This document shows positions 1 through 64,000 of a stretch of 64,000 nucleotides of DNA, piece by piece. Within the stretch, counting starts at the first letter, position 1; each line of letters begins with the position of its first letter. This DNA comes from Enterococcus wangshanyuanii (lineage in GTDB: Bacteria > Bacillota > Bacilli > Lactobacillales > Enterococcaceae). The stretch covers positions 1 through 64,000 of the forward strand of contig NZ_CP021878.1 of the NCBI RefSeq assembly GCF_002197645.1. Direction: 5' to 3'. Below the pieces are notes generated by a model. That model did no database searches. It was given only the letters and a program-made list of their open reading frames with translations, and was not told the DNA's origin. Both the position numbers and the translations under genes were made by a program.

Positions 1-712
1 TCAAATTCATACAAATTAAAAGGATAAAAAGCAATTCTGCTAAATGTTTCATTGAAATCAAAATAATCTAGAACGATTCTCTTGCTCCCAGAAAAACAAT
101 CTGTATCAGTTACTGTAAATTCTGTTTCCTCCAAAAAGTTTTATAAAGTCTGTTTCCGCTTCTTTATAAAATATTATATAACTTATAATTTTTAGAATTA
201 TACTCATAGTAACGAATTTTATTTGCTCGAATTGTTTCTAATCCTGTTATTTTAGCTAAAATGACCCTGTGATTTCCATCCGTACATTGAAAATATTTTG
301 TCTCATTCCCATTTTTAAAAGCAAGAAAAGAAATGTTTCCAGTTTGATTATACATTTTTTGAAAATTCATCCAAATTATTTTCTTCTAACAATAATAATT
401 GTCTTAAAAATCTAATCTGTTCAATGTTTATTTCATAATCACTTTTGGCAAGCCCTAAAATACTGTAATTTAAAATATCAAACCATGAAAAATCTACAAC
501 ACGGCTAACCCCTACAATATCTTTCACTGGTACAAGTCTATCATTTACAACTTGATTTTTGTCATTATAGTAATAATATAAGTCTCGCTCATCCAAAGAC
601 ATTTCGTCTTTGCTTCTTTTAATACTTTCTTCAGTTACTCCTTTACTTAGTAAATAATTTCCAATCCCATGTTAACAATTTTTTCCCATAGATTATTACG
701 ACAATCTTCCAA
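1..712 (-). pseudogene. Broken, truncated copy of the DGNHR-motif protein gene
   Basis: This is the left-edge copy of the gene at 50306-51229. It is cut by the window start and carries single-base differences near 140, 170, 366 and 657 that shift the frame. All are changes of homopolymer length, so they are probably sequencing errors and not real decay. Use the other copy for the protein. Confidence 0.8.
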
Positions 713-790
713 TAAATTCCCTCCAGGTTTTGGTATCAATATATTTTATATTGTACCATATGGACTAATTATATTTAAGGATTGGTAGCT

Positions 791-1098
791 CTATTTTTGC
801 TCATTCAACACGGCTGCTATCATTTTTAACTGTTCTTTATAGATAAGGTCAACATTTTTTGCTGAAAAATTCCTTTATCCAAATTATCAGCTAAAAAATT
901 AGAATAATCAATCAACTCTAGCTTAAAATAATCAGAATTTACATCACATTTCGGAAAATCATGAATCATATCCGCCATTTTCCCACAAAATCTAAATTCT
1001 TTTGCATCACATTCTTCGATCACACCTAATGTTCTAACCAATATAAAGAAATCGTAATAAATTACATTCAACAAATGATTTAATTCGTTTTTTTTCAT
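791..1098 (-). pseudogene. Frameshifted copy of the 102-residue unknown gene
   Basis: This duplicates 51308-51616. A base is missing near 853, so the last dozen residues are replaced and the frame ends early. The rest is identical to the intact copy, which points to an assembly error. Confidence 0.8.
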
Positions 1099-1115
1099 TT
1101 TGCCTTCCTTTCATA

Positions 1116-2425
1116 CTAATTAGCTGCTTTTTTATGTGCTAAAAGTCAATCGGTTGATTGGCCACTTTTTTGTTGTTCTACTTGTTCAATCACCTTTTCG
1201 TGAGTCTCATTGAATGAAGCAAGTACCTGGGCGAAGTTAGTCTTTAAGCCTTCGTTCATTTCTTTTTGTTTAAACGCAAGCTCGTCTTTCTTTCCTTGCA
1301 GTATACGTGTTAGTTGCTCGGTTTGTGTTTTGTACTCGACTGCAATATCATTGGCCAATTTGTCTTTAAAGTGAACGTCTAATTCTTGTTCTTTGTTCGC
1401 TTTCTTCTCTGCACAAGTTCGTTTGATTGTCGCAACTGCTAATTCATGTCGTTGCTGCTCTTCTTTTAACTCTTTTTGTTCTTCATTATCCAGGACAAGA
1501 ATCTCAGCATCAATTGTCCGCTGCTTTTCCGCTTGAACACGTTTCGTCACTTCTTCTTCAATCAAGTGACGAGTATCGAGCTCCTTGATTTCTTGATTTA
1601 TTTTGATTGTCTCTTCTTCCACAAAATTAGAAAGGCGAGAAGAAAATTCATTTTTCACAAGATCCAACACATCACTTACAGCATCAACTGATTCAGGAGT
1701 TGATAAAAACTGTTGTTTTTTCTGTTTTTGGTTCAATCGAATCTAAAGAAAGACCAGGATACGATTTATCTGAACTTACTTCAGGCTGTTTCTTCTTTAC
1801 CACTAATTCGGTTTTTATATCTGCATTTGAAAAAGGATCGCTAAGGCTGATATTTGAAGCATTTTCTTGCTTCAGTTTCTGGATCTCTTTTGTTGAATTT
1901 CTAGCTGATACATAAGATTTTCAATTAATTGTTGCTGTTCCGCTTGATCCTCGTTGAGATCTACGAGTTCTTGTTCTTCAGAGTTCACTTCACCGATTTC
2001 ACTAGGTTCAGGCTCTTGCTCTTCCAAACGTTTTGTGCCAGACTCTGCAAGTGCTTGTAATTCTGACGGCAATTCTGGTGTACCTGCCTTACTTTCAGTC
2101 TCTTTGGTTGCCTCTGGAAGAACAACCTCTTCAAATGGTAGTTTCTTTTTTTGTATAAAATGGTGGAAAGCAACTGGTCAAAATAGGGATTATCTTCGTA
2201 TAAACGGCAGCTCGATTTTAAATGCATAAAGTAGCTCTTTGCCTTTTTTACCCTCCTTAAATTTTTTCTGCCATACACCCAACCAGTCTCTTCTGCTTTA
2301 ATTAAGTGGTTATTTACGCCAATCACATAGTTCACTAATGATTCTGGAGTCAGAATAGACTCTGTTTGAATGTTATCTGAATGGATCACTTCAAAACGGA
2401 ATGTTCCCTTTAGAAAATTAAACAT
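1116..2425 (-). pseudogene. Frameshifted copy of the pcfA-position gene
   Basis: This duplicates 51634-52938. Extra or missing bases near 1144-1170, 1707, 1890 and 2150-2270 split it into several overlapping frames. Every break sits in or beside a short homopolymer. Confidence 0.8.
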
Positions 2426-2686
2426 GTTCAGTTCCTCCTTCATTATCCTTTGGGGTTTCTTCTAACGCAGGGGGCGTTGATTGATTAGGTGCTAATAATG
2501 ACTTTAAATCTGTTAAAGTCAAATCATTTTCAACTAAAAACGTTGAACAACTTCTGCTTCCAGTTGCTTCAGCTCATTTTCTTTTTTAGTGACGGTTTCT
2601 TGTTGCTTCTTCAATCGTTCTTTTGCTTTTTTCAGGTCATTTTCTAACCGTTTTTGCTTTTTTTCTAACTCTTCAATTCTACTCAT
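2418..2686 (-). pseudogene. Frameshifted copy of prgM-like gene
   Basis: This duplicates 52931-53200 but is one base shorter because an A is missing near 2543. Probably a sequencing error. Confidence 0.8.
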
Positions 2687-3349
2687 GGCTTGATTCCTCC
2701 GTTGTGGCTAGTGTGGTTGAACTTGTCATTGTTGATTGCGTTGGCTCAAAATATTCAGATTCCGTAGTTACATTTGTGTTGTAAGAATTACTGTCTGTAT
2801 TTAATAAATTGGTCAACGTTACAGGTTCCATTTTATCTACCAAGAATTTTTTGCCTTGTTTTGTAAAGGTGACTTGCACAGCTTCTTGATTTGATTGATT
2901 TTTCAGAGCCCCTTCGTTGCTTCCGATTTTCTTTCGTTGGGTATTTTTATAGGTTACAACACATATAGCTGTATCATTTCTGCATTAATGTAAATATCTG
3001 CTGTATCCAGTACTTGATTGACCACATAGCCTTTATACGCTTGATTAACAGGTTGTTCTTCCTCTGTTGTTAATTCGTTATACATAGACGTGGTAACCAG
3101 GGGCTCGTATCGATTGCGATTTTCTCCTAAATCTTTTCTTGTAAAATAGGCAATAAGAAATTTTTGGACTGTATCAGTGGTCAAATCTTTTTTCTTTTCC
3201 ACCACCTCTTGTTTCACGGGCTTTTGAGCCGCTTGTTGTTTGCTTTTACCAACACTAAATCCAACAAAAAAACATAAAAGTACAAGAAAAAACAGGCCGA
3301 GAAACAAGCCTGCTTTCTTCAATTTTCGTATTTTATCATGATTGTACAT
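2679..3349 (-). pseudogene. Frameshifted copy of prgL-like gene
   Basis: This duplicates 53193-53864 but is one base shorter, with a T missing near 2983. The membrane-anchor half and the C-terminal half therefore lie in different frames. Probably a sequencing error. Confidence 0.8.
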
Positions 3350-3371
3350 AAAAATTATTTTCTCCTTTCTC

Positions 3372-5986
3372 TTATTTCACACGCATAAAGTATTCGCCTG
3401 CTTCTTTCTTCAATACACGCCAACTCATGGAGTATTCACCACTCACATTCATTTCAGAGATTACAAACGTTCCATCGCTGTTAACATATTCTACAAATGC
3501 CACATGCCCGTATACAGAACTTTGAACCTGCCACTCCATTCGTAAAGATCACGGCATCTCCTCGTCTCGGTGTTGAAACAAGACTCGCACCTGGCGTTAG
3601 AATATAATTTACTATCCATTGATTCGCATTTCCCATCGTTGGGTGAATCGACTTACCAAGTTGTGCCATTCGATTGTACACGTACCATGTACAATTTCCG
3701 AGTGCATACGCATTACCAGGCCACCCTTGTCCTTGTTTCGTTTCTCTATCCGTAGGTAAAGGTTTCATTTTATCTTTGTATTTTTGGAAGACTTCGCTAC
3801 TTGATCCATTGACTTCATTCCCTGAACTAGACAGGAAGTTAAACCAATTTTGAGCAGCTTGAATCCGTTCACTTGTTTTATCTCCTGGATTTCCTTCCCA
3901 GTTATTCAAGAAATACACTGTTAATTCTGGTACGGTTGCGGCAACTTTGTTTCCTGCTGTATTAGCAGCTATTGTTCGATAGGCAGGAGAATCACCATTA
4001 AAGATAAAGTCTAATTGTAATTGTAGATCATACCATTTTTTCTTTTTACTTTTTGCATAGTCAAGTAACAATGTATGACGTGTACTTCCGTCAGCTGTAT
4101 CTGTCCATTGGCCTAATCCTAACCCTCTATGAAGAATATTAGGGAATTTACCATAGATTTCCGTTCCACCCATTGCTAGCCAAGCAGGATCATCCCATGA
4201 AGTAGCACTCGCTCCTACAGGTGGGTTTAAGTAATCTCCTTCTGCTCGTTTTGGATTGATTCCACTTTCAACGGAAAAGTTCCCTAAGATAGCGGCAATT
4301 CCTTCTTTTTTGTATCCTAATTTTGTTAAGTAGTCATAGACAGCTCGTGCTCGACTCTCTACATCCGCTCCTGGATCAAAGGACGAAGAACCCAATAATG
4401 TTGTTTGCGTATAGGTCACATTGGGAAAATAAAAAGCGGGGTTAACAGAAAACCAAGCCTTTTTCTCTAAATCATATTTTTCATACTGAAGGGTGACCGT
4501 TTCATTTGGACTATTTCCCAAAAAGGTACCGACTTGCACGTCTTCGTTCCCTTTGAATCGACTACTTTTAACGCCTTCAATGGTTAAACGAACACTTTTT
4601 TCTTTTTCTATGACTAAACTTGTTTCATTTGGAATAGTTGTTACCTTTCCTTCAAGTGGGGAATTGAACGCTTTATTAACTTCTGTCATAAGCTCAATTC
4701 CCTGGAACAAACTTTCTTTTCCGTCTTTCTTTTCGTACCCATATCTACGTGAAACAATTAATGAATCTGTTTCAAAGGGAAATGCTAACGGATCATCCAA
4801 TGTAGTATAGCCTAATTCCTTTTTTACTTCCTGATAATGCTCATAGTCTTCGCCTGAAAGAAAATAACGTGACTTGTTGTCTGTTTCAAGTTCTTTTATG
4901 GTCTTTAACTCGTAGTCAGGAGATTTTCCATTCAAATCTTCCCACAGATCACTGAGATAGTTCTCAAAGTTTTTTTCCCAACAATCCAGTGTCCGACAAT
5001 TTATATTCTTCAAAACGATAATTCATATAAAACATGACATCGTCAATGTTGCTGTAGAATTGATTGGTGTCGTCCGTGTGCTCTGCATCTAGTTTCGTCA
5101 TATAAACCCATGAGTCTGTTAAATCTTCATCTTCTTGAACGATCGCAGGTTTCTGTGTTCCTCCTGCAATACCCATCATCATAAAAACAACAACTACAAC
5201 TAATAAGACGATCCAGGTAATTGGGTTTTTAATAAGAATCATCGCTGCTTTTGAAGCCGATTTTTTGCCTGTTAGGACAGAACGAACTAAGCTAAGACCT
5301 TTTTCAGCTTTTTTTGCGGCCTTAGCCGCTTTCATTCGTTGACGGTGATTACGTAATTTGTACATCAATTGTTTTCGTGTCGTAAGATTCTCTGGTGTTC
5401 GGTGGAATCCACGTCCTCTTGAAAAATTGAACGTGCGATTACCTAAACCATAAGCACCTTTTCCTGTTTTTAATGCTACTTTTCCAGTATTTTTACCGAT
5501 TTTGAAACCAACACGAATTTTTTGATTGGCTCGTCGTAGTTTTCGATAAGCTTCTACGCCCTCTTTTAAAGTATCATCTTCACTCAAGACCTTTAATGAT
5601 TGTTGCTTAGTTTCTTCTTTCATAGAAACTTTGGTTTCACTTTTAAGTTGTACAGAAATTCTAGTTGTATCTTTAGCCTTTATTTTTTGATAGACACGTT
5701 TGGCTACTTTTTTACCGTTTTTGTCTTCAATAAATTTTTTCTTTGCAATGATATGATCGATTGAAGGAGCTTGACTGCCCTTTTTCACGTTGATCTTATG
5801 CTTTTTTAATTGACCCTTATACCCTTTTCTAGAAAGTTTATAGTCTTTTTTTGCCTGTTTAAATGCTTTCTTAGATACCTTCGTTGCTTCTCGTGGATTA
5901 CGGAAAGCATTTTTGCTAACGCCATCCTTCACTCTAGGCGCAATTTTTTGGTTTTCTTTCCAAGAAGGCTTCTCTTCTTTCGTCAT
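3372..5986 (-). pseudogene. Frameshifted copy of prgK-like gene
   Basis: This duplicates 53887-56499. Two extra bases, near 3523 and 4975, split it into an N-terminal piece with the membrane anchor, a central lysozyme-like piece and a C-terminal CHAP tail. Both changes are in homopolymers. Confidence 0.85.
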
Positions 5987-5997
5987 AGAATCACTTC

Positions 5998-8380
5998 CTA
6001 AGCATCTGTGTTCATTATTTCAAAGAGTTCTGTATTCTCTGGAATAGGATTTTCAAATGGAACGATCGTTCCATTGGCATAGATCAAACCTGTTCCTTGT
6101 GGTACTTTTTCGCCTACATACTTCAATAATTTAGGTTTCAAATTGACCGCTTCTTTCAGTCTTTGTAAATCTACAGGTTTTTGGCGTAACAGAATCATAA
6201 ATTCACTATTAGATAGCATTTTCATACCAGCTGGACTATCCAACATTGTTGAGATATTTTGAGTGATTCCTGTTGTAACCGCCCCATATTTTCGGATACG
6301 TACCCATAAATTTAAGAACCAACTAGCGGAACTTTCTTCTTCAAAATTCACTTGTAATTCATCAAAATATAGACGAGTAGTAACTTTCCCTTGATTTGCT
6401 ACGACTTGCTTCCAGATCTGATCTAAAATGACTTTCATCGCAAAAGGCTTCATTTTTTCATCTAGTTTCTTGATATTGAACACAACAAACTTGGCATTTA
6501 AATCAATATTTGTTTTATGTGCAAAAAATATCTTGCGAGCCAATACAGTAAGGTTCTACTTTTGTAGCTAATGTTTTCGCTTCTGGTTCTGGTTGCTCTA
6601 GCAAAATATTAAACCACTCTACTAGGGTAGGCGGTTCTTGACTCCCTTCAAATGCTGCATACGTTTTTCTTGTCACACGGTCAACGATCGAGGCATCTTC
6701 ATCTGTATAGGACTTTAATAAGGATTCAAATAGGCCAGATAGTAAATTGGCCTTTTCTTTAACTAAATCGACATTTCGATCTTCTACATCCAATAAACGA
6801 CTGTCAACCATATCTAAAATGTTTAAATGGTGTTGTGTCCCTGTTGAAATATCTAAGATTTCAGCACCAAAAGCTCGAGCAATCGGTATATACTCACTTT
6901 CGGGATCAACAATACGGAATAAATCTTTTGGATAGCGAAGTAAAGCACTGATCATTTCCCACTTAGTAGCCATTCCTTTTCCTGAACCAGAAGTACCAAA
7001 TATCAATCCACTAGGGGTTGGCAAATCTTTTTTACGATCTAAGGTAATGACATTATTCGTTATTTGGTTTCGCCCATAATATTGGCCAGTTGGACTTTGT
7101 AGCTCAACATTGGTAAATGGTACCTGTGAAGCCACATTCGTGCTCGTCATATCACGCATATAATTCATTTCTACATCCAAATACGGTTTACCGATCGGTA
7201 AGATCGTATTCAATGCTTCCTCTTTGTAGTCTTCTACTACCTCAAAATCTACTTGCCATGTATGACCCACATCCTCAACTGCTTTAATGGACTCTTCTAA
7301 CTCAGCTTCTGTTTTCGCAATCAAAAAAGTGGTGAAAATTCCTGAAAACATTTTTTGTCCGTTTTCTTTGATTTCTTCCATTAAGGCTTCCGTTGATTCT
7401 TTAGTGTCCTTCAAGTCACCTGCAATCATATCTTCCCCAACACCTTGCTGAAAATTATCTTTTTGCTGCTTACTAATCGCAACATTATTTAACGTCTGCA
7501 TGGTTTGAATATTTTTCTTTGCTTGGATCATGTCATAAGGCGTGGCATGGATACTGATAGCAAGTTCTGTTCCTATTGCACATAATTCTCGTATCAAACG
7601 ATCTTCTAAGTATTTCGGGTATTGGCGAATATATAGCACAGCAGCATAATATTCGCCTAAGCGCATATACTTTTTGTCTTTCACAAAACGAATTTTCCCA
7701 GGAACGATAAATGCTTTACTATTCAATCCTGATACCGCAATGTCTTGATATGTTGTACTAAAATAAGAACCTGGTCGTAAGAGACCACTCATTACTGACA
7801 GCCGTTCTACACCACTTAGAGGAGTCACAGACAGGTCTACTTCATTTGCTTCAAAACGATTTTTAAAGTTTTTTGCGATTGTTTCAATATTTTTATTCGC
7901 CTGTTTTCTAGACGAACTCTTGGTTGTAAACGTGGCATATTTTTCAATCGTAAAATTTCGTTGATCTTGTTGGAACTGTTTATCAATGATCTCATTCATT
8001 TCTTGGCGATAATTGTCCAACGGATCTGCCGCATAAGGTAATAGAATAGACTCTAATAAAGAGTCGTCGATTCGTTTATTAAGTACCAATAGTTGATATC
8101 TTGAATTTTTATCTAAGGTATTCAGCCCATCTGCATAGCCAACCACGATATCTTCCTGTTCCTGTTCCATCGAGACTTCATAATCAACTTCACCCAATCG
8201 ATAGGTTTTGGAATATTCGCCTTCTACAACGTGCATTAAGCCCTCTTCAAACTGAAGTGTATACTTAATACTGTCTTGCGCTGTTGGATTAGCTTTTTCC
8301 ATCACACGTTGTTTCATTTGCTTTTCTGTTTGTTTAGATCTCATCTGTTTCTTTGATGGTTTCTTTTTGAGTAAATTCAT
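5998..8380 (-). pseudogene. Frameshifted copy of prgJ-like ATPase gene
   Basis: This duplicates 56511-58892. One extra A near 6528 separates the N-terminal two thirds, including Walker A, from the C-terminal third. The other copy reads through in a single frame. Confidence 0.85.
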
Positions 8381-8687
8381 GCTTTCCATATCTCCTTATC
8401 TGTCCTGATCTATAGGTTCGTTCTTCATAATAAAAGTAAAGTTCGAACTTCCGTTTCTTTTCTTTCCACGTATTCAACAATAGAAAAACGGGATAATACC
8501 CTAAAACGATCGCAGTAGGTAGAGAGAAAATTAAAAACGCCCAATCAGGAAGAAAAAATATTTCTACTCCTAATATGAGCGCAGTACCTGCTAATAAGAC
8601 ATAGGCTTTCAGCTGTCGTATACTGATCCCCCATACCTTTCGTTCAATTTTAGACACATCTTTATAAAATTGTGAGCCAATTGCCAT
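8334..8687 (-). CDS. prgI: PrgI-family small conjugation membrane protein
   Basis: This 117-residue protein has two hydrophobic segments near the middle (about residues 25-65) followed by a basic, aromatic C-terminal tail, the layout of the PrgI family. PrgI proteins sit immediately upstream of the VirB4-type ATPase in Gram-positive type IV secretion systems and are thought to be part of the membrane channel. The start is the ATG of the MAIGSQF frame, one base after the prgH stop, so the two are probably translationally coupled. A longer reading from 8732 would overlap prgH. The 3' end overlaps the prgJ start. The copy at 58846-59198 has lost a base near 59003, so this is the good one. Confidence 0.85.
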   Translation of the reverse strand: MAIGSQFYKDVSKIERKVWGISIRQLKAYVLLAGTALILGVEIFFLPDWAFLIFSLPTAIVLGYYPVFLLLNTWKEKKRKFELYFYYEERTYRSGQIRRYGKHEFTQKETIKETDEI

Positions 8688-8688
8688 A

Positions 8689-9489
8689 CTACATCGCCCC
8701 CATAAATCGTTTGGCCATTCCTTGTGAGCCAATCAAAATGATTATAATCGCTACATATTTAAAAATGAGCACTACATAAATCATGATATTGATCATTAAT
8801 GCTCCTGCATTGTCCCAAACTCCACCTTCAAATGAAGCAAAAGACAAATAATCGTTGGCCATTAAAATTGGAATTAAACCAACGATCAAGACTAATAGTG
8901 CACCTTGTAGAACAAGCGCCATGATTTGTTTGATATACCCTACAGCAATTGAGCGAAGCTCATCGTTTACGAAGAAAGCAATCAAGATAGGTGCCATCGC
9001 TTTGACAATATACAGTTGAATCCCTCGTAAAAAAATGAGAATATTCGTGATAAACGAAGATAGAAAAAGTGCAATATAGGCGAACACTTGAAATAAAAGT
9101 ACAAGTGGTTTTGCCCACCAGGATACTTTTCCCATCTGAGGGATTGCATCACTTGTTCCTGTAATAGTCACAACTGAATTGATCCACTTAGCTGCTTGAA
9201 TCCCAAACCATACAATTCCGTCTACGATATAACCCGAAGACATGATCAGCACAAACGCAATGATATATTTCATTGCTAAGTCTGTAAGGACTTCTACACC
9301 CAATCCTCCGTCTTCCATTTTAAATTTCTTTGTTACACTGGTCATTTCCACCATGAAAAGAATGCCTAAAATCGCCAGTCCCAAAGGAATCAAGACTTTC
9401 GCTATCTTTCCCATCACTTCATTTGTCGTTGGATTATATTCTCCTAAACTTTGAAACAGCTGATTGAGGGTGGATTCTGGAATATTCAT
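8689..9489 (-). CDS. prgH: PrgH-like polytopic channel protein (VirB6/TrbL-like)
   Basis: The 266-residue product is very hydrophobic, with about six membrane segments starting near residue 28. A short N-terminal extracytoplasmic or cytoplasmic part is followed by two helices, a WW-containing loop and a cluster of C-terminal helices. Its place between a two-helix small protein (prgF) and prgI matches PrgH of pCF10, the VirB6-like channel subunit of the mating machine. It is identical in both copies, so the reading is secure. Assignment rests on topology and gene order, since VirB6-like proteins have little conserved sequence. Confidence 0.8.
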   Translation of the reverse strand: MNIPESTLNQLFQSLGEYNPTTNEVMGKIAKVLIPLGLAILGILFMVEMTSVTKKFKMEDGGLGVEVLTDLAMKYIIAFVLIMSSGYIVDGIVWFGIQAAKWINSVVTITGTSDAIPQMGKVSWWAKPLVLLFQVFAYIALFLSSFITNILIFLRGIQLYIVKAMAPILIAFFVNDELRSIAVGYIKQIMALVLQGALLVLIVGLIPILMANDYLSFASFEGGVWDNAGALMINIMIYVVLIFKYVAIIIILIGSQGMAKRFMGAM

Positions 9490-9501
9490 TCTTTTCCCTC
9501 C

Positions 9502-9729
9502 TTAGAATTTGATTGAACTAAGCTGAGCAATTACGTATGCACCTACGCCTGTTGCAATCAAGGCAAATGCCCCACCAACAATAATTGCCTCAATCCCTTT
9601 ATCTGTTTTTCTTGGATCATCCGTCTGCATTCCTGAACGAACATCCTTTACTCCTAACATAATGCCGACAGCTGCTAAAACACCGATGATCGCTCCGATG
9701 ATTGTGACAATTTTTGTAACGATATCCAT
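9502..9729 (-). CDS. prgF: PrgF-like small two-helix membrane protein
   Basis: This 75-residue protein has two hydrophobic helices (about residues 5-27 and 48-70) separated by a charged loop containing VRSGMQTDDPRKTDKG. That is the size and topology of the small subunits that precede VirB6-like genes in Gram-positive conjugation operons. By position it corresponds to pCF10 PrgF. A pilin-like (VirB2-type) role is possible but not shown by the sequence. It lies 12 bases before prgH and is intact in both copies. Confidence 0.7.
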   Translation of the reverse strand: MDIVTKIVTIIGAIIGVLAAVGIMLGVKDVRSGMQTDDPRKTDKGIEAIIVGGAFALIATGVGAYVIAQLSSIKF

Positions 9730-9760
9730 TTCTATTTCCTCTTTTCTACTTATTTTTTAG

Positions 9761-10216
9761 TTATTGCCATTCTGAAGAGTGAAAATTATCCTCTTGTCCA
9801 AATCCGTCAAATCCTGATTCTTCTTCGCTGTTTTCAAACTCTTCTAGTGTTAAAAATTCTTTTATTTGTACTTGTGGCTGTCCCTGATATGACCCTTCTT
9901 CTACTCGAATGTAAACGTCTTTTCTTGTGAGAAATTTCAACGTATCTGGATTATATCCAAAGGTCAAATCTGGAATCTCAACACCGTTGTCTTCAATGCT
10001 CGCAAGAAGAAAATTCATATTGTCTTGTGTGAAATCATTTCCGAACGTTAAAAAGAAACGACCCTGTTCTTCATTTTTCCCTTCAAGAAATAGAATAAAC
10101 ATATCGCTTCCGCTTTTTGCTTGTTTGTTCTGTACTTTTGTAATCGTTGCTGCATGCGTTCCTACTGTAAACTGTTTAAATCCGTTTCTACGCTCTGTTG
10201 GTCTTTGATATTTCAT
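9761..10216 (-). CDS. prgE: PrgE-like single-stranded DNA-binding OB-fold protein
   Basis: The 151-residue product has a compact folded part of about 125 residues and an acidic, phenylalanine-rich tail (ESGFDGFGQEDNF). This layout recalls ssDNA-binding proteins with an OB fold and an acidic C-terminal tip. Position at the head of the secretion genes matches pCF10 PrgE, which is reported to bind ssDNA. The sequence begins MKYQRPTERRNGFKQF and contains a characteristic FLTFGNDFTQDN segment. It is preceded by a good Shine-Dalgarno site (AAAGGAGAG) and is identical in both copies. Confidence 0.75.
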   Translation of the reverse strand: MKYQRPTERRNGFKQFTVGTHAATITKVQNKQAKSGSDMFILFLEGKNEEQGRFFLTFGNDFTQDNMNFLLASIEDNGVEIPDLTFGYNPDTLKFLTRKDVYIRVEEGSYQGQPQVQIKEFLTLEEFENSEEESGFDGFGQEDNFHSSEWQ

Positions 10217-10308
10217 TGGTTTTCTCTCCTTTAAAACGATTTTTTATAACAAAAAAAGCACCTATTCAGATAGACATAAGTACCATAGCTTCACGACTAA
10301 AATTCTGA

Positions 10309-10620
10309 TTAATTCAATGATAAGTCGCTATTAGGAATCATCACTGCAATATACTCTGTTGTTTTTTCATTGTAGTAACAGTAATAATCAGGTGCTAAAC
10401 AAATATTCTCTAAGTGAACTACCTCACCATTCAAGATTTCATTTTCCAATTGTCTCAGATCACTGTTATCAAAAAAGTCTTCATTCAAAGATAAATACTT
10501 TTTTCTCACTTCATCATATACAGCTTCAGGAAATTCACTTTTAAAAAATGGCCATTGAGTATGATCAAATTCTGTTACATATCTTGCAATTTCAACAGTT
10601 GCTGAAGTAACCTTTTCCAT
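10309..10620 (-). CDS. Unknown 103-residue acidic protein
   Basis: I do not recognise this protein. It is soluble-looking and acidic, with no signal peptide or membrane segment. Aromatic residues cluster in the C-terminal half (APDYYCYYNEKTTEYIAVM). A Shine-Dalgarno site (AAAGGAG) precedes the ATG. It sits between prgE and a small broken gene inside the conjugation operon. The second copy (60821-61132) encodes the same protein, so the frame is reliable. Confidence 0.6.
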   Translation of the reverse strand: MEKVTSATVEIARYVTEFDHTQWPFFKSEFPEAVYDEVRKKYLSLNEDFFDNSDLRQLENEILNGEVVHLENICLAPDYYCYYNEKTTEYIAVMIPNSDLSLN

Positions 10621-10650
10621 TGTTTTCTCCTTTCATGATTAAAAAAATGA

Positions 10651-10797
10651 TTAAATAGTAATTTCACCTTTTTCAATTCGTTCTAATAACAACTTTAGCG
10701 GCTCCTGTTTACCACGACCTTTTTCTCCTAACAGAACGACACTTGGGAGTGGTTCTCTTGAGCAGTCTTTACAGTTTTTTTACTTTCTTTTAATCAT
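10651..10797 (-). pseudogene. Small paralogue of the 50-residue gene, with in-frame stop
   Basis: A ribosome-binding site (AGGAG) and ATG start a 49-codon frame that reads MIKRK, hits TAA, then continues in the same frame to end in LLLERIEKGEITI. The downstream part parallels the gene at 11467-11619 (VLLGEKGRGKQEPLK against VLFGSRGVGRQEAFK). Both copies carry the same TAA and the same seven-T run, so this is not an obvious sequencing error. It may be a decayed duplicate, or translation may start elsewhere. Confidence 0.55.
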
Positions 10798-10857
10798 GTC
10801 ATCTCCTCTTTCCACAAACACAAAATGAATGAAATATAAAATTATTTTTGTTTTATA

Positions 10858-10866
10858 TGATATAAT
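10858..10866 (+). promoter_or_regulatory. Extended -10 promoter for the plus-strand gene
   Basis: TGaTATAAT forms a perfect extended -10 about 30 bases before the ATG at 10896. No convincing -35 lies upstream, as expected for extended -10 promoters. It drives a gene running against the surrounding operon. Confidence 0.6.
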
Positions 10867-10895
10867 TGTCTGACAAAAACAAAGGAGAGACTTGT

Positions 10896-11474
10896 ATGAC
10901 TTTAACTTTGAGTATGATTAGAAAATTAATGAAGACACATTCATATTTACCCAATCATATTATCCAAAAACATGCAAACAGAATTGCTGAAGTAGTTGAA
11001 AATGAGACTGACTGCCAAGAACAATATGAATACTACAGATTCCCTATTTATATTGGTTACTCTGATCAATTCATATTAGACGCTTATTTGAACATTGATA
11101 AAATCAAAGATTTCTTGACTTCAAATAAGCAGAAACCCAAGAAATTTTTGTTGGAAGAATTTACATTTGGTACACGGCATCAAGAAGTCACTGACGAAAA
11201 TTTGATTGCATGTACTAAAATAGAATTAGATCCTGAACTGTCCGTAAGTTCTGATCCTATAATCATTTTAAGAAAAGACAATTACAGATCGATAATAGAC
11301 GGCAATACAAGGACTTCTTTCGCTAAACAAATATCAAATGACCTTGATATTTTAGGTTACGAGCTTGACTATGAAAACTTAATTACGAATGAACTATATT
11401 TAAATGAATACTCTAAACGGTTACTAGAATTTAATAATGATCTCAATAGATTCTATAAAAATACTATTAAATAG
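10896..11474 (+). CDS. Unknown protein with ParB-like DGNTR motif, opposite to operon
   Basis: This 192-residue protein is the only plus-strand gene inside the conjugation operon. The ATG was chosen because AAAGGAGAG lies seven bases upstream; a TTG at 10866 would overlap the promoter. Near residue 135 it has SIIDGNTRTSFAKQ, which resembles the DGN(H/R)R signature of ParB/sulfiredoxin-fold proteins. The DGNHR protein at 50306 carries a related motif. Function is unknown. It converges on, and overlaps by eight bases, the 50-residue minus-strand gene at 11467. The second copy is frameshifted. Confidence 0.65.
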   Translation: MTLTLSMIRKLMKTHSYLPNHIIQKHANRIAEVVENETDCQEQYEYYRFPIYIGYSDQFILDAYLNIDKIKDFLTSNKQKPKKFLLEEFTFGTRHQEVTDENLIACTKIELDPELSVSSDPIIILRKDNYRSIIDGNTRTSFAKQISNDLDILGYELDYENLITNELYLNEYSKRLLEFNNDLNRFYKNTIK

Positions 11475-11619
11475 TGATCTCGCCTCGTTCAATTCGTTGA
11501 AGTAAAGATTTAAAAGCCTCTTGCCGTCCTACGCCCCTTGATCCAAATAAAACCGGACATTTGAAATACTTCCCTTGTTCGGTTTGTACTATTTTCTTTG
11601 ATCCCTTTTTTTTACTCAC
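11467..11619 (-). CDS. Small basic 50-residue protein, GTG start
   Basis: The frame starts at GTG, overlapping the stop of the 77-residue gene by eight bases (GTGAGTAA), so translational coupling is likely. It is rich in lysine and arginine and ends QRIERGEITI. The core CPVLFGSRGVGRQEAFKSLL is repeated, diverged, in the broken frame at 10651-10797, which supports it being a real gene. I do not recognise the family. The copy near 61980-62127 is corrupted. Confidence 0.55.
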   Translation of the reverse strand: MSKKKGSKKIVQTEQGKYFKCPVLFGSRGVGRQEAFKSLLQRIERGEITI

Positions 11620-11845
11620 TTAAATGCCTCCCTACTTTGATTGTGCTAATTTCTTCATTTAATAGTTCCATTGCACGTCTAACAACAAAACCAAATGAAT
11701 TGTTTTTAGGCATTAGTTCAAGGTTTCTCCGAATTTCTCCATATGTCCCTGTCTCTTTTTTCAGTTCCTTCAGTAATTCATTCGCTTGATTTTCAATAAA
11801 GTCATCACAGATAATCATTTTTTTGATTACTTTTTCTCTTTCCAT
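11612..11845 (-). CDS. Unknown 77-residue protein
   Basis: A small charged protein beginning MEREKVIKKMIICDDF, with a helical, leucine-rich middle (ANELLKELKKETG) and RRAMELLNEEIS towards the end. No membrane segment. It may be DNA- or protein-binding, but no family is recognised. It is preceded by AAAGAAGG and followed by an overlapping gene. The second copy is damaged near 62200 and 62236. Confidence 0.55.
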   Translation of the reverse strand: MEREKVIKKMIICDDFIENQANELLKELKKETGTYGEIRRNLELMPKNNSFGFVVRRAMELLNEEISTIKVGRHLSE

Positions 11846-11893
11846 TTTAAAAGCCTTCTTTCTTTGTGTATTAACTTAACTCTTTGTGACTCC

Positions 11894-12232
11894 TTATCGT
11901 AAGTGCCAATTCTGCATTTTTGATCTAGACAATCTAACATTATTTGGAATAGAAAAGCGTAATCGTGCTTTATTTTTACCACAATATCGCCAACTACCTT
12001 TTGTAATCGGAATTTTTATTGTTTTTCTATTGTGAACCAACAAAATCGCACTGTATTCCTGCCATTGTTTTAATTCCAACAAATTGTTTTCTCTTAGTTC
12101 GATTACTTTATTTGCATTGATTGTTAACTGTTTTAGGATTTTTTGTTGATTGCTGCGTTGATAAACAAAATCAACGTCTGATTCCTTCAACGCTAAGTGA
12201 CGTGCTTGTTCCTTAAAAATACTCGTTCCCAT
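11894..12232 (-). CDS. PrgU-like small protein next to the adhesin gene
   Basis: The 112-residue protein starts MGTSIFKEQARHLALKESD and lies directly downstream of the LPxTG adhesin gene. pCF10 PrgU, a PUA-fold protein of about 118 residues that limits toxicity of adhesin overproduction, occupies the same place, so a similar role is inferred. The C-terminus is uncertain: this copy ends RSKMQNWHLR, while the other copy, with two homopolymer differences, reads a 119-residue form ending TIRSHKELS. One of these frames must be a sequencing error. A strong AGGAGGTGAATAG-type binding site precedes the ATG. Confidence 0.6.
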   Translation of the reverse strand: MGTSIFKEQARHLALKESDVDFVYQRSNQQKILKQLTINANKVIELRENNLLELKQWQEYSAILLVHNRKTIKIPITKGSWRYCGKNKARLRFSIPNNVRLSRSKMQNWHLR

Positions 12233-12253
12233 CTATTCACCTCCTCGAATTTA

Positions 12254-12280
12254 AAAGAAAAACCGTTCATTAGAACGGTT
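12254..12280 (-). terminator. Hairpin with U-tract at the adhesin stop codon
   Basis: AACCGTTC and GAACGGTT pair around a four-base loop and are followed on the minus strand by TTTTTCTTTT. The stem includes the adhesin stop codon. It may partly terminate transcription before the PrgU-like gene and so lower downstream expression relative to the adhesin. Confidence 0.65.
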
Positions 12281-15200
12281 CTTCATCGTTTACGATTTGT
12301 TTGTTTCTTTTTGATCGAACTGTGAAAAAAATAATGCTGCTCAGAGTAATGATCCATCCAAGTAATTTAACAAAAATACTTGTTGGACTGTCACCAGTAT
12401 GTGGAAGTACCTTTTCAGCAACTTTTTCTACTGGTGATTTTGGCTCTTCTTTTTTCGGATCGGCAGCTTTCGGAACTTTATTGACACGTTTTTCTGTTTC
12501 ATGGTGTTCTTCTGTTCCGTCTGAATCTTGCCATTGTTGATCGGCGGTATTAATGATATCTATTCCTGCTTTCACATCTTTTTTCACGGTCATTGGCGCA
12601 TCGATTTTATAAAATTGTCCGAACGGAATTTTTTCAGTATCGACGATAGAAACCTCTTCGCCTTTAGAATTCTTTGCTTTTTTGAAGACATTCGCTGAAA
12701 TCGTCAAAGTGCCTTTTCCATCGTCTTCAATTTTGAAGTATTTTGTGAAATCTGTTCCTTTTGCATCATATACTTTCAACTGGTCTTTATTGACCGTTAC
12801 GGAAGCCGCATCGTATTTATCAACCATACGCAAATAAGTTAATTCGCTTGTTTCGTCAAATGGTCTTGTATCCAACCACAATTGATAATACAGCGTTTGA
12901 CCTGCTTTTACATCCGTTGTATTGATATTTTCTTTTTCGTTATTATCTGTTTTATCGTTGTAAGGATCTTTGTTAGAATCCGCATAACGGTCTTTCATTT
13001 CGCTGTCATCGTCTAAAAGCTTGTCTCCTGTTAAATCAAACTTTTCTTTTGATAAATCGAACTTATGCGGTTCAGGTTTCGGCGTTTTTGTGTACACTTC
13101 GTTAGAATCCTGCTTCACATCATTGATTGTCTCTACAAACGTATTTAGAACCTTGTCAGAGTCTTTAAAGCGATAGAATGAAGCGTGAATAGTAAATCCG
13201 ACCTCTTTGTCTTTATGCTTGTTTACAACGTCTAAGAACGCTTTTTGAGCAGTAAATAAGACCTTGCCTTTCTTATCTTCAGCTTTGACGAAATCTTGTG
13301 GCAATTCGTCTCCTGCTTTGTAAGAATCAAAGTCTTTGGTTGCATATAATTTGAATGTTCCGTTGTAGCGATCAAAATTTTCGTCATAATCGTCATTGAT
13401 CGTCCAGCTGGTTGTATCTTGACGATTTAGTTGTAAAACACTTGAATTTAACACGTAAAAGAAGTCAGAGTTTAAAGCAACGTCACCTTCATTGATTGAT
13501 TCCCCACCGTCAGTTTTAGTCACATCTTTTGTTGGTGGTGTCGGTGGTGTTGGAACGTCTGGCGTATCAGGATTATTGTTAAAGTGTAATGTAGATAAAC
13601 TAATCGTTGGTTTTTCAGTTGTTACGCTGCCAACAGTTCCCTTGCTATTTGGGTTCTTTTCTGTACTGCTGTCTTGTAGGGCAAATTTACGTGTAGAGTA
13701 CGGATTAGAGAAATCTTTATTGTAGCTTGCACTGATTGTTAAAATATCTTTTTCTTGATCTGTTTCCATATGAATATAGATTGGTCTGATTTTTTTACGA
13801 CCTTCAGGTTCACTTTTCTCTTCTAATACCCAATCGCCATAAACTAAGTTCCCTAATGCATAACCATCGTCCCCTGTCACTGGATCAACTCCAGTAACCA
13901 TAGTGACTGGTTCAGCAATCGTTCCTTCTAACGGATTAGCGATAAATTCAATATCGTTAAAGCCAGAAGAACCTTCATTCTCAGGCAATGTAAACATTTT
14001 ACTGATCTTGATTGCTGCTTCGATCGCACGGTTTTTACTGTTTGTATCCGTTGTTACTGTAACCAACGTTTGATCGTCTTGTTTCGTAATTTCAAACGTA
14101 TGCTTGATCGCATCAGTGACATATCCTTCACCTGCATCAACTTCATACCAATAAAATTTACCTAACGGTAAGTTTCCAACCGCAGCTGTTAATTTTTCGT
14201 CGTCTACATCGATTACGACTTGATCACCGAAATCAACTTTATTTCCACCAATCACAGCACTAGTGACTTTTTCTCCTGCTAATAGCTCAGGATTAGGTAT
14301 ATCCGACCACTTAACTGGATCACCTTGTTTGTGTTTACTTGATCCTGTTGAATCATCATCATAAAACAGTTGGAATTTTGCTGTTTTTAAAACAGCTTTC
14401 CCATTTTGGTCAAGCCCAGTGTCTACATCTTCTTTTTGTAGCAAGTTTTGCCCTTTGATCTCTTGGTTCGTTCCTTTTGCTTCACCAAAAACAACTTCTG
14501 TATTTTGGTCTTTATAGGTCAGCTTAACCGTTTGTGGTTTAAAAGTGTTCGCAAAACCAGCTGAAGAACTGATTTCAGTGATCGTGTACTCACCTAGAGG
14601 AAGATCCTTCTTGATTGCTGTTCCTGTTTCATCTGTTGTAATGGTATATGTTTTTCCATCTGTTACAGATTTCAGCTCAAATTTATTGCCTTTCAAATTG
14701 TATTTTTCATTCCACATGTCAGCACCCGATTCTACGCCTGTTTTCTTAATGGTAATTTGTCCAGTAACGGCGATATTTTCAAGTTTCACAGGCGTGGTTT
14801 TTCCTGCTTGGACTTTAATTGTCGTATCAGGACGTACCGTTTGACCACTACTTGCCCAATTAGAGGATTTTTCTTTCAATGTATATTCCCCAACAGGCAA
14901 ATACTTAGATTTTCCATTGCCGTTTTTATCTAATTTAATCGTATCAACAACTTTTCCTTGTTTGTTATACACGTCAAATGATAACGTGTCGAACGAATAG
15001 AATTTATTCCAATTATCTTTCCCATATTGAAGCGTTGACTTATCAATAGATAGATAACCACCGACTTGCCAACTCGGAATCACACCGAAAATACCTGTCA
15101 CAATATCCGCATGGTTATTTAAACCATCTGTATATTTATAGCCGACAGTATTTTTGTTCCAACGTTTCAATACTAAATAAGAATTAGGGGAGAGCTGTGT

Positions 15201-16118
15201 TGTATCATTATTGATTGCTCCCCCAGGAGAAGAAACCATCCCATTTCCACTAATAGATAGTTTTGTATCAGGAGATAAAATATAACCTAACGCTCCTTCA
15301 CCATCCATTGTAGCTAACTGTGAAGCATCGATATCACTCATTTTGATTGGCATCAATGTATCATCAGGTAAAGGTTGTCCTGTATTGTCAACCAAAATCA
15401 CCGAATAATTTATATTATCCAAAAACATTAGTGAAGATCCATCAGAAGATCCACCGCCTTCAATGCCGCCACCTTCACCTTGACCTCCACCTTCAGTACC
15501 TCCTTCAGATAAAATACCCCATCCTAAAGTAAGCACACCGTTTTGACTTTTAGCTACCAATAAAGCTTCATCAAAGGCTGTTAGGGGCGAAGTTGAAGAA
15601 CCAAATCCTTCAACTGATTTTAGAGTAACAACCATAGATAATGGTATTTCTTTTCCAGTGCTAATTTGAATAGCTGTACCTACATTCATAATTGTCGCAG
15701 CTTGTCCAACTTTTAAATTTATTCCTTTATCCGTTGGTAAATACCCATCACCACCAAAAATAGTAGTAGGCGCACTACCAAAACTTGATAAGTCTTTTCC
15801 GTTATACAAAACGGTATCAGTGCCCCATGTAACCTGCTTAATAACATGGCTTGGGGAACCAATTTCTTCAAATAAGTTTTGAGTCAATTCTTGGAACCAT
15901 GGATCATCCATGTCATTTGTAGGGGCTTTTAAGACTGGCGCATTATTGATTTTTCCTATTTCAGTCACGCCACTAGGAATTGTAAATGCTTGTGCCTCTT
16001 GTAATAAGAGCTGACTAAATGGTGCCATAGGGATTAATGCATTAACACACAACACCCCAAACAAAACGGCACCAAGTAATCGTTTTTTCCATTTTTGAGT
16101 TTGTTCCTTTTTTTCCAT
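12270..16118 (-). CDS. LPxTG cell-wall adhesin with SpaA/Cna-B and AgI/II-type domains
   Basis: A 1282-residue surface protein. It begins with a basic signal peptide (about residues 1-44), then a unique N-terminal region, a glycine-rich linker near 205-225 and several prealbumin-like (SpaA/Cna-B) repeats. These are marked by YTLKEKS, YTITEIS, WYEVDAG and WVLEEKS, the YxxxE E-box expected for intramolecular isopeptide bonds. After a proline spacer (TPPTPPT) comes a region resembling the C-terminal isopeptide domains of antigen I/II and PrgB. It ends with LPHTG at about 1238, a hydrophobic helix and a basic tail, so sortase should anchor it to the wall. It takes the place of aggregation substance PrgB in the operon and probably mediates mating-cell contact, but its N-terminal half differs from PrgB. 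Confidence 0.85.
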   Translation of the reverse strand: MEKKEQTQKWKKRLLGAVLFGVLCVNALIPMAPFSQLLLQEAQAFTIPSGVTEIGKINNAPVLKAPTNDMDDPWFQELTQNLFEEIGSPSHVIKQVTWGTDTVLYNGKDLSSFGSAPTTIFGGDGYLPTDKGINLKVGQAATIMNVGTAIQISTGKEIPLSMVVTLKSVEGFGSSTSPLTAFDEALLVAKSQNGVLTLGWGILSEGGTEGGGQGEGGGIEGGGSSDGSSLMFLDNINYSVILVDNTGQPLPDDTLMPIKMSDIDASQLATMDGEGALGYILSPDTKLSISGNGMVSSPGGAINNDTTQLSPNSYLVLKRWNKNTVGYKYTDGLNNHADIVTGIFGVIPSWQVGGYLSIDKSTLQYGKDNWNKFYSFDTLSFDVYNKQGKVVDTIKLDKNGNGKSKYLPVGEYTLKEKSSNWASSGQTVRPDTTIKVQAGKTTPVKLENIAVTGQITIKKTGVESGADMWNEKYNLKGNKFELKSVTDGKTYTITTDETGTAIKKDLPLGEYTITEISSSAGFANTFKPQTVKLTYKDQNTEVVFGEAKGTNQEIKGQNLLQKEDVDTGLDQNGKAVLKTAKFQLFYDDDSTGSSKHKQGDPVKWSDIPNPELLAGEKVTSAVIGGNKVDFGDQVVIDVDDEKLTAAVGNLPLGKFYWYEVDAGEGYVTDAIKHTFEITKQDDQTLVTVTTDTNSKNRAIEAAIKISKMFTLPENEGSSGFNDIEFIANPLEGTIAEPVTMVTGVDPVTGDDGYALGNLVYGDWVLEEKSEPEGRKKIRPIYIHMETDQEKDILTISASYNKDFSNPYSTRKFALQDSSTEKNPNSKGTVGSVTTEKPTISLSTLHFNNNPDTPDVPTPPTPPTKDVTKTDGGESINEGDVALNSDFFYVLNSSVLQLNRQDTTSWTINDDYDENFDRYNGTFKLYATKDFDSYKAGDELPQDFVKAEDKKGKVLFTAQKAFLDVVNKHKDKEVGFTIHASFYRFKDSDKVLNTFVETINDVKQDSNEVYTKTPKPEPHKFDLSKEKFDLTGDKLLDDDSEMKDRYADSNKDPYNDKTDNNEKENINTTDVKAGQTLYYQLWLDTRPFDETSELTYLRMVDKYDAASVTVNKDQLKVYDAKGTDFTKYFKIEDDGKGTLTISANVFKKAKNSKGEEVSIVDTEKIPFGQFYKIDAPMTVKKDVKAGIDIINTADQQWQDSDGTEEHHETEKRVNKVPKAADPKKEEPKSPVEKVAEKVLPHTGDSPTSIFVKLLGWIITLSSIIFFTVRSKRNKQIVNDEEPF

Positions 16119-16213
16119 TTTATTTCTCCAATCTTATAGTAGTTGTTCCGTCAACTTTTTAACCTGTTTATTGAGTTGGAGAACGTGTACTGTTCATTTC
16201 ATCACCTTCAATC

Positions 16214-16252
16214 AAAAAAAGAAGCAACCAAATTAAAAACTTGGTTGCTTCT
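16214..16252 (-). terminator. Terminator between the 377-residue gene and the adhesin
   Basis: On the minus strand an 11-bp stem (GAAGCAACCAA with TTGGTTGCTTC) is followed by TTTTTTT. It lies about 43 bases after the upstream gene. The 95 bases left before the adhesin ATG hold a short inverted repeat (AGTTG…CAACT near 16140-16160) and a TATAAG that could be a weak -10, so the adhesin may have its own regulated promoter. Confidence 0.75.
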
Positions 16253-16295
16253 TCATCATCTATATTTCATTTTGGGGAAGTTATCGTAAATTAGA

Positions 16296-17429
16296 CTATC
16301 CTTTATACCACGGGCTATTAGGATCTGTACTTGGATTGTAATCATTATTTTTAGCATCTTCATTTAATTGATCTTGATTCATTCCGCCTGTGCCTGCCAC
16401 TGGTGGTTGAGTAGTGCCGTTGTTTCCACTAGTTCCGTTATCAGTTACAGGTGGTTGATAATTCCCTCCATCATTTCCTCCTGTGGCAGGTGGTGCGACA
16501 TAGCCACCATTACCGCCATCATATGTTGGGGCAGGAGCTTGAGTTGCTGAGTTTTCTTCAGTAGTTCCTTGTTGAACCGTTGGGGCTACTGCTGTTTGAG
16601 TATTTTGTTGCGTTTGTGACTGTGCTTGTTGCGCTGTTTGATCGGCTGCTGCTTTTTCTGCTTCTTCTTTGGCTTTCTTATCAATGTCTTCCTTTACTTT
16701 CGCCAATTGTTCAAGCAATGCTTTTTTCGCTTTGTCATTTTTGATTTTGTCTGTCTCATTTTTAGCAGTGTCATAAAGCTTATTGTCTGTAGAAAGTACC
16801 TTGCCATCTTTGTAAACTTTCACAACTTCTGCTTTCGCAGTATCTATTTGATTAAGCTGCTTTTCAGCATTGGCAATCAATTCATTGATTGTTTTGTCGT
16901 ACGTTTTTGTAGCCCCTTCTTTAAAGAAGGCTTTACTGACATTTTCAACCGTTTCTTTTTTTAGATCATCCACAATAGCTAAATCTTTTTTCACATCAGA
17001 ACCATTGATTGCAACGCTTGTTTGTGTTTGTTGATACAATCCATTGATAGCAACAAGTGCTTCCATCGCCTTTTTAGCTTTTTTTATATTCGTATTGACC
17101 AGTTCAACTTTTTGGTCAAGGTCAGTATAGTCTTTTTTTGAGAGATTCTTTTCTTTTTTGATCGTTGTTTCTTTTGTTACTTTTTTCTGTAAATCATTGA
17201 TTTGTTTGGTTTTGATTCCTTTTTCTAAAAAATCAGTATCTTTCTTATCATACAAAGCATTGATTTCTGTATTCAAGCTATCCAATTTTTCAGTTGTTGC
17301 TTTCACTTCTTGTTTTGCTTCAGCAGCCTTTACACTTGATTGATTTTGTACATAGGCATAGGTTCCGCCTACTCCTAATAAAACAACGGCTGCAATGAGT
17401 CCCATTTGTTTTTTGGTTACTTTTTTCAT
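16296..17429 (-). CDS. Membrane-anchored extracellular coiled-coil protein
   Basis: The 377-residue protein has a basic N-terminus and one hydrophobic segment (about residues 10-27). A long lysine/glutamate-rich helical region follows to about residue 265, then a low-complexity Gln/Thr/Pro/Gly tail with repeated PPxxGGNDGGNY-like stretches, ending SPWYKG. This is the layout of a membrane-tethered protein spanning the wall, broadly like MapZ-type or surface-exclusion proteins, but I cannot name it. Its ATG overlaps the stop of the upstream HTH gene by four bases. It precedes the adhesin, where pCF10 has the surface-exclusion gene prgA, so a role in mating-pair choice is a guess. Confidence 0.65.
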   Translation of the reverse strand: MKKVTKKQMGLIAAVVLLGVGGTYAYVQNQSSVKAAEAKQEVKATTEKLDSLNTEINALYDKKDTDFLEKGIKTKQINDLQKKVTKETTIKKEKNLSKKDYTDLDQKVELVNTNIKKAKKAMEALVAINGLYQQTQTSVAINGSDVKKDLAIVDDLKKETVENVSKAFFKEGATKTYDKTINELIANAEKQLNQIDTAKAEVVKVYKDGKVLSTDNKLYDTAKNETDKIKNDKAKKALLEQLAKVKEDIDKKAKEEAEKAAADQTAQQAQSQTQQNTQTAVAPTVQQGTTEENSATQAPAPTYDGGNGGYVAPPATGGNDGGNYQPPVTDNGTSGNNGTTQPPVAGTGGMNQDQLNEDAKNNDYNPSTDPNSPWYKG

Positions 17430-17737
17430 TGTACTTCCTCCATCACACGTTTTTTTGTGTATCCTTTATTTTTTCGCCAATCAAGTAAGGTATTTTTTGT
17501 AACGTCAAACTCTTTGGCTATTTCATTGAGTGTGTAGCCATACCCGACTAACACCAAATATTTTTGTTCATCGATTTTATCAGGATTATTTTTCATTCCT
17601 TGTTGAAAAATTTCTCTTCCTAATGTTGTGATTTGCCTATACCGTTCAGTTTCAGGTTTCTTATACCAATCTGGATCTAAATCCAGTAAACGAAGCAATT
17701 CATTCCATTTAAGGTCTTTCTGTGCTTGAAATGTCAT
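17426..17737 (-). CDS. Small helix-turn-helix protein
   Basis: A 103-residue protein whose C-terminal half reads YTLNEIAKEFDVTKNTLLDWRKNKGY, a clear helix-turn-helix of the resolvase/transposase-like type. The N-terminal half is helical and charged. It is coupled to the next gene by a four-base overlap. The 110 bases upstream contain a short dyad (GAGTAA-GTTA-TTACTC, near 17812-17827) that could be an operator. A regulator of the surface-protein genes is a reasonable inference. Confidence 0.65.
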   Translation of the reverse strand: MTFQAQKDLKWNELLRLLDLDPDWYKKPETERYRQITTLGREIFQQGMKNNPDKIDEQKYLVLVGYGYTLNEIAKEFDVTKNTLLDWRKNKGYTKKRVMEEVQ

Positions 17738-17847
17738 TTTCCCACCACTTTTCTATTCTTGACTAAGAAACAAGAGAGTCAGTAGGTACGAAGCATTTTC
17801 CTTATGACTCAAGAGTAAGTTATTACTCACATTTTATCAAGTGTTTT

Positions 17848-18405
17848 CTAGATCAATGCCTGATCTACAGCTAATATTTTTGCGGTTTTATTATTTTGAG
17901 CTAAATCAAACAAACAATCTTTTATAGTGAGTGCTGCATTTGTCAACCCACGTTCTATCGTAGGCATTTCTTCTGTCGTTGTTCCTGCAAAGGATTCTAA
18001 AAATTCTGAGTCACTCACTACCTCAAATGAAACACCGTCTTGAATGTCTGAAACTGTTGTTTGATAGGCGACAACCGCTTCATCTGGTTCAGTAGCAATG
18101 ACCCATGCTTCCATTGCTATTTTAGTATGCCAAAAAGAAGAAACATATCCATCTTCGTCCTCATCGTTAGGATCAATACATAAGACTTCTTCTTTCAATG
18201 TAGTCGAGTCATCTTCAAATTCTTCAAAAACTTCTTCTGGCACATCAATTTCAACAAGTTCGATTGTATCATCCTCATATGCTTCTTCGTCATACCAAGC
18301 ATCTTTTTGTTTATCATAGTCCTGTTTAGCTTTGTTTAGATCTGTTGTCCAGTAAGTTGTTGAAAAATCAGAATCCCTATAACATTCAACTCTGTATAGT
18401 TTCAT
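17848..18405 (-). CDS. Unknown acidic 185-residue protein
   Basis: Begins MKLYRVECYRDSD and is very acidic in its first half (EAYEDDTIELVEIDVPEEVFEEFEDD). No signal peptide or membrane segment. The N-terminus resembles small plasmid/phage proteins that start with an MKLYRV strand, but no family can be named. Its start overlaps the end of the upstream two-helix membrane protein gene by one base, so it belongs to the 17.8-21.5 kb operon. Confidence 0.55.
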   Translation of the reverse strand: MKLYRVECYRDSDFSTTYWTTDLNKAKQDYDKQKDAWYDEEAYEDDTIELVEIDVPEEVFEEFEDDSTTLKEEVLCIDPNDEDEDGYVSSFWHTKIAMEAWVIATEPDEAVVAYQTTVSDIQDGVSFEVVSDSEFLESFAGTTTEEMPTIERGLTNAALTIKDCLFDLAQNNKTAKILAVDQALI

Positions 18406-18578
18406 TATTTATTCCTCATTTCTTTTTTTAAACAGCCAATAGTATATCCAACAGTATTCACAAATGTAACAAGTATCATTCCCCAACCAAAACATTCTAA
18501 ATTATCGTTAGACGAGCAGGTACCTATAATACTAAGAACACCGCCAATGAGTGATAAAACACAGTTGCTAATGATCAT
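18405..18578 (-). CDS. Small two-helix membrane protein
   Basis: With the ATG preceded by GAGGAGG, the product has 57 residues: two hydrophobic helices (about 3-19 and 31-48) around a short loop with CSSNDNLEC, then a basic end (KKEMRNK). A longer frame from 18656 lacks a good binding site. It overlaps the HTH gene by 11 bases. Function unknown. Confidence 0.55.
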   Translation of the reverse strand: MIISNCVLSLIGGVLSIIGTCSSNDNLECFGWGMILVTFVNTVGYTIGCLKKEMRNK

Positions 18579-18816
18579 TTTTTTGTTCCTCCTCATTGAT
18601 CTTTTTAAAGGTAAATACTTGCTCGATTGGCACTTCAAAAACCTCAGCAATGTCATGCGCCAATAAAAGTGACGGATTATAACGGTTTCGTTCTAATTGA
18701 ACAATTGTTACTCTCGAAACTCCTACTTTATCGGCTAATTCTTGTTGAGTCATACGTTTTCTTGCTCTCCACACGTGGATACTGGACTCAAAGCTGCTAT
18801 TCTTTTTCTTCGGCAT
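18568..18816 (-). CDS. XRE/Cro-family regulator (82 residues)
   Basis: The helix-turn-helix is evident: ARKRMTQQELADKVGVSRVTIVQLERN, followed by NPSLLLAHDIAEVFEVPIEQVF. This matches small Cro/CI-type proteins such as YozG-like regulators. The chosen ATG (MPKKKNSS) has GAGGAG ten bases upstream, while the frame could open 18 bases earlier. It overlaps the 3' end of a membrane protein gene and the 5' end of another, so it may regulate this small operon. Confidence 0.75.
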   Translation of the reverse strand: MPKKKNSSFESSIHVWRARKRMTQQELADKVGVSRVTIVQLERNRYNPSLLLAHDIAEVFEVPIEQVFTFKKINEEEQKNDH

Positions 18817-19363
18817 AAAGTTCCAACTCCTCATTTAGTAAATTCAATTCTTCCTGTGCTTTTTTTATCGCTCGTTTATCTTTTTCAATTCGTTCTATTA
18901 ATTCCTTTAGCTCAATGACTAAATAACGATCTGAAAATACGTAAGAAGTAAACTTTACTACCTCAACAATTACTTCAACTATCGCTAGGCTAATGATTTC
19001 TAAAATCAATAACCACAAGAAGAGTACAATTAAAGTAAAAATTACATTTCCAAACAAAGAAAGATATGTAGCAGGCACCATCATATGTACAATATCTGGT
19101 TGTTCAAACCCAGAATCGTAAATCGTTTTCCCCAAAAGGGCGAATAATGGAACTACAGCTAGAAGTGGAATCATGTACCATTTTGTTCTCAAAACAAGTT
19201 TGCTTCGATCAAAATACCCTAAAAATGGTAACTTTTTTAGGAGGTTTGCTCTTTTTTCTAGATAAAGAACCTTTTTTGTTTTCCTATCAAGAAGCTTTAA
19301 GAGGTTTTTCTTTTTTAGCTTATACTCTGCATAATCTATTGATTCTTTTATTGATTCAGCCAT
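18797..19363 (-). CDS. Membrane protein with flanking coiled coils
   Basis: The 188-residue product starts at an ATG with TAGGAG seven bases upstream. A basic helical N-terminus (about 1-60) leads to two or three membrane segments (about 62-82, 98-118 and 120-145) and a C-terminal charged coiled coil (ELIERIEKDKRAIKKAQEEL). Function unknown. Overlapping gene ends on both sides show tight operon packing. Confidence 0.6.
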   Translation of the reverse strand: MAESIKESIDYAEYKLKKKNLLKLLDRKTKKVLYLEKRANLLKKLPFLGYFDRSKLVLRTKWYMIPLLAVVPLFALLGKTIYDSGFEQPDIVHMMVPATYLSLFGNVIFTLIVLFLWLLILEIISLAIVEVIVEVVKFTSYVFSDRYLVIELKELIERIEKDKRAIKKAQEELNLLNEELELYAEEKE

Positions 19364-19373
19364 TTTTTCGCTC

Positions 19374-19571
19374 CTAACTCTTGTGTGTATTAATTGATAT
19401 GACTTGATTTTTTTTACGACTACTTGCAAGTAGGTTTTTCTTCCAAAGCTCGTTCACAATCACTCTATTTTGGTGTTCAGAAAATTTTGTTGTGTCAATA
19501 ATAAACATTTTTTTGTCTCTGTTTTCTTTAAAAAGTTGACGAATAAAACGTCTAATTCTAAATTTTTTCAT
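19374..19571 (-). CDS. Small basic 65-residue protein
   Basis: Starts MKKFRIRRFIRQLFKENRDKK and has many lysines and arginines. The middle reads MFIIDTTKFSEHQNRVIVNELW. An AAGGGG site lies seven bases before the ATG, two bases after the upstream stop. No family recognised; it could bind nucleic acid. Confidence 0.5.
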   Translation of the reverse strand: MKKFRIRRFIRQLFKENRDKKMFIIDTTKFSEHQNRVIVNELWKKNLLASSRKKNQVISINTHKS

Positions 19572-19573
19572 TT

Positions 19574-20233
19574 TTATACCCCTTCCATTGTCATTGCTTC
19601 AACATTACAAGTTTTGTAGCTGCTTATTCCATCCGCATCTACGATCGTAAAATGATCTACTTGAAAAGTCATTATCACATTTTTTATATACTCTCTGTCT
19701 GTTTGTACCTCATCCATATTATGATCAAAACTTTCTCCACTAGTTAGATAGATTGAGAAAACCTCTCCTTGAGTCATATTGCTGTCACCCACAGTCTCTG
19801 TTCTATAGTTAGTTTTGCAATACTCCTCACTGGAAATCAATTTACAGTTGTTCTCTTGAGTAATTCTTTTAATACACTTTTTGTATCTTAGTGGAAATCT
19901 CCAGTGCTCTCTGATTGATCCTGTCGATCCATAAGCGAAAATATCTATCGCCTTAGAGAAAATATGCTCCTCATAAACAAGGATACGATCTGTTGAACAA
20001 TTAATTAGAGTAAGAACTTTTTGTTTTTTTCTTTTTCCAACTGGTTTCAATAAAGTAAGCAGAAAAAATACAATAACAGAACTTACTATTAGAATAGCAA
20101 TTGGTACTCCAAAAATTTGCCCCTGTTCTTCGTTTTTTATCTCTTTTCCAAACACTGGCTCAGAAACAACTTGCTGAGTATTTCTTGGATTTAACAGAAT
20201 GTAATTCTCATTGTCACTTTGTTCAACATTCAC
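19574..20233 (-). CDS. Single-pass membrane protein, unknown
   Basis: About 219 residues with one strong membrane helix (about residues 42-62) followed by a basic stop-transfer stretch (KPVGKRKKQK), so the large C-terminal part should be cytoplasmic. The preferred start is a GTG (MNVEQSDNEN) with GGGAG eight bases upstream; a GTG 15 bases earlier is possible. The binding site lies in the remnant of a duplicated ribbon-helix-helix gene tail. Function unknown. Confidence 0.55.
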   Translation of the reverse strand: MNVEQSDNENYILLNPRNTQQVVSEPVFGKEIKNEEQGQIFGVPIAILIVSSVIVFFLLTLLKPVGKRKKQKVLTLINCSTDRILVYEEHIFSKAIDIFAYGSTGSIREHWRFPLRYKKCIKRITQENNCKLISSEEYCKTNYRTETVGDSNMTQGEVFSIYLTSGESFDHNMDEVQTDREYIKNVIMTFQVDHFTIVDADGISSYKTCNVEAMTMEGV

Positions 20234-20305
20234 ATTTCTCACTCCCACGCTTCTTTGATTTCTCTTGCACTATGTTACAGTTCAGCAATCAGATTCTTTT
20301 TTCAT
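20234..20305 (-). pseudogene. Degenerate 3' remnant of the ribbon-helix-helix gene (copy 3)
   Basis: On the minus strand the bases read, with one stop, NLIAEL then REIKEAWE. This matches DLIAELLKNERTVKEAWG at the end of the gene at 21302-21484. It supplies the Shine-Dalgarno sequence for the membrane protein gene that follows. Confidence 0.6.
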
Positions 20306-20309
20306 TAAG

Positions 20310-20528
20310 TTACGTTACCAATTTTATTGATAACGTAACAGCTGTACGTGATTCTGCTCTTTTTAACAAGTTGACATCCTCTTCAGCCAAACGATCATGC
20401 CAATATTCTTTAGCTTTTTTAGGATTACTGGTAAACAGAGGTTGTCTTTTATCTATTTTCCATTCTTGAAAATAGACTATTTTAAAACTACTCGTAGTTT
20501 TATCAAACAAACGAAACTCTATTTTCAT
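20310..20528 (-). CDS. Small 72-residue protein
   Basis: Begins MKIEFRLFDKTTSSFKIVYF and is preceded by AGGAGAG. The middle has NPKKAKEYWHDRLAEEDVN. It is soluble-looking with no recognised family. The last codons lie in a 9-bp dyad (GTTACGTTA…TAACGTAAC, 20309-20339) that could form a hairpin in the message. Confidence 0.5.
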   Translation of the reverse strand: MKIEFRLFDKTTSSFKIVYFQEWKIDKRQPLFTSNPKKAKEYWHDRLAEEDVNLLKRAESRTAVTLSIKLVT

Positions 20529-20572
20529 ATGCTCTCTCCTTAAATAATCGCTTTTTAAAGGACAGCTAGCTT

Positions 20573-20845
20573 TTACTCCATTGATCCAAAAGCTAGTATT
20601 GAAGCAAAGAAAGTAAGCAGCATGGATAGGCCTTTATCTTTATGCAAAAAATCTATGAAATTCAGTTGTCGAATACTTTCTTTTACATTCTCAAACATGT
20701 ATCCAATAATTGGAAGATTGACCGACTGTAAAAAAGTCACTTTTATGAGTAGAAATATGCCAAAAAGCAACACTATCTCATAAATAACAAATAAAAATAG
20801 AAACTCGATCAACGACTTTTTCCATTCGTTTTTATTATCATTCAT
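20573..20845 (-). CDS. Small integral membrane protein (90 residues)
   Basis: Two or three hydrophobic segments (about 11-36, 40-50 and 72-88) with a charged N-terminus (MNDNKNEWKK). AGGAGGGAG precedes the ATG and overlaps the end of a duplicated ribbon-helix-helix tail. Unknown function within the small-membrane-protein operon. Confidence 0.55.
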   Translation of the reverse strand: MNDNKNEWKKSLIEFLFLFVIYEIVLLFGIFLLIKVTFLQSVNLPIIGYMFENVKESIRQLNFIDFLHKDKGLSMLLTFFASILAFGSME

Positions 20846-20861
20846 TCATGCACTCCCTCCT

Positions 20862-20950
20862 ATCCAAAAGCTTCTTTTACTTCTCGTGCCTGGTGCAACA
20901 CTTCAGCAATCAGATCCTTTTCATGATACTGACGATTGTTTTCTGCTTTT
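20862..20950 (-). pseudogene. 3' remnant of the ribbon-helix-helix gene (copy 2)
   Basis: The minus strand reads NNRQYHEKDLIAEVLHQA then REVKEAFG and stop, nearly the same as the last 27 residues of the gene at 21302-21484, but with no start or N-terminal strand. It lies between the lipoprotein gene and the 90-residue membrane protein gene. Confidence 0.7.
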
Positions 20951-20960
20951 TACATTCTTC

Positions 20961-21254
20961 TCATTTCTTCCAATGGTCACCAACAGAAATTGCTTCATAT
21001 TCAGACGGAGTAACAGATACCCACTCTGATATATGTTCATTTTCGACTGTGCCGTCAATCAACAAACGATAACTAGCCGAATAAGTTTGTGGAATGACAG
21101 TCATTGTTTCACCAATCATCATTGGAACAGCCGTTATATACGCTGGTGAATAGTCTTTTTTCTGAACAATTCCTTCTGTTAATCGTGTGGAACAACCACT
21201 TAATAACAGACCGAGACACAACAGAACAGAGAATAGACAACTTTTTATGTTCAT
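20961..21254 (-). CDS. Small lipoprotein
   Basis: A 97-residue product with a classical lipoprotein signal: MNIKSCLF, a hydrophobic core and the lipobox LLSGC, with the lipidated Cys near residue 21. The mature part is short and beta-rich (YRLLIDGTVENEHISEWVSV). It should be anchored to the outer face of the membrane. The ATG was chosen for the AGAGGG site and because it gives a normal signal peptide; a longer frame starts at 21311. Role unknown; surface or entry exclusion is one possibility. Confidence 0.65.
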   Translation of the reverse strand: MNIKSCLFSVLLCLGLLLSGCSTRLTEGIVQKKDYSPAYITAVPMMIGETMTVIPQTYSASYRLLIDGTVENEHISEWVSVTPSEYEAISVGDHWKK

Positions 21255-21301
21255 TTTCAGCCCTCTCTTTTTATCAACTTTCTTTAGTTTCTTCATTTTT
21301 T

Positions 21302-21484
21302 TCATCCCCACGCTTCTTTTACTGTTCGTTCATTTTTCAGCAGTTCCGCAATCAGATCCTTTTCATGATACTGACGATTATTTCCCGCTTTCTTACGTTC
21401 CTCTCGTTTTTTAGCAAGTAGGAATGCCAAATCTTGATCCATTTGATCGGTGAATGTTATAGACTTTCGAGTTTTTGAAGTCAT
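21302..21484 (-). CDS. Ribbon-helix-helix protein (60 residues)
   Basis: MTSKTRKSITFTDQMDQDLA is a typical ribbon-helix-helix beta strand plus first helix, followed by a charged helix and KDLIAELLKNERTVKEAWG. Such proteins act as dimers that bind operator DNA, as CopG or ParD-like antitoxins do, but no toxin gene lies beside it. AAGGAG precedes the ATG. A 12-bp hairpin (GGTGCTGTACCC with GGGTGCAGCACC) lies just upstream at 21499-21532 and may be its operator. Two decayed copies of its 3' end lie downstream. Confidence 0.7.
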   Translation of the reverse strand: MTSKTRKSITFTDQMDQDLAFLLAKKREERKKAGNNRQYHEKDLIAELLKNERTVKEAWG

Positions 21485-21498
21485 GGTGTTCACTCCTT

Positions 21499-21532
21499 CG
21501 GGTGCTGCACCCATTTCACTTGGGTACAGCAC
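21499..21532 (-). promoter_or_regulatory. Hairpin or operator before the ribbon-helix-helix gene
   Basis: A near-perfect 12-bp inverted repeat with a nine-base loop sits between the structured RNA and the gene. There is no U-tract, so it is more likely an operator or mRNA structure than a terminator. Confidence 0.5.
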
Positions 21533-21540
21533 CTAAAATT

Positions 21541-22034
21541 CATTAGCCTTCTCTTATTTACTAATTTTTATCTTTGTTACGCAATAGTGTTACTGTCGCA
21601 GGGTTTAAGCATCCGTTCACCCCAAACTCTCGGAAACGACATACGAACCTCTCGTACGCCTGAGCAAGTTATTGATCCTTAGATCAATCTCTCCGTGTAT
21701 TGTGACATTTTTACTGTTGTAGTTCTAACCCCTGTCCCTTAGTAGTCACGCTGATAAACAGGGCGGTCATTGCACACCGACATATAAGTCTCGTCTTCTT
21801 TCGTTCTTCCTTAGTTTTCCATCCTATCGGTTAAAAATAGGTATTGTCCTGCTTCCTCTACCTAGATAACTAAGAATCAAGCAATAATATAATCCTTCAT
21901 TGCAGCTTGTTCTAGTTACCCTCTCAACCTAAGTTCATAAGCTTTCGAGTTTGCTCTAAAAAAGTTTGAAATTGCCTGAAACATGTGTTGCTAATTCGTT
22001 CGTTTTAAATTAGCAAATAAGAAAAGGCTAATTT
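21541..22034 (-). ncRNA. Candidate large structured RNA, about 490 nt
   Basis: No coding frame of note lies here. The two ends (21542-21567 and 22007-22032) form a 26-bp helix in the minus-strand transcript; its only two non-Watson-Crick positions are G-U pairs, which would be mismatches in a plus-strand RNA. Inside are several hairpins, such as ATTGATC-TAAG-GATCAAT, a nine-pair stem around GAGGT (near 21640-21662) and CCCTGT…ACAGGG. This suggests a large ornate RNA encoded in the conjugation operon. A ROOL-type RNA is one hypothesis, since those occur in Lactobacillales mobile elements, but I cannot confirm the class. Confidence 0.55.
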
Positions 22035-22043
22035 TCTATCTGA

Positions 22044-22532
22044 TTAAGTTTGTTGCAGTTGCTTTTTTTCTTGTCGCAATCGTTCCTTTTCGTCCTCCTC
22101 TTTTTTGGCTTTCTCTATTCGTTGCTGCGCTCGTCTTTTTACAACATCTGGTTGGTTGTCTTCATCCATCAGCTGATAAACAGCTTTTGCTAATCGAGCT
22201 CCCTGAATCACTTCGCCCATTCCCTTACCTGTTTTTCTTAAAGGCAGTAATCTTTTTTGGTTACTTTTATAGTTTCCTGCTCTTCTGGCGATCAACACTC
22301 CTTTATTTTTTTGAGAGTAGACACGTTCAATCTCATTATAGATATCCATGATCTCAACTTGATTGGATTCAATAATGTGTCGGCAACCCTCTATGTATTC
22401 AATAGCTTGTTGGAACACTCTATTGTCTTGAATAATAAATTCTCTTTTTCCTCGCCCTTTCCCTTTTTGAAAAAGAACTATTCTTTTTCCGTATTTCAAC
22501 ACTTCTTCTGGTGTCATATTCGTTGTTGGCAT
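22044..22532 (-). CDS. First protein gene of the transfer operon, basic unknown protein
   Basis: 162 residues from an ATG with GGAG eight bases upstream (MPTTNMTPEEVLKYGKR). The C-terminal third is a highly charged helix (RAQQRIEKAKKEEDEKERLRQEKKQ, interrupted by few hydrophobics). No membrane segment. It is the first gene after the terminator at 22591, so it should be expressed only when transcription reads through. Family not recognised; nucleic-acid binding is plausible from its charge. Confidence 0.55.
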   Translation of the reverse strand: MPTTNMTPEEVLKYGKRIVLFQKGKGRGKREFIIQDNRVFQQAIEYIEGCRHIIESNQVEIMDIYNEIERVYSQKNKGVLIARRAGNYKSNQKRLLPLRKTGKGMGEVIQGARLAKAVYQLMDEDNQPDVVKRRAQQRIEKAKKEEDEKERLRQEKKQLQQT

Positions 22533-22590
22533 AGCTGTTTCTCCTTTCTTGAATGAATTTCTTAATAGATTTGACAGGTTAGCGGAAAAC

Positions 22591-22635
22591 AAAAAAAGAG
22601 GGGGAGAATACGCTGAACTGCGTACTCTCCCCCTC
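22591..22635 (-). terminator. Strong attenuator-type terminator before the transfer operon
   Basis: A 16-base stem (starting GAGGGGGAG, with one mismatch) and a six-base loop are followed on the minus strand by seven T. It lies 59 bases before the ATG of the first operon gene and 420 bases after the peptide gene. This is the position of the IRS1 terminator in the pCF10 prgQ leader. Confidence 0.85.
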
Positions 22636-22759
22636 CTGAAATAGCTATTTACTACGTTTAAACTACAACGATTCCAAGAAAAAAGGATTTTATCAGGTCT
22701 CTAGGGGAGTTGATAATATCATGAGTATTGAATTAATACTGTATTTTTCCTTTGAAAAT

Positions 22760-22768
22760 TGTTATAAT
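22760..22768 (+). promoter_or_regulatory. Extended -10 promoter of the antisense RNA
   Basis: TGtTATAAT is a perfect extended -10. Transcription should begin near 22775, where a GTTGTAGC-AACA-GCTACAAC hairpin starts. Confidence 0.65.
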
Positions 22769-22774
22769 ACAAAC

Positions 22775-22887
22775 GTTGTAGCAACAGCTACAACAAAAGG
22801 AGCCGAGACCGTTCAAGCCTGCTAAAGCTTATTGAACTGTCGTATCTTCCTCTAGGGTTGGTAGCCCTATGGAGACGGTTCTTTTTT
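22775..22887 (+). ncRNA. Candidate antisense RNA opposite the leader (Anti-Q-like)
   Basis: About 113 nt. It has a perfect 8-bp 5' hairpin, a 10-bp hairpin (GACCGTTCAA with TTGAACTGTC, one mismatch), a small TAGGG/CCCTA hairpin, and an outer helix pairing AAAAGGAGCCG with CGGTTCTTTTTT. It ends in a U-tract, so it has its own terminator. It lies between the peptide gene and the attenuator, as Anti-Q does in pCF10, and is expected to base-pair with the leader and favour termination. No homology was tested; the call rests on structure and position. Confidence 0.65.
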
Positions 22888-22902
22888 GTTTTCCGCTAAC
22901 CT

Positions 22903-23056
22903 CTCACTCCTAACCCTTATTAGATATTAGGAACAAGACAATTAGCATTTTTTATTTTCAATGTCTATTTAATCTTTTTATCATAATTCATTACGCTTAG
23001 AAGATACCACAGACAAATTGATAATACAAGTCATTTTGTAAAACAGGTTTTTCAAA
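22903..23056. other. Leader region without a gene
   Basis: This AT-rich stretch between the peptide gene and the antisense RNA has no start codon with a good binding site. It is probably untranslated leader of the minus-strand transcript. Confidence 0.5.
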
Positions 23057-23140
23057 TTAACCTAAAAGGTTTGGGAAAATTGGAGCCATTGTAAGAACAC
23101 AAATGATTACAGTACCTAAAATATTCTTATGTTTTTTCAT
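23057..23140 (-). CDS. 27-residue hydrophobic peptide, candidate signalling peptide
   Basis: A perfect AAGGAGG site seven bases upstream starts a 27-codon frame: basic N-terminus MKKHKN, a hydrophobic core (ILGTVIICVLTMA) and the C-terminus PIFPNLLG. The size and shape match precursors of enterococcal inhibitor peptides (PrgQ/iCF10 type) and streptococcal SHP pheromones, where the C-terminal 7-9 residues are the signal. It lies just after a PrgX-like regulator and at the head of the transfer leader, as prgQ does. Unlike known inhibitors, the C-terminus has two prolines. It could also be a small toxin, but there is no direct antisense partner over it. Confidence 0.65.
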   Translation of the reverse strand: MKKHKNILGTVIICVLTMAPIFPNLLG

Positions 23141-23160
23141 TATTTTGTCCTCCTTCCTTG

Positions 23161-23189
23161 CTTATAAAGTAATTATATATGACTTTCAA
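23161..23189 (-). promoter_or_regulatory. Promoter of the peptide and transfer leader transcript
   Basis: TTGAAA and TATAAG are separated by 17 bases on the minus strand. The start would lie near 23154, giving a short leader with the AAGGAGG site. A TATAAT inside the spacer is an alternative -10. Confidence 0.55.
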
Positions 23190-23214
23190 TAAGAAAAACA
23201 GAATATTTTTACGA

Positions 23215-23234
23215 GGTTGGCAGATTTGACAACC
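23215..23234. promoter_or_regulatory. Palindromic operator candidate 1
   Basis: GGTTGGCAGATTTGACAACC, 26 bases upstream of the -35. It shares GGTTG…CAAC(C/T) with a second palindrome whose centre is 74 bases away, seven helical turns. Confidence 0.6.
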
Positions 23235-23288
23235 TTTTTGGCATTTATTTTTCAAACACCCCCTAAAATGTAAGAAATATTCCTATTT

Positions 23289-23308
23289 GGTTGTCTGAAA
23301 TGACAACT
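23289..23308. promoter_or_regulatory. Palindromic operator candidate 2
   Basis: GGTTGTCTGAAATGACAACT has arms GTTGTC and GACAAC and overlaps the stop codon of the PrgX-like gene. With operator 1 it suggests looping by a regulator tetramer. Confidence 0.6.
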
Positions 23309-24239
23309 AGTTTTTGCCTATTAAAATATCATATTGAGAAAATCCTTGGTTTTTTTTGCCGTCCACGAGATTCTGAACCTCTTTATCCATCAAAGCTGCC
23401 GAACCTTCATCACCTATCAAATCGATAGCATTGATCACCGCAGTAACTTTTTTAAATCCTTCAGTATCATTCTTGACTATATATAAATAAAGATTGTGCA
23501 AATAAGTAAATTGGGCTAAATAGTAATAACTATCTGCATACAAGAATTTGTGCTTTTCAGCAACTTTTAACAGCTCTTTAACTTTCTTGTATTCTTTGTT
23601 GAAAAACAGTGGTGTGATTGAATTCAATAAAATATTACACAGGTGACGTTTAATTTCTGACGATAGTATTCTATGAGGATCAATCGGAAAAATCACTGAG
23701 GTTACTTTCATGATCTCGTCTGGCTGAAGGTCATTAACAACTTGAGCTATGAGTTTGTAATCTTCCTCAAAAATGACTTTTTGATTTATTCTGTAAAATC
23801 TTTCCAAAATGAAACGCTGTTCTTTTGGTGTAATTGGGGCGATTTTATAAGGATATTTTTTGTGAAAATTAGCTTTAATATCGAAATAAACAGTCATTTC
23901 ATCTATTTCCAGTTTAGGAAACTGATTTGAAAGAAAGTTGTAAAGTGTAAATATTTCTTTCAGAGCTTTTTTAGAAGGAAGTTCAGCTATTAAAGTTTGA
24001 TATTGTCTTCGTGTGGTCTTCTCTAGGTTAGGTTCTAGGTACATTGCCATAAAGTCACTAAACGAAACTTTCAAATTTGATAAGATTTTCAGTAAACTGT
24101 TGAAATCTATCGTTTTATGTCCGTTTTCAAACTTTGAATAAGCCGCTTTATCTAACACATCTTCTCTAGCATCAGCTTGTGTCAGCCCAGTATCTTGTCT
24201 AACTTGTTTAACAAGACGGCTTAATACTTTTTTATCCAA
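23307..24239 (-). CDS. PrgX/Rgg-like peptide-responsive regulator
   Basis: A 310-residue protein, close to PrgX (about 317). The N-terminus is a Cro-type helix-turn-helix (LVKQVRQDTGLTQADAREDV, then AAYSKFENGHKTIDFNSLLKIL), followed by an all-helical region with tetratricopeptide-like repeats (for example HKFLYADSYYYLAQFTYLHN), as in RRNPP regulators that bind exported and re-imported peptides. The start is TTG with AAGGAG seven bases upstream. Inferred role: control of the peptide/transfer promoter 100 bases downstream through the two palindromes. In pCF10 prgX is divergent from prgQ, while here both point the same way. Confidence 0.8.
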   Translation of the reverse strand: MDKKVLSRLVKQVRQDTGLTQADAREDVLDKAAYSKFENGHKTIDFNSLLKILSNLKVSFSDFMAMYLEPNLEKTTRRQYQTLIAELPSKKALKEIFTLYNFLSNQFPKLEIDEMTVYFDIKANFHKKYPYKIAPITPKEQRFILERFYRINQKVIFEEDYKLIAQVVNDLQPDEIMKVTSVIFPIDPHRILSSEIKRHLCNILLNSITPLFFNKEYKKVKELLKVAEKHKFLYADSYYYLAQFTYLHNLYLYIVKNDTEGFKKVTAVINAIDLIGDEGSAALMDKEVQNLVDGKKNQGFSQYDILIGKN

Positions 24240-24450
24240 AATATCACTCCTTTCAAGAATAGAGATAGCTTTTTTAATGACGAATATGTATTTCTATATT
24301 TCAATTATAATATCATATTACGAATATAGCAAGCTTAATTTACGTTATTTTGAAAGTTTTTATATTTTTAATGTAAATGTCATATTTATTTAGCTTATCT
24401 TGTGTTAAAATAAATTACACACACAAATATATGGAAAGGAGTATTTTTCT
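24240..24450. promoter_or_regulatory. Divergent regulatory region between two HTH genes
   Basis: Very AT-rich. ACGAATAT occurs twice (near 24282 and 24316), and a TATAAT for the minus-strand regulator lies near 24305. The plus-strand gene has GGAAAGGAG before its ATG. I cannot place -35 elements with certainty. Confidence 0.45.
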
Positions 24451-25254
24451 ATGTCTATTGGTGCAAATATAAAATATTTGAGAAAACAGCATAAGTTGAA
24501 ACAGGTTGAACTTGCTGAGCTAATGAACGTTAACGGCCCAAACATTTCTAACTGGGAATCAAACCGAATTGAACCTCCATTATCAAAAATGAGGGCTTTG
24601 TCTGACTATTTTAACGTTTCTCTTGATCTATTAGCATACGGAGAGCCGAAAGACTTCAATGTGCAAAATTACTACGGTATTAAAGACTATGGAATAGAAG
24701 CTCGAAAAGTCTTTCAATCTCTCGATTCTGAGGAACAGGACAAACTACTACGATCCATGTATGAAGCTAGAATTCAACACAACCGTAAAAATCGCAGAGA
24801 AACAGCTTTTACTCAGCAACAACAGGCGGCCACTTTACTATTTAGCGAAAATATTGTTTTAAAAGAGTTCGGAAAATACATTCAACGCTACTTAGAAACC
24901 TATGACGAAATACATGATCCAGTAACAAGACAATTACTGATCGATACAACCATGTATCTCTCTGAAGGAAAAGAGCAATCGAACGATTTTGTAACGCTAC
25001 TTAGAGACATTACAGAGAAAATCTTTGCTGTAAGTGCTTTGCAGTTTGCTTATGATAAAGACAATTTAACGATTGAAAAAATGAGTAAACAATTTCGGCT
25101 TGATCCTGATTTTATAGAATATGCATTAAAATATTATGCAGATACTAAAGGGGCTATATTTGAATACAAGAATTTGATTATAAATTTATCCGCCTTGATC
25201 ATAGCTGACGAAGAATCCATAAAAAACACGAAAATAAGCATACTCCCAAAATAA
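24451..25254 (+). CDS. XRE-family transcriptional regulator (267 residues)
   Basis: A standard N-terminal helix-turn-helix: IKYLRKQHKLKQVELAELMNVNG, then SNWESNRIEPPLSKMRALSDYFNVSLDLLAYG. This is followed by about 200 residues of helical sequence without a recognised enzyme motif. It is divergent from the PrgX-like gene and ends at a plus-strand terminator, so it is a single-gene unit. It might repress the shared intergenic region. Good GGAAAGGAG binding site. Confidence 0.75.
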   Translation: MSIGANIKYLRKQHKLKQVELAELMNVNGPNISNWESNRIEPPLSKMRALSDYFNVSLDLLAYGEPKDFNVQNYYGIKDYGIEARKVFQSLDSEEQDKLLRSMYEARIQHNRKNRRETAFTQQQQAATLLFSENIVLKEFGKYIQRYLETYDEIHDPVTRQLLIDTTMYLSEGKEQSNDFVTLLRDITEKIFAVSALQFAYDKDNLTIEKMSKQFRLDPDFIEYALKYYADTKGAIFEYKNLIINLSALIIADEESIKNTKISILPK

Positions 25255-25271
25255 TAAGGAGTATGCTTTTT
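25237..25271 (+). terminator. Terminator of the 267-residue regulator gene
   Basis: AGCATACTCC and GGAGTATGCT form a 10-bp stem with an 11-base loop that contains the stop codon and is followed by TTTT. Confidence 0.8.
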
Positions 25272-25307
25272 CTATGTATTGATTCTACTGTCTATGGTAT
25301 TTCTAGC

Positions 25308-25565
25308 TTAATTGATTTTATGAAAAACTGATTCAAGTTCTTCTCCCAATGCATCAGAGATAAGCTTAGCTAAGCCAAACGTTGGCATATAACGATATTC
25401 TTCAATCGCTTTTACTGTTTGCTCTGCTAAAGGCGTTGCTTTACCGAAACGTTCCTTTGAGATTCTTTCTACAGTTTGAGCCAATTCTTTTTGAGAGATT
25501 CCTTTTGCATCACGCAAAAACTTTACCTGATTTGTAGCCTTTCTTTTTTTGAATAATCGAAACAT
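25308..25565 (-). CDS. Small XRE-type HTH protein (85 residues)
   Basis: VKFLRDAKGISQKELAQTVERIS is an HTH start, but about 18 residues are inserted between the usual helices (KERFGKATPLAEQTVKAIEEYRYMP), followed by LISDALGEELESVF. Such proteins are common on enterococcal and staphylococcal plasmids. A long inverted repeat covers its promoter (next entry), so autoregulation is likely. It lies just upstream of the replication gene and might tune copy number. Confidence 0.65.
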   Translation of the reverse strand: MFRLFKKRKATNQVKFLRDAKGISQKELAQTVERISKERFGKATPLAEQTVKAIEEYRYMPTFGLAKLISDALGEELESVFHKIN

Positions 25566-25576
25566 TTATCCACCTC

Positions 25577-25629
25577 ACTTTACAAATATAGCTCGTTTAT
25601 CGTAGCATATTTATCAAATTTGTAAAGTG
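25577..25629. promoter_or_regulatory. Inverted repeat over the promoter of the 85-residue HTH gene
   Basis: CACTTTACAAAT and ATTTGTAAAGTG are perfect 12-bp arms about 29 bases apart. One arm contains the likely -35 (TTTACA) with TACGAT 16 bases on; the other lies next to the ribosome-binding site. Likely operator pair. Confidence 0.65.
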
Positions 25630-25808
25630 ATTTATCCCAAACAAACCGCTCTACGAAGCCATTTTAAGCTAATATCACCTATGATTGTGAATCATTGTGT
25701 TAAAACGAACAAACTAGGAGTATGCATAAGAGAACGAATTGTCGTCGGAACGCTTGTTATGTTTCAGTTTCCCAACAAATTAATAACTTATAGGATCAAT
25801 GATCGTAA

Positions 25809-26738
25809 TCACTGTTTCTCTGGATCTAACCAATTATGCAGGGTTACTTGAGGGATCGATTCAATCGTGTCAGGATCAGTTATATCTGCTTCACGAACAC
25901 GTAAACCTGCATTAGCAAGTTTCATTTCCAACCCTTTTAAGAAATAAGCTTTATAGTCCGTTAGACCGTTAGAGAGAGCTTCTTTTTCATTGGCTCTAAT
26001 TTGTGCATTTACTATGTCCGAAACTTGTTGATCAATCACTGGCAGCAATGCTAAAAACTCAATAATTTCTAAACAATCTGTTTCTGATAATCCTGCAATA
26101 AGTAAAGACATTGCTAATGGTTTTAAGTGTTCTTTGTCTTTGAGGTACGCAGCAAGTAATACTTTTGGTTCAATGTCTTTAGTGTTTTGATCAGAGAGTT
26201 CTTCCGTGTATTTTGAGGACGTCTTTTTATTTAATTTATCATCATCGTCGGTTGAAAAAGAAAGGGAACGTAGAGACCTTTCTTCTTTTTCTATATCTCT
26301 TTTATAGTCAATCTCTTTTATAGTTAATTTATTAGTTGTTGATTTTGAACTGTCCATTTTGGACTGTTCAAAATCAACAGTCCAAAAAAAGCCGTCATTT
26401 TGCAATTCTTGTTTGATTTTTTCTATATCTGAACCTGTAAAGGGTTCGACACTGTATATATATTGATATACATATCGTTTTCCCTCACGCTTTTTAAATT
26501 CAATTAAATAATTGTTATTAACCAATTCTTTCCAGATTCTTTGTACAGCTGTCCGTTTATTATGTTTAAAACGTGTATATAATTCAGTTTTATATAATTT
26601 CCAAGATTCAGGATAACTTTGAAGGTGACACAAGAGTCCAATAGCTTCTAAACTTAGTTCATTATTTTGTAACAAGTCTCTAGGAATTGACTCATATCCT
26701 TTATTTTTTCTATATGAACGAATATTTCCATTTTCCAT
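25809..26738 (-). CDS. Plasmid replication initiator protein
   Basis: 309 residues. The N-terminal 110 residues form a winged helix of the kind found in RepA_N and phage initiators: YESIPRDLLQNNELSLEAIGLLCHL, YKTELYTRFKHNKRTAVQRIWKEL, then a wing with KREGKRYVYQYIYS. A low-complexity middle is followed by a helical C-terminal domain. Repeats inside the gene and its place beside parA/parB support a replication role. It does not begin like PrgW or other classical RepA_N proteins of pheromone plasmids, so the replicon may be of another type. It is not a known rolling-circle Rep: no HUH motif is seen. Confidence 0.7.
   Translation of the reverse strand: MENGNIRSYRKNKGYESIPRDLLQNNELSLEAIGLLCHLQSYPESWKLYKTELYTRFKHNKRTAVQRIWKELVNNNYLIEFKKREGKRYVYQYIYSVEPFTGSDIEKIKQELQNDGFFWTVDFEQSKMDSSKSTTNKLTIKEIDYKRDIEKEERSLRSLSFSTDDDDKLNKKTSSKYTEELSDQNTKDIEPKVLLAAYLKDKEHLKPLAMSLLIAGLSETDCLEIIEFLALLPVIDQQVSDIVNAQIRANEKEALSNGLTDYKAYFLKGLEMKLANAGLRVREADITDPDTIESIPQVTLHNWLDPEKQ
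26295..26386. repeat. Iterated motifs inside rep, candidate oriV
   Basis: Within the rep gene, ATCTCTTTTATAGT occurs twice 16 bases apart (26295 and 26311). From 26341 the motif TTTTGAAC…GGAC/TGTTCAAAA forms interlocking direct and inverted copies of GGACTGTT. Theta plasmids of this group often have the origin inside rep. Candidate only. Confidence 0.45.
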
Positions 26739-26759
26739 AATTATTCTCCGTTTCCATGT

Positions 26760-27027
26760 AAATGATTTTATTTATAAAAATCAACTTTAGTTTACCTTAG
26801 TTTTATCTTAGTTGCAAACGTTGATATATAAAGGTTTGTCACCATTTCACAATATTATAATATTAAATAATTACAATACTATGATACTACAATATTGTAG
26901 TATTGTAAAGTTGATATAAAGAACAGCTACATTACAATATTTTGTACAAAAAAAAGAACTATAATATTGTAATATAATAGTTCTTTAGTATTGTAGTACG
27001 ACGATACTGTAGTACTGTAATGTACTG
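26760..27027. repeat. AT-rich repeat array between rep and parB (candidate parS)
   Basis: About 170 bases of TACTACAATA/TATTGTAGTA-type units, including a perfect TACTACAATATTGTAGTA palindrome near 26884-26901. The same unit fills the region upstream of parA. pAD1-type plasmids use TAGTA-containing repeats as partition sites, so this is probably a centromere and could also be the rep promoter region. Confidence 0.65.
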
Positions 27028-27378
27028 TTAAATTTTATTTTGTTTCTTTGCCATTTCATAACCTTGAACCAGATATTCTTCAGGTATGATTCTCAATATT
27101 GCTTCTTCAATAATATCAGGCTTACTCTTGTTAGGTTCACCAATCGAAGTCCAATATTTTAAAGCATTAAATAATATTGGGTTTACTCTATAACTGTCCT
27201 GACTCCGTTTACTATTTCCTTGTTGAATAATAATCTTCTCTATGCTTTTCTTGTTTAATACTTCAGGTTCAAGTTTAGGCTCAGGTTTAATAGTAGTATC
27301 TTTTTTACTATCTTCTTTATTTAACCCACTAATAAGAGAGTCTAAAGCCTGCCTGCTACGATCCTTTCCTTGTGCCAT
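27028..27378 (-). CDS. ParB-like partition DNA-binding protein
   Basis: A 116-residue protein with a basic, disordered N-terminus (MAQGKDRSRQALDSLISG) and a C-terminal half beginning SYRVNPILFNALKYW, of ribbon-helix-helix-like size. It starts two bases after the parA stop and is flanked by repeat arrays. The arrangement matches PrgP/PrgO or pAD1 RepB/RepC partition pairs. It should bind the arrays and repress the par promoter. Confidence 0.7.
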   Translation of the reverse strand: MAQGKDRSRQALDSLISGLNKEDSKKDTTIKPEPKLEPEVLNKKSIEKIIIQQGNSKRSQDSYRVNPILFNALKYWTSIGEPNKSKPDIIEEAILRIIPEEYLVQGYEMAKKQNKI

Positions 27379-27380
27379 AT

Positions 27381-28166
27381 TTATTCACCAACCATTCTTA
27401 AATATTCTTCTGTAAATGAAATATAATCTTCTTCGGCAGTTGAAGATTTCGAAAAAGAAATTAGATCTTGACCAGCTGCTTGTGATTCATCAACAATAAC
27501 AGTGGAACGGATATAGCTGTCAAAGATAGGTGCTTTTATATATGCTGCAATTTGTTCAGCAGATTCTTTCATTTCTTTATAAATATTAATACGATCATTG
27601 TAGCCAGTGATCAAAATTCCACGAATAGTAAGTTCCTCATTAGTAAATTCTTGCACAGTTTCAATTGTTTCGTTCAATTTTATAAAACCTTTTAAGCTAA
27701 ATATTGACGGTTTTATAGGAATAATTATTTCATTGCTAGCTGTAAACGCGTTCACTGTTAGCATTCCTAGGGAAGGTGGGGCATCTAAAATAATGTAATC
27801 ATATTCACTTATTACAGGTTCAAGAGCTTTTTTTAGTCTATGTTCGGAACCAACTTGTGTAAACTCTCGTTCCGCAGCTGCAAGAGCTATATCAGAGCCT
27901 AAAACATCAATATTTTCAGCATAATTCTGAATAGTTTCTTTTGCTGTTGTTTCCCCCTTAAGTACTTCATAGATAGTGTTCTTGTCGTTAACATCAATGT
28001 TCAAGTTATCTGTTAGGTTTCCTTGAGGGTCAATATCTACTAAGAGAACCTTTTTAGAGTAGACATAAGCAAGAGTAGCTCCCAGATTTACAGTAGTTGT
28101 AGTTTTTCCTACGCCGCCTTTTTGATTGGCGACGGATAGAATTGTTGCTGCACCATTTTTGTCCAT
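27381..28166 (-). CDS. parA: ParA partition ATPase
   Basis: 261 residues with the deviant Walker A motif KGGVGKTTT near residues 15-23, the Walker A' region LLVDIDPQGN (about 42) and a Walker B-like YDYIILDAPPSLG (about 123). This is a small Soj/ParA (type Ib) protein without an N-terminal HTH. It drives plasmid segregation together with the downstream ParB-like protein. AGGAGG lies before the ATG, and a promoter sits in the upstream repeat array. Confidence 0.9.
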   Translation of the reverse strand: MDKNGAATILSVANQKGGVGKTTTTVNLGATLAYVYSKKVLLVDIDPQGNLTDNLNIDVNDKNTIYEVLKGETTAKETIQNYAENIDVLGSDIALAAAEREFTQVGSEHRLKKALEPVISEYDYIILDAPPSLGMLTVNAFTASNEIIIPIKPSIFSLKGFIKLNETIETVQEFTNEELTIRGILITGYNDRINIYKEMKESAEQIAAYIKAPIFDSYIRSTVIVDESQAAGQDLISFSKSSTAEEDYISFTEEYLRMVGE

Positions 28167-28201
28167 TATTAAATAACCTCCTGAAATATTTTTTCTATTT
28201 C

Positions 28202-28229
28202 ATTATATCACAGTATCACAATATTGCAA
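28202..28229 (-). promoter_or_regulatory. par operon promoter embedded in repeats
   Basis: TTGCAA and TATAAT are separated by 16 bases, with TG one base before the -10. The -35 and spacer lie in the repeat array, so the ParB-like protein probably represses it. Confidence 0.65.
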
Positions 28230-28520
28230 TACTGTAGTACTATAATACTTAAATATGATAGTACTAAAATATAGTAATACTACAAAATCGTAGTATTGTA
28301 ATATGTTGACGTGAGTATATTGCAATAATTAAAAATAGCATTGTAGTACTATTGTATTGTAGTATTGTAATACAATAGTACTGTAATACTACAATATCGA
28401 AGTATTGTTATTTGAAGAATCCGTATAATCTGATTTCAGTTTTACAAAAACAGAATAGGAAAACAATAGAGAACTATTAATTCAAATTTACAGTATTACA
28501 GTATCGTGATACTACAATAC
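28208..28520. repeat. AT-rich repeat array upstream of parA
   Basis: Over ten units of the TA(C/T)TGTAGTA / TACTACAATA type in both orientations, interrupted near 28410-28490. No gene fits. Likely partition site and par operator. Confidence 0.7.
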
Positions 28521-28552
28521 TGTAAAATTAGGTTTAAGTTTTTAAGCAAAGT

Positions 28553-28586
28553 AGAAAACCACCTTGAATGTAGACAAGGTGGTTTT
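28553..28586 (-). terminator. Terminator downstream of the 97-residue HTH gene
   Basis: AAAACCACCTTG and CAAGGTGGTTTT form a 12-bp stem with an eight-base loop. The stem-end T/A tracts suit termination on either strand. Confidence 0.7.
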
Positions 28587-28652
28587 ATGGTGTGGTGAAC
28601 AGTAACGTTACAACTATTGTAGATATAAAAAAAGTTAACAATCTTTTGTTTT

Positions 28653-28946
28653 TTATCCATCGATACGTTTTTTAGTGCGTCTGTGATCGTGAAGGTGTTG
28701 CTTGTAATCATCCTGCAACAGTAACAGATCAGAATAGACTACATCCATAGATCTACTTGCAGCTAATGAGAGAGAATAGATAAAAGAAGCAGGTAGGTTC
28801 TCTACAGATCGATTGCGAGTGATCCATGTAGCCACTGTAGATTGAGGATAGCCGTGTAGTTCACAGAATTGTTCCACAGTAACCCCTAGTTGCTTGATAA
28901 TGAATGTATTGATAGGGTGTGGATATACGTAGGTATTAGTTTTCAT
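28653..28946 (-). CDS. Small HTH-like protein (97 residues)
   Basis: TVEQFCELHGYPQSTVATWITRN looks like a short helix-turn-helix, followed by helical sequence and a basic His/Lys/Arg tail (HLHDHRRTKKRIDG). GGAGTCTCC lies in its leader and a perfect 26-bp palindrome 24 bases upstream. Probably an autoregulated DNA-binding protein; family unnamed. Confidence 0.6.
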   Translation of the reverse strand: MKTNTYVYPHPINTFIIKQLGVTVEQFCELHGYPQSTVATWITRNRSVENLPASFIYSLSLAASRSMDVVYSDLLLLQDDYKQHLHDHRRTKKRIDG

Positions 28947-28969
28947 GGTGGGAGTCTCCTTTAATTAGC

Positions 28970-28995
28970 CATATTATTGCAATTGCAATAATATG
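28970..28995. promoter_or_regulatory. Perfect 26-bp palindrome, likely operator
   Basis: CATATTATTGC and GCAATAATATG around AATT. It lies directly upstream of the 97-residue HTH gene, where an autoregulatory site would be. Confidence 0.6.
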
Positions 28996-29083
28996 ATTTG
29001 CTTAAATTATAGCACTACATGCCAGGGGAGAACAAGCATGAAACTCCTAATGTATGCACCTTGTGGCAATGAAAAAACTTTTA

Positions 29084-29218
29084 TGCTATAATGAAAAAAA
29101 GAGAAAGACATGCGCTAACATATCTTTCTCCAGTAGAACCGTTTAAGACGGCAGCATAATTTTAAATCATGTAAAAATGATCGCTAACTTGCCAAAGTTA
29201 ATGAGCGGTCATTTTTTT
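29084..29218 (+). ncRNA. Antitoxin antisense RNA of a type I module
   Basis: TGcTATAAT (29084-29092) is an extended -10. The RNA from about 29099 has a GAGAAAGA…TCTTTCTC hairpin, a CCGTTTAAGACGG hairpin and a terminator stem AATGATCGCTAAC…GTTAATGAGCGGTCATT followed by nine T. Its 3' end overlaps the end of the toxin gene on the other strand, the usual design of txpA/ratA-like modules. Confidence 0.75.
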
Positions 29219-29352
29219 TTGTCATTTCTAAGCATATCTACAATCAATTTAATCAAAGCAATAGTAAACATACCAAAGCTTAGGATCAATTGAATTGTTT
29301 CTAATGCGGACAAAAGGCTTCTCCTTTCAATAGATTCAGTACACACAATCAT
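29209..29352 (-). CDS. Holin-like type I toxin (Hol_Tox family)
   Basis: A one-helix peptide containing SALETIQLILSFGMFTIAL, then a charged end (DMLRNDKKK), as in putative holin-like toxins. Two starts are possible in one frame: ATG at 29352 with AGGAGG (47 residues) or TTG at 29313 with AGGAG (34 residues). The stop codon lies in the terminator shared with the antisense RNA. An extended -10 (TGaTATACT, near 29413-29421) lies upstream. It would insert in the membrane and kill plasmid-free cells when the unstable RNA is lost. Confidence 0.75.
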   Translation of the reverse strand: MIVCTESIERRSLLSALETIQLILSFGMFTIALIKLIVDMLRNDKKK

Positions 29353-29503
29353 ATGCACCACCTCCTAAAGAGCGCCACCGTCATAACTTTTCTACATTGA
29401 TTAGTATATCACACTTGATATTTTTCTTTTTACTTTTTTCTAAAGACTAATCAATTTTAAATCTCATGCACGCAGTCGCCTATCCTTTTGATTAGTATTT
29501 GAT

Positions 29504-29923
29504 TCAAGTTAATGTAACTGGCTCAATAATTGAAAGTTGTCTTACACCACTCAGTATCTTTAACGGGATTTTCCCATTGCTCCGACCATGATTCTTCTCC
29601 CAAGAGGCAGGTGAAATAAATAATTCTACAAGCTTATCATGTGGCACTATCATCCAATCTTCCAATGGTTTGTTATCATCTTTCGGGAAAGCCATATAAA
29701 TGTCTTTACCAAAGTATTTCCGTTCCACTGATATTCTTCCTTTTAACTGAATTTTTAGAACATGGTTTGTTTTACAGTGAACTGCTATAAAATCGGCACC
29801 TTGATCATCAACTGGTAACCAAGAACACATATAACCATAATCAACTAATACTGACGAAAGCTTCAGAAAATTTCTATGTTCTCTAAATGTAGGTGACATT
29901 TCATTAAAATTTAGTTTTTCCAC
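29504..29923 (-). CDS. DUF4365-like protein, possible PD-(D/E)XK nuclease fold
   Basis: 139 residues, probably from a GTG with GAGG seven bases upstream. GADFIAV followed by HVLKIQLKGR (about residues 43-60) resembles the D…(E/Q)xK core of restriction-endonuclease-like folds found in DUF4365 proteins. The full active site cannot be confirmed. It lies beside a DUF3895-like gene on the same strand, and the pair could be a small defence or DNA-processing unit. Confidence 0.5.
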   Translation of the reverse strand: MEKLNFNEMSPTFREHRNFLKLSSVLVDYGYMCSWLPVDDQGADFIAVHCKTNHVLKIQLKGRISVERKYFGKDIYMAFPKDDNKPLEDWMIVPHDKLVELFISPASWEKNHGRSNGKIPLKILSGVRQLSIIEPVTLT

Positions 29924-29973
29924 GACGATACCTCATTTCTATTATTATTTAGCTTATCAACAAACTTATAGTT

Positions 29974-30870
29974 TTATGAAATTTTTTCAGGTGTAAGCTT
30001 TCTATAAAGATAGAAACTATCTCTAACTAATCGATCAGGGCAAATTTCATTTGCGATTATCTCCATAGTTGGGCCCACATAACCGATCAATCTCACGTCT
30101 TTATAATTCAAATCTGCTACAAGCAAACGAACAATATCTCGTATATCTATTACCGATCCTTCAGTAACATAATATTGATCAATAATAATGATAACATCAT
30201 CAATTAGCTGCTTGTTCTGTAGACTCATAGGTCTTTTTCTTGAAAGTTCTCTTGCTTTTCTTTCTTGAGTAACACGCTTTTGTTCCTTAATGATTAGCTG
30301 TTTTTTAAAATCATCGATCGCTGTTTTTATATTCCAATAATCATTCCATCCAAGAGGTAAGTTTACACCACTAAATGCACTAACTGTTTCTTTAAGCCTA
30401 TTTGATAATTCTAGTAATTCTAATGAATAATCGATCAAAAAAATTGAAATATCGCTTTGAAACCCATGTTCCTTGTACACCTCTACTAAAATGCCATCTA
30501 AGTGTCGATCTATCTCTTGTAACCCTTCTTTGACATTTTTAGCTATATTTATAGGAATATTTGTATGTTCAGAAAAGTGCTGAAGACTAAGTCCTATTTG
30601 TTCGCCAGTGTGTTTTGATTTCAGTATATATTGATACTTTACTTCTTTCCCGCAAGCACAATATAATCGATCGGACTTAGGAATATTCTTATTTTGATAG
30701 AATGAACTTTCATTATAGTCTACAAATTCCCACTCATCGTCTTTAGAAAAGATTTCATTCAAAAACATAGACTGGATATCACGCTTTTTATGGTCAAAAA
30801 GAACTACTACTTGTTCTTTTGACATAGTTTTGAGAATTGCGTTTCTTTGGTCTTCTGTTAAAAAATTCAT
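29974..30870 (-). CDS. DUF3895-like protein
   Basis: 298 residues from an ATG with GAGGTG six bases upstream. The N-terminal third has LYCACGKEVKYQYILKSKHT followed by GLSLQHFSEHTNIP, a Cys/His pattern seen in DUF3895 proteins of Bacillales and Enterococcus plasmids and phages. A charged coiled coil lies in the middle (KKQLIIKEQKRVTQERKARE). The C-terminal 70 residues are probably a separate domain. Function unknown. IS insertion lies 121 bases upstream. Confidence 0.55.
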   Translation of the reverse strand: MNFLTEDQRNAILKTMSKEQVVVLFDHKKRDIQSMFLNEIFSKDDEWEFVDYNESSFYQNKNIPKSDRLYCACGKEVKYQYILKSKHTGEQIGLSLQHFSEHTNIPINIAKNVKEGLQEIDRHLDGILVEVYKEHGFQSDISIFLIDYSLELLELSNRLKETVSAFSGVNLPLGWNDYWNIKTAIDDFKKQLIIKEQKRVTQERKARELSRKRPMSLQNKQLIDDVIIIIDQYYVTEGSVIDIRDIVRLLVADLNYKDVRLIGYVGPTMEIIANEICPDRLVRDSFYLYRKLTPEKIS

Positions 30871-31178
30871 GTATAGCACCTCACTATGAATACCGTTAAG
30901 TTACTCCTATCAATCTTCGTTTTTTATTTTCCCTGCTATATAAAGAAATGAAGATAACAGTACAGTGCCATTCATTACGACTAACATAATAAGGCTCCTA
31001 TGTCAATACTCCGAACAAAAAAAGGCGAAAGAATTGCTTAATGCTCATTAAAAATAATAAATAAAAGAGACGTGTGAACCAATGCCTCTAAATTAGACGG
31101 CACATTTCTCTACTGATCAAAAGAAGACGCACTTAAATAACCCCTTCAATCGTCTTTTTTTGAAAAAAGGGGACGTTA

Positions 31179-32000
31179 CTAAGCAACAAGAGAAATTCGA
31201 TCTGTATTGTACCAACGAATGTAACTGTCAATGCCAACGATGGCTTCCTCAAGTGTTTTAAAGGATTGGAAATTCACATATTCGCGTTTCAAAATAGAGT
31301 GGAAGCTCTCTATTCTTGCGTTGTCCCCTGGACAACCTTTTCTTGAATAAGAATGCTTTATTTTTTTATTCGTTAATGTCTGATTAAATAAGTCGCTTGT
31401 GTATTGGCTTCCCATGTCGCTGTGTACTATTTCTATTCCTTGTGCCTGTAAATTTACTTTTTCTAGCACGCTTGTTGCTAATTCTTTCGTCATGTGGGCA
31501 CCAACTTTATGAGCAATAACCCGACGGGTTTCTGGATGATAGAGACTGGCTAAATACGCCCACTTTCCTCTCACTGGAATATACGTGATATCCGTTAAAA
31601 GAACCTTAGACCAATCACTCTTTTTTCTGATTAGATTAGGTAATTGAGCGACTTCAGTATAAGATTTAGGTTTTTTCATTTTCTTTATCATCCGAGAGTG
31701 AATCCCTAATTCACGCATTAAACGATAAATTAGGTAACGACTGACAGGGATATTCAGTTCTTCTTTAAAATATTTTGTCATTCTTGGATATCCATACATC
31801 GGATAGGCTAACCAGGATTTCAATACCTTTTCTTTTATCTGTTGGCGTCTGCGCATTCGATCGCTAGGCATCCAGTTTAAATACGCATAATAGGTGGTTC
31901 TTGGGATTTTAAGAACCCTTAAAATACGAGTAATGCGGTGCTTTGCTTCTAAATTGACACGAACGACTCGTAAGACAGTCGCTCGTCCTTTGGCCATCAA
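31179..32000 (-). CDS. IS3-family transposase OrfB (DDE integrase)
   Basis: 273 residues with the rve integrase core. The DDE triad is visible in LLTDITYIPV (first D), IVHSDMGSQYTS (second D) and GDNARIESFHSILKREYV (E). An HTH_21-like segment precedes it (YPRMTKYFKEELNIPVSRY). The 5' end overlaps orfA by four bases. A fused OrfAB by frameshifting, usual in IS3 elements, is possible. The frame is intact, so the element may be active. Confidence 0.9.
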   Translation of the reverse strand: MMAKGRATVLRVVRVNLEAKHRITRILRVLKIPRTTYYAYLNWMPSDRMRRRQQIKEKVLKSWLAYPMYGYPRMTKYFKEELNIPVSRYLIYRLMRELGIHSRMIKKMKKPKSYTEVAQLPNLIRKKSDWSKVLLTDITYIPVRGKWAYLASLYHPETRRVIAHKVGAHMTKELATSVLEKVNLQAQGIEIVHSDMGSQYTSDLFNQTLTNKKIKHSYSRKGCPGDNARIESFHSILKREYVNFQSFKTLEEAIVGIDSYIRWYNTDRISLVA

Positions 32001-32263
32001 CTCTTTGCCAAAAGCACCGCCGCTCGCTTTAAAATAGCATTTTCTTCTTTCAAGCGTTTATTTTCTTTTAGCAATTCTTGCTCTTTTATTGAAAGAACAT
32101 TTCGATCCAATGGATCTGCCTGCCGTATCCATTTCGTAAGTGTAGAGACACTTACATTGTATTCTTTCGATAGTGAGTTCGCAGACCGACCGGTCTGACT
32201 TAATGAAATCATGGATTCTCTAAACTCTTTTGAATATCTTGTAGCTGTGTTTTTTGTCTGCAT
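31997..32263 (-). CDS. IS3-family OrfA (HTH protein)
   Basis: 88 residues: SKEFRESMISLSQTGRSANSL, KEYNVSVSTLTKWIRQ, then a leucine zipper (EQELLKENKRLKEENAILKRA). This is the standard orfA layout, binding the terminal repeats. Confidence 0.9.
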   Translation of the reverse strand: MQTKNTATRYSKEFRESMISLSQTGRSANSLSKEYNVSVSTLTKWIRQADPLDRNVLSIKEQELLKENKRLKEENAILKRAAVLLAKS

Positions 32264-32339
32264 AATAAAAACTCCTTTAATAGATTATAGCGAACAACTT
32301 GTCCGTATTTCTAGTATAGGAGCCTTTTAACCCCTACCG

Positions 32340-32474
32340 TAAAATTTCGTTCCATTGTTCCGAGAGAAAACCTCTGTAAAATGAGTAAGTTCTCATAATT
32401 AAATTTAGAAACGTTGATTTTATAGGGTTTACAAATTCATGTAAGAAATCTTAGAGTAAAATTTCGTTCCATTG
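32340..32474. repeat. 18-bp direct repeat beside the IS
   Basis: TAAAATTTCGTTCCATTG occurs at 32340-32357 and 32457-32474. No gene lies between. It may mark an older insertion or recombination junction. Confidence 0.6.
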
Positions 32475-32501
32475 ATACGTGAACCCCAATTATTAAATTT
32501 T

Positions 32502-32837
32502 TTATAATTCTCTTTTAATTGGTAAATAATTGTATCCATACTTTCTGTCCTTCCTATCGTTTTTGATAATCTCTCCTTGTGCATCCCATGCACAAGTGTA
32601 ACTTTCATTATTCTTAAAGTACGTCACCATGTCTGAAGCAACAGGAACAAATCTAAACCAGTCAATATCAAATGTATTCATTTCATACTCTTTTCCATCT
32701 GAAGTAAAATGAATATATTGTTCTTCCTCGATCATATCCTCCACTAACTTCAATGAAGTGATACGTTCATACACATACTTTACTTGAACATCGTCCTCAT
32801 CATAATCTTCCATCATAATACATAAAGCTTTTTCCAT
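32502..32837 (-). CDS. Unknown acidic 111-residue protein
   Basis: Begins MEKALCIMMEDYDEDDVQVKY, with GGAGGTAATATT before the ATG. A soluble, mixed alpha/beta-looking protein with several aromatics (NTFDIDWFRFVPVASDMVTYF). No family recognised. It stands alone between the IS and the resolvase. Confidence 0.55.
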   Translation of the reverse strand: MEKALCIMMEDYDEDDVQVKYVYERITSLKLVEDMIEEEQYIHFTSDGKEYEMNTFDIDWFRFVPVASDMVTYFKNNESYTCAWDAQGEIIKNDRKDRKYGYNYLPIKREL

Positions 32838-32927
32838 AATATTACCTCCTTCAGTTCTAATTCTTTTTCAAATTGACAATACGGCTGTATTCATTTAACA
32901 TTAAAAGTAAGGAAACATTCTTTTTTG

Positions 32928-33055
32928 TCAAAAACGAGCGTTATTGATAATTTACCTAATTAATGATTCAATGAATATGAAATACTGATATTACTGAAAG
33001 TTGTCCTAGTTTTGGGGCAACTTATTTATTTTGCCAAAAACGGACGTATTTGACA
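32928..33055. promoter_or_regulatory. res-like recombination site
   Basis: Two 24-bp imperfect dyads with the form TG(T/C)CAAAAACG…TTGA(T/C)A lie at 32928 and 33032. A third dyad (GTTGTCC…GGGCAAC) lies near 33000-33022. Three subsites near a resolvase gene are the usual res organisation. Confidence 0.55.
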
Positions 33056-33155
33056 ATCGCTAGAATGGTTAACTCAGATAACTACTCACTTTAAATCTTG
33101 AAATGCTCTTAGAATCCCTCTGTCATTAACGTAGTTTTATGACATATAGATTTAG

Positions 33156-33719
33156 TTATAAGTTTTGGTACTTTCTTCTTCTTTTTTCTCTGTAAAGAGA
33201 CGCTTCGCTTATTCCAGTTTTACGTGAGACATTTTTTGTGGTGTCTGTCTTCAGCAATTCCATTGCTAGATCCAATTGATCCTTGCTGAATTTTTTTGGC
33301 CGTCCTTCTCGAAAATCAGGATTTAATTTAGCAATCGCCTTACCTTCTTGTGTGCGTTCTACAATCATATCTCGTTCAAATTCTGCAAATGCCGAAAAAA
33401 TTGTAAATGTCAGTCTTCCAGTTGGTGTGTTCTCGATTATACCCATATTCAAAATATGAACTTTAATTCCTCTTTTGAAAAGATTTTGAACAGTCTCTAA
33501 TCCTTGAACAGTTGATCGAGCGAAACGATCTAATTTTGTGACGACTAAGGTGTCACCTTCAGATAATTCTTTAAGCAGCATTTGAAATTCTTTTCGATCG
33601 ATTTTTGTTCCTGTGAATTTTTCAGTGTAGATTTTTTCGCAACCGGCTTTTTTCAAAGCAACAATTTGAGATTCTAAATCTTGTCCCCAGGTACTCACTC
33701 TTGCGTAACCAAAAATCAC
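33156..33719 (-). CDS. Serine recombinase (resolvase)
   Basis: About 187 residues from a GTG with GGGG upstream: the catalytic domain starts [17 protein letters not shown] with the nucleophile Ser in YARVST. It continues [15 protein letters not shown] and [20 protein letters not shown], and ends with an HTH ([21 protein letters not shown]). This is a small Tn3/beta-type resolvase, which likely resolves plasmid multimers or a past transposon. Nearby res-like dyads support activity. Confidence 0.85.
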
Positions 33720-33884
33720 AATTTTTGCCCCATTTCTTACCTTATTTATGATAGTAAGATATGACAGTCTTACAAACCCTATTTTATCACACCATACAAA
33801 CACTATCAATACTTTTAAGTTTTGATAGTAACTATTGAGAAAAAAACGAGTAAAAAAGTTTACTCGTTTAAATCAATTCCTATT

Positions 33885-34190
33885 TTAAAGTAATTTCTCG
33901 ATTTCCTCTTCTGATATTTCAATATCTCGTAAACGTTTATCCATATTTTCAAATCTCTGTTTCAGGATCTCTCTTACCTTGATAATTTTATCAAAATCAT
34001 TATCACCGTAAGAAGGCGCCTGTCTTCCCTTGACATATCCATCGCCAACCATTTGAACCTTAAAAACTGCATTCGGATTGTCTAATTCAAATCCGTATGA
34101 AACTTTAAAGAAAATACCTTCTGCATGATTAGCGCGATCCGCTGCTATCGTTGTTGTTACTACTGGTTCAAAAACACGTTTTCTTCCCAT
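33885..34190 (-). CDS. Unknown 101-residue protein under a long palindrome
   Basis: Starts MGRKRVFEPV with AAGGAGG upstream. The middle is beta-rich (IFFKVSYGFELDNPNAVFKVQMVGDGYV) and the end helical and acidic. The start MGRKRVF resembles CopG-like N-termini, but the rest does not. Possible copy or transcription regulator; the 43-bp palindrome just upstream could be its target. Confidence 0.55.
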   Translation of the reverse strand: MGRKRVFEPVVTTTIAADRANHAEGIFFKVSYGFELDNPNAVFKVQMVGDGYVKGRQAPSYGDNDFDKIIKVREILKQRFENMDKRLRDIEISEEEIEKLL

Positions 34191-34201
34191 CTTTAACACC
34201 T

Positions 34202-34244
34202 CCTTATAATGTACCTATATAGTGCTTATAGGTACATTATAAGG
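34202..34244. promoter_or_regulatory. 43-bp perfect inverted repeat before the 101-residue gene
   Basis: Arms of 18 bp, CCTTATAATGTACCTATA and its complement, are separated by seven bases. The gene-side arm runs into the AAGGAGG binding site, so it may be an operator or an mRNA hairpin that hides the site. TATAAT-like sequences lie inside the arms. Confidence 0.7.
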
Positions 34245-34288
34245 TTTTTCTCAAAAATTGTCAACTCTTTTCTAAAAAAAATACTTTA

Positions 34289-34312
34289 TATCAAAAACCA
34301 ATGTTTTTGGCA
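34289..34312. promoter_or_regulatory. Further 24-bp res-like dyad
   Basis: TATCAAAAACC…TTTTTGGCA matches, inverted, the dyads at 32928 and 33032. It lies on the far side of the resolvase and the 101-residue gene. Confidence 0.5.
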
Positions 34313-34405
34313 AAGTTATTTTTTTACACTTATTCTTGACTCAAAGAAAGTGATCACGTAGCAGCTGCTGAAGATATTTTTTACCTATACTCAAATTTTA
34401 CAAAT

Positions 34406-34777
34406 TTAGTTCAGATCCGGAAGTATTGCAACAAATCCAAATACTACATAATCTTCTTTTTGTTCAAAGTCAGTAATGTAAATGATTTCTACAGTTAATA
34501 TTCTTCCTGTGTATCTTCCATTTTCAAATTCTCTCAAATTTACGATATCATCGACTTTGAAATTCCTATCATTTCTCCTAATTTCAAAATTTTTCAAGCC
34601 TTGAAGAACATCTTTAAAATATTCTGGCCCAATCTTTAAATCGTGATCAGCTTTGTTCTCTAGACATGAACTACAAAGATTATCAGTTATCCAGTAGCAA
34701 CCTCCTACACAAGCATTATTCTGTGTACAGCCACATTCAACACACTTTCTTGTATCTTCATCAAAAATGGATTCCAT
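34406..34777 (-). CDS. DUF3850/ASCH-like protein with N-terminal zinc ribbon
   Basis: 123 residues. Cys pairs CVECGCTQNNAC…CSSC near the N-terminus suggest a zinc-binding site. DHDLKIGPEYFKDVLQGLKN, then FEIRRNDRNFKVDDIVNLREF, is the DUF3850 signature of the ASCH/PUA-like fold, often RNA-associated. AAGGAG lies ten bases before the chosen ATG. First of a set of small genes separated by a common 16-base motif. Confidence 0.7.
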   Translation of the reverse strand: MESIFDEDTRKCVECGCTQNNACVGGCYWITDNLCSSCLENKADHDLKIGPEYFKDVLQGLKNFEIRRNDRNFKVDDIVNLREFENGRYTGRILTVEIIYITDFEQKEDYVVFGFVAILPDLN

Positions 34778-34814
34778 TAGATACATTCTCCTTTTCTGTT
34801 TGTCCTAAAAACCG

Positions 34815-35009
34815 TCATTTTTTATTGAAATAGCTTTTCAATGCATTTTCTACTGTACTTTGTCCTAATTCCTCTATTAATATTGAATGAATACTAGAGA
34901 TCGATTCCAGTTCTTTTGCTTCATGTGCTAACTGATCAAAATATTTCATAGGATCTTCAATTTCAGTAAAGCAAACTTGTTTGAGTTTGTCTGATAATAA
35001 CATATTCAA
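34815..35009 (-). CDS. Unknown 64-residue protein
   Basis: Begins MNMLLSDKLKQVCF and is helical and acidic (FDQLAHEAKELESISSIHSI). Binding site AAAGGGAAGA. An alternative start is the third codon. No family recognised. Confidence 0.45.
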   Translation of the reverse strand: MNMLLSDKLKQVCFTEIEDPMKYFDQLAHEAKELESISSIHSILIEELGQSTVENALKSYFNKK

Positions 35010-35041
35010 ATCTTCCCTTTCTTAAAACCGTCATTTTTATT

Positions 35042-35272
35042 TTAACTAACTACTTCTTTCAAAGTTTCAATAACATCATCTAAAGAGTTAAGGGAATCTT
35101 CAAATTCACTGATCGCATCTTCAGATTTTTCATAGTTTGTTGATCCTTGTAAATTATCAGGGATATTTTCAAAATAATCCTCTTCTTCTTCTTTCAGTTT
35201 TTCAAGCTCTTCATATTGAGCTTTGAGTATTTCTAAACTCACAGTTATTGCTTTCCTCCTTGTTGCATTCAC
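35042..35272 (-). CDS. Unknown 76-residue coiled-coil protein
   Basis: GTG start with AAAGGAG eight bases upstream (MNATRRKAITVSLE). An upstream in-frame ATG belongs to the repeated ATGACGGTTTTTGA motif and is probably not the start. The sequence is mostly charged helix (EELEKLKEEEEDYFE). Common type of small plasmid/phage protein. Confidence 0.5.
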   Translation of the reverse strand: MNATRRKAITVSLEILKAQYEELEKLKEEEEDYFENIPDNLQGSTNYEKSEDAISEFEDSLNSLDDVIETLKEVVS

Positions 35273-35311
35273 TTTTTTATCTCCTTTCTCAAAAACCGTC
35301 ATTTAAAATTG

Positions 35312-35515
35312 CTAATTTTGTTGCTCTTGATCCATTACAACAAGCATTTGTCTAGTCAAACGGAGTAAGTCCCCTTCTTCGCTGTTTGGCCAATCATATG
35401 ATCCATCGATCTTCATGTAGGCGTGTCTCATTCTTTCTACTAAATTATCTCGATACCATTTTGCATCACCGTGTATTTCAGGTTCTTTTTCATTGATAAA
35501 TTCTTTTCTTTCCAT
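35312..35515 (-). CDS. Unknown 67-residue protein
   Basis: MERKEFINEKEPEIHGDAKW, with GAAGGG before the ATG. Small, charged, aromatic in the middle (GSYDWPNSEEGD). No family recognised. Confidence 0.45.
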   Translation of the reverse strand: MERKEFINEKEPEIHGDAKWYRDNLVERMRHAYMKIDGSYDWPNSEEGDLLRLTRQMLVVMDQEQQN

Positions 35516-35555
35516 AAAACACCCTTCTTTCTTTTAATACCTCAAAAACTGCCAT

Positions 35556-35774
35556 TTAATTATCATATTTTCGTACTACAAATTTTTCGCCATATTCGTC
35601 TTTCCAAAAGCCCTTTTGGATTGGTTGCATCAAATACACTTCAGAATCATCTTCAGGCCAATTCGCATATCGATCACATAAATCATCAAAGTAACTTTTT
35701 GCTTCTTCATAACTATCAAATGGTGTTGTTTCATCATTTTGCGGATCATATACAAAATATTTTTCTGATTTCAT
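35556..35774 (-). CDS. Unknown 72-residue protein
   Basis: MKSEKYFVYDPQNDETTPFD with AAAAGGAGG upstream. Acidic and rich in Tyr/Trp/Asp (YANWPEDDSEVYLM). Resembles small accessory proteins of plasmids, without a known role. Confidence 0.5.
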   Translation of the reverse strand: MKSEKYFVYDPQNDETTPFDSYEEAKSYFDDLCDRYANWPEDDSEVYLMQPIQKGFWKDEYGEKFVVRKYDN

Positions 35775-35810
35775 CGTTGTTCAACCTCCTTTTGTCACAT
35801 AAATACGCTA

Positions 35811-36473
35811 TTAACAATTTAATTGTTCATGCCTTCTAAATTTGACACCTTCCTGGTAGCCTGAATGATACGCTTCAATGTCTTTTACTGTGTGAGAAGT
35901 ACCTTTTCCCTTAACGAGTTCAAGTCCTTCTAAATGCGTTGCAACTGCTTCAGGTAGTTGAAGAGCTAATTCATAACCGTTTGTTAATACTTGACTATCT
36001 AGGGTGTTTTCTAGACCGACTAAGTAACCTTGAATATAATCTTGTTTCAATTGCCATTTCCGTTTTCTTTTTCTTTTTATTTCAGGTTGCTGCATAAACT
36101 TTTTAGCACAATAAGAAATGCTTCCGCTCGCATACTGAAACGTTATCTCTGCAATTTGAAGGTCTGAAGATAATCCAGTTAATTTCAATTTTACGGGTGT
36201 TCCTGCTTCGTAATAAAACTTGACACGAAAGTTTTTAGCTATAATTCTTGCTAATCTATACAACCATTTTTGCGGTTTTCCTTCATACACAATAACAGTA
36301 TCAACTAAATCATTAGTTAGCTTTTGAGTGTAGGTAAAGATATCATTTTCAGTAATTTTGTACTCTAGCATTAGTTCTTGCGCTTTCGCTAAAGCGCTCA
36401 TTGATTCAGCATCGTTTGCATCGTTCGCAAGGGCTAGTAATCTTTGGATCTTATCTTTTCTTTTATTATCCAT
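35811..36473 (-). CDS. DUF2786-domain protein
   Basis: 220 residues. The N-terminal DUF2786 signature is present: KIQRLLALANDANDAESMSA, then LAKAQELMLEYKI. A following region of about 150 residues has a basic loop (PEIKRKRKRKWQLKQDY). Such proteins are frequent on phages and plasmids; function not established. Confidence 0.7.
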   Translation of the reverse strand: MDNKRKDKIQRLLALANDANDAESMSALAKAQELMLEYKITENDIFTYTQKLTNDLVDTVIVYEGKPQKWLYRLARIIAKNFRVKFYYEAGTPVKLKLTGLSSDLQIAEITFQYASGSISYCAKKFMQQPEIKRKRKRKWQLKQDYIQGYLVGLENTLDSQVLTNGYELALQLPEAVATHLEGLELVKGKGTSHTVKDIEAYHSGYQEGVKFRRHEQLNC

Positions 36474-36494
36474 ATTCTCTCCGATCAGGAATGT

Positions 36495-36857
36495 TTATTC
36501 TTTCTTTGGTTTTACGCATATCTCTTTAATAAATTGACCTTTTGCCAATTCATAATAATTATCAGTCATTTTTTTGATCAGTTCATATTTTGACAATTTT
36601 ATTCCTGCAGAATCGTATTGATCAAGCAACCAATCTATTTTTTCTTCTGTGTCCGAATAACCATAGACCTTTTCTTCTGCAAATTGAGTCAAGGCTTCAG
36701 CGTTCTTTAAACGTAAATTATCAAGGGAAGCATCACCGTTTCTAAAGTTTCGTACAGTTGTTTCACTCTTTATACCTGCAGCTTCTGCAATCTTTCTATT
36801 AGATATTTGTGTTTCCTCGAACAATAATTTTTCAATCAGTTTTCTATCTGCATACAT
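36495..36857 (-). CDS. HTH DNA-binding protein (120 residues)
   Basis: MYADRKLIEKLLFEETQISN, then RKIAEAAGIKSETTVRNFRNG, is a helix-turn-helix, followed by NLRLKNAEALTQFAE. An 11-bp perfect inverted repeat lies just upstream (36888-36923), suggesting autoregulation. Regulator of the small-gene cluster is the likely role. Confidence 0.6.
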   Translation of the reverse strand: MYADRKLIEKLLFEETQISNRKIAEAAGIKSETTVRNFRNGDASLDNLRLKNAEALTQFAEEKVYGYSDTEEKIDWLLDQYDSAGIKLSKYELIKKMTDNYYELAKGQFIKEICVKPKKE

Positions 36858-36887
36858 AAGAATAATCCTTTCGCTGCAGCGGTTGTC

Positions 36888-36923
36888 CGCTACTATTAAA
36901 TTTGATATATTGTAATAGTAGCG
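36888..36923. promoter_or_regulatory. Inverted repeat upstream of the 120-residue HTH gene
   Basis: CGCTACTATTA and TAATAGTAGCG are perfect 11-bp arms, 14 bases apart, 31 bases from the ATG. Likely operator. Confidence 0.6.
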
Positions 36924-36980
36924 AATTACCCTAGACGGTTTTTGTTACTACCTCTGTTCTGCTGTAACAGGACAGGGGCA

Positions 36981-37220
36981 TTATTTTTTTAGTTCTTTAC
37001 TTGAAATAGATACTATAATCTCATTTTCTTCATCATTTGACTGGATCTGAAAAAAGTCACCTACTTCGTCATATTCAAACGTGAACCCGCTACCTTCTTT
37101 AATAAGTTGTTTAACAATCTCTAAAGCGGTTGAATCAGCATGTTCTTTAGCGCCTTTTCTTGTTTCAAATGCCTCAATATTCAAGTCTTCGGGGTATTTC
37201 TCTTCCACGATATAAACCAT
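36981..37220 (-). CDS. Unknown acidic 79-residue protein
   Basis: MVYIVEEKYPEDLNIEAFET with a GAGG-type binding site. Beta-alpha looking, with FTFEYDEVGDFFQIQ. No family recognised. Confidence 0.5.
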   Translation of the reverse strand: MVYIVEEKYPEDLNIEAFETRKGAKEHADSTALEIVKQLIKEGSGFTFEYDEVGDFFQIQSNDEENEIIVSISSKELKK

Positions 37221-37277
37221 TTTTCTTCCTCATTTCATTTACATTTTTTTGTTGCAACATTATTTTTCTTGTGACAC

Positions 37278-37733
37278 TTAGACGGCTTTTGTTTTTAGAG
37301 CATAACGTTCAACAGCGCCGTCTTGATCTTCTTTGCCTACAGCCCACTTCCCTTTTTTCTTCAATGTAGATAAGGTTTTTCCTGAAGGAACAAGACTGTT
37401 ACCTACTAAAAACCATTTACCAAATTTTCCAGTTATTTTGTCTCGTATTTTACATTGGACTTCAACTACTTCTTGCTGTGATACAGGACTTGTAAATGTA
37501 TTCAGCATACTTTTATCGACTTCTCCTACTCTGTGTAAAACAGCAATCATATAACCTTTCTTATTTGTTACCAATAAGTTTGTCTTGTCTTCGGAAGTGT
37601 CAACAAGTAAAGTGTGGCCGCCGATCAAATGGAACTCAATATCTTTTTTGTCCCACTCGACACTTTTATATTGCAACCCTTCTTCAAGCATAATTGTTTC
37701 TAATTCCTCTAAACTACGAAATTCTTTTCTCAT
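37278..37733 (-). CDS. Unknown 151-residue protein
   Basis: MRKEFRSLEELETIMLEEGL, then HLIGGHTLLVDTSEDKTNLLV. Soluble, beta-rich, basic C-terminus. AAAGGGG upstream. First gene of the small-gene cluster, divergent from the toxin-antitoxin pair. Confidence 0.5.
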   Translation of the reverse strand: MRKEFRSLEELETIMLEEGLQYKSVEWDKKDIEFHLIGGHTLLVDTSEDKTNLLVTNKKGYMIAVLHRVGEVDKSMLNTFTSPVSQQEVVEVQCKIRDKITGKFGKWFLVGNSLVPSGKTLSTLKKKGKWAVGKEDQDGAVERYALKTKAV

Positions 37734-37768
37734 ATAATTACCCCTTTCTTTATCCTAATACCATTGCA

Positions 37769-37804
37769 GCGCACTTAAATGCGCATGTCAACACTTAAAT
37801 GCGC
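37769..37804. promoter_or_regulatory. Operator repeats of the toxin-antitoxin operon
   Basis: GCGCACTTAAATGCGC (37769-37784) is palindromic, and CACTTAAATGCGC recurs at 37792-37804. They lie between the divergent gene and the toxin promoter, where the antitoxin would bind. Confidence 0.65.
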
Positions 37805-37825
37805 GTTTTTTTGCAAATTGGGCGC

Positions 37826-37854
37826 TTGAATTTTGATAGCAAATCCGCTATAAT
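37826..37854 (+). promoter_or_regulatory. Promoter giving a leaderless toxin message
   Basis: TTGAAT and TATAAT are separated by 17 bases. The -10 ends six bases before the toxin ATG, so transcription should begin at or next to the start codon. No ribosome-binding site fits. Confidence 0.65.
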
Positions 37855-37860
37855 AAGAGT

Positions 37861-38220
37861 ATGGAGAAACCACAATTTAACTACATAAGAAGAAAAGACG
37901 GAACAAGTGAATTTGTTGAGTTTATTGATTCGCTGCCTGAAAAGGATTCAGCTAAACTCTTAGCAACTATCAAAAAGACAGAAGAACATGGACTGCTCGT
38001 TGCACAAAGAATGGAGTGGATAAAAAAGTTAGATTCCGATTTATATGAACTACGTTCTAAGGTTGGAAGTAATATTCAACGAGCTATTTATTTTCAAAAA
38101 GTCGGCAATGAATTTTTGATCACTCATGGATTTACTAAGAAAACACAAAAAACACCTAAAAGCGAAATAGATCACGCCAACAACTTGAAAAAAATGTATG
38201 AGAAAGGAGAATTAGAATGA
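37861..38220 (+). CDS. HigB/RelE-type toxin (Gp49-like)
   Basis: 119 residues matching the phage-derived Gp49/HigB group of RelE-superfamily toxins: FVEFIDSLPEKDSAKLLATI, then LYELRSKVGSNIQRAIYF and FLITHGFTKKTQKTPKSEI. These proteins cleave mRNA at the ribosome. The gene order toxin-antitoxin and the four-base overlap with the next gene are typical of higBA. The start has no Shine-Dalgarno and the promoter abuts it. Confidence 0.85.
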   Translation: MEKPQFNYIRRKDGTSEFVEFIDSLPEKDSAKLLATIKKTEEHGLLVAQRMEWIKKLDSDLYELRSKVGSNIQRAIYFQKVGNEFLITHGFTKKTQKTPKSEIDHANNLKKMYEKGELE

Positions 38221-38492
38221 CAGCAATAGATCAATTAATTAAGAAAAAGAAAAGTGAAAGTCCGACATTTTCGCAAGAATACGAAAAAGAAGCGCAGCGC
38301 TTAGAGATTGCTGTAGCAGTAGCGCAGCTACGAAAAGAATTAGGGTATACACAAAGGGAACTTGCCGAAAAAGTCGGCAAACCTCAAAGTACGATCGCAA
38401 GGATCGAGAACGGAACAGTTAATGTCAGTTTTAAGGTTCTCTATGAGATCGCAACAAAGGTCGGTAAAGAATTGCATGTAGAATTTAAGTAG
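38217..38492 (+). CDS. HigA-type XRE antitoxin
   Basis: 91 residues with an XRE helix-turn-helix: VAQLRKELGYTQRELAEKVG, then KPQSTIARIENGTVNVSF. It overlaps the toxin by ATGA and is followed by a terminator. It should neutralise the toxin and repress the operon through the upstream GCGCA-type palindromes. AGAAAGGAG lies before the ATG. Confidence 0.85.
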   Translation: MTAIDQLIKKKKSESPTFSQEYEKEAQRLEIAVAVAQLRKELGYTQRELAEKVGKPQSTIARIENGTVNVSFKVLYEIATKVGKELHVEFK

Positions 38493-38493
38493 A

Positions 38494-38520
38494 GGGCTAT
38501 TTCATAGCCTTCTTTTTTTT
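38494..38520 (+). terminator. Terminator of the toxin-antitoxin operon
   Basis: AGGGCTAT-TTC-ATAGCCTT with a long T tract. Confidence 0.8.
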
Positions 38521-38596
38521 TAGAACAAAGGAAAAGACTCAAAAGCAGGAGCACTAGTAATTTTGATATTTGTATTTATTTAGCTCAATCACATAT

Positions 38597-38777
38597 TTTT
38601 CACACGCAATATGATCGTGTATTATTCTTACTCTTTTCATTTAGAATCAGTATACAAGTACCAAACAGACTTCAACAAAATCAGCCAATATCGACATTAT
38701 CAATCGTTGAAATTTCATATTTTGAGTAGTATTGGCTATAAGATTGGCTAGGGAAGCTTCCCTAGCCCTTTCTTTTT
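38597..38777 (+). ncRNA. Possible small RNA
   Basis: The 280 bases between the antitoxin and the 151-residue minus-strand gene have no open frame. TTTTCA and TATTAT 17 bases apart (38597-38625) could start a plus-strand RNA that ends at a perfect 22-bp palindrome (GGCTAGGGAAG and complement, 38746-38767) followed by CTTTCTTTTT. An AGCCAATA…TATTGGCT dyad lies within. Weakly supported. Confidence 0.35.
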
Positions 38778-38802
38778 GTCATCTTAATTAAATCAATGAT
38801 TA

Positions 38803-39258
38803 TTAGTCATAGTGACAATGCTTATCTATTTCATGCAAACTAATATTCATCTGTTCAATGTAAATTTCTAAAAGTCTGAAGCTACTAACTTTGATTTCAG
38901 GAATTGAAACAATATAGCGTACAATATCCAAGTTATTCACTTTTTCTAAGTTAAGGTGAAATGGAGTTCCATAAAAAAACTTGATAACATCTTGTAAAGA
39001 ACGTAAATCATTAATACCAAATGGAATCCCATATTTCGCAATACCAAAGCTTCCATCATAATATATGAAGACATCTACAGATCCCATTAAGCACAATTGA
39101 TCATAATCAAGCTCAACAATAAATGATTTTGCTATAATGTTACGCTTCCCTTTTTTAATGAGAGGTGCTTCTTCCACATAAGTTACCTGTTCCATTTTTT
39201 TGAGTTTGTCTATATACCCCGCCACTTTTTTATTGAATTCTTTATCCATTCTCCTCAT
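38803..39258 (-). CDS. Unknown 151-residue protein at the operon end
   Basis: MRRMDKEFNKKVAGYIDKLK, then a beta-rich region (DYDQLCLMGSVDVFIYYDGSFG). AAAGGAG lies 11 bases before the chosen ATG. No family recognised. Last gene of the minus-strand transfer operon. Confidence 0.5.
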   Translation of the reverse strand: MRRMDKEFNKKVAGYIDKLKKMEQVTYVEEAPLIKKGKRNIIAKSFIVELDYDQLCLMGSVDVFIYYDGSFGIAKYGIPFGINDLRSLQDVIKFFYGTPFHLNLEKVNNLDIVRYIVSIPEIKVSSFRLLEIYIEQMNISLHEIDKHCHYD

Positions 39259-39287
39259 ATGTAAACACACTCCTTTTTATAATCCAA

Positions 39288-40319
39288 TCAATTAAAATTA
39301 CTTGAAAACAAAGGAAAACCACTCACATAACAAGTCGGCCTCGGATCGTTCTTGCCCCATTTAGGTTTTTTATTGAATTCGTAACTCCTTCCGCTGCATC
39401 CTCTCCCCTTCTGAATAATGAAATATCTGTTTCTCTCTCGATCGATTGCTGTAAGAAGTGTCGCCTCCTCATCAGAAATTACAACTTGTCCGCCCATTCG
39501 ATAATGACCAGACGAACTATTTTCTCGATCACTGTGACTGTTTCCAGATTGAGCCAAAATTGGTGTATTTAATGGAAGATTATTTTCAGCTAACCAGGTC
39601 TCTGAAAATGCTTGAATAATCACATATTTTGACGAATAGAGTTCATTTATTTCACCATTCGCCAATGGAATAAGCCAGTATTCATCAATTTTGAATACAC
39701 CATAGACATATTTATTTTGACTATTCAGTCGCTCCTTCAGTTGACCAACCTCTGTTATCCAATCCGTAATGGATTCTGAGTGGAAAAAGGATTCATTCAT
39801 TTTTCTTTTCGCCTGAAGGTAGGACAACTCCACGTCAACCATAGGCAAAGACGTACAATGATTCGTTTTTAATTCCTTGTGATCCAGGATACCTGCTGTC
39901 TCTAATTCAGAGTAAGAATGTAAACAGTTGTCCACTAAAAATGTTAGGCCGCCGTATCGTTTATTTCCATTTTTTAGAATCCCATGAAGATATTTTTTAT
40001 TAGGAAACATTGTCGCCAGCTGTAAAGAATGCTTTAGCTTCTTTTTGGAAATCATATCTGTGATCACGACATCGCAAGTACCATTTTTCTTTTCTACGTC
40101 ATCGTCAAACCAATCTTCCCTTGAAAAAACCATCGGGACATAATCAAACAAGTAATGCCCACTTTCTGTAAAGTGTTGATCCTTTTGTGAACAAGCAATT
40201 TTTTGATCAAAATAATGAAGGCCTTTACGATTCTTTTCAGCCATCACATTTTTTTCTTTATCCAGGCAATAGCCATAGTCACCTTCAAACGTATCTGTTA
40301 AATAAATTAGTTTCGTCAT
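39288..40319 (-). CDS. Unknown 343-residue protein
   Basis: MTKLIYLTDTFEGDYGYCLD. Soluble-looking, with no signal peptide or membrane segment. Aromatic and Cys-rich near the end (GRGCSGRSYEFNKKPKWG). It lies 15 bases after the nuclease gene, so the two are co-transcribed. I recognise no domain. Confidence 0.5.
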   Translation of the reverse strand: MTKLIYLTDTFEGDYGYCLDKEKNVMAEKNRKGLHYFDQKIACSQKDQHFTESGHYLFDYVPMVFSREDWFDDDVEKKNGTCDVVITDMISKKKLKHSLQLATMFPNKKYLHGILKNGNKRYGGLTFLVDNCLHSYSELETAGILDHKELKTNHCTSLPMVDVELSYLQAKRKMNESFFHSESITDWITEVGQLKERLNSQNKYVYGVFKIDEYWLIPLANGEINELYSSKYVIIQAFSETWLAENNLPLNTPILAQSGNSHSDRENSSSGHYRMGGQVVISDEEATLLTAIDRERNRYFIIQKGRGCSGRSYEFNKKPKWGKNDPRPTCYVSGFPLFSSNFN

Positions 40320-40334
40320 TTATATTTCCCTCCA

Positions 40335-41063
40335 TTATTCTTTAGTTGCAGCTCCTGTCGCATAATTGATCTGATAGCCGTCTTGAACGTTGAAAATATA
40401 AACGTTGTAGGCAAATTCGTCTGTTTCAACACTTGCTGCTTCCATTTGTACACCACGAGCTACCAATTCATCGCCAATGAAATGAGACGTGACTCGATAA
40501 CGAACATGATTTCCTGTTAATTGGATATAATCCATGATCTGATTTTCATAGTTCAACATATGTGGAGTATTGAAACTACGTGTTCCTGTCATTAAATTTT
40601 TTGGATTATTGTTTTCACCTGTCATCTGAAATCCGATTAAGTGACAACGATTGTATAACCACTGACCATCTGAAAGTTTCTTTTGATTCCAACCAGTCGG
40701 TTTTATTGTCAAAGTCTCTCTTTCTACAGTAGGAAATGATTCTTTCCCAATCAGGGCATTTGCTACACCCACACGATTCAACTGATCCAAATCTGAAAAA
40801 GACTGCCAAACACCGTTGTTAAGTGACAAGTCTTCCTCTGAAAACGTAGGCTTATTATCGTTAAGTACAATCTCTTGATTCATGCCGTCATACTCTACAG
40901 GGAAATCGCTTGAATAAGAATTTTCTTGTTGAGAAACTTCTGTTGAATCCAATGAACTGTTGCTTGTACGTCCAATAGAATCTAACTGCCTACTACAACC
41001 ACTCAACATAAAAAAGAAAGCTGCTAGTATAGACAGCTTCCTGAGTGTAAATTTATTTTTCAT
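40335..41063 (-). CDS. Lipoprotein DNA/RNA non-specific endonuclease
   Basis: 242 residues. Lipoprotein signal with lipobox MLSGC (Cys at about 22), a Ser-rich linker, then a nuclease domain: NRCHLIGFQMTGENNNPKNL, NTPHMLNYENQIMDYI. The catalytic His is in RCH, where EndA/NucA enzymes have DRGH, and the Asn-rich metal-binding stretch is intact. It should act on the outer face of the membrane. It follows the relaxase, so it may process or degrade DNA at the mating contact. Confidence 0.75.
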   Translation of the reverse strand: MKNKFTLRKLSILAAFFFMLSGCSRQLDSIGRTSNSSLDSTEVSQQENSYSSDFPVEYDGMNQEIVLNDNKPTFSEEDLSLNNGVWQSFSDLDQLNRVGVANALIGKESFPTVERETLTIKPTGWNQKKLSDGQWLYNRCHLIGFQMTGENNNPKNLMTGTRSFNTPHMLNYENQIMDYIQLTGNHVRYRVTSHFIGDELVARGVQMEAASVETDEFAYNVYIFNVQDGYQINYATGAATKE

Positions 41064-41083
41064 TTTCTTTCCTCACATTCTTA

Positions 41084-42769
41084 CTATATTTTCGGTTTTA
41101 AATTCTTTTCTTGTTCTTCCTTTTGAGATTGAATTGCTTGAATTTCATGGAGTTTGTCTATCTCATTTCGAGTATTTTCTAGCTTACTCTCTAGTAACGA
41201 TTGGCTCAATGTAATAGATTCTATTTCCCCTTGAACATCTTCAAAAGTGAACTCTGAAAGTGTCGCATCTGTGAGTATTTCATGAAGTTGCTTCTGTATC
41301 TCTTCTGTATCACCTTGCGTTTCTTTCTCCAGTAATAACTTACCTAAATTATTTAACTCAATGATTTTCTCGTCTAAGTGATCTAACGTTTCTTCGGCTT
41401 CTGAAAAAGCAGCTATCAATTTTTCTTCCAACGTGTTGAGTTGACGTGTCCCTTCAATTTTATGCTCGGCCAAGAAATTGATCGCATCTACAAGCTGATC
41501 AATCGTTCGCATGACAGGCTCTTTCTTTAATGGTGTTGTCCCATTATAGAGGCGTAATTGTCTTATCAAAGAAGTACCCGTCAAATATTTACTGTCACTC
41601 GACGATTTATCATTCATGAAATAAAAATAGTCATTACGCTTCACATAAATGTTGAAATTACCATCTTCTAAAGGGTCTACCTTGTATCCTCCAATAAATA
41701 ATTTTCCATGATTGCCGAATCCATAATCAATATTCAAATAATATCCTCGTTCCGTTTTGTGTGAGATTTGCCAGGGCTCTATTGTTAATTGATAGTCAAA
41801 ATCATTCTCATTTTTTGTCTCGACTTCTTCATAGCGAGTAACTACATCCTCAATACTAAATATCGTTGTATTTTCTTTCAATCGTTCAACGATTGCTTCA
41901 TAGTTGTAACGATCAGGATTTTTTTTCGATAAGCTTCGGCCTCTCGTGTTTCTTAACTGCGGTTCATCTAATAATTTATAGGTTGACCACTTTTTAGAAA
42001 AATCAACGGATAGATTCAACGCACTCGCTTTATGAAGAAAGTCGTCAATCGACGAACTATGTTCTAGCAAAAAATCGATCCTCGATTTTATTTTCTGTTT
42101 AAATAGTGACTCCGTTTGCCATTTTGTATATTTTGTATGCGTTTGTCTAGGCGACTTTTCGATAATTTTTGCTCCTTCTTTTGCTGCAATCTTATCCGAA
42201 ATTTGTTCGTAAACTCGTTTTGTTCCTTTCTGCCATCGAAAGGCTTTCCCTGTTTTCAAATTCGTTGAATTAAACAAAATATGATTATGAATATGTTCCT
42301 TGTCCACATGAGTCGCAATCACAAATTCATATTCACCACCCGTTAGTTCCATGACAGTGTTATACCCTATCTCGTGTATTTTTTCTGGAGACAAGTTGTC
42401 GTCTGGTGAAAACGATTGGATCAAGTGGTGAGCCAGTACTGTATTTTTTCGCTCAAGTTCTGTTAGTGAAGGTGGAACGAGCTTGTTTGTTTTTAGATCA
42501 AGTGTATAGCCTTTTTTTTGTTGAAAAGCCGTTCTTAATTTTGTGAATTTGAATTCCTCATAAGCATTTGTTGGATCGATAATACCGTGTCCCGATACTA
42601 ATTGTTTCATGTTTGTTTTCTCATCATTTGCAATATATTGAAATAAATGTGCAAGGTGATCTTGTGTGTCTTCATTCGTAACAATTGTTTTTTCTGCATT
42701 TTCAATGTAGCCACATGCGTTATTCAATTTATCAAATGTATGGATCACAAAATGTTTTGTGTACACCAT
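41084..42769 (-). CDS. pcfG: Relaxase, PcfG-like (MOBP)
   Basis: 561 residues, the length of pCF10 PcfG. The N-terminal relaxase domain has the three-His metal motif HVDKEHIHNH (residues 154-163) and an expected catalytic Tyr near the N-terminus. The C-terminal 150 residues form a charged coiled coil (EEKLIAAFSEAEETLDHLDEKI). It nicks oriT, stays bound to the 5' end and is carried into the recipient. It starts next to pcfF with no gap. Confidence 0.9.
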   Translation of the reverse strand: MVYTKHFVIHTFDKLNNACGYIENAEKTIVTNEDTQDHLAHLFQYIANDEKTNMKQLVSGHGIIDPTNAYEEFKFTKLRTAFQQKKGYTLDLKTNKLVPPSLTELERKNTVLAHHLIQSFSPDDNLSPEKIHEIGYNTVMELTGGEYEFVIATHVDKEHIHNHILFNSTNLKTGKAFRWQKGTKRVYEQISDKIAAKEGAKIIEKSPRQTHTKYTKWQTESLFKQKIKSRIDFLLEHSSSIDDFLHKASALNLSVDFSKKWSTYKLLDEPQLRNTRGRSLSKKNPDRYNYEAIVERLKENTTIFSIEDVVTRYEEVETKNENDFDYQLTIEPWQISHKTERGYYLNIDYGFGNHGKLFIGGYKVDPLEDGNFNIYVKRNDYFYFMNDKSSSDSKYLTGTSLIRQLRLYNGTTPLKKEPVMRTIDQLVDAINFLAEHKIEGTRQLNTLEEKLIAAFSEAEETLDHLDEKIIELNNLGKLLLEKETQGDTEEIQKQLHEILTDATLSEFTFEDVQGEIESITLSQSLLESKLENTRNEIDKLHEIQAIQSQKEEQEKNLKPKI

Positions 42770-43126
42770 TTACGTCCGCTCCTTTAGTTTGATCAACGTT
42801 GCGAGGTTGGACTGAACGGTCTCCGTTAAAGCTGTTAATTCATTTTTTAATTGTTGAATATCGGTACTCGAAATTTCGTTGAATTGATTGGCCAGTCGGG
42901 TCACTTGATTGATATTGATCCCAATTTTATGAATCTCCATCGTCAATTGTTTCAGCTCTGAATAATCGATATGACGAACCTCGCCTTGAATTAACATGTG
43001 TAGTGCAAAGTTTTGAAAGTTAGGAAAGAAACTCTCCTCAACTTTTTTGTTTATTAATCTATTTTCTTCTTTTGAGAAACGAATAATCCGTTGAATTGGT
43101 CTTCGCAACTTATTTTTGTTTTCCAC
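42770..43126 (-). CDS. pcfF: Relaxosome accessory protein, PcfF-like
   Basis: 118 residues, the size of PcfF. The N-terminus is basic (RRPIQRIIRFSKEENRLINK), as in ribbon-helix-helix MobC-type proteins, followed by helices containing IGININQVTRLANQ. It binds oriT and recruits the relaxase. It lies between oriT and pcfG. Confidence 0.85.
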   Translation of the reverse strand: MENKNKLRRPIQRIIRFSKEENRLINKKVEESFFPNFQNFALHMLIQGEVRHIDYSELKQLTMEIHKIGININQVTRLANQFNEISSTDIQQLKNELTALTETVQSNLATLIKLKERT

Positions 43127-43149
43127 CGTTCATACACCTTCCTTAAATC

Positions 43150-43305
43150 TTTTGTTTGAGTTCGCTTAGTTGACACCTCCCAAATACCAGGGGTAGACTT
43201 TCTTTTTGCAAGCGGAGCAACATGCTAGCATGTTGCGATATTTTAAAAGCCACCTACCTAAAAAGCAGGAAGGTGGCTCTTAAAGTTTTGGGGTCTCCCC
43301 AATCC
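43150..43305. other. oriT: Origin of transfer (oriT) candidate
   Basis: The non-coding gap upstream of pcfF contains a perfect 20-bp palindrome, GCAACATGCTAGCATGTTGC (43217-43236). A second stem (AGCCACCT…AGGTGGCT, 43248-43278) could also terminate transcription, and there is a TTGGGG/CCCCAA dyad near 43290. Position between pcfE and pcfF matches pCF10 oriT. I do not assign the nick site. Confidence 0.7.
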
Positions 43306-43356
43306 CCGTTTCTATCTTTGACTTTTATTGACCTATTTTTATTCCTTTTTAAGTCA

Positions 43357-43632
43357 TTAAGAAAGATAAGGCTGCAATAATTCATCCACAAAACTCATGT
43401 ATTCGTCTTTTCCACGCAGCTTACGAAGGATTTTTGCTGCTTCTTTGTAAGGTTCTAGGTCAATATCTGTCTCAATTTCTTCTAAATCATGAATCAGTGT
43501 GTCCAACTCTTTCAAGACTGTTCCTTTTCTTTTTTCTCTCTTCTTCGAGTGAATGCGTGGGGTTTCACTCGTTGGATCATCCAAGAAAAATTGTACAATA
43601 ATAAGCTTGCTTTCATCGGTTAGATTGTCCAT
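43357..43632 (-). CDS. Small acidic protein near oriT
   Basis: 91 residues, MDNLTDESKLIIVQFFLDDP, with a basic patch (IHSKKREKRKG) and helical acidic remainder. GGAG precedes the ATG. Between pcfE and oriT. Function unknown. Confidence 0.6.
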   Translation of the reverse strand: MDNLTDESKLIIVQFFLDDPTSETPRIHSKKREKRKGTVLKELDTLIHDLEEIETDIDLEPYKEAAKILRKLRGKDEYMSFVDELLQPYLS

Positions 43633-43683
43633 TTGTTGGGGCTCCTTTCGTTAATTCTTTTGGCTTCGTCCCGAACCGCTGAC

Positions 43684-44727
43684 TCACAGAGTCTTCGTGG
43701 GACGGTGTACTTTTGGGTCAGCTACCTCATATTCTTTTGAAGGAGTTCGTGGTTCAGGAAGCTCTTGTCCTCTTGCTCGCGCAAGACGTTCTTCAAATTT
43801 ATTTTTAGGTGCATCGAGTGTATAGACTCTGTTCAATAATTGATCTGCACGTTCAATCAATCCTTTGGCCTGTGTTGTAATCGTTTCTAATGAAGTGGTC
43901 AGTTCTTCCAGTTTATTTCCCTGGTCTGTCCAGGAAGACAGATAACCAAATGAGTAATCACTTGTATCTAATCCAAGGTGATTCGATACAATATAAGCGA
44001 CAGATTCTGCTTCAAATTCTTGACGGCGATATGTCGGATCACCAAAGAATGCTTGCGAATCGGTGTGAAGCGTTGCGTGTGTCAACTCATGAAGCAACAC
44101 TTTCAACGTCATGATTTCTCCTAATCCTTGACGAACGACAATCTCTTTTTTTGCAGGATCATAGTAGCCATTTGCTTCGTTAGTTATAGGTTGAATTGAA
44201 ACAGGCACTGGTGAAAGTTCCACCAATGCCTTGTACGTTTGCGTAAATTTTTTTGAGTCATTCATATCCTCTGATAGATTGTAAACAGGTTTAGGAATTT
44301 CTTTCCCTTCTGTTTGGCTAACATCAAAAACAGGAGTCAAAAAGTAGCGTGTTTCTTTGACGATTTCCCCATTCTCATCGGTTACTTTATTACCTTCTTT
44401 ATCTACTTTGTCTTTGAAGTAAGGCGCATAAACATAGATAGCCTTACTCCCTTTCCTTACATGTCGTTCTAATTTTTTCCATGATTGAAACTCTGCGACA
44501 TATCGAGCCGTTGGTTTTTGAGCCAAAATCAATCGGACATTTTTTTGAGAATATTTATGAAATTTAGAGACAAAATCTAAATAGTTTTGAAAGGTATCAC
44601 TGTCTAAGTAATCCTTGATTCCCTCTTCTAAGTGTTCAGATAATCCTTTATAATCCTTCTTTTTAATGACCTCTGAAAGAGAAGGTTTTGGTGTCTTTTT
44701 TTCCTGTACAAATGATTTCTCTAACAT
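43684..44727 (-). CDS. PcfE-position ArdC-like protein with zinc peptidase motif
   Basis: 347 residues. The N-terminal 110 residues resemble the ArdC ssDNA-binding domain (YLDFVSKFHKYSQKNVRLIL, then W(K)KLERHVRKGSKAIYVY). A metallopeptidase-like part with HELTH (near residue 210) follows, preceded by GLGEIMTLKVLL, with a downstream Glu in EFEAESVAYI. ArdC proteins protect incoming plasmid DNA from restriction. Position matches pcfE of pCF10. The last third is homologous to the end of the pcfD product. Confidence 0.75.
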   Translation of the reverse strand: MLEKSFVQEKKTPKPSLSEVIKKKDYKGLSEHLEEGIKDYLDSDTFQNYLDFVSKFHKYSQKNVRLILAQKPTARYVAEFQSWKKLERHVRKGSKAIYVYAPYFKDKVDKEGNKVTDENGEIVKETRYFLTPVFDVSQTEGKEIPKPVYNLSEDMNDSKKFTQTYKALVELSPVPVSIQPITNEANGYYDPAKKEIVVRQGLGEIMTLKVLLHELTHATLHTDSQAFFGDPTYRRQEFEAESVAYIVSNHLGLDTSDYSFGYLSSWTDQGNKLEELTTSLETITTQAKGLIERADQLLNRVYTLDAPKNKFEERLARARGQELPEPRTPSKEYEVADPKVHRPTKTL

Positions 44728-44761
44728 GAAGAATCTCCCTTCTAGTATTCTTTGATTAAAA

Positions 44762-47700
44762 TTATCTTCTTAGTGAAGGTGCTTGTTCCACAGATTTTTC
44801 TCGTTTTTGATACTGTTCTGCGACTTCCTTATTTTTTACTTCAGCCTGTAATTTTCGTTCTTCAAATTTATTTTTTGTGCTGTTTACGTCTTTAGATTTG
44901 GTGTAACCTTTATCAATTGTACTGATTATATCCGTTGCATTTTTTGAACTGTCCGTTAATGATCGAGTAAAGTCATCGACAGTGTACCCTTCATCTTTCA
45001 GCCGAGAGAGAGAATCAAACGTAAATGAACTTGTATCTAATCCAATGTGACTCGCTACCATATAAGCTGTTACTTCTTGTTCAAAAACATTCAAGGACGG
45101 TTCATTTTTTAAAATTTCATTTTCCATATTGTGTAATGGAATCACTTCATTTAGAAGGGTTTGAATGGTTGCTTCCTTCCCTAATCCTTCATTCACAATA
45201 ATGGTTTTGTTAGCTGCATCATAGTGACTATTTAAATTTCCTAGAGGTTGGAATGTAATTTTAGCATCTGATAAATTAGCTACACTTTGATAGACCGCCA
45301 TAAACTGCTCTTTATTTGACAAATCATAGGATATTGGTGCTTTTAATTGACCTGCTGTTGTTTGGCTCACGTCATAAACAGGAGTCAATTGGAACTCGAC
45401 TGTTGTTTCTGGTTGATTATTCTCTTTATATCTAACTCGTCCTTCTTCGTCACGAACTGGCACAAATACAGGTTGATAAACTTGAATTGGGTTCGCATCT
45501 TCTTGTAGCTCATATCCTAACGTTTTCCATTTTTTCTCACTGGCTACTTGCGTTGCTCCTGGTTCTTGTTCCATGATCAATTGAACATTTTTAGGTGAAT
45601 AATTATGAAACTTACTTGCTGAATCAAGGTAGGTTTTTATATTATTTGGGTCATAATATTCAGCCATGTTTGACTTTAATTGAGTATTGATTGCAGCTGT
45701 GTTTTGAGCAGATATTGCATTGTTTAATGATTCACTCTGACCGTTTTTATGTGCAACGACTTGTTTAGCTGCTACAGCTGAGGCAGCAACGAACGGATCT
45801 ACCGTAGGTTCTTTTACTTCTGTCTGTTCTTTTTCTTTAGGAGTCCCTTTTTCAATTTCAGAGAGTTTTTCATTCACAGTGGTTAGTTGCTGATCCACCT
45901 GCTTGAATGTATCGAGAGAGCCTTCTTTACGTAAAAATTCTGGTTGTTGAACAAGCTGCGTTCGTTGATTTTCTAAACGCTCTTTTTCCTTCACAAGATT
46001 TGTTAATTCATTTACAGTTGCACCTTTGACTTCTTGATTATTTACTTCATTCAAAGAAGGTGTATTGGCTTCAATCCGATTTTCTACAGCTGCTAAAGCG
46101 TGTTGATTTTCTTCTAGTTCTTTCTGTAATGTATCAATTTTTGCTAAAGGGTTGGTTTGTATCTCTTGTTGAATACGTGCTAAGAGAGCAGCTTTTGTTT
46201 CATTCAATGCAATATATTCTTGAACGTCTTTGATTAAAGCAGAGTCTTGAGTAGGGTGAATTTCTTCATTTTTTACTTCTGAAACAGCAGATACTTCTTC
46301 AGAAATAATCCCTTCTTTTTTCTCTCCAGTTTCCAAAGCAAAACGTTGATCAATCGTATCTACAAAGGTTCTGATTTTATCATTAAGGGCTAATATTGGT
46401 TTATTAAAAGTATTTTTCACATAGATTCTTAACTGATTGGCCTTTTCTTTTACATTGGATATAGCTATTTGTTTTGTTTCTGCTAAAGCAGCAGTTAACG
46501 ATCGTTTAACATCTGAGTTGGCTGATTCTACAGTTTGAATTAGTCCTTCTTTCAACTGTAACGCTTCTTCAGCTGTTGGTTTCTCTAATAAGTCATGTGA
46601 GGTTTGAAAATGTGCGAGTAATTGTTCTACTTTTGTAAAATGTTCATCCATGATCTTTTTCACGTCTTTTTCTGTGAGATAGTGAGTTGGGTCATTGGTT
46701 TGCTCCATCTTGTTAACGGATTCTTCCAGAGCTTCTTTTAGATCCGTTAGATAATCATTAGAGACGGTAATTGTTTTTGTCGTTGCTTCTTTTTTTTCTT
46801 GTTTTGTTTTTTGTTCTTCTGAAATAGGCTCTGTTGCTTTCAGCTGTTGTTTTTTCATATTTATCTGTACTCCTTCAATTTTATTTTGTTCCTTCACATG
46901 GTCGTTCCAATCTGATTTATCTTTTCCAGGTAGTAACGGAGGTAATTTTTCTTCAACTACACCAAATCCTTGTCCAAATCCTTCTACAAATCTTTTTCCT
47001 GCTTGATCATTATCTACAGCAAGAATCATTTTTATTTTGTCTGTGTTTATTCTTGATTTTTGAAAATGTGCCAAAACATTGATTTTTTCTTCTTCTGATA
47101 CTTCCGACCCTATTTCATTGGCAATAAATTTTGAGACAGTTTCTTTTCTTAACCCATTCATACACAGAAGCACCACATTTCCAATAGTTGCTTTGTTTAG
47201 CTCGTAATAGCTCATAAGATCTATCGGTGCTTCAAATACAACAATTGTTAACGGATTTTCTTTAGTAGCTGTTTTAAACGAAGGAGGATTCCCAATTCGT
47301 GCTGTTAAACCGTAATATCCGTCGCCCCAGGTTCTTTTTAAATAGCCTCTGTCACCATGTAATTCGTGATTTTTCCATATTCCTTGTAGGGCGATCCCTT
47401 TTACATTTCCATCAAAACCAAAATGTTTGAATACCACGACGGGTTCCGTTTTTCCTGATTCTTTATCCTTATAGGTAGCTTGTGCAATTAGTCCTTTTTC
47501 GATAAAAAAGTCAACCGTTTCTCTGGATAGTTTCCGTTCATTGACTAAATAATCAATCGTTGCATCCATTTTGGTATGTTCTTTTAAGTGATAGTGAAAG
47601 GGACGTCTTCTTGCTTCTTTAATTTGATCAAACGTACCAACATCCATATTATTCAGATAAGCTACTGCTTCTCTGTAACTGCACTCCTTAATTACTTGAA

Positions 47701-47908
47701 CCAATTGAATTGCGCCGCCGCCCTTTTGTCTAGAGTTCCAATAGAATAAGTTTTTTCTAGTATTGAATACGAAACTATCATGTTCAGACCAGGTATAATT
47801 TCTACCTGATCTCACCAAATCCATCCCTAAACCTTGTGCAACATCAACAATATTTTTACTTTCTGCTTCTTCTAACGCTTTTTGACGTTCTTCATGTGTT
47901 TTTGCCAC
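44762..47908 (-). CDS. PcfD-position TOPRIM/ArdC-like fusion protein (LtrC-like)
   Basis: 1048 residues. The N-terminal 100 resemble DUF3991 or primase zinc-finger-like regions (NLFYWNSRQKGGGAIQLVQ). TOPRIM motifs follow at VVFEAPIDLMSYYEL (about 223) and ILAVDNDQAGKRF (about 295). A long coiled coil (370-720) leads to a C-terminal ArdC-like domain (about 745-1000) homologous to the neighbouring 347-residue protein. There, the HELTH position reads NEVIPLHNME, so the peptidase motif is lost. Probably acts on single-stranded transfer DNA, as suggested for LtrC/PcfD proteins. Confidence 0.75.
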   Translation of the reverse strand: MAKTHEERQKALEEAESKNIVDVAQGLGMDLVRSGRNYTWSEHDSFVFNTRKNLFYWNSRQKGGGAIQLVQVIKECSYREAVAYLNNMDVGTFDQIKEARRRPFHYHLKEHTKMDATIDYLVNERKLSRETVDFFIEKGLIAQATYKDKESGKTEPVVVFKHFGFDGNVKGIALQGIWKNHELHGDRGYLKRTWGDGYYGLTARIGNPPSFKTATKENPLTIVVFEAPIDLMSYYELNKATIGNVVLLCMNGLRKETVSKFIANEIGSEVSEEEKINVLAHFQKSRINTDKIKMILAVDNDQAGKRFVEGFGQGFGVVEEKLPPLLPGKDKSDWNDHVKEQNKIEGVQINMKKQQLKATEPISEEQKTKQEKKEATTKTITVSNDYLTDLKEALEESVNKMEQTNDPTHYLTEKDVKKIMDEHFTKVEQLLAHFQTSHDLLEKPTAEEALQLKEGLIQTVESANSDVKRSLTAALAETKQIAISNVKEKANQLRIYVKNTFNKPILALNDKIRTFVDTIDQRFALETGEKKEGIISEEVSAVSEVKNEEIHPTQDSALIKDVQEYIALNETKAALLARIQQEIQTNPLAKIDTLQKELEENQHALAAVENRIEANTPSLNEVNNQEVKGATVNELTNLVKEKERLENQRTQLVQQPEFLRKEGSLDTFKQVDQQLTTVNEKLSEIEKGTPKEKEQTEVKEPTVDPFVAASAVAAKQVVAHKNGQSESLNNAISAQNTAAINTQLKSNMAEYYDPNNIKTYLDSASKFHNYSPKNVQLIMEQEPGATQVASEKKWKTLGYELQEDANPIQVYQPVFVPVRDEEGRVRYKENNQPETTVEFQLTPVYDVSQTTAGQLKAPISYDLSNKEQFMAVYQSVANLSDAKITFQPLGNLNSHYDAANKTIIVNEGLGKEATIQTLLNEVIPLHNMENEILKNEPSLNVFEQEVTAYMVASHIGLDTSSFTFDSLSRLKDEGYTVDDFTRSLTDSSKNATDIISTIDKGYTKSKDVNSTKNKFEERKLQAEVKNKEVAEQYQKREKSVEQAPSLRR

Positions 47909-47930
47909 ATTAAATCCCCCTTTCTAAGCA

Positions 47931-47969
47931 AAAAGTCGAACGATCAATTATTGACCGTTCGACTTTTTT
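47931..47969. terminator. Bidirectional hairpin between pcfC and pcfD
   Basis: AAAGTCGAACGATCAA and its near complement are followed by T tracts on both sides. It follows the pcfD start region in the sense that pcfC transcription must pass it, so it could lower pcfD and relaxosome expression. Confidence 0.7.
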
Positions 47970-47971
47970 AG

Positions 47972-49783
47972 TTATGCAGCATCGTCCATAATCGTGCCAT
48001 GATCCACGATATCTTCTTTCCTGACTTTATCAAGCAATTCTTCTTCCTCGTTACGATAGCGCTTGTATGTGAACCATTTGGGATCATCGGGATTTGTCCC
48101 AAGTTCATCCGCTAGTTCATGATCAAAGGCATAGAACTTTTTATCTCTGAAAACATGCTCTTTCGTTATAAAAACTAAGCATTCATCACCATCAATTTTT
48201 GTTACTTCACTTGTGTCTAATAGATCACGACCGTATTTATCTCGATTTTCTGATGCGCCACCATTTCGACTCTTATTAATACTGTGTTTTCTAATAGATA
48301 ATGTTTGTTTTCCAATTCGCTGAGACAAATATTTAGCTGTTTTCTCTTCATCACCTCCAAGAAAAATCAATGAAGCACATCCATTTACAATATTTTCCCA
48401 ACTATTTTTGTACATTGCCTGTAGTTGGTTAAGCGATTGTAAAATAATCGCAAAAGACATTTCTCTTTTTCTGAAGGTTGTAAGAAGTTTTTCAAAATGA
48501 GGAATTTTGCCGATATTGGCAAATTCATCCATAAGGAATCGAAAATGTAAGAGTTTCTTTCCTTTTTCAAGCTTCAATTTCCCTAAACGAACTGCATCTG
48601 ATTTCACTCGTAATTGTTCAGCCACAGTTGCCATAAATAAAGCAGAAATGAAATTGTAGGCATCATTAGTTTCTGGTATAGCAATAAAGATTGCTGTTTT
48701 TTCTTCTGTCCACGAGTCAATGTCCATTGTATCTTCACGAATCAAGTCAACAACTTGTTCATGGTCAAAGACAGAATAGCGAGCAGCCGCAATTCCAAGT
48801 ACGCTCGCTCTTGTTTCTGCTTCAAAAAGTTCATTAAATAATGACCATTGTTTATAAGCATAATTATTTGGGTGACGTTCATTTTGCTCTTCAAACCACT
48901 CTTCCACAGGGCTTGGAACTTTAGGATCTTGCCTCTTAACAAAGCGCAACATATCTGCAATCATACCTAAATGCGGCAAATAATCATTATCTTGACCATC
49001 GAACCACAAATAAGCAATAAAAGAACGAATGAGTAATCCTTCAGCTTTTGGCCAAAAATCAATATCTTCCTGATCTCCTTTTTTTGTTGCTTCAGTGACC
49101 GCTTCTAAAACTCGATCAACGTCTAGTTCTGTCTTCATATACTTAAATACATTGAATTTATCACTATTTGATAGCGTATTTAAATCAAGGATTTTTATTT
49201 TGTAGTTATCTTCTTTTAGTAAATGTCCTACTTCATGAACAACCCCACCATCGGGATCTGTTAAAAGAAATGAACAGTTTCGTTGCATTATATTTGTTTT
49301 GATATAAGAGAGCGTTTTGGCAGCTCCCGAATCTCCAATAACTAAATCATTTTTATTTTTCTGCAATTTTATATCTAGCCGACTATTAAAAAGACTAACT
49401 TTTGCATTTTTACTAAGAATCTTATTATTTTGCGGAATTTCGTCTTCATATTTTTTCATTTCTTCTTTTGTTGCATAACGAGCTGATCCATATTCTTCTC
49501 CGTTTCGATAAACGCCTCGATCGTTATCATAGACATACATCAATAACCCACTGAAGAAACTTAAGAAGCCTACACCAAATGCTAAAAAATTAGGTGTGAT
49601 AAAGAACGAAAAAAAAGAACTCTCTACATATGGTAGAAGTTCTCTTGTAAACAAATAATTCAGTTTTGACGAGTAATCATATCCTGGTAACAACCAAAAG
49701 AAATTTCCTATCAAAAAGCCAAGAACAAATAAGACACATGCAAGAATTAGATATGGTTTCAGCTTCTTTTTGTATATCTGCAC
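47972..49783 (-). CDS. pcfC: Coupling protein, VirD4-like (PcfC)
   Basis: 603 residues. Two N-terminal membrane helices (about 11-33 and 58-85), then a P-loop GDSGAAKT at 150-157 with Lys156, the position reported for PcfC. Walker B lies near LLHFRFLMDEFANIGKI, and ILQSLNQLQAMY is the conserved motif 3. It links the relaxosome to the secretion channel and powers DNA transfer at the membrane. It overlaps pcfB by one base. Confidence 0.92.
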   Translation of the reverse strand: MQIYKKKLKPYLILACVLFVLGFLIGNFFWLLPGYDYSSKLNYLFTRELLPYVESSFFSFFITPNFLAFGVGFLSFFSGLLMYVYDNDRGVYRNGEEYGSARYATKEEMKKYEDEIPQNNKILSKNAKVSLFNSRLDIKLQKNKNDLVIGDSGAAKTLSYIKTNIMQRNCSFLLTDPDGGVVHEVGHLLKEDNYKIKILDLNTLSNSDKFNVFKYMKTELDVDRVLEAVTEATKKGDQEDIDFWPKAEGLLIRSFIAYLWFDGQDNDYLPHLGMIADMLRFVKRQDPKVPSPVEEWFEEQNERHPNNYAYKQWSLFNELFEAETRASVLGIAAARYSVFDHEQVVDLIREDTMDIDSWTEEKTAIFIAIPETNDAYNFISALFMATVAEQLRVKSDAVRLGKLKLEKGKKLLHFRFLMDEFANIGKIPHFEKLLTTFRKREMSFAIILQSLNQLQAMYKNSWENIVNGCASLIFLGGDEEKTAKYLSQRIGKQTLSIRKHSINKSRNGGASENRDKYGRDLLDTSEVTKIDGDECLVFITKEHVFRDKKFYAFDHELADELGTNPDDPKWFTYKRYRNEEEELLDKVRKEDIVDHGTIMDDAA

Positions 49784-50268
49784 TAAATACCACGTCCTTT
49801 CGTTTTTTCCACTGTAGGCTTAATTGAGCCTTTGTAAGCTGTTTGAGATTTAGCATAAGCAATTTTTTCTTCAAATGTCATAGCGCCTGGTTTCTTTAAA
49901 ATCTTTTTTGGGTCTTTCTTAATATCTGTTATCACACGCTCTAAGGCTTTTTTTGCTAACTCTTTATCTTTCACTCGAAAGTATAAATTCGTACCTTCTG
50001 GTGTCTCTTTGAAGGCAAAGGGAAGCCCCTGTTCTTCCAAGTGTTCTTTCAATTTAGTTAAATTGACTTTTTCATTTAAAAAAGCCGAAGTTAAAGGATC
50101 ACTTCGGCTCATGAGTTTATACAAATTCGTTTCACCATTCATAGGGAAACGACTATCCTTTATTTTTACTAGGCCATCCATTGATAAGTGAGACAGCACC
50201 TGAAGTGTCTTGTCCAACGTGTTAGTCCCCATTATGTAATATCGGTGGACGATTTCTCGTTGTTCCAT
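49783..50268 (-). CDS. pcfB: PcfB-family protein (DUF3801)
   Basis: 161 residues. HRYYIMGTNTLDKTLQVLSH is the start of DUF3801/PcfB proteins; the end is basic (YKGSIKPTVEKTKGRG). It is always found next to the coupling protein gene and is thought to assist it. The start follows GAGGTGAGT. Confidence 0.85.
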   Translation of the reverse strand: MEQREIVHRYYIMGTNTLDKTLQVLSHLSMDGLVKIKDSRFPMNGETNLYKLMSRSDPLTSAFLNEKVNLTKLKEHLEEQGLPFAFKETPEGTNLYFRVKDKELAKKALERVITDIKKDPKKILKKPGAMTFEEKIAYAKSQTAYKGSIKPTVEKTKGRGI

Positions 50269-50305
50269 TTACTCACCTCAAATCCTTTGTACATTTTATT
50301 CATAA

Positions 50306-51229
50306 CTATTCTTCTAGTCTTTTTTTTATTGCAATTATTTTAGCCAAAGATTTAGTATTGACTTCATCAAAGACTAGATATTTTCTTACCTTTAATAATT
50401 TTCGTGGGATAATACCATACACACGAAAATATAATTCTGCTTTTTGATTTATACTGCTTATATCCTCTTGAATTGCCTTCATTTGTTCAATCATTTCAAA
50501 AACAGATTGTGGATCTCTTTCAAATTCATACAAATTAAAAGGATAAAAAGCAATTCTGCTAAATGTTTCATTGAAATCAAAATAATCTAGAACGATTCTC
50601 TTGCTCCCAGAAAAACAATCTGTATCAGTTACTGTAAATTCTGTTTCCTCCAAAAAGTTTATAAAGTCTGTTTCCGCTTCTTTATAAATATTATATAACT
50701 TATAATTTTTAGAATTATACTCATAGTAACGAATTTTATTTGCTCGAATTGTTTCTAATCCTGTTATTTTAGCTAAAATGACCCTGTGATTTCCATCCGT
50801 ACATTGAAAATATTTTGTCTCATTCCCATTTTTAAAAGCAAGAAAAGAAATGTTTCCAGTTTGATTATACATTTTTTGAAATTCATCCAAATTATTTTCT
50901 TCTAACAATAATAATTGTCTTAAAAATCTAATCTGTTCAATGTTTATTTCATAATCACTTTTGGCAAGCCCTAAAATACTGTAATTTAAAATATCAAACC
51001 ATGAAAAATCTACAACACGGCTAACCCCTACAATATCTTTCACTGGTACAAGTCTATCATTTACAACTTGATTTTTGTCATTATAGTAATAATATAAGTC
51101 TCGCTCATCCAAAGACATTTCGTCTTTGCTTCTTTTAATACTTTCTTCAGTTACTCCTTTACTTAGTAAATAATTTTCCAATCCCATGTTAACAATTTTT
51201 TCCCATAGATTATTACGACAATCTTCCAA
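50306..51229 (-). CDS. Unknown protein with ParB-like DGNHR motif
   Basis: 307 residues from a TTG with GGAGG seven bases upstream (MEDCRNNLWEKIVNMG); an ATG at 51187 is the alternative. Near residue 160 it has CTDGNHRVILAKITGLETI, which resembles the ParB/sulfiredoxin-like DGNHR signature. The flanks show no HTH. A weaker version of the motif is found in the plus-strand gene at 10896. It is inserted between the pcfA and pcfB positions, where pCF10 has no such gene. Function unknown. Confidence 0.6.
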   Translation of the reverse strand: MEDCRNNLWEKIVNMGLENYLLSKGVTEESIKRSKDEMSLDERDLYYYYNDKNQVVNDRLVPVKDIVGVSRVVDFSWFDILNYSILGLAKSDYEINIEQIRFLRQLLLLEENNLDEFQKMYNQTGNISFLAFKNGNETKYFQCTDGNHRVILAKITGLETIRANKIRYYEYNSKNYKLYNIYKEAETDFINFLEETEFTVTDTDCFSGSKRIVLDYFDFNETFSRIAFYPFNLYEFERDPQSVFEMIEQMKAIQEDISSINQKAELYFRVYGIIPRKLLKVRKYLVFDEVNTKSLAKIIAIKKRLEE

Positions 51230-51307
51230 TAAATTCCCTCCAGGTTTTGGTATCAATATATTTTATATTGTACCATATGGACTAATTATATTTAAGGATT
51301 GGTAGCT

Positions 51308-51616
51308 CTATTTTTGCTCATTCAACACGGCTGCTATCATTTTTAACTGTTCTTTATAGATAAGGTCAACATCTTTTTGCTGAAAAATTCCTTTATCCAA
51401 ATTATCAGCTAAAAAATTAGAATAATCAATCAACTCTAGCTTAAAATAATCAGAATTTACATCACATTTCGGAAAATCATGAATCATATCCGCCATTTTC
51501 CCACAAAATCTAAATTCTTTTGCATCACATTCTTCGATCACACCTAATGTTCTAACCAATATAAAGAAATCGTAATAAATTACATTCAACAAATGATTTA
51601 ATTCGTTTTTTTTCAT
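51308..51616 (-). CDS. Unknown 102-residue helical protein
   Basis: MKKNELNHLLNVIYYDFFIL and later GIFQQKDVDLIYKEQLKMIA. Helical, soluble, with two Cys near residue 30-38. GGAAGGC before the ATG. It lies between the pcfA-position gene and the DGNHR gene, and the two small genes may form one inserted cassette. Confidence 0.6.
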   Translation of the reverse strand: MKKNELNHLLNVIYYDFFILVRTLGVIEECDAKEFRFCGKMADMIHDFPKCDVNSDYFKLELIDYSNFLADNLDKGIFQQKDVDLIYKEQLKMIAAVLNEQK

Positions 51617-51633
51617 TTTGCCTTCCTTTCATA

Positions 51634-52938
51634 CTAATTAGCTGCTTTTTTATGTGCTAAAAAGTCAATCGGTTGATTGGCCACTTTTTGTTGTTCTACT
51701 TGTTCAATCACCTTTTCGTGAGTCTCATTGAATGAAGCAAGTACCTGGGCGAAGTTAGTCTTTAAGCCTTCGTTCATTTCTTTTTGTTTAAACGCAAGCT
51801 CGTCTTTCTTTCCTTGCAGTATACGTGTTAGTTGCTCGGTTTGTGTTTTGTACTCGACTGCAATATCATTGGCCAATTTGTCTTTAAAGTGAACGTCTAA
51901 TTCTTGTTCTTTGTTCGCTTTCTTCTCTGCACAAGTTCGTTTGATTGTCGCAACTGCTAATTCATGTCGTTGCTGCTCTTCTTTTAACTCTTTTTGTTCT
52001 TCATTATCCAGGACAAGAATCTCAGCATCAATTGTCCGCTGCTTTTCCGCTTGAACACGTTTCGTCACTTCTTCTTCAATCAAGTGACGAGTATCGAGCT
52101 CCTTGATTTCTTGATTTATTTTGATTGTCTCTTCTTCCACAAAATTAGAAAGGCGAGAAGAAAATTCATTTTTCACAAGATCCAACACATCACTTACAGC
52201 ATCAACTGATTCAGGAGTTGATAAAACTGTTGTTTTTTCTGTTTTTGGTTCAATCGAATCTAAAGAAAGACCAGGATACGATTTATCTGAACTTACTTCA
52301 GGCTGTTTCTTCTTTACCACTAATTCGGTTTTTATATCTGCATTTGAAAAAGGATCGCTAAGGCTGATATTTGAAGCATTTTCTTGCTTCAGTTTCTGGA
52401 TCTCTTCTTGTTGAATTTCTAGCTGATACATAAGATTTTCAATTAATTGTTGCTGTTCCGCTTGATCCTCGTTGAGATCTACGAGTTCTTGTTCTTCAGA
52501 GTTCACTTCACCGATTTCACTAGGTTCAGGCTCTTGCTCTTCCAAACGTTTTGTGCCAGACTCTGCAAGTGCTTGTAATTCTGACGGCAATTCTGGTGTA
52601 CCTGCCTTACTTTCAGTCTCTTTGGTTGCCTCTGGAAGAACAACCTCTTCAAATGGTAGTTTCTTTTTTGTATAAAATGGTGAAAGCAACTGGTCAAAAT
52701 AGGGATTATCTTCGTATAACGGCAGCTCGATTTTAAATGCATAAAGTAGCTCTTTGCCTTTTTTACCCTCCTTAAATTTTTCTGCATACACCCAACCAGT
52801 CTCTTCTGCTTTAATTAAGTGGTTATTTACGCCAATCACATAGTTCACTAATGATTCTGGAGTCAGAATAGACTCTGTTTGAATGTTATCTGAATGGATC
52901 ACTTCAAAACGGAATGTTCCCTTTAGAAAATTAAACAT
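51634..52938 (-). CDS. pcfA-position protein, coiled-coil rich
   Basis: 434 residues from the ATG (MFNFLKGTFRFEVIHSDN) with AAGGAGG upstream. The N-terminal 110 residues look folded (NPYFDQLLSPFYTKKKLPFE). The rest is low-complexity, with acidic segments (about 120-180) and a charged coiled coil from about 250 to 420. By position it corresponds to PcfA of pCF10, whose function is not established. It overlaps prgM by eight bases. Confidence 0.65.
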   Translation of the reverse strand: MFNFLKGTFRFEVIHSDNIQTESILTPESLVNYVIGVNNHLIKAEETGWVYAEKFKEGKKGKELLYAFKIELPLYEDNPYFDQLLSPFYTKKKLPFEEVVLPEATKETESKAGTPELPSELQALAESGTKRLEEQEPEPSEIGEVNSEEQELVDLNEDQAEQQQLIENLMYQLEIQQEEIQKLKQENASNISLSDPFSNADIKTELVVKKKQPEVSSDKSYPGLSLDSIEPKTEKTTVLSTPESVDAVSDVLDLVKNEFSSRLSNFVEEETIKINQEIKELDTRHLIEEEVTKRVQAEKQRTIDAEILVLDNEEQKELKEEQQRHELAVATIKRTCAEKKANKEQELDVHFKDKLANDIAVEYKTQTEQLTRILQGKKDELAFKQKEMNEGLKTNFAQVLASFNETHEKVIEQVEQQKVANQPIDFLAHKKAAN

Positions 52939-53200
52939 GTTCAGTTCCTCCTTCATTATCCTTTGGGGTTTCTTCTAACGCAGGGGGCGTTGATTGATTA
53001 GGTGCTAATAATGACTTTAAATCTGTTAAAGTCAAATCATTTTCAACTAAAAACGTTGAAACAACTTCTGCTTCCAGTTGCTTCAGCTCATTTTCTTTTT
53101 TAGTGACGGTTTCTTGTTGCTTCTTCAATCGTTCTTTTGCTTTTTTCAGGTCATTTTCTAACCGTTTTTGCTTTTTTTCTAACTCTTCAATTCTACTCAT
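52931..53200 (-). CDS. prgM: prgM-like small coiled-coil protein
   Basis: 89 residues: MSRIEELEKKQKRLENDLKK, then a coiled coil to about 50, then LVENDLTLTDLKSLLAPNQ and a short acidic tail. Position after prgL matches PrgM. It overlaps prgL by eight bases. Confidence 0.65.
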   Translation of the reverse strand: MSRIEELEKKQKRLENDLKKAKERLKKQQETVTKKENELKQLEAEVVSTFLVENDLTLTDLKSLLAPNQSTPPALEETPKDNEGGTEHV

Positions 53201-53864
53201 GGCTTGATTCCTCCGTTGTGGCTAGTGTGGTTGAACTTGTCATTGTTGATTGCGTTGGCTCAAAATATTCAGATTCCGTAGTTACATTTGTGTTGTAAGA
53301 ATTACTGTCTGTATTTAATAAATTGGTCAACGTTACAGGTTCCATTTTATCTACCAAGAATTTTTTGCCTTGTTTTGTAAAGGTGACTTGCACAGCTTCT
53401 TGATTTGATTGATTTTTCAGAGCCCCTTCGTTGCTTCCGATTTTCTTTCGTTGGGTATTTTTATAGGTTACAACACATATAGCTGTATCATTTTCTGCAT
53501 TAATGTAAATATCTGCTGTATCCAGTACTTGATTGACCACATAGCCTTTATACGCTTGATTAACAGGTTGTTCTTCCTCTGTTGTTAATTCGTTATACAT
53601 AGACGTGGTAACCAGGGGCTCGTATCGATTGCGATTTTCTCCTAAATCTTTTCTTGTAAAATAGGCAATAAGAAATTTTTGGACTGTATCAGTGGTCAAA
53701 TCTTTTTTCTTTTCCACCACCTCTTGTTTCACGGGCTTTTGAGCCGCTTGTTGTTTGCTTTTACCAACACTAAATCCAACAAAAAAACATAAAAGTACAA
53801 GAAAAAACAGGCCGAGAAACAAGCCTGCTTTCTTCAATTTTCGTATTTTATCATGATTGTACAT
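53193..53864 (-). CDS. prgL: PrgL-like channel protein (VirB8-like)
   Basis: 223 residues: a short basic cytoplasmic N-terminus (KIRKLKKA), a membrane helix (about 13-32) and an extracellular domain from about 55 to 180 with the size of the NTF2-like fold of VirB8-type subunits (TVQKFLIAYFTRKD, then a Thr/Ser-rich tail). Between prgK and prgM. VirB8 assignment is by position and topology. Confidence 0.75.
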   Translation of the reverse strand: MYNHDKIRKLKKAGLFLGLFFLVLLCFFVGFSVGKSKQQAAQKPVKQEVVEKKKDLTTDTVQKFLIAYFTRKDLGENRNRYEPLVTTSMYNELTTEEEQPVNQAYKGYVVNQVLDTADIYINAENDTAICVVTYKNTQRKKIGSNEGALKNQSNQEAVQVTFTKQGKKFLVDKMEPVTLTNLLNTDSNSYNTNVTTESEYFEPTQSTMTSSTTLATTEESSHE

Positions 53865-53886
53865 AAAAATTATTTTCTCCTTTCTC

Positions 53887-56499
53887 TTATTTCACACGCA
53901 TAAAGTATTCGCCTGCTTCTTTCTTCAATACACGCCAACTCATGGAGTATTCACCACTCACATTCATTTCAGAGATTACAAACGTTCCATCGCTGTTAAC
54001 ATATTCTACAAATGCCACATGCCCGTATACAGAACTTGAACCTGCCACTCCATTCGTAAAGATCACGGCATCTCCTCGTCTCGGTGTTGAAACAAGACTC
54101 GCACCTGGCGTTAGAATATAATTTACTATCCATTGATTCGCATTTCCCATCGTTGGGTGAATCGACTTACCAAGTTGTGCCATTCGATTGTACACGTACC
54201 ATGTACAATTTCCGAGTGCATACGCATTACCAGGCCACCCTTGTCCTTGTTTCGTTTCTCTATCCGTAGGTAAAGGTTTCATTTTATCTTTGTATTTTTG
54301 GAAGACTTCGCTACTTGATCCATTGACTTCATTCCCTGAACTAGACAGGAAGTTAAACCAATTTTGAGCAGCTTGAATCCGTTCACTTGTTTTATCTCCT
54401 GGATTTCCTTCCCAGTTATTCAAGAAATACACTGTTAATTCTGGTACGGTTGCGGCAACTTTGTTTCCTGCTGTATTAGCAGCTATTGTTCGATAGGCAG
54501 GAGAATCACCATTAAAGATAAAGTCTAATTGTAATTGTAGATCATACCATTTTTTCTTTTTACTTTTTGCATAGTCAAGTAACAATGTATGACGTGTACT
54601 TCCGTCAGCTGTATCTGTCCATTGGCCTAATCCTAACCCTCTATGAAGAATATTAGGGAATTTACCATAGATTTCCGTTCCACCCATTGCTAGCCAAGCA
54701 GGATCATCCCATGAAGTAGCACTCGCTCCTACAGGTGGGTTTAAGTAATCTCCTTCTGCTCGTTTTGGATTGATTCCACTTTCAACGGAAAAGTTCCCTA
54801 AGATAGCGGCAATTCCTTCTTTTTTGTATCCTAATTTTGTTAAGTAGTCATAGACAGCTCGTGCTCGACTCTCTACATCCGCTCCTGGATCAAAGGACGA
54901 AGAACCCAATAATGTTGTTTGCGTATAGGTCACATTGGGAAAATAAAAAGCGGGGTTAACAGAAAACCAAGCCTTTTTCTCTAAATCATATTTTTCATAC
55001 TGAAGGGTGACCGTTTCATTTGGACTATTTCCCAAAAAGGTACCGACTTGCACGTCTTCGTTCCCTTTGAATCGACTACTTTTAACGCCTTCAATGGTTA
55101 AACGAACACTTTTTTCTTTTTCTATGACTAAACTTGTTTCATTTGGAATAGTTGTTACCTTTCCTTCAAGTGGGGAATTGAACGCTTTATTAACTTCTGT
55201 CATAAGCTCAATTCCCTGGAACAAACTTTCTTTTCCGTCTTTCTTTTCGTACCCATATCTACGTGAAACAATTAATGAATCTGTTTCAAAGGGAAATGCT
55301 AACGGATCATCCAATGTAGTATAGCCTAATTCCTTTTTTACTTCCTGATAATGCTCATAGTCTTCGCCTGAAAGAAAATAACGTGACTTGTTGTCTGTTT
55401 CAAGTTCTTTTATGGTCTTTAACTCGTAGTCAGGAGATTTTCCATTCAAATCTTCCCACAGATCACTGAGATAGTTCTCAAAGTTTTTTCCCAACAATCC
55501 AGTGTCCGACAATTTATATTCTTCAAAACGATAATTCATATAAAACATGACATCGTCAATGTTGCTGTAGAATTGATTGGTGTCGTCCGTGTGCTCTGCA
55601 TCTAGTTTCGTCATATAAACCCATGAGTCTGTTAAATCTTCATCTTCTTGAACGATCGCAGGTTTCTGTGTTCCTCCTGCAATACCCATCATCATAAAAA
55701 CAACAACTACAACTAATAAGACGATCCAGGTAATTGGGTTTTTAATAAGAATCATCGCTGCTTTTGAAGCCGATTTTTTGCCTGTTAGGACAGAACGAAC
55801 TAAGCTAAGACCTTTTTCAGCTTTTTTTGCGGCCTTAGCCGCTTTCATTCGTTGACGGTGATTACGTAATTTGTACATCAATTGTTTTCGTGTCGTAAGA
55901 TTCTCTGGTGTTCGGTGGAATCCACGTCCTCTTGAAAAATTGAACGTGCGATTACCTAAACCATAAGCACCTTTTCCTGTTTTTAATGCTACTTTTCCAG
56001 TATTTTTACCGATTTTGAAACCAACACGAATTTTTTGATTGGCTCGTCGTAGTTTTCGATAAGCTTCTACGCCCTCTTTTAAAGTATCATCTTCACTCAA
56101 GACCTTTAATGATTGTTGCTTAGTTTCTTCTTTCATAGAAACTTTGGTTTCACTTTTAAGTTGTACAGAAATTCTAGTTGTATCTTTAGCCTTTATTTTT
56201 TGATAGACACGTTTGGCTACTTTTTTACCGTTTTTGTCTTCAATAAATTTTTTCTTTGCAATGATATGATCGATTGAAGGAGCTTGACTGCCCTTTTTCA
56301 CGTTGATCTTATGCTTTTTTAATTGACCCTTATACCCTTTTCTAGAAAGTTTATAGTCTTTTTTTGCCTGTTTAAATGCTTTCTTAGATACCTTCGTTGC
56401 TTCTCGTGGATTACGGAAAGCATTTTTGCTAACGCCATCCTTCACTCTAGGCGCAATTTTTTGGTTTTCTTTCCAAGAAGGCTTCTCTTCTTTCGTCAT
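53887..56499 (-). CDS. prgK: PrgK-like bifunctional peptidoglycan hydrolase
   Basis: 870 residues, matching PrgK (about 871). A basic cytoplasmic N-terminus (1-250) leads to one membrane helix (254-276) and a spacer. A lysozyme-like domain (about 555-700) carries AAILGNFSVESGINPKRAEG with the expected catalytic Glu. A C-terminal CHAP domain (about 745-870) has GNCTWYVYNRM with the catalytic Cys and YGHVAFVEYV with the His. It opens the cell wall for the mating channel. The other copy is frameshifted. Confidence 0.92.
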   Translation of the reverse strand: MTKEEKPSWKENQKIAPRVKDGVSKNAFRNPREATKVSKKAFKQAKKDYKLSRKGYKGQLKKHKINVKKGSQAPSIDHIIAKKKFIEDKNGKKVAKRVYQKIKAKDTTRISVQLKSETKVSMKEETKQQSLKVLSEDDTLKEGVEAYRKLRRANQKIRVGFKIGKNTGKVALKTGKGAYGLGNRTFNFSRGRGFHRTPENLTTRKQLMYKLRNHRQRMKAAKAAKKAEKGLSLVRSVLTGKKSASKAAMILIKNPITWIVLLVVVVVFMMMGIAGGTQKPAIVQEDEDLTDSWVYMTKLDAEHTDDTNQFYSNIDDVMFYMNYRFEEYKLSDTGLLGKNFENYLSDLWEDLNGKSPDYELKTIKELETDNKSRYFLSGEDYEHYQEVKKELGYTTLDDPLAFPFETDSLIVSRRYGYEKKDGKESLFQGIELMTEVNKAFNSPLEGKVTTIPNETSLVIEKEKSVRLTIEGVKSSRFKGNEDVQVGTFLGNSPNETVTLQYEKYDLEKKAWFSVNPAFYFPNVTYTQTTLLGSSSFDPGADVESRARAVYDYLTKLGYKKEGIAAILGNFSVESGINPKRAEGDYLNPPVGASATSWDDPAWLAMGGTEIYGKFPNILHRGLGLGQWTDTADGSTRHTLLLDYAKSKKKKWYDLQLQLDFIFNGDSPAYRTIAANTAGNKVAATVPELTVYFLNNWEGNPGDKTSERIQAAQNWFNFLSSSGNEVNGSSSEVFQKYKDKMKPLPTDRETKQGQGWPGNAYALGNCTWYVYNRMAQLGKSIHPTMGNANQWIVNYILTPGASLVSTPRRGDAVIFTNGVAGSSSVYGHVAFVEYVNSDGTFVISEMNVSGEYSMSWRVLKKEAGEYFMRVK

Positions 56500-56510
56500 A
56501 GAATCACTTC

Positions 56511-58892
56511 CTAAGCATCTGTGTTCATTATTTCAAAGAGTTCTGTATTCTCTGGAATAGGATTTTCAAATGGAACGATCGTTCCATTGGCATAGATCAA
56601 ACCTGTTCCTTGTGGTACTTTTTCGCCTACATACTTCAATAATTTAGGTTTCAAATTGACCGCTTCTTTCAGTCTTTGTAAATCTACAGGTTTTTGGCGT
56701 AACAGAATCATAAATTCACTATTAGATAGCATTTTCATACCAGCTGGACTATCCAACATTGTTGAGATATTTTGAGTGATTCCTGTTGTAACCGCCCCAT
56801 ATTTTCGGATACGTACCCATAAATTTAAGAACCAACTAGCGGAACTTTCTTCTTCAAAATTCACTTGTAATTCATCAAAATATAGACGAGTAGTAACTTT
56901 CCCTTGATTTGCTACGACTTGCTTCCAGATCTGATCTAAAATGACTTTCATCGCAAAAGGCTTCATTTTTTCATCTAGTTTCTTGATATTGAACACAACA
57001 AACTTGGCATTTAAATCAATATTTGTTTTATGTGCAAAAATATCTTGCGAGCCAATACAGTAAGGTTCTACTTTTGTAGCTAATGTTTTCGCTTCTGGTT
57101 CTGGTTGCTCTAGCAAAATATTAAACCACTCTACTAGGGTAGGCGGTTCTTGACTCCCTTCAAATGCTGCATACGTTTTTCTTGTCACACGGTCAACGAT
57201 CGAGGCATCTTCATCTGTATAGGACTTTAATAAGGATTCAAATAGGCCAGATAGTAAATTGGCCTTTTCTTTAACTAAATCGACATTTCGATCTTCTACA
57301 TCCAATAAACGACTGTCAACCATATCTAAAATGTTTAAATGGTGTTGTGTCCCTGTTGAAATATCTAAGATTTCAGCACCAAAAGCTCGAGCAATCGGTA
57401 TATACTCACTTTCGGGATCAACAATACGGAATAAATCTTTTGGATAGCGAAGTAAAGCACTGATCATTTCCCACTTAGTAGCCATTCCTTTTCCTGAACC
57501 AGAAGTACCAAATATCAATCCACTAGGGGTTGGCAAATCTTTTTTACGATCTAAGGTAATGACATTATTCGTTATTTGGTTTCGCCCATAATATTGGCCA
57601 GTTGGACTTTGTAGCTCAACATTGGTAAATGGTACCTGTGAAGCCACATTCGTGCTCGTCATATCACGCATATAATTCATTTCTACATCCAAATACGGTT
57701 TACCGATCGGTAAGATCGTATTCAATGCTTCCTCTTTGTAGTCTTCTACTACCTCAAAATCTACTTGCCATGTATGACCCACATCCTCAACTGCTTTAAT
57801 GGACTCTTCTAACTCAGCTTCTGTTTTCGCAATCAAAAAAGTGGTGAAAATTCCTGAAAACATTTTTTGTCCGTTTTCTTTGATTTCTTCCATTAAGGCT
57901 TCCGTTGATTCTTTAGTGTCCTTCAAGTCACCTGCAATCATATCTTCCCCAACACCTTGCTGAAAATTATCTTTTTGCTGCTTACTAATCGCAACATTAT
58001 TTAACGTCTGCATGGTTTGAATATTTTTCTTTGCTTGGATCATGTCATAAGGCGTGGCATGGATACTGATAGCAAGTTCTGTTCCTATTGCACATAATTC
58101 TCGTATCAAACGATCTTCTAAGTATTTCGGGTATTGGCGAATATATAGCACAGCAGCATAATATTCGCCTAAGCGCATATACTTTTTGTCTTTCACAAAA
58201 CGAATTTTCCCAGGAACGATAAATGCTTTACTATTCAATCCTGATACCGCAATGTCTTGATATGTTGTACTAAAATAAGAACCTGGTCGTAAGAGACCAC
58301 TCATTACTGACAGCCGTTCTACACCACTTAGAGGAGTCACAGACAGGTCTACTTCATTTGCTTCAAAACGATTTTTAAAGTTTTTTGCGATTGTTTCAAT
58401 ATTTTTATTCGCCTGTTTTCTAGACGAACTCTTGGTTGTAAACGTGGCATATTTTTCAATCGTAAAATTTCGTTGATCTTGTTGGAACTGTTTATCAATG
58501 ATCTCATTCATTTCTTGGCGATAATTGTCCAACGGATCTGCCGCATAAGGTAATAGAATAGACTCTAATAAAGAGTCGTCGATTCGTTTATTAAGTACCA
58601 ATAGTTGATATCTTGAATTTTTATCTAAGGTATTCAGCCCATCTGCATAGCCAACCACGATATCTTCCTGTTCCTGTTCCATCGAGACTTCATAATCAAC
58701 TTCACCCAATCGATAGGTTTTGGAATATTCGCCTTCTACAACGTGCATTAAGCCCTCTTCAAACTGAAGTGTATACTTAATACTGTCTTGCGCTGTTGGA
58801 TTAGCTTTTTCCATCACACGTTGTTTCATTTGCTTTTCTGTTTGTTTAGATCTCATCTGTTTCTTTGATGGTTTCTTTTTGAGTAAATTCAT
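56511..58892 (-). CDS. prgJ: VirB4-like secretion ATPase (PrgJ)
   Basis: About 793 residues. Walker A GTSGSGKG lies at about 462-469 and Walker B near RLYFDELQVN (about 690); the N-terminal half has the usual VirB4 fold with LKDTKESTEALMEEIKENGQ. The chosen ATG (MNLLKKKPS) has AAGGAG 11 bases upstream, while an ATG nine bases earlier is too close to it. It overlaps the prgI end. It energises channel assembly and substrate transfer. Confidence 0.92.
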   Translation of the reverse strand: MNLLKKKPSKKQMRSKQTEKQMKQRVMEKANPTAQDSIKYTLQFEEGLMHVVEGEYSKTYRLGEVDYEVSMEQEQEDIVVGYADGLNTLDKNSRYQLLVLNKRIDDSLLESILLPYAADPLDNYRQEMNEIIDKQFQQDQRNFTIEKYATFTTKSSSRKQANKNIETIAKNFKNRFEANEVDLSVTPLSGVERLSVMSGLLRPGSYFSTTYQDIAVSGLNSKAFIVPGKIRFVKDKKYMRLGEYYAAVLYIRQYPKYLEDRLIRELCAIGTELAISIHATPYDMIQAKKNIQTMQTLNNVAISKQQKDNFQQGVGEDMIAGDLKDTKESTEALMEEIKENGQKMFSGIFTTFLIAKTEAELEESIKAVEDVGHTWQVDFEVVEDYKEEALNTILPIGKPYLDVEMNYMRDMTSTNVASQVPFTNVELQSPTGQYYGRNQITNNVITLDRKKDLPTPSGLIFGTSGSGKGMATKWEMISALLRYPKDLFRIVDPESEYIPIARAFGAEILDISTGTQHHLNILDMVDSRLLDVEDRNVDLVKEKANLLSGLFESLLKSYTDEDASIVDRVTRKTYAAFEGSQEPPTLVEWFNILLEQPEPEAKTLATKVEPYCIGSQDIFAHKTNIDLNAKFVVFNIKKLDEKMKPFAMKVILDQIWKQVVANQGKVTTRLYFDELQVNFEEESSASWFLNLWVRIRKYGAVTTGITQNISTMLDSPAGMKMLSNSEFMILLRQKPVDLQRLKEAVNLKPKLLKYVGEKVPQGTGLIYANGTIVPFENPIPENTELFEIMNTDA

Positions 58893-59198
58893 GCTTTCCA
58901 TATCTCCTTATCTGTCCTGATCTATAGGTTCGTTCTTCATAATAAAAGTAAAGTTCGAACTTCCGTTTCTTTTCTTTCCACGTATTCAACAATAGAAAAA
59001 CGGATAATACCCTAAAACGATCGCAGTAGGTAGAGAGAAAATTAAAAACGCCCAATCAGGAAGAAAAAATATTTCTACTCCTAATATGAGCGCAGTACCT
59101 GCTAATAAGACATAGGCTTTCAGCTGTCGTATACTGATCCCCCATACCTTTCGTTCAATTTTAGACACATCTTTATAAAATTGTGAGCCAATTGCCAT
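58846..59198 (-). pseudogene. Frameshifted copy of prgI
   Basis: Duplicates 8334-8687 with one G missing near 59003 (in GGG). Probably a sequencing error. Confidence 0.8.
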
Positions 59199-59199
59199 A

Positions 59200-60000
59200 C
59201 TACATCGCCCCCATAAATCGTTTGGCCATTCCTTGTGAGCCAATCAAAATGATTATAATCGCTACATATTTAAAAATGAGCACTACATAAATCATGATAT
59301 TGATCATTAATGCTCCTGCATTGTCCCAAACTCCACCTTCAAATGAAGCAAAAGACAAATAATCGTTGGCCATTAAAATTGGAATTAAACCAACGATCAA
59401 GACTAATAGTGCACCTTGTAGAACAAGCGCCATGATTTGTTTGATATACCCTACAGCAATTGAGCGAAGCTCATCGTTTACGAAGAAAGCAATCAAGATA
59501 GGTGCCATCGCTTTGACAATATACAGTTGAATCCCTCGTAAAAAAATGAGAATATTCGTGATAAACGAAGATAGAAAAAGTGCAATATAGGCGAACACTT
59601 GAAATAAAAGTACAAGTGGTTTTGCCCACCAGGATACTTTTCCCATCTGAGGGATTGCATCACTTGTTCCTGTAATAGTCACAACTGAATTGATCCACTT
59701 AGCTGCTTGAATCCCAAACCATACAATTCCGTCTACGATATAACCCGAAGACATGATCAGCACAAACGCAATGATATATTTCATTGCTAAGTCTGTAAGG
59801 ACTTCTACACCCAATCCTCCGTCTTCCATTTTAAATTTCTTTGTTACACTGGTCATTTCCACCATGAAAAGAATGCCTAAAATCGCCAGTCCCAAAGGAA
59901 TCAAGACTTTCGCTATCTTTCCCATCACTTCATTTGTCGTTGGATTATATTCTCCTAAACTTTGAAACAGCTGATTGAGGGTGGATTCTGGAATATTCAT
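59200..60000 (-). CDS. prgH: prgH, second copy
   Basis: Identical in protein to 8689-9489, described there. With prgF it is the clean anchor used to estimate the circle length. Confidence 0.8.
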   Translation of the reverse strand: MNIPESTLNQLFQSLGEYNPTTNEVMGKIAKVLIPLGLAILGILFMVEMTSVTKKFKMEDGGLGVEVLTDLAMKYIIAFVLIMSSGYIVDGIVWFGIQAAKWINSVVTITGTSDAIPQMGKVSWWAKPLVLLFQVFAYIALFLSSFITNILIFLRGIQLYIVKAMAPILIAFFVNDELRSIAVGYIKQIMALVLQGALLVLIVGLIPILMANDYLSFASFEGGVWDNAGALMINIMIYVVLIFKYVAIIIILIGSQGMAKRFMGAM

Positions 60001-60012
60001 TCTTTTCCCTCC

Positions 60013-60240
60013 TTAGAATTTGATTGAACTAAGCTGAGCAATTACGTATGCACCTACGCCTGTTGCAATCAAGGCAAATGCCCCACCAACAATAATTGCC
60101 TCAATCCCTTTATCTGTTTTTCTTGGATCATCCGTCTGCATTCCTGAACGAACATCCTTTACTCCTAACATAATGCCGACAGCTGCTAAAACACCGATGA
60201 TCGCTCCGATGATTGTGACAATTTTTGTAACGATATCCAT
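60013..60240 (-). CDS. prgF: prgF, second copy
   Basis: Identical in protein to 9502-9729. Confidence 0.7.
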   Translation of the reverse strand: MDIVTKIVTIIGAIIGVLAAVGIMLGVKDVRSGMQTDDPRKTDKGIEAIIVGGAFALIATGVGAYVIAQLSSIKF

Positions 60241-60271
60241 TTCTATTTCCTCTTTTCTACTTATTTTTTAG

Positions 60272-60727
60272 TTATTGCCATTCTGAAGAGTGAAAATTAT
60301 CCTCTTGTCCAAATCCGTCAAATCCTGATTCTTCTTCGCTGTTTTCAAACTCTTCTAGTGTTAAAAATTCTTTTATTTGTACTTGTGGCTGTCCCTGATA
60401 TGACCCTTCTTCTACTCGAATGTAAACGTCTTTTCTTGTGAGAAATTTCAACGTATCTGGATTATATCCAAAGGTCAAATCTGGAATCTCAACACCGTTG
60501 TCTTCAATGCTCGCAAGAAGAAAATTCATATTGTCTTGTGTGAAATCATTTCCGAACGTTAAAAAGAAACGACCCTGTTCTTCATTTTTCCCTTCAAGAA
60601 ATAGAATAAACATATCGCTTCCGCTTTTTGCTTGTTTGTTCTGTACTTTTGTAATCGTTGCTGCATGCGTTCCTACTGTAAACTGTTTAAATCCGTTTCT
60701 ACGCTCTGTTGGTCTTTGATATTTCAT
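60272..60727 (-). CDS. prgE: prgE, second copy
   Basis: Identical in protein to 9761-10216. The leader has one extra T near 60733. Confidence 0.75.
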   Translation of the reverse strand: MKYQRPTERRNGFKQFTVGTHAATITKVQNKQAKSGSDMFILFLEGKNEEQGRFFLTFGNDFTQDNMNFLLASIEDNGVEIPDLTFGYNPDTLKFLTRKDVYIRVEEGSYQGQPQVQIKEFLTLEEFENSEEESGFDGFGQEDNFHSSEWQ

Positions 60728-60820
60728 TGGTTTTTCTCTCCTTTAAAACGATTTTTTATAACAAAAAAAGCACCTATTCAGATAGACATAAGTACCATAG
60801 CTTCACGACTAAAATTCTGA

Positions 60821-61132
60821 TTAATTCAATGATAAGTCGCTATTAGGAATCATCACTGCAATATACTCTGTTGTTTTTTCATTGTAGTAACAGTAATAAT
60901 CAGGTGCTAAACAAATATTCTCTAAGTGAACTACCTCACCATTCAAGATTTCATTTTCCAATTGTCTCAGATCACTGTTATCAAAAAAGTCTTCATTCAA
61001 AGATAAATACTTTTTTCTCACTTCATCATATACAGCTTCAGGAAATTCACTTTTAAAAAATGGCCATTGAGTATGATCAAATTCTGTTACATATCTTGCA
61101 ATTTCAACAGTTGCTGAAGTAACCTTTTCCAT
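60821..61132 (-). CDS. Unknown 103-residue protein, second copy
   Basis: Identical in protein to 10309-10620. Confidence 0.6.
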   Translation of the reverse strand: MEKVTSATVEIARYVTEFDHTQWPFFKSEFPEAVYDEVRKKYLSLNEDFFDNSDLRQLENEILNGEVVHLENICLAPDYYCYYNEKTTEYIAVMIPNSDLSLN

Positions 61133-61161
61133 TGTTTTCTCCTTTCATGATTAAAAAATGA

Positions 61162-61308
61162 TTAAATAGTAATTTCACCTTTTTCAATTCGTTCTAATAA
61201 CAACTTTAGCGGCTCCTGTTTACCACGACCTTTTTCTCCTAACAGAACGACACTTGGGAGTGGTTCTCTTGAGCAGTCTTTACAGTTTTTTTACTTTCTT
61301 TTAATCAT
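61162..61308 (-). pseudogene. Small paralogue with in-frame stop, second copy
   Basis: Same as 10651-10797, including the TAA after MIKRK. Confidence 0.5.
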
Positions 61309-61406
61309 GTCATCTCCTCTTTCCACAAACACAAAATGAATGAAATATAAAATTATTTTTGTTTTATATGATATAATTGTCTGACAAAAACAAAGGAGAG
61401 ACTTGT

Positions 61407-61987
61407 ATGACTTTAACTTTGAGTATGATTAGAAAATTAATGAAGACACATTCATATTTACCCAATCATATTATCCAAAAACATGCAAACAGAATTGCTG
61501 AAGTAGTTGAAAATGAGACTGACTGCCAAGAACAATATGAATACTACAGATTCCCTATTTATATTGGTTACTCTGATCAATTCATATTAGACGCTTATTT
61601 GAACATTGATAAAATCAAAGATTTCTTGACTTCAAATAAGCAGAAACCCAAGAAATTTTTGTTGGAAGAATTTACATTTGGTACACGGCATCAAGAAAGT
61701 CACTGACGAAAATTTGATTGCATGTACTAAAATAGAATTAGATCCTGAACTGTCCGTAAGTTCTGATCCTATAATCATTTTAAAAAAAAGACAATTACAG
61801 ATCGATAATAGACGGCAATACAAGGACTTCTTTCGCTAAACAAATATCAAATGACCTTGATATTTTAGGTTACGAGCTTGACTATGAAACTTAATTACGA
61901 ATGAACTATATTTAAATGAATACTCTAAAACGGTTACTAGAATTTAATAATGATCTCAATAGATTCTATAAAAATACTATTAAATAG
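61407..61987 (+). pseudogene. Frameshifted copy of the DGNTR gene
   Basis: Duplicates 10896-11474 with indels near 61694, 61785, 61889 and 61927. Probably errors. Confidence 0.75.
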
Positions 61988-62127
61988 TGATCTCGCCTCG
62001 TTCAATTCGTTGAAGTAAAGATTTAAAAGCCTCTTGCCGTCCTACGCCCCTTGATCCAAATAAAACCGGACATTTGAAATACTTCCCTTGTTCGGTTTGT
62101 ACTATTTTCTTTCCCTTTTTTACTCAC
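61980..62127 (-). pseudogene. Corrupted copy of the 50-residue gene
   Basis: Duplicates 11467-11619; bases are missing near 62110-62120. Confidence 0.65.
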
Positions 62128-62352
62128 TTAAATGCCTCCCTACTTTGATTGTGCTAATTTCTTTTTTAATAGTTTTTTTGCACGTCTAACAACAAAACCA
62201 ATGAATTGTTTTTAGGCATTAGTTCAAGGTTTCTCCCGAATTTCTCCATATGTCCCTGTCTCTTTTTTCAGTTCCTTCAGTAATTCATTCGCTTGATTTT
62301 CAATAAAGTCATCACAGATAATCATTTTTTTGATTACTTTTTCTCTTTCCAT
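62120..62352 (-). pseudogene. Corrupted copy of the 77-residue gene
   Basis: Duplicates 11612-11845. Several substitutions near 62165-62180 and indels near 62200 and 62236. Confidence 0.65.
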
Positions 62353-62377
62353 TTTAAAAGCCTTCTTTCTTTGTGTA

Positions 62378-62737
62378 TTAACTTAACTCTTTGTGACTCC
62401 TTATCGTAAGTGCCAATTCTGCATTTTGATCTAGACAATCTAACATTATTTGGAATAGAAAGCGTAATCGTGCTTTATTTTTACCACAATATCGCCAACT
62501 ACCTTTTGTAATCGGAATTTTTATTGTTTTTCTATTGTGAACCAACAAAATCGCACTGTATTCCTGCCATTGTTTAAATTCCAACAAATTGTTTTCTCTT
62601 AGTTCGATTACTTTATTTGCATTGATTGTTAACTGTTTTAGGATTTTTTGTTGATTGCTGCGTTGATAAACAAAATCAACGTCTGATTCCTTCAACGCTA
62701 AGTGACGTGCTTGTTCCTTAAAAATACTCGTTCCCAT
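62378..62737 (-). CDS. PrgU-like gene, alternative reading
   Basis: Second copy of 11894-12232. Two homopolymer differences give a 119-residue form whose last 26 residues differ (ending SHKELS). The length is closer to pCF10 PrgU, but which C-terminus is real cannot be decided here. Confidence 0.5.
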   Translation of the reverse strand: MGTSIFKEQARHLALKESDVDFVYQRSNQQKILKQLTINANKVIELRENNLLEFKQWQEYSAILLVHNRKTIKIPITKGSWRYCGKNKARLRFLFQIMLDCLDQNAELALTIRSHKELS

Positions 62738-62775
62738 CTATTCACCTCCTCGAATTTAAAAGAAAAAACCGTTCA

Positions 62776-64000
62776 TTAGAACGGTTCTTCATCGTTTACG
62801 ATTTGTTTGTTTTTTTTGATCGAACTGTGAAAAAAATAATGCTGCTCAGAGTAATGATCCATCCAAGTAATTTAACAAAAATACTTGTTGGACTGTCACC
62901 AGTATGTGGAAGTACCTTTTCAGCAACTTTTTTCTACTGGTGATTTTGGCTCTTCTTTTTTCGGATCGGCAGCTTTCGGAACTTTATTGACACGTTTTTC
63001 TGTTTCATGGTGTTCTTCTGTTCCGTCTGAATCTTGCCATTGTTGATCGGCGGTATTAATGATATCTATTCCTGCTTTCACATCTTTTTTCACGGTCATT
63101 GGCGCATCGATTTTATAAAATTGTCCGAACGGAATTTTTTTCAGTATCGACGATAGAAACCTCTTCGCCTTTAGAATTCTTTGCTTTTTTGAAGACATTC
63201 GCTGAAATCGTCAAAGTGCCTTTTCCATCGTCTTCAATTTTGAAGTATTTTGTGAAATCTGTTCCTTTTGCATCATATACTTTCAACTGGTCTTTATTGA
63301 CCGTTACGGAAGCCGCATCGTATTTATCAACCATACGCAAATAAGTTAATTCGCTTGTTTCGTCAAATGGTCTTGTATCCAACCACAATTGATAATACAG
63401 CGTTTGACCTGCTTTTACATCCGTTGTATTGATATTTTCTTTTTCGTTATTATCTGTTTTATCGTTGTAAGGATCTTTGTTAGAATCCGCATAACGGTCT
63501 TTCATTTCGCTGTCATCGTCTAAAAGCTTGTCTCCTGTTAAATCAAACTTTTCTTTTGATAAATCGAACTTATGCGGTTCAGGTTTCGGCGTTTTTGTGT
63601 ACACTTCGTTAGAATCCTGCTTCACATCATTGATTGTCTCTACAAACGTATTTAGAACCTTGTCAGAGTCTTTAAAGCGATAGAATGAAGCGTGAATAGT
63701 AAATCCGACCTCTTTGTCTTTATGCTTGTTTACAACGTCTAAGAACGCTTTTTGAGCAGTAAATAAGACCTTGCCTTTCTTATCTTCAGCTTTGACGAAA
63801 TCTGTGGCAATTCGTCTCCTGCTTTGTAAGAATCAAAGTCTTTGGTTGCATATAATTTGAATGTTCCGTTGTAGCGATCAAAATTTTCGTCATAATCGTC
63901 ATTGATCGTCCAGCTGGTTGTATCTTGACGATTTAGTTGTAAAACACTTGAATTTAACACGTAAAGAAGTCAGAGTTTAAAGCAACGTCACCTTCATTGA
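62776..64000 (-). pseudogene. Partial, frameshifted copy of the adhesin gene
   Basis: Duplicates 12270-13495, cut by the window end. Frames break near 62811, 62930, 63139, 63802 and 63964. The copy at 12270-16118 is complete. Confidence 0.8.

Follow-up and report, generated by a model that had tools for sequence, protein, structure and literature searches.

Pheromone plasmids are the textbook example of gene transfer under peptide control, and published accounts of them, to the extent that their text was accessible, describe a divergent layout. In pCF10, the accessible portions of the relevant papers report that a single promoter yields both Anti-Q and prgX (PMC7117660; PMC6540685) and that the two operator sites lie 91 bp apart, with XBS2 overlapping the promoter (PMC5552905). 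Here, we analysed a window of 64,000 nucleotides from Enterococcus wangshanyuanii (positions 1 to 64,000 of contig NZ_CP021878.1, assembly GCF_002197645.1), which resembles pCF10 in combining a predicted RRNPP regulator, a short peptide precursor, two phased operator-like sites, a Q leader with two terminators, an Anti-Q RNA and a transfer operon with an adhesin downstream. In pCF10, however, prgX and prgQ are divergent, with prgX on the Anti-Q strand, whereas the window regulator and peptide gene both lie on the minus strand and Anti-Q on the plus strand; pCF10 further differs in having XBS2 over the promoter and in carrying PrgZ and PrgY. pTEF1 (pAD1 type; TraA/iAD1) and pAM373 (iAM373, with a regulator that is annotated as hypothetical in the record and that we take to be TraA) likewise share a regulator, a peptide and a leader with the window, but their regulator and peptide are divergent, and TraA of pTEF1 is just 26% identical to the window regulator over 156 aa. 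A sequence-only reading of this DNA had claimed that its layout is unlike that of known pheromone plasmids, and the comparison bears this out, with the same-direction order found here set against divergent genes in all three.

The window runs 1.27 times round a circular plasmid of ~50.5 kb, bases 1-13495 matching 50520-64000 at 99.6%; the plasmid belongs to a genome of 4.16 Mb in five contigs. On the minus strand, the regulator is followed by the peptide gene, the leader and the transfer operon, the first gene of which (22044..22532, ATG at 22532 after AAAGGAG) is TraE_Enteroc-like, with a score of 48.4 bits under the cut-off of 100. A large adhesin with SspB/antigen I/II domains lies downstream of the leader on the same strand, as do, further round the plasmid, a CHAP/lysozyme protein, a MobA/VirD2-type relaxase and a VirD4-type coupling protein. 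The TraE-like gene and the Anti-Q leader found downstream confirm the earlier placement of regulator and peptide at the head of the transfer-operon leader. Judged from its sequence, the locus is probably a conjugation switch of the pheromone type, one whose RRNPP regulator and peptide precursor would be read the same way, into the transfer operon. The classical layout is present on two other contigs of the same genome, which could be one element assembled twice, and its presence raises the question of cross-talk between signals.

The regulator gene (23307..24239, minus strand) encodes 310 aa from a TTG start preceded by the Shine-Dalgarno sequence AAAGGAG (24253-24247). Its promoter-like site, TTGCTA-17-TATAAT (24304..24332, minus strand), is a candidate by consensus match alone (10/12), and such sites are not commoner around the regulator than in shuffles (10 in the scanned region versus 8.9). 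The product matched HTH_3 and the Pfam family Rgg_C (PF21259; 33 bits against a curated cut-off of 27), and a sequence search of solved structures returned PrgX as the best match over residues 8-284, with an E value of 9e-8, or 6e-14 with a profile. These matches mark the regulator as a peptide sensor of the RRNPP type, in agreement with the earlier description of an RRNPP-type regulator of PrgX size. The narrower label of PrgX stood in part, PrgX being the nearest solved structure, but was not supported as a family assignment, as PrgX_C_TPR (PF22459) gave no match to the window regulator at E up to 0.1, nor to TraA of pTEF1, while scoring 100.5 bits in PrgX, 191.7 bits in locus L058 and 103.1 bits in L070. 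Rgg_C is not exclusive to Rgg, since PrgX itself scores 37.6 bits, which weakened our use of this family as the mark of an activator; the NCBIfam model TIGR01716 gave 26.9 bits, under its cut-off of 36.9. With a predicted model of the regulator (pLDDT 76, pTM 0.55), Foldseek returned PrgX at all of ranks 1-22, and VIA-align of the same model tied PrgX with Rgg2 and Rgg144. A Pfam search of a 107-aa piece of the pAM373 regulator found nothing. No second close copy of the window regulator was present in 22 genomes of its own genus or 105 of its family, the next best match having 26% identity (E 2.5e-20); a genome-contig collection held no close relatives and at most four remote matches (25-45% over parts), and the viral contigs searched held no relatives.

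The peptide gene (23057..23140, minus strand) encodes the 27-aa precursor MKKHKNILGTVIICVLTMAPIFPNLLG, the product is hydrophobic, and its 7-nt Shine-Dalgarno match, AAGGAGG, lies at 23155-23149, exactly as the hydrophobic 27-codon gene with a perfect ribosome-binding site had been described. Across both strands of the 50.5-kb plasmid it is the only ATG mini-ORF of its kind (15-40 aa, with a Shine-Dalgarno match ≥7 and GRAVY ≥0.8). The PrgQ precursor ends three residues past its TL, whereas the window peptide has nine residues past the corresponding TM. In the Rgg/SHP systems of streptococci, SHP ends in Gly-Gly; by contrast, the C-terminal end of the window peptide is NLLG, and the output here is conjugation.

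Between the regulator and the peptide gene, two 20-bp palindromes had been reported 74 bp apart, a claim that held for their places and the spacing of their centres; both are imperfect. O1 (23289..23308) overlaps the regulator stop codon and has 6-bp arms, GTTGTC/GACAAC, around a 6-nt centre, with fewer than 7 of 10 pairs when taken as a 20-mer, and O2 (23215..23234) has 8 of 10 pairs. The 74-bp spacing of these predicted sites differs from the 91 bp of the pCF10 sites, and both are in helical phase. An equally alike dyad pair within 120 bp occurred three times in the plasmid, and dinucleotide shuffling of 23141-23330 produced one in 2 of 5000 sequences, by a criterion set after the sites were seen; a chance origin of the pair is unlikely. 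Dyad patterns with three mismatches allowed were no commoner than in shuffles, and GTTGTC-type dyads were not seen in seven other loci scanned.

Three promoter-like candidates precede the peptide gene on the minus strand: a site (23161..23189) with the best -35 box, TTGAAA at 23189-23184, and the -10 box TATAAG at 23166-23161; an alternative with the -10 box TATAAT at 23177-23172 and a poor -35; and a third, weaker site, TTGTCA-16-AAAAAT (23232-23205), whose -35 lies inside O2. The two better-placed candidates are positioned as in relatives, all ten other loci tested having a -10-like box at a distance of 20-31 nt from the peptide start, and the -35 boxes of relatives match at just 2-4 of 6 positions. 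O2 ends 25 bp upstream of TTGAAA and 14 bp upstream of the -35 of the TATAAT alternative, and its centre falls at roughly -60 to -70 relative to the start sites of these two candidates. The earlier statement that the palindromes lie upstream of the peptide promoter thus applies to these two candidates but not to the third, the -35 of which O2 overlaps. An XBS2-like repression, with the site covering the promoter, is unsupported because O2 overlaps only the weakest of the three; from its position relative to the candidates, the sites could serve either a looping repressor or an activator.

Downstream of the peptide gene, an Rfam search matched Anti-Q RNA (RF00388, model positions 1-103) at 22775..22881 on the plus strand, antisense to the leader, with 41.2 bits (E 8e-5), which covers the whole model yet falls under the curated cut-off of 45. 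A predicted antisense promoter carries the extended -10 TGTTATAAT (22760..22768, plus strand); its form, TGnTATAAT, occurs in 15 of the 15 leaders found, although the search pattern itself demanded part of that motif. Of two hairpins in the leader, one is a clear terminator, and the second, IRS2-like terminator hairpin lies at 22596..22637 (minus strand). These features identify the predicted leader as a pCF10-type Q leader with Anti-Q sequence on the opposite strand; fragments covering at most 64% of the leader match 48 Enterococcus plasmid records. In addition, the 25 nt before the first hairpin (5′ arm, 22882..22906, minus strand) can pair over a long range with the second hairpin's U-run and tail (3′ arm, 22572..22596, minus strand, beginning in the U-run of the second terminator). 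The leader pattern matched 15 of 24 loci, the other nine standing outside the helix count, and the complement was present in all 15, with scores of 44-54, whereas 60 shuffles per locus never scored above 31. Pairing holds in 255 of 273 cells over 13 distinct leaders, and five columns change on both sides, against none or one when the arms are slid by 1-5. Either an RNA helix in the read-through transcript or a terminator tail common to both strands may account for the complement; pAM373 shows a similar one, judged by eye.

Anti-Q matches were found in five of the seven loci searched (L003, L006, L054, L058 and L061, with L003 under the cut-off), and also in pCF10 and pAM373. The Rfam search at E up to 0.05 gave no Anti-Q match in L002, L004 or L047. 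Anti-Q and the regulator share a strand in pCF10, pAM373, L054, L058 and L061, and likewise at all four other Anti-Q places in the search of 105 family genomes, two of them on other contigs of the window's own genome; they lie on opposite strands in the window and L003, while L006 is mixed, with one of its two regulators on the Anti-Q strand and the other not. With the regulator off the Anti-Q strand, the brake RNA and the regulator would be independently settable, unlike those transcribed from the single promoter of pCF10, making the window layout a natural test of whether the coupling of Anti-Q to the regulator matters. We also considered a strong U-run after Anti-Q as a mark of a regulator located elsewhere and dropped it, as a classical copy in the window's own genome has one too.

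A tblastn search for the regulator returned 12 Enterococcus plasmid records with coverage of at least 80% of its length and 33-46% identity; a thirteenth plasmid record with a related regulator, from Carnobacterium (H13), was a partial match of 58% coverage and was excluded from counts. The layout was read in 13 loci, namely the window and all 12 Enterococcus plasmids. In 12 of the 13 (11 of the 12 other plasmids), a peptide gene with a Shine-Dalgarno sequence follows the regulator in the same direction and starts 160-172 nt past the first base of the regulator stop, and in the remaining locus, L048, an IS256 sits where the peptide gene would be. The regulator is 310 aa long in all 13, and one further copy is 85% identical to that of the window. 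EFD32pB, pEfVSI48_1, pGTC2, pGTC3, pEK4L, pEFS108_4 and others share the same-direction regulator and peptide but differ in their peptide C-termini, and pEFS108_4 gave no Anti-Q match. Besides MKKHKNILGTVIICVLTMAPIFPNLLG of the window, the predicted peptides are MQKLKKYMPVVTICVITLSAIMPTITQSF (L047, a window-type unit with no Anti-Q match), MKKMQKYASIATLCVVTLSIMSSVIA (L002, L007, L046 and L075), MKFRVAKILGSVAVCILTLSAVVPG[IL]M (L003, L004 and L049-L051) and MKNVAKVLSSLAVCILVLSLV (L052, a weaker case with a GTG start and 21 aa), all with a common C[VI]x[TV][LM][SA] core and divergent C-termini. tblastn of the window peptide against plasmids gave no match, and that of the L003 peptide gave five Enterococcus records and one chance match in Rhizobium. 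Between L003 and L004, the peptide frame has seven nucleotide differences, amounting to four silent codons, one stop-to-stop change and one I-to-L change (2 nt), with flanks 82% identical upstream and 52% over 200 nt downstream, a comparison indicating that the frame is under codon constraint. In a tree, 13 regulators of the window type (the window, seven plasmid loci and five protein-search sequences with layout unseen) form one group with support of 100/100, whose placement relative to PrgX and others is weak. These loci show that the predicted regulator-peptide unit is conserved, and this second, conserved layout adds several candidates for new peptide specificities. By these comparisons the locus is a conserved variant of the enterococcal pheromone switch, one not found described in the literature as far as the searched text extends: no title or abstract returned by searches of the open-access literature reports a same-direction class, and the supplements of two RRNPP surveys (PMC9765709; PMC10075063) could hold such pairs. 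In the accessible parts of PMC4374294 and PMC11695379, EFD32pB is used as an assembly or replicon label. Absent from the sequence-only reading were the Anti-Q RNA, the position of the regulator off the Anti-Q strand and the recurrence of the layout on 11 of the 12 other plasmids.

Homologues of PrgZ/TraC or PrgY/TraB were not found in the window (tblastn, five queries, E up to 0.01), so import would rest on the host. Among the 12 relatives, nine have a TraC-type frame beside the regulator (six annotated, three by ORF); in L051 it lies in two frames, and none was seen beside the regulators of L047 and L048. A chromosomal lipoprotein with a matching C-terminus, for which a search had been proposed, did not emerge from the window's own genome, where two patterns gave eight matches, none a signal peptide.

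We propose that the regulator would be transcribed from its own promoter and would bind O1 and O2 as a pair of dimers, setting the level of the peptide promoter. The peptide would be exported, trimmed to a short C-terminal piece and brought back in by the host oligopeptide importer, and the regulator would then bind it as a signal made by the plasmid itself. Transcripts from the peptide promoter would have to pass the leader terminators, where Anti-Q would favour stopping. If the peptide is a signal, we lean slightly towards an inhibitor-like self-signal that is displaced by a related peptide of the recipient, and regard a self-inducer as doubtful. An account of the whole locus in which an Rgg-type activator and its own peptide turn transfer on at high donor density, with no chromosomal pheromone, is the main rival but seems unlikely to us. 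It would suit dyads placed as an activator's sites would be, upstream of both better-placed promoter candidates, the poor -35 boxes of relatives, and the lack of a PrgY-type gene in the window and of a matching lipoprotein in its own genome; the match to Rgg_C rather than PrgX_C_TPR also points this way but counts for little because PrgX matches Rgg_C as well. However, the nearest solved relative by sequence is the repressor PrgX, a TraC-type pheromone-binder frame adjoins 9 of the 13 loci, and the leader comes from a system whose plasmid peptide is, in the accessible literature, an inhibitor.

That the 27-aa frame is instead a leader peptide or small membrane protein, with the regulator answering another ligand, is improbable: its hydrophobicity and its place directly before an attenuator would fit, but the place, the Shine-Dalgarno sequence and the core are kept while the C-termini diverge, the frame adjoins an RRNPP regulator, and the inhibitor gene of pCF10, pTEF1 and pAM373 likewise lies between regulator and leader. 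Still more improbable is a former pheromone module in decay, having lost its pheromone or import partners, as the absence of PrgZ/TraC and PrgY/TraB from the window might suggest, given an intact regulator with an 85% identical copy elsewhere and an intact Shine-Dalgarno sequence, dyads and leader complement; pAM373, according to the accessible part of a review, lacks PrgY as well.

More tentatively, the Q/Anti-Q leader may be a common output stage for interchangeable sensor units, with the same-direction switch driven by the plasmid's own peptide and the brake apart from the regulator. The units meant in this tentative proposal would be PrgX/TraA with an inhibitor, the Rgg-like unit of the window, divergent regulators whose peptides resemble SHP, and PlcR-like pairs. 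In ORF listings, L006, L055, L056 and L060 each show a 20-aa peptide that ends YGNLPHV between two HTH regulators; both regulators of L006 match RNPP_C, and PlcR is the nearest PDB relative of the one tested. A divergent 318-aa regulator, without a Pfam match in the case of L054, accompanies the peptide MFGLFITFIKPYVNIIGG in L054 and L057, and in L061 the peptide MFFIGLINSIKPLIQSVGG is found with an HTH regulator whose Rgg_C match is sub-threshold. L058 combines a PrgX-type regulator, TraB and a TraC-type gene with a peptide ending LSLVLAG.

Two stretches of the Q leader in the window (22572-22596 and 22882-22906) form a long-range complement, with compensatory changes among 13 distinct leaders. 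The same leader is preceded by sensor units of other kinds in further Enterococcus plasmid loci. In four of these (L006, L055, L056 and L060), a PlcR-like regulator pair precedes it together with a 20-aa peptide ending YGNLPHV (for example, L006:3558-3620, + strand), and in loci L054, L057 and L061 GG-ending SHP-like peptides of 18-19 aa sit between a divergent regulator and the leader (L054:3659-3715, L057:2277-2333 and L061:3824-3883, all on the + strand). Locus L058, from Enterococcus sp. LX10, holds a PrgX-like module whose peptide (L058:4172-4249, + strand) ends LSLVLAG, close to the pheromone cAD1 as given in PMC7117660.

Classical PrgX-type modules with the antisense RNA Anti-Q were present on two further contigs of the window's own genome (L070 on G000:C2 and L073 on G000:C3), with a 25-aa peptide ending AFSLTLVA. 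In two other genomes of the genus (loci L071 on G016:C11 and L072 on G013:C5), an Rgg_C regulator shares its strand with Anti-Q, and the opposite strand holds short frames preceded by an SD. The same-direction regulator of the window type is also borne by 25-27-kb plasmids with DUF961 genes (L047 and L048); L047 additionally contains an FtsK-type gene, and an Rfam search of that locus gave no match to Anti-Q.

On the window plasmid itself, an Xre-type HTH gene (24451-25254, + strand) adjoins the regulator and is divergent from it; BLAST against the compared RRNPP regulators returned no match for it. Clusters of short palindromic GTATTGTAGTAT-like repeats flank the ParA gene on both sides (26844-27015 and 28213-28528) and are perhaps a partition site. 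Rfam matches to the RatA antitoxin RNA and rli28 lie on opposite strands at 29089-29418, a possible type I toxin-antitoxin locus. The plasmid ends are read twice in the window, 1-13495 and 50520-64000 being 99.6% alike, and in one of the two copies a CHAP/lysozyme protein is broken into shorter frames.
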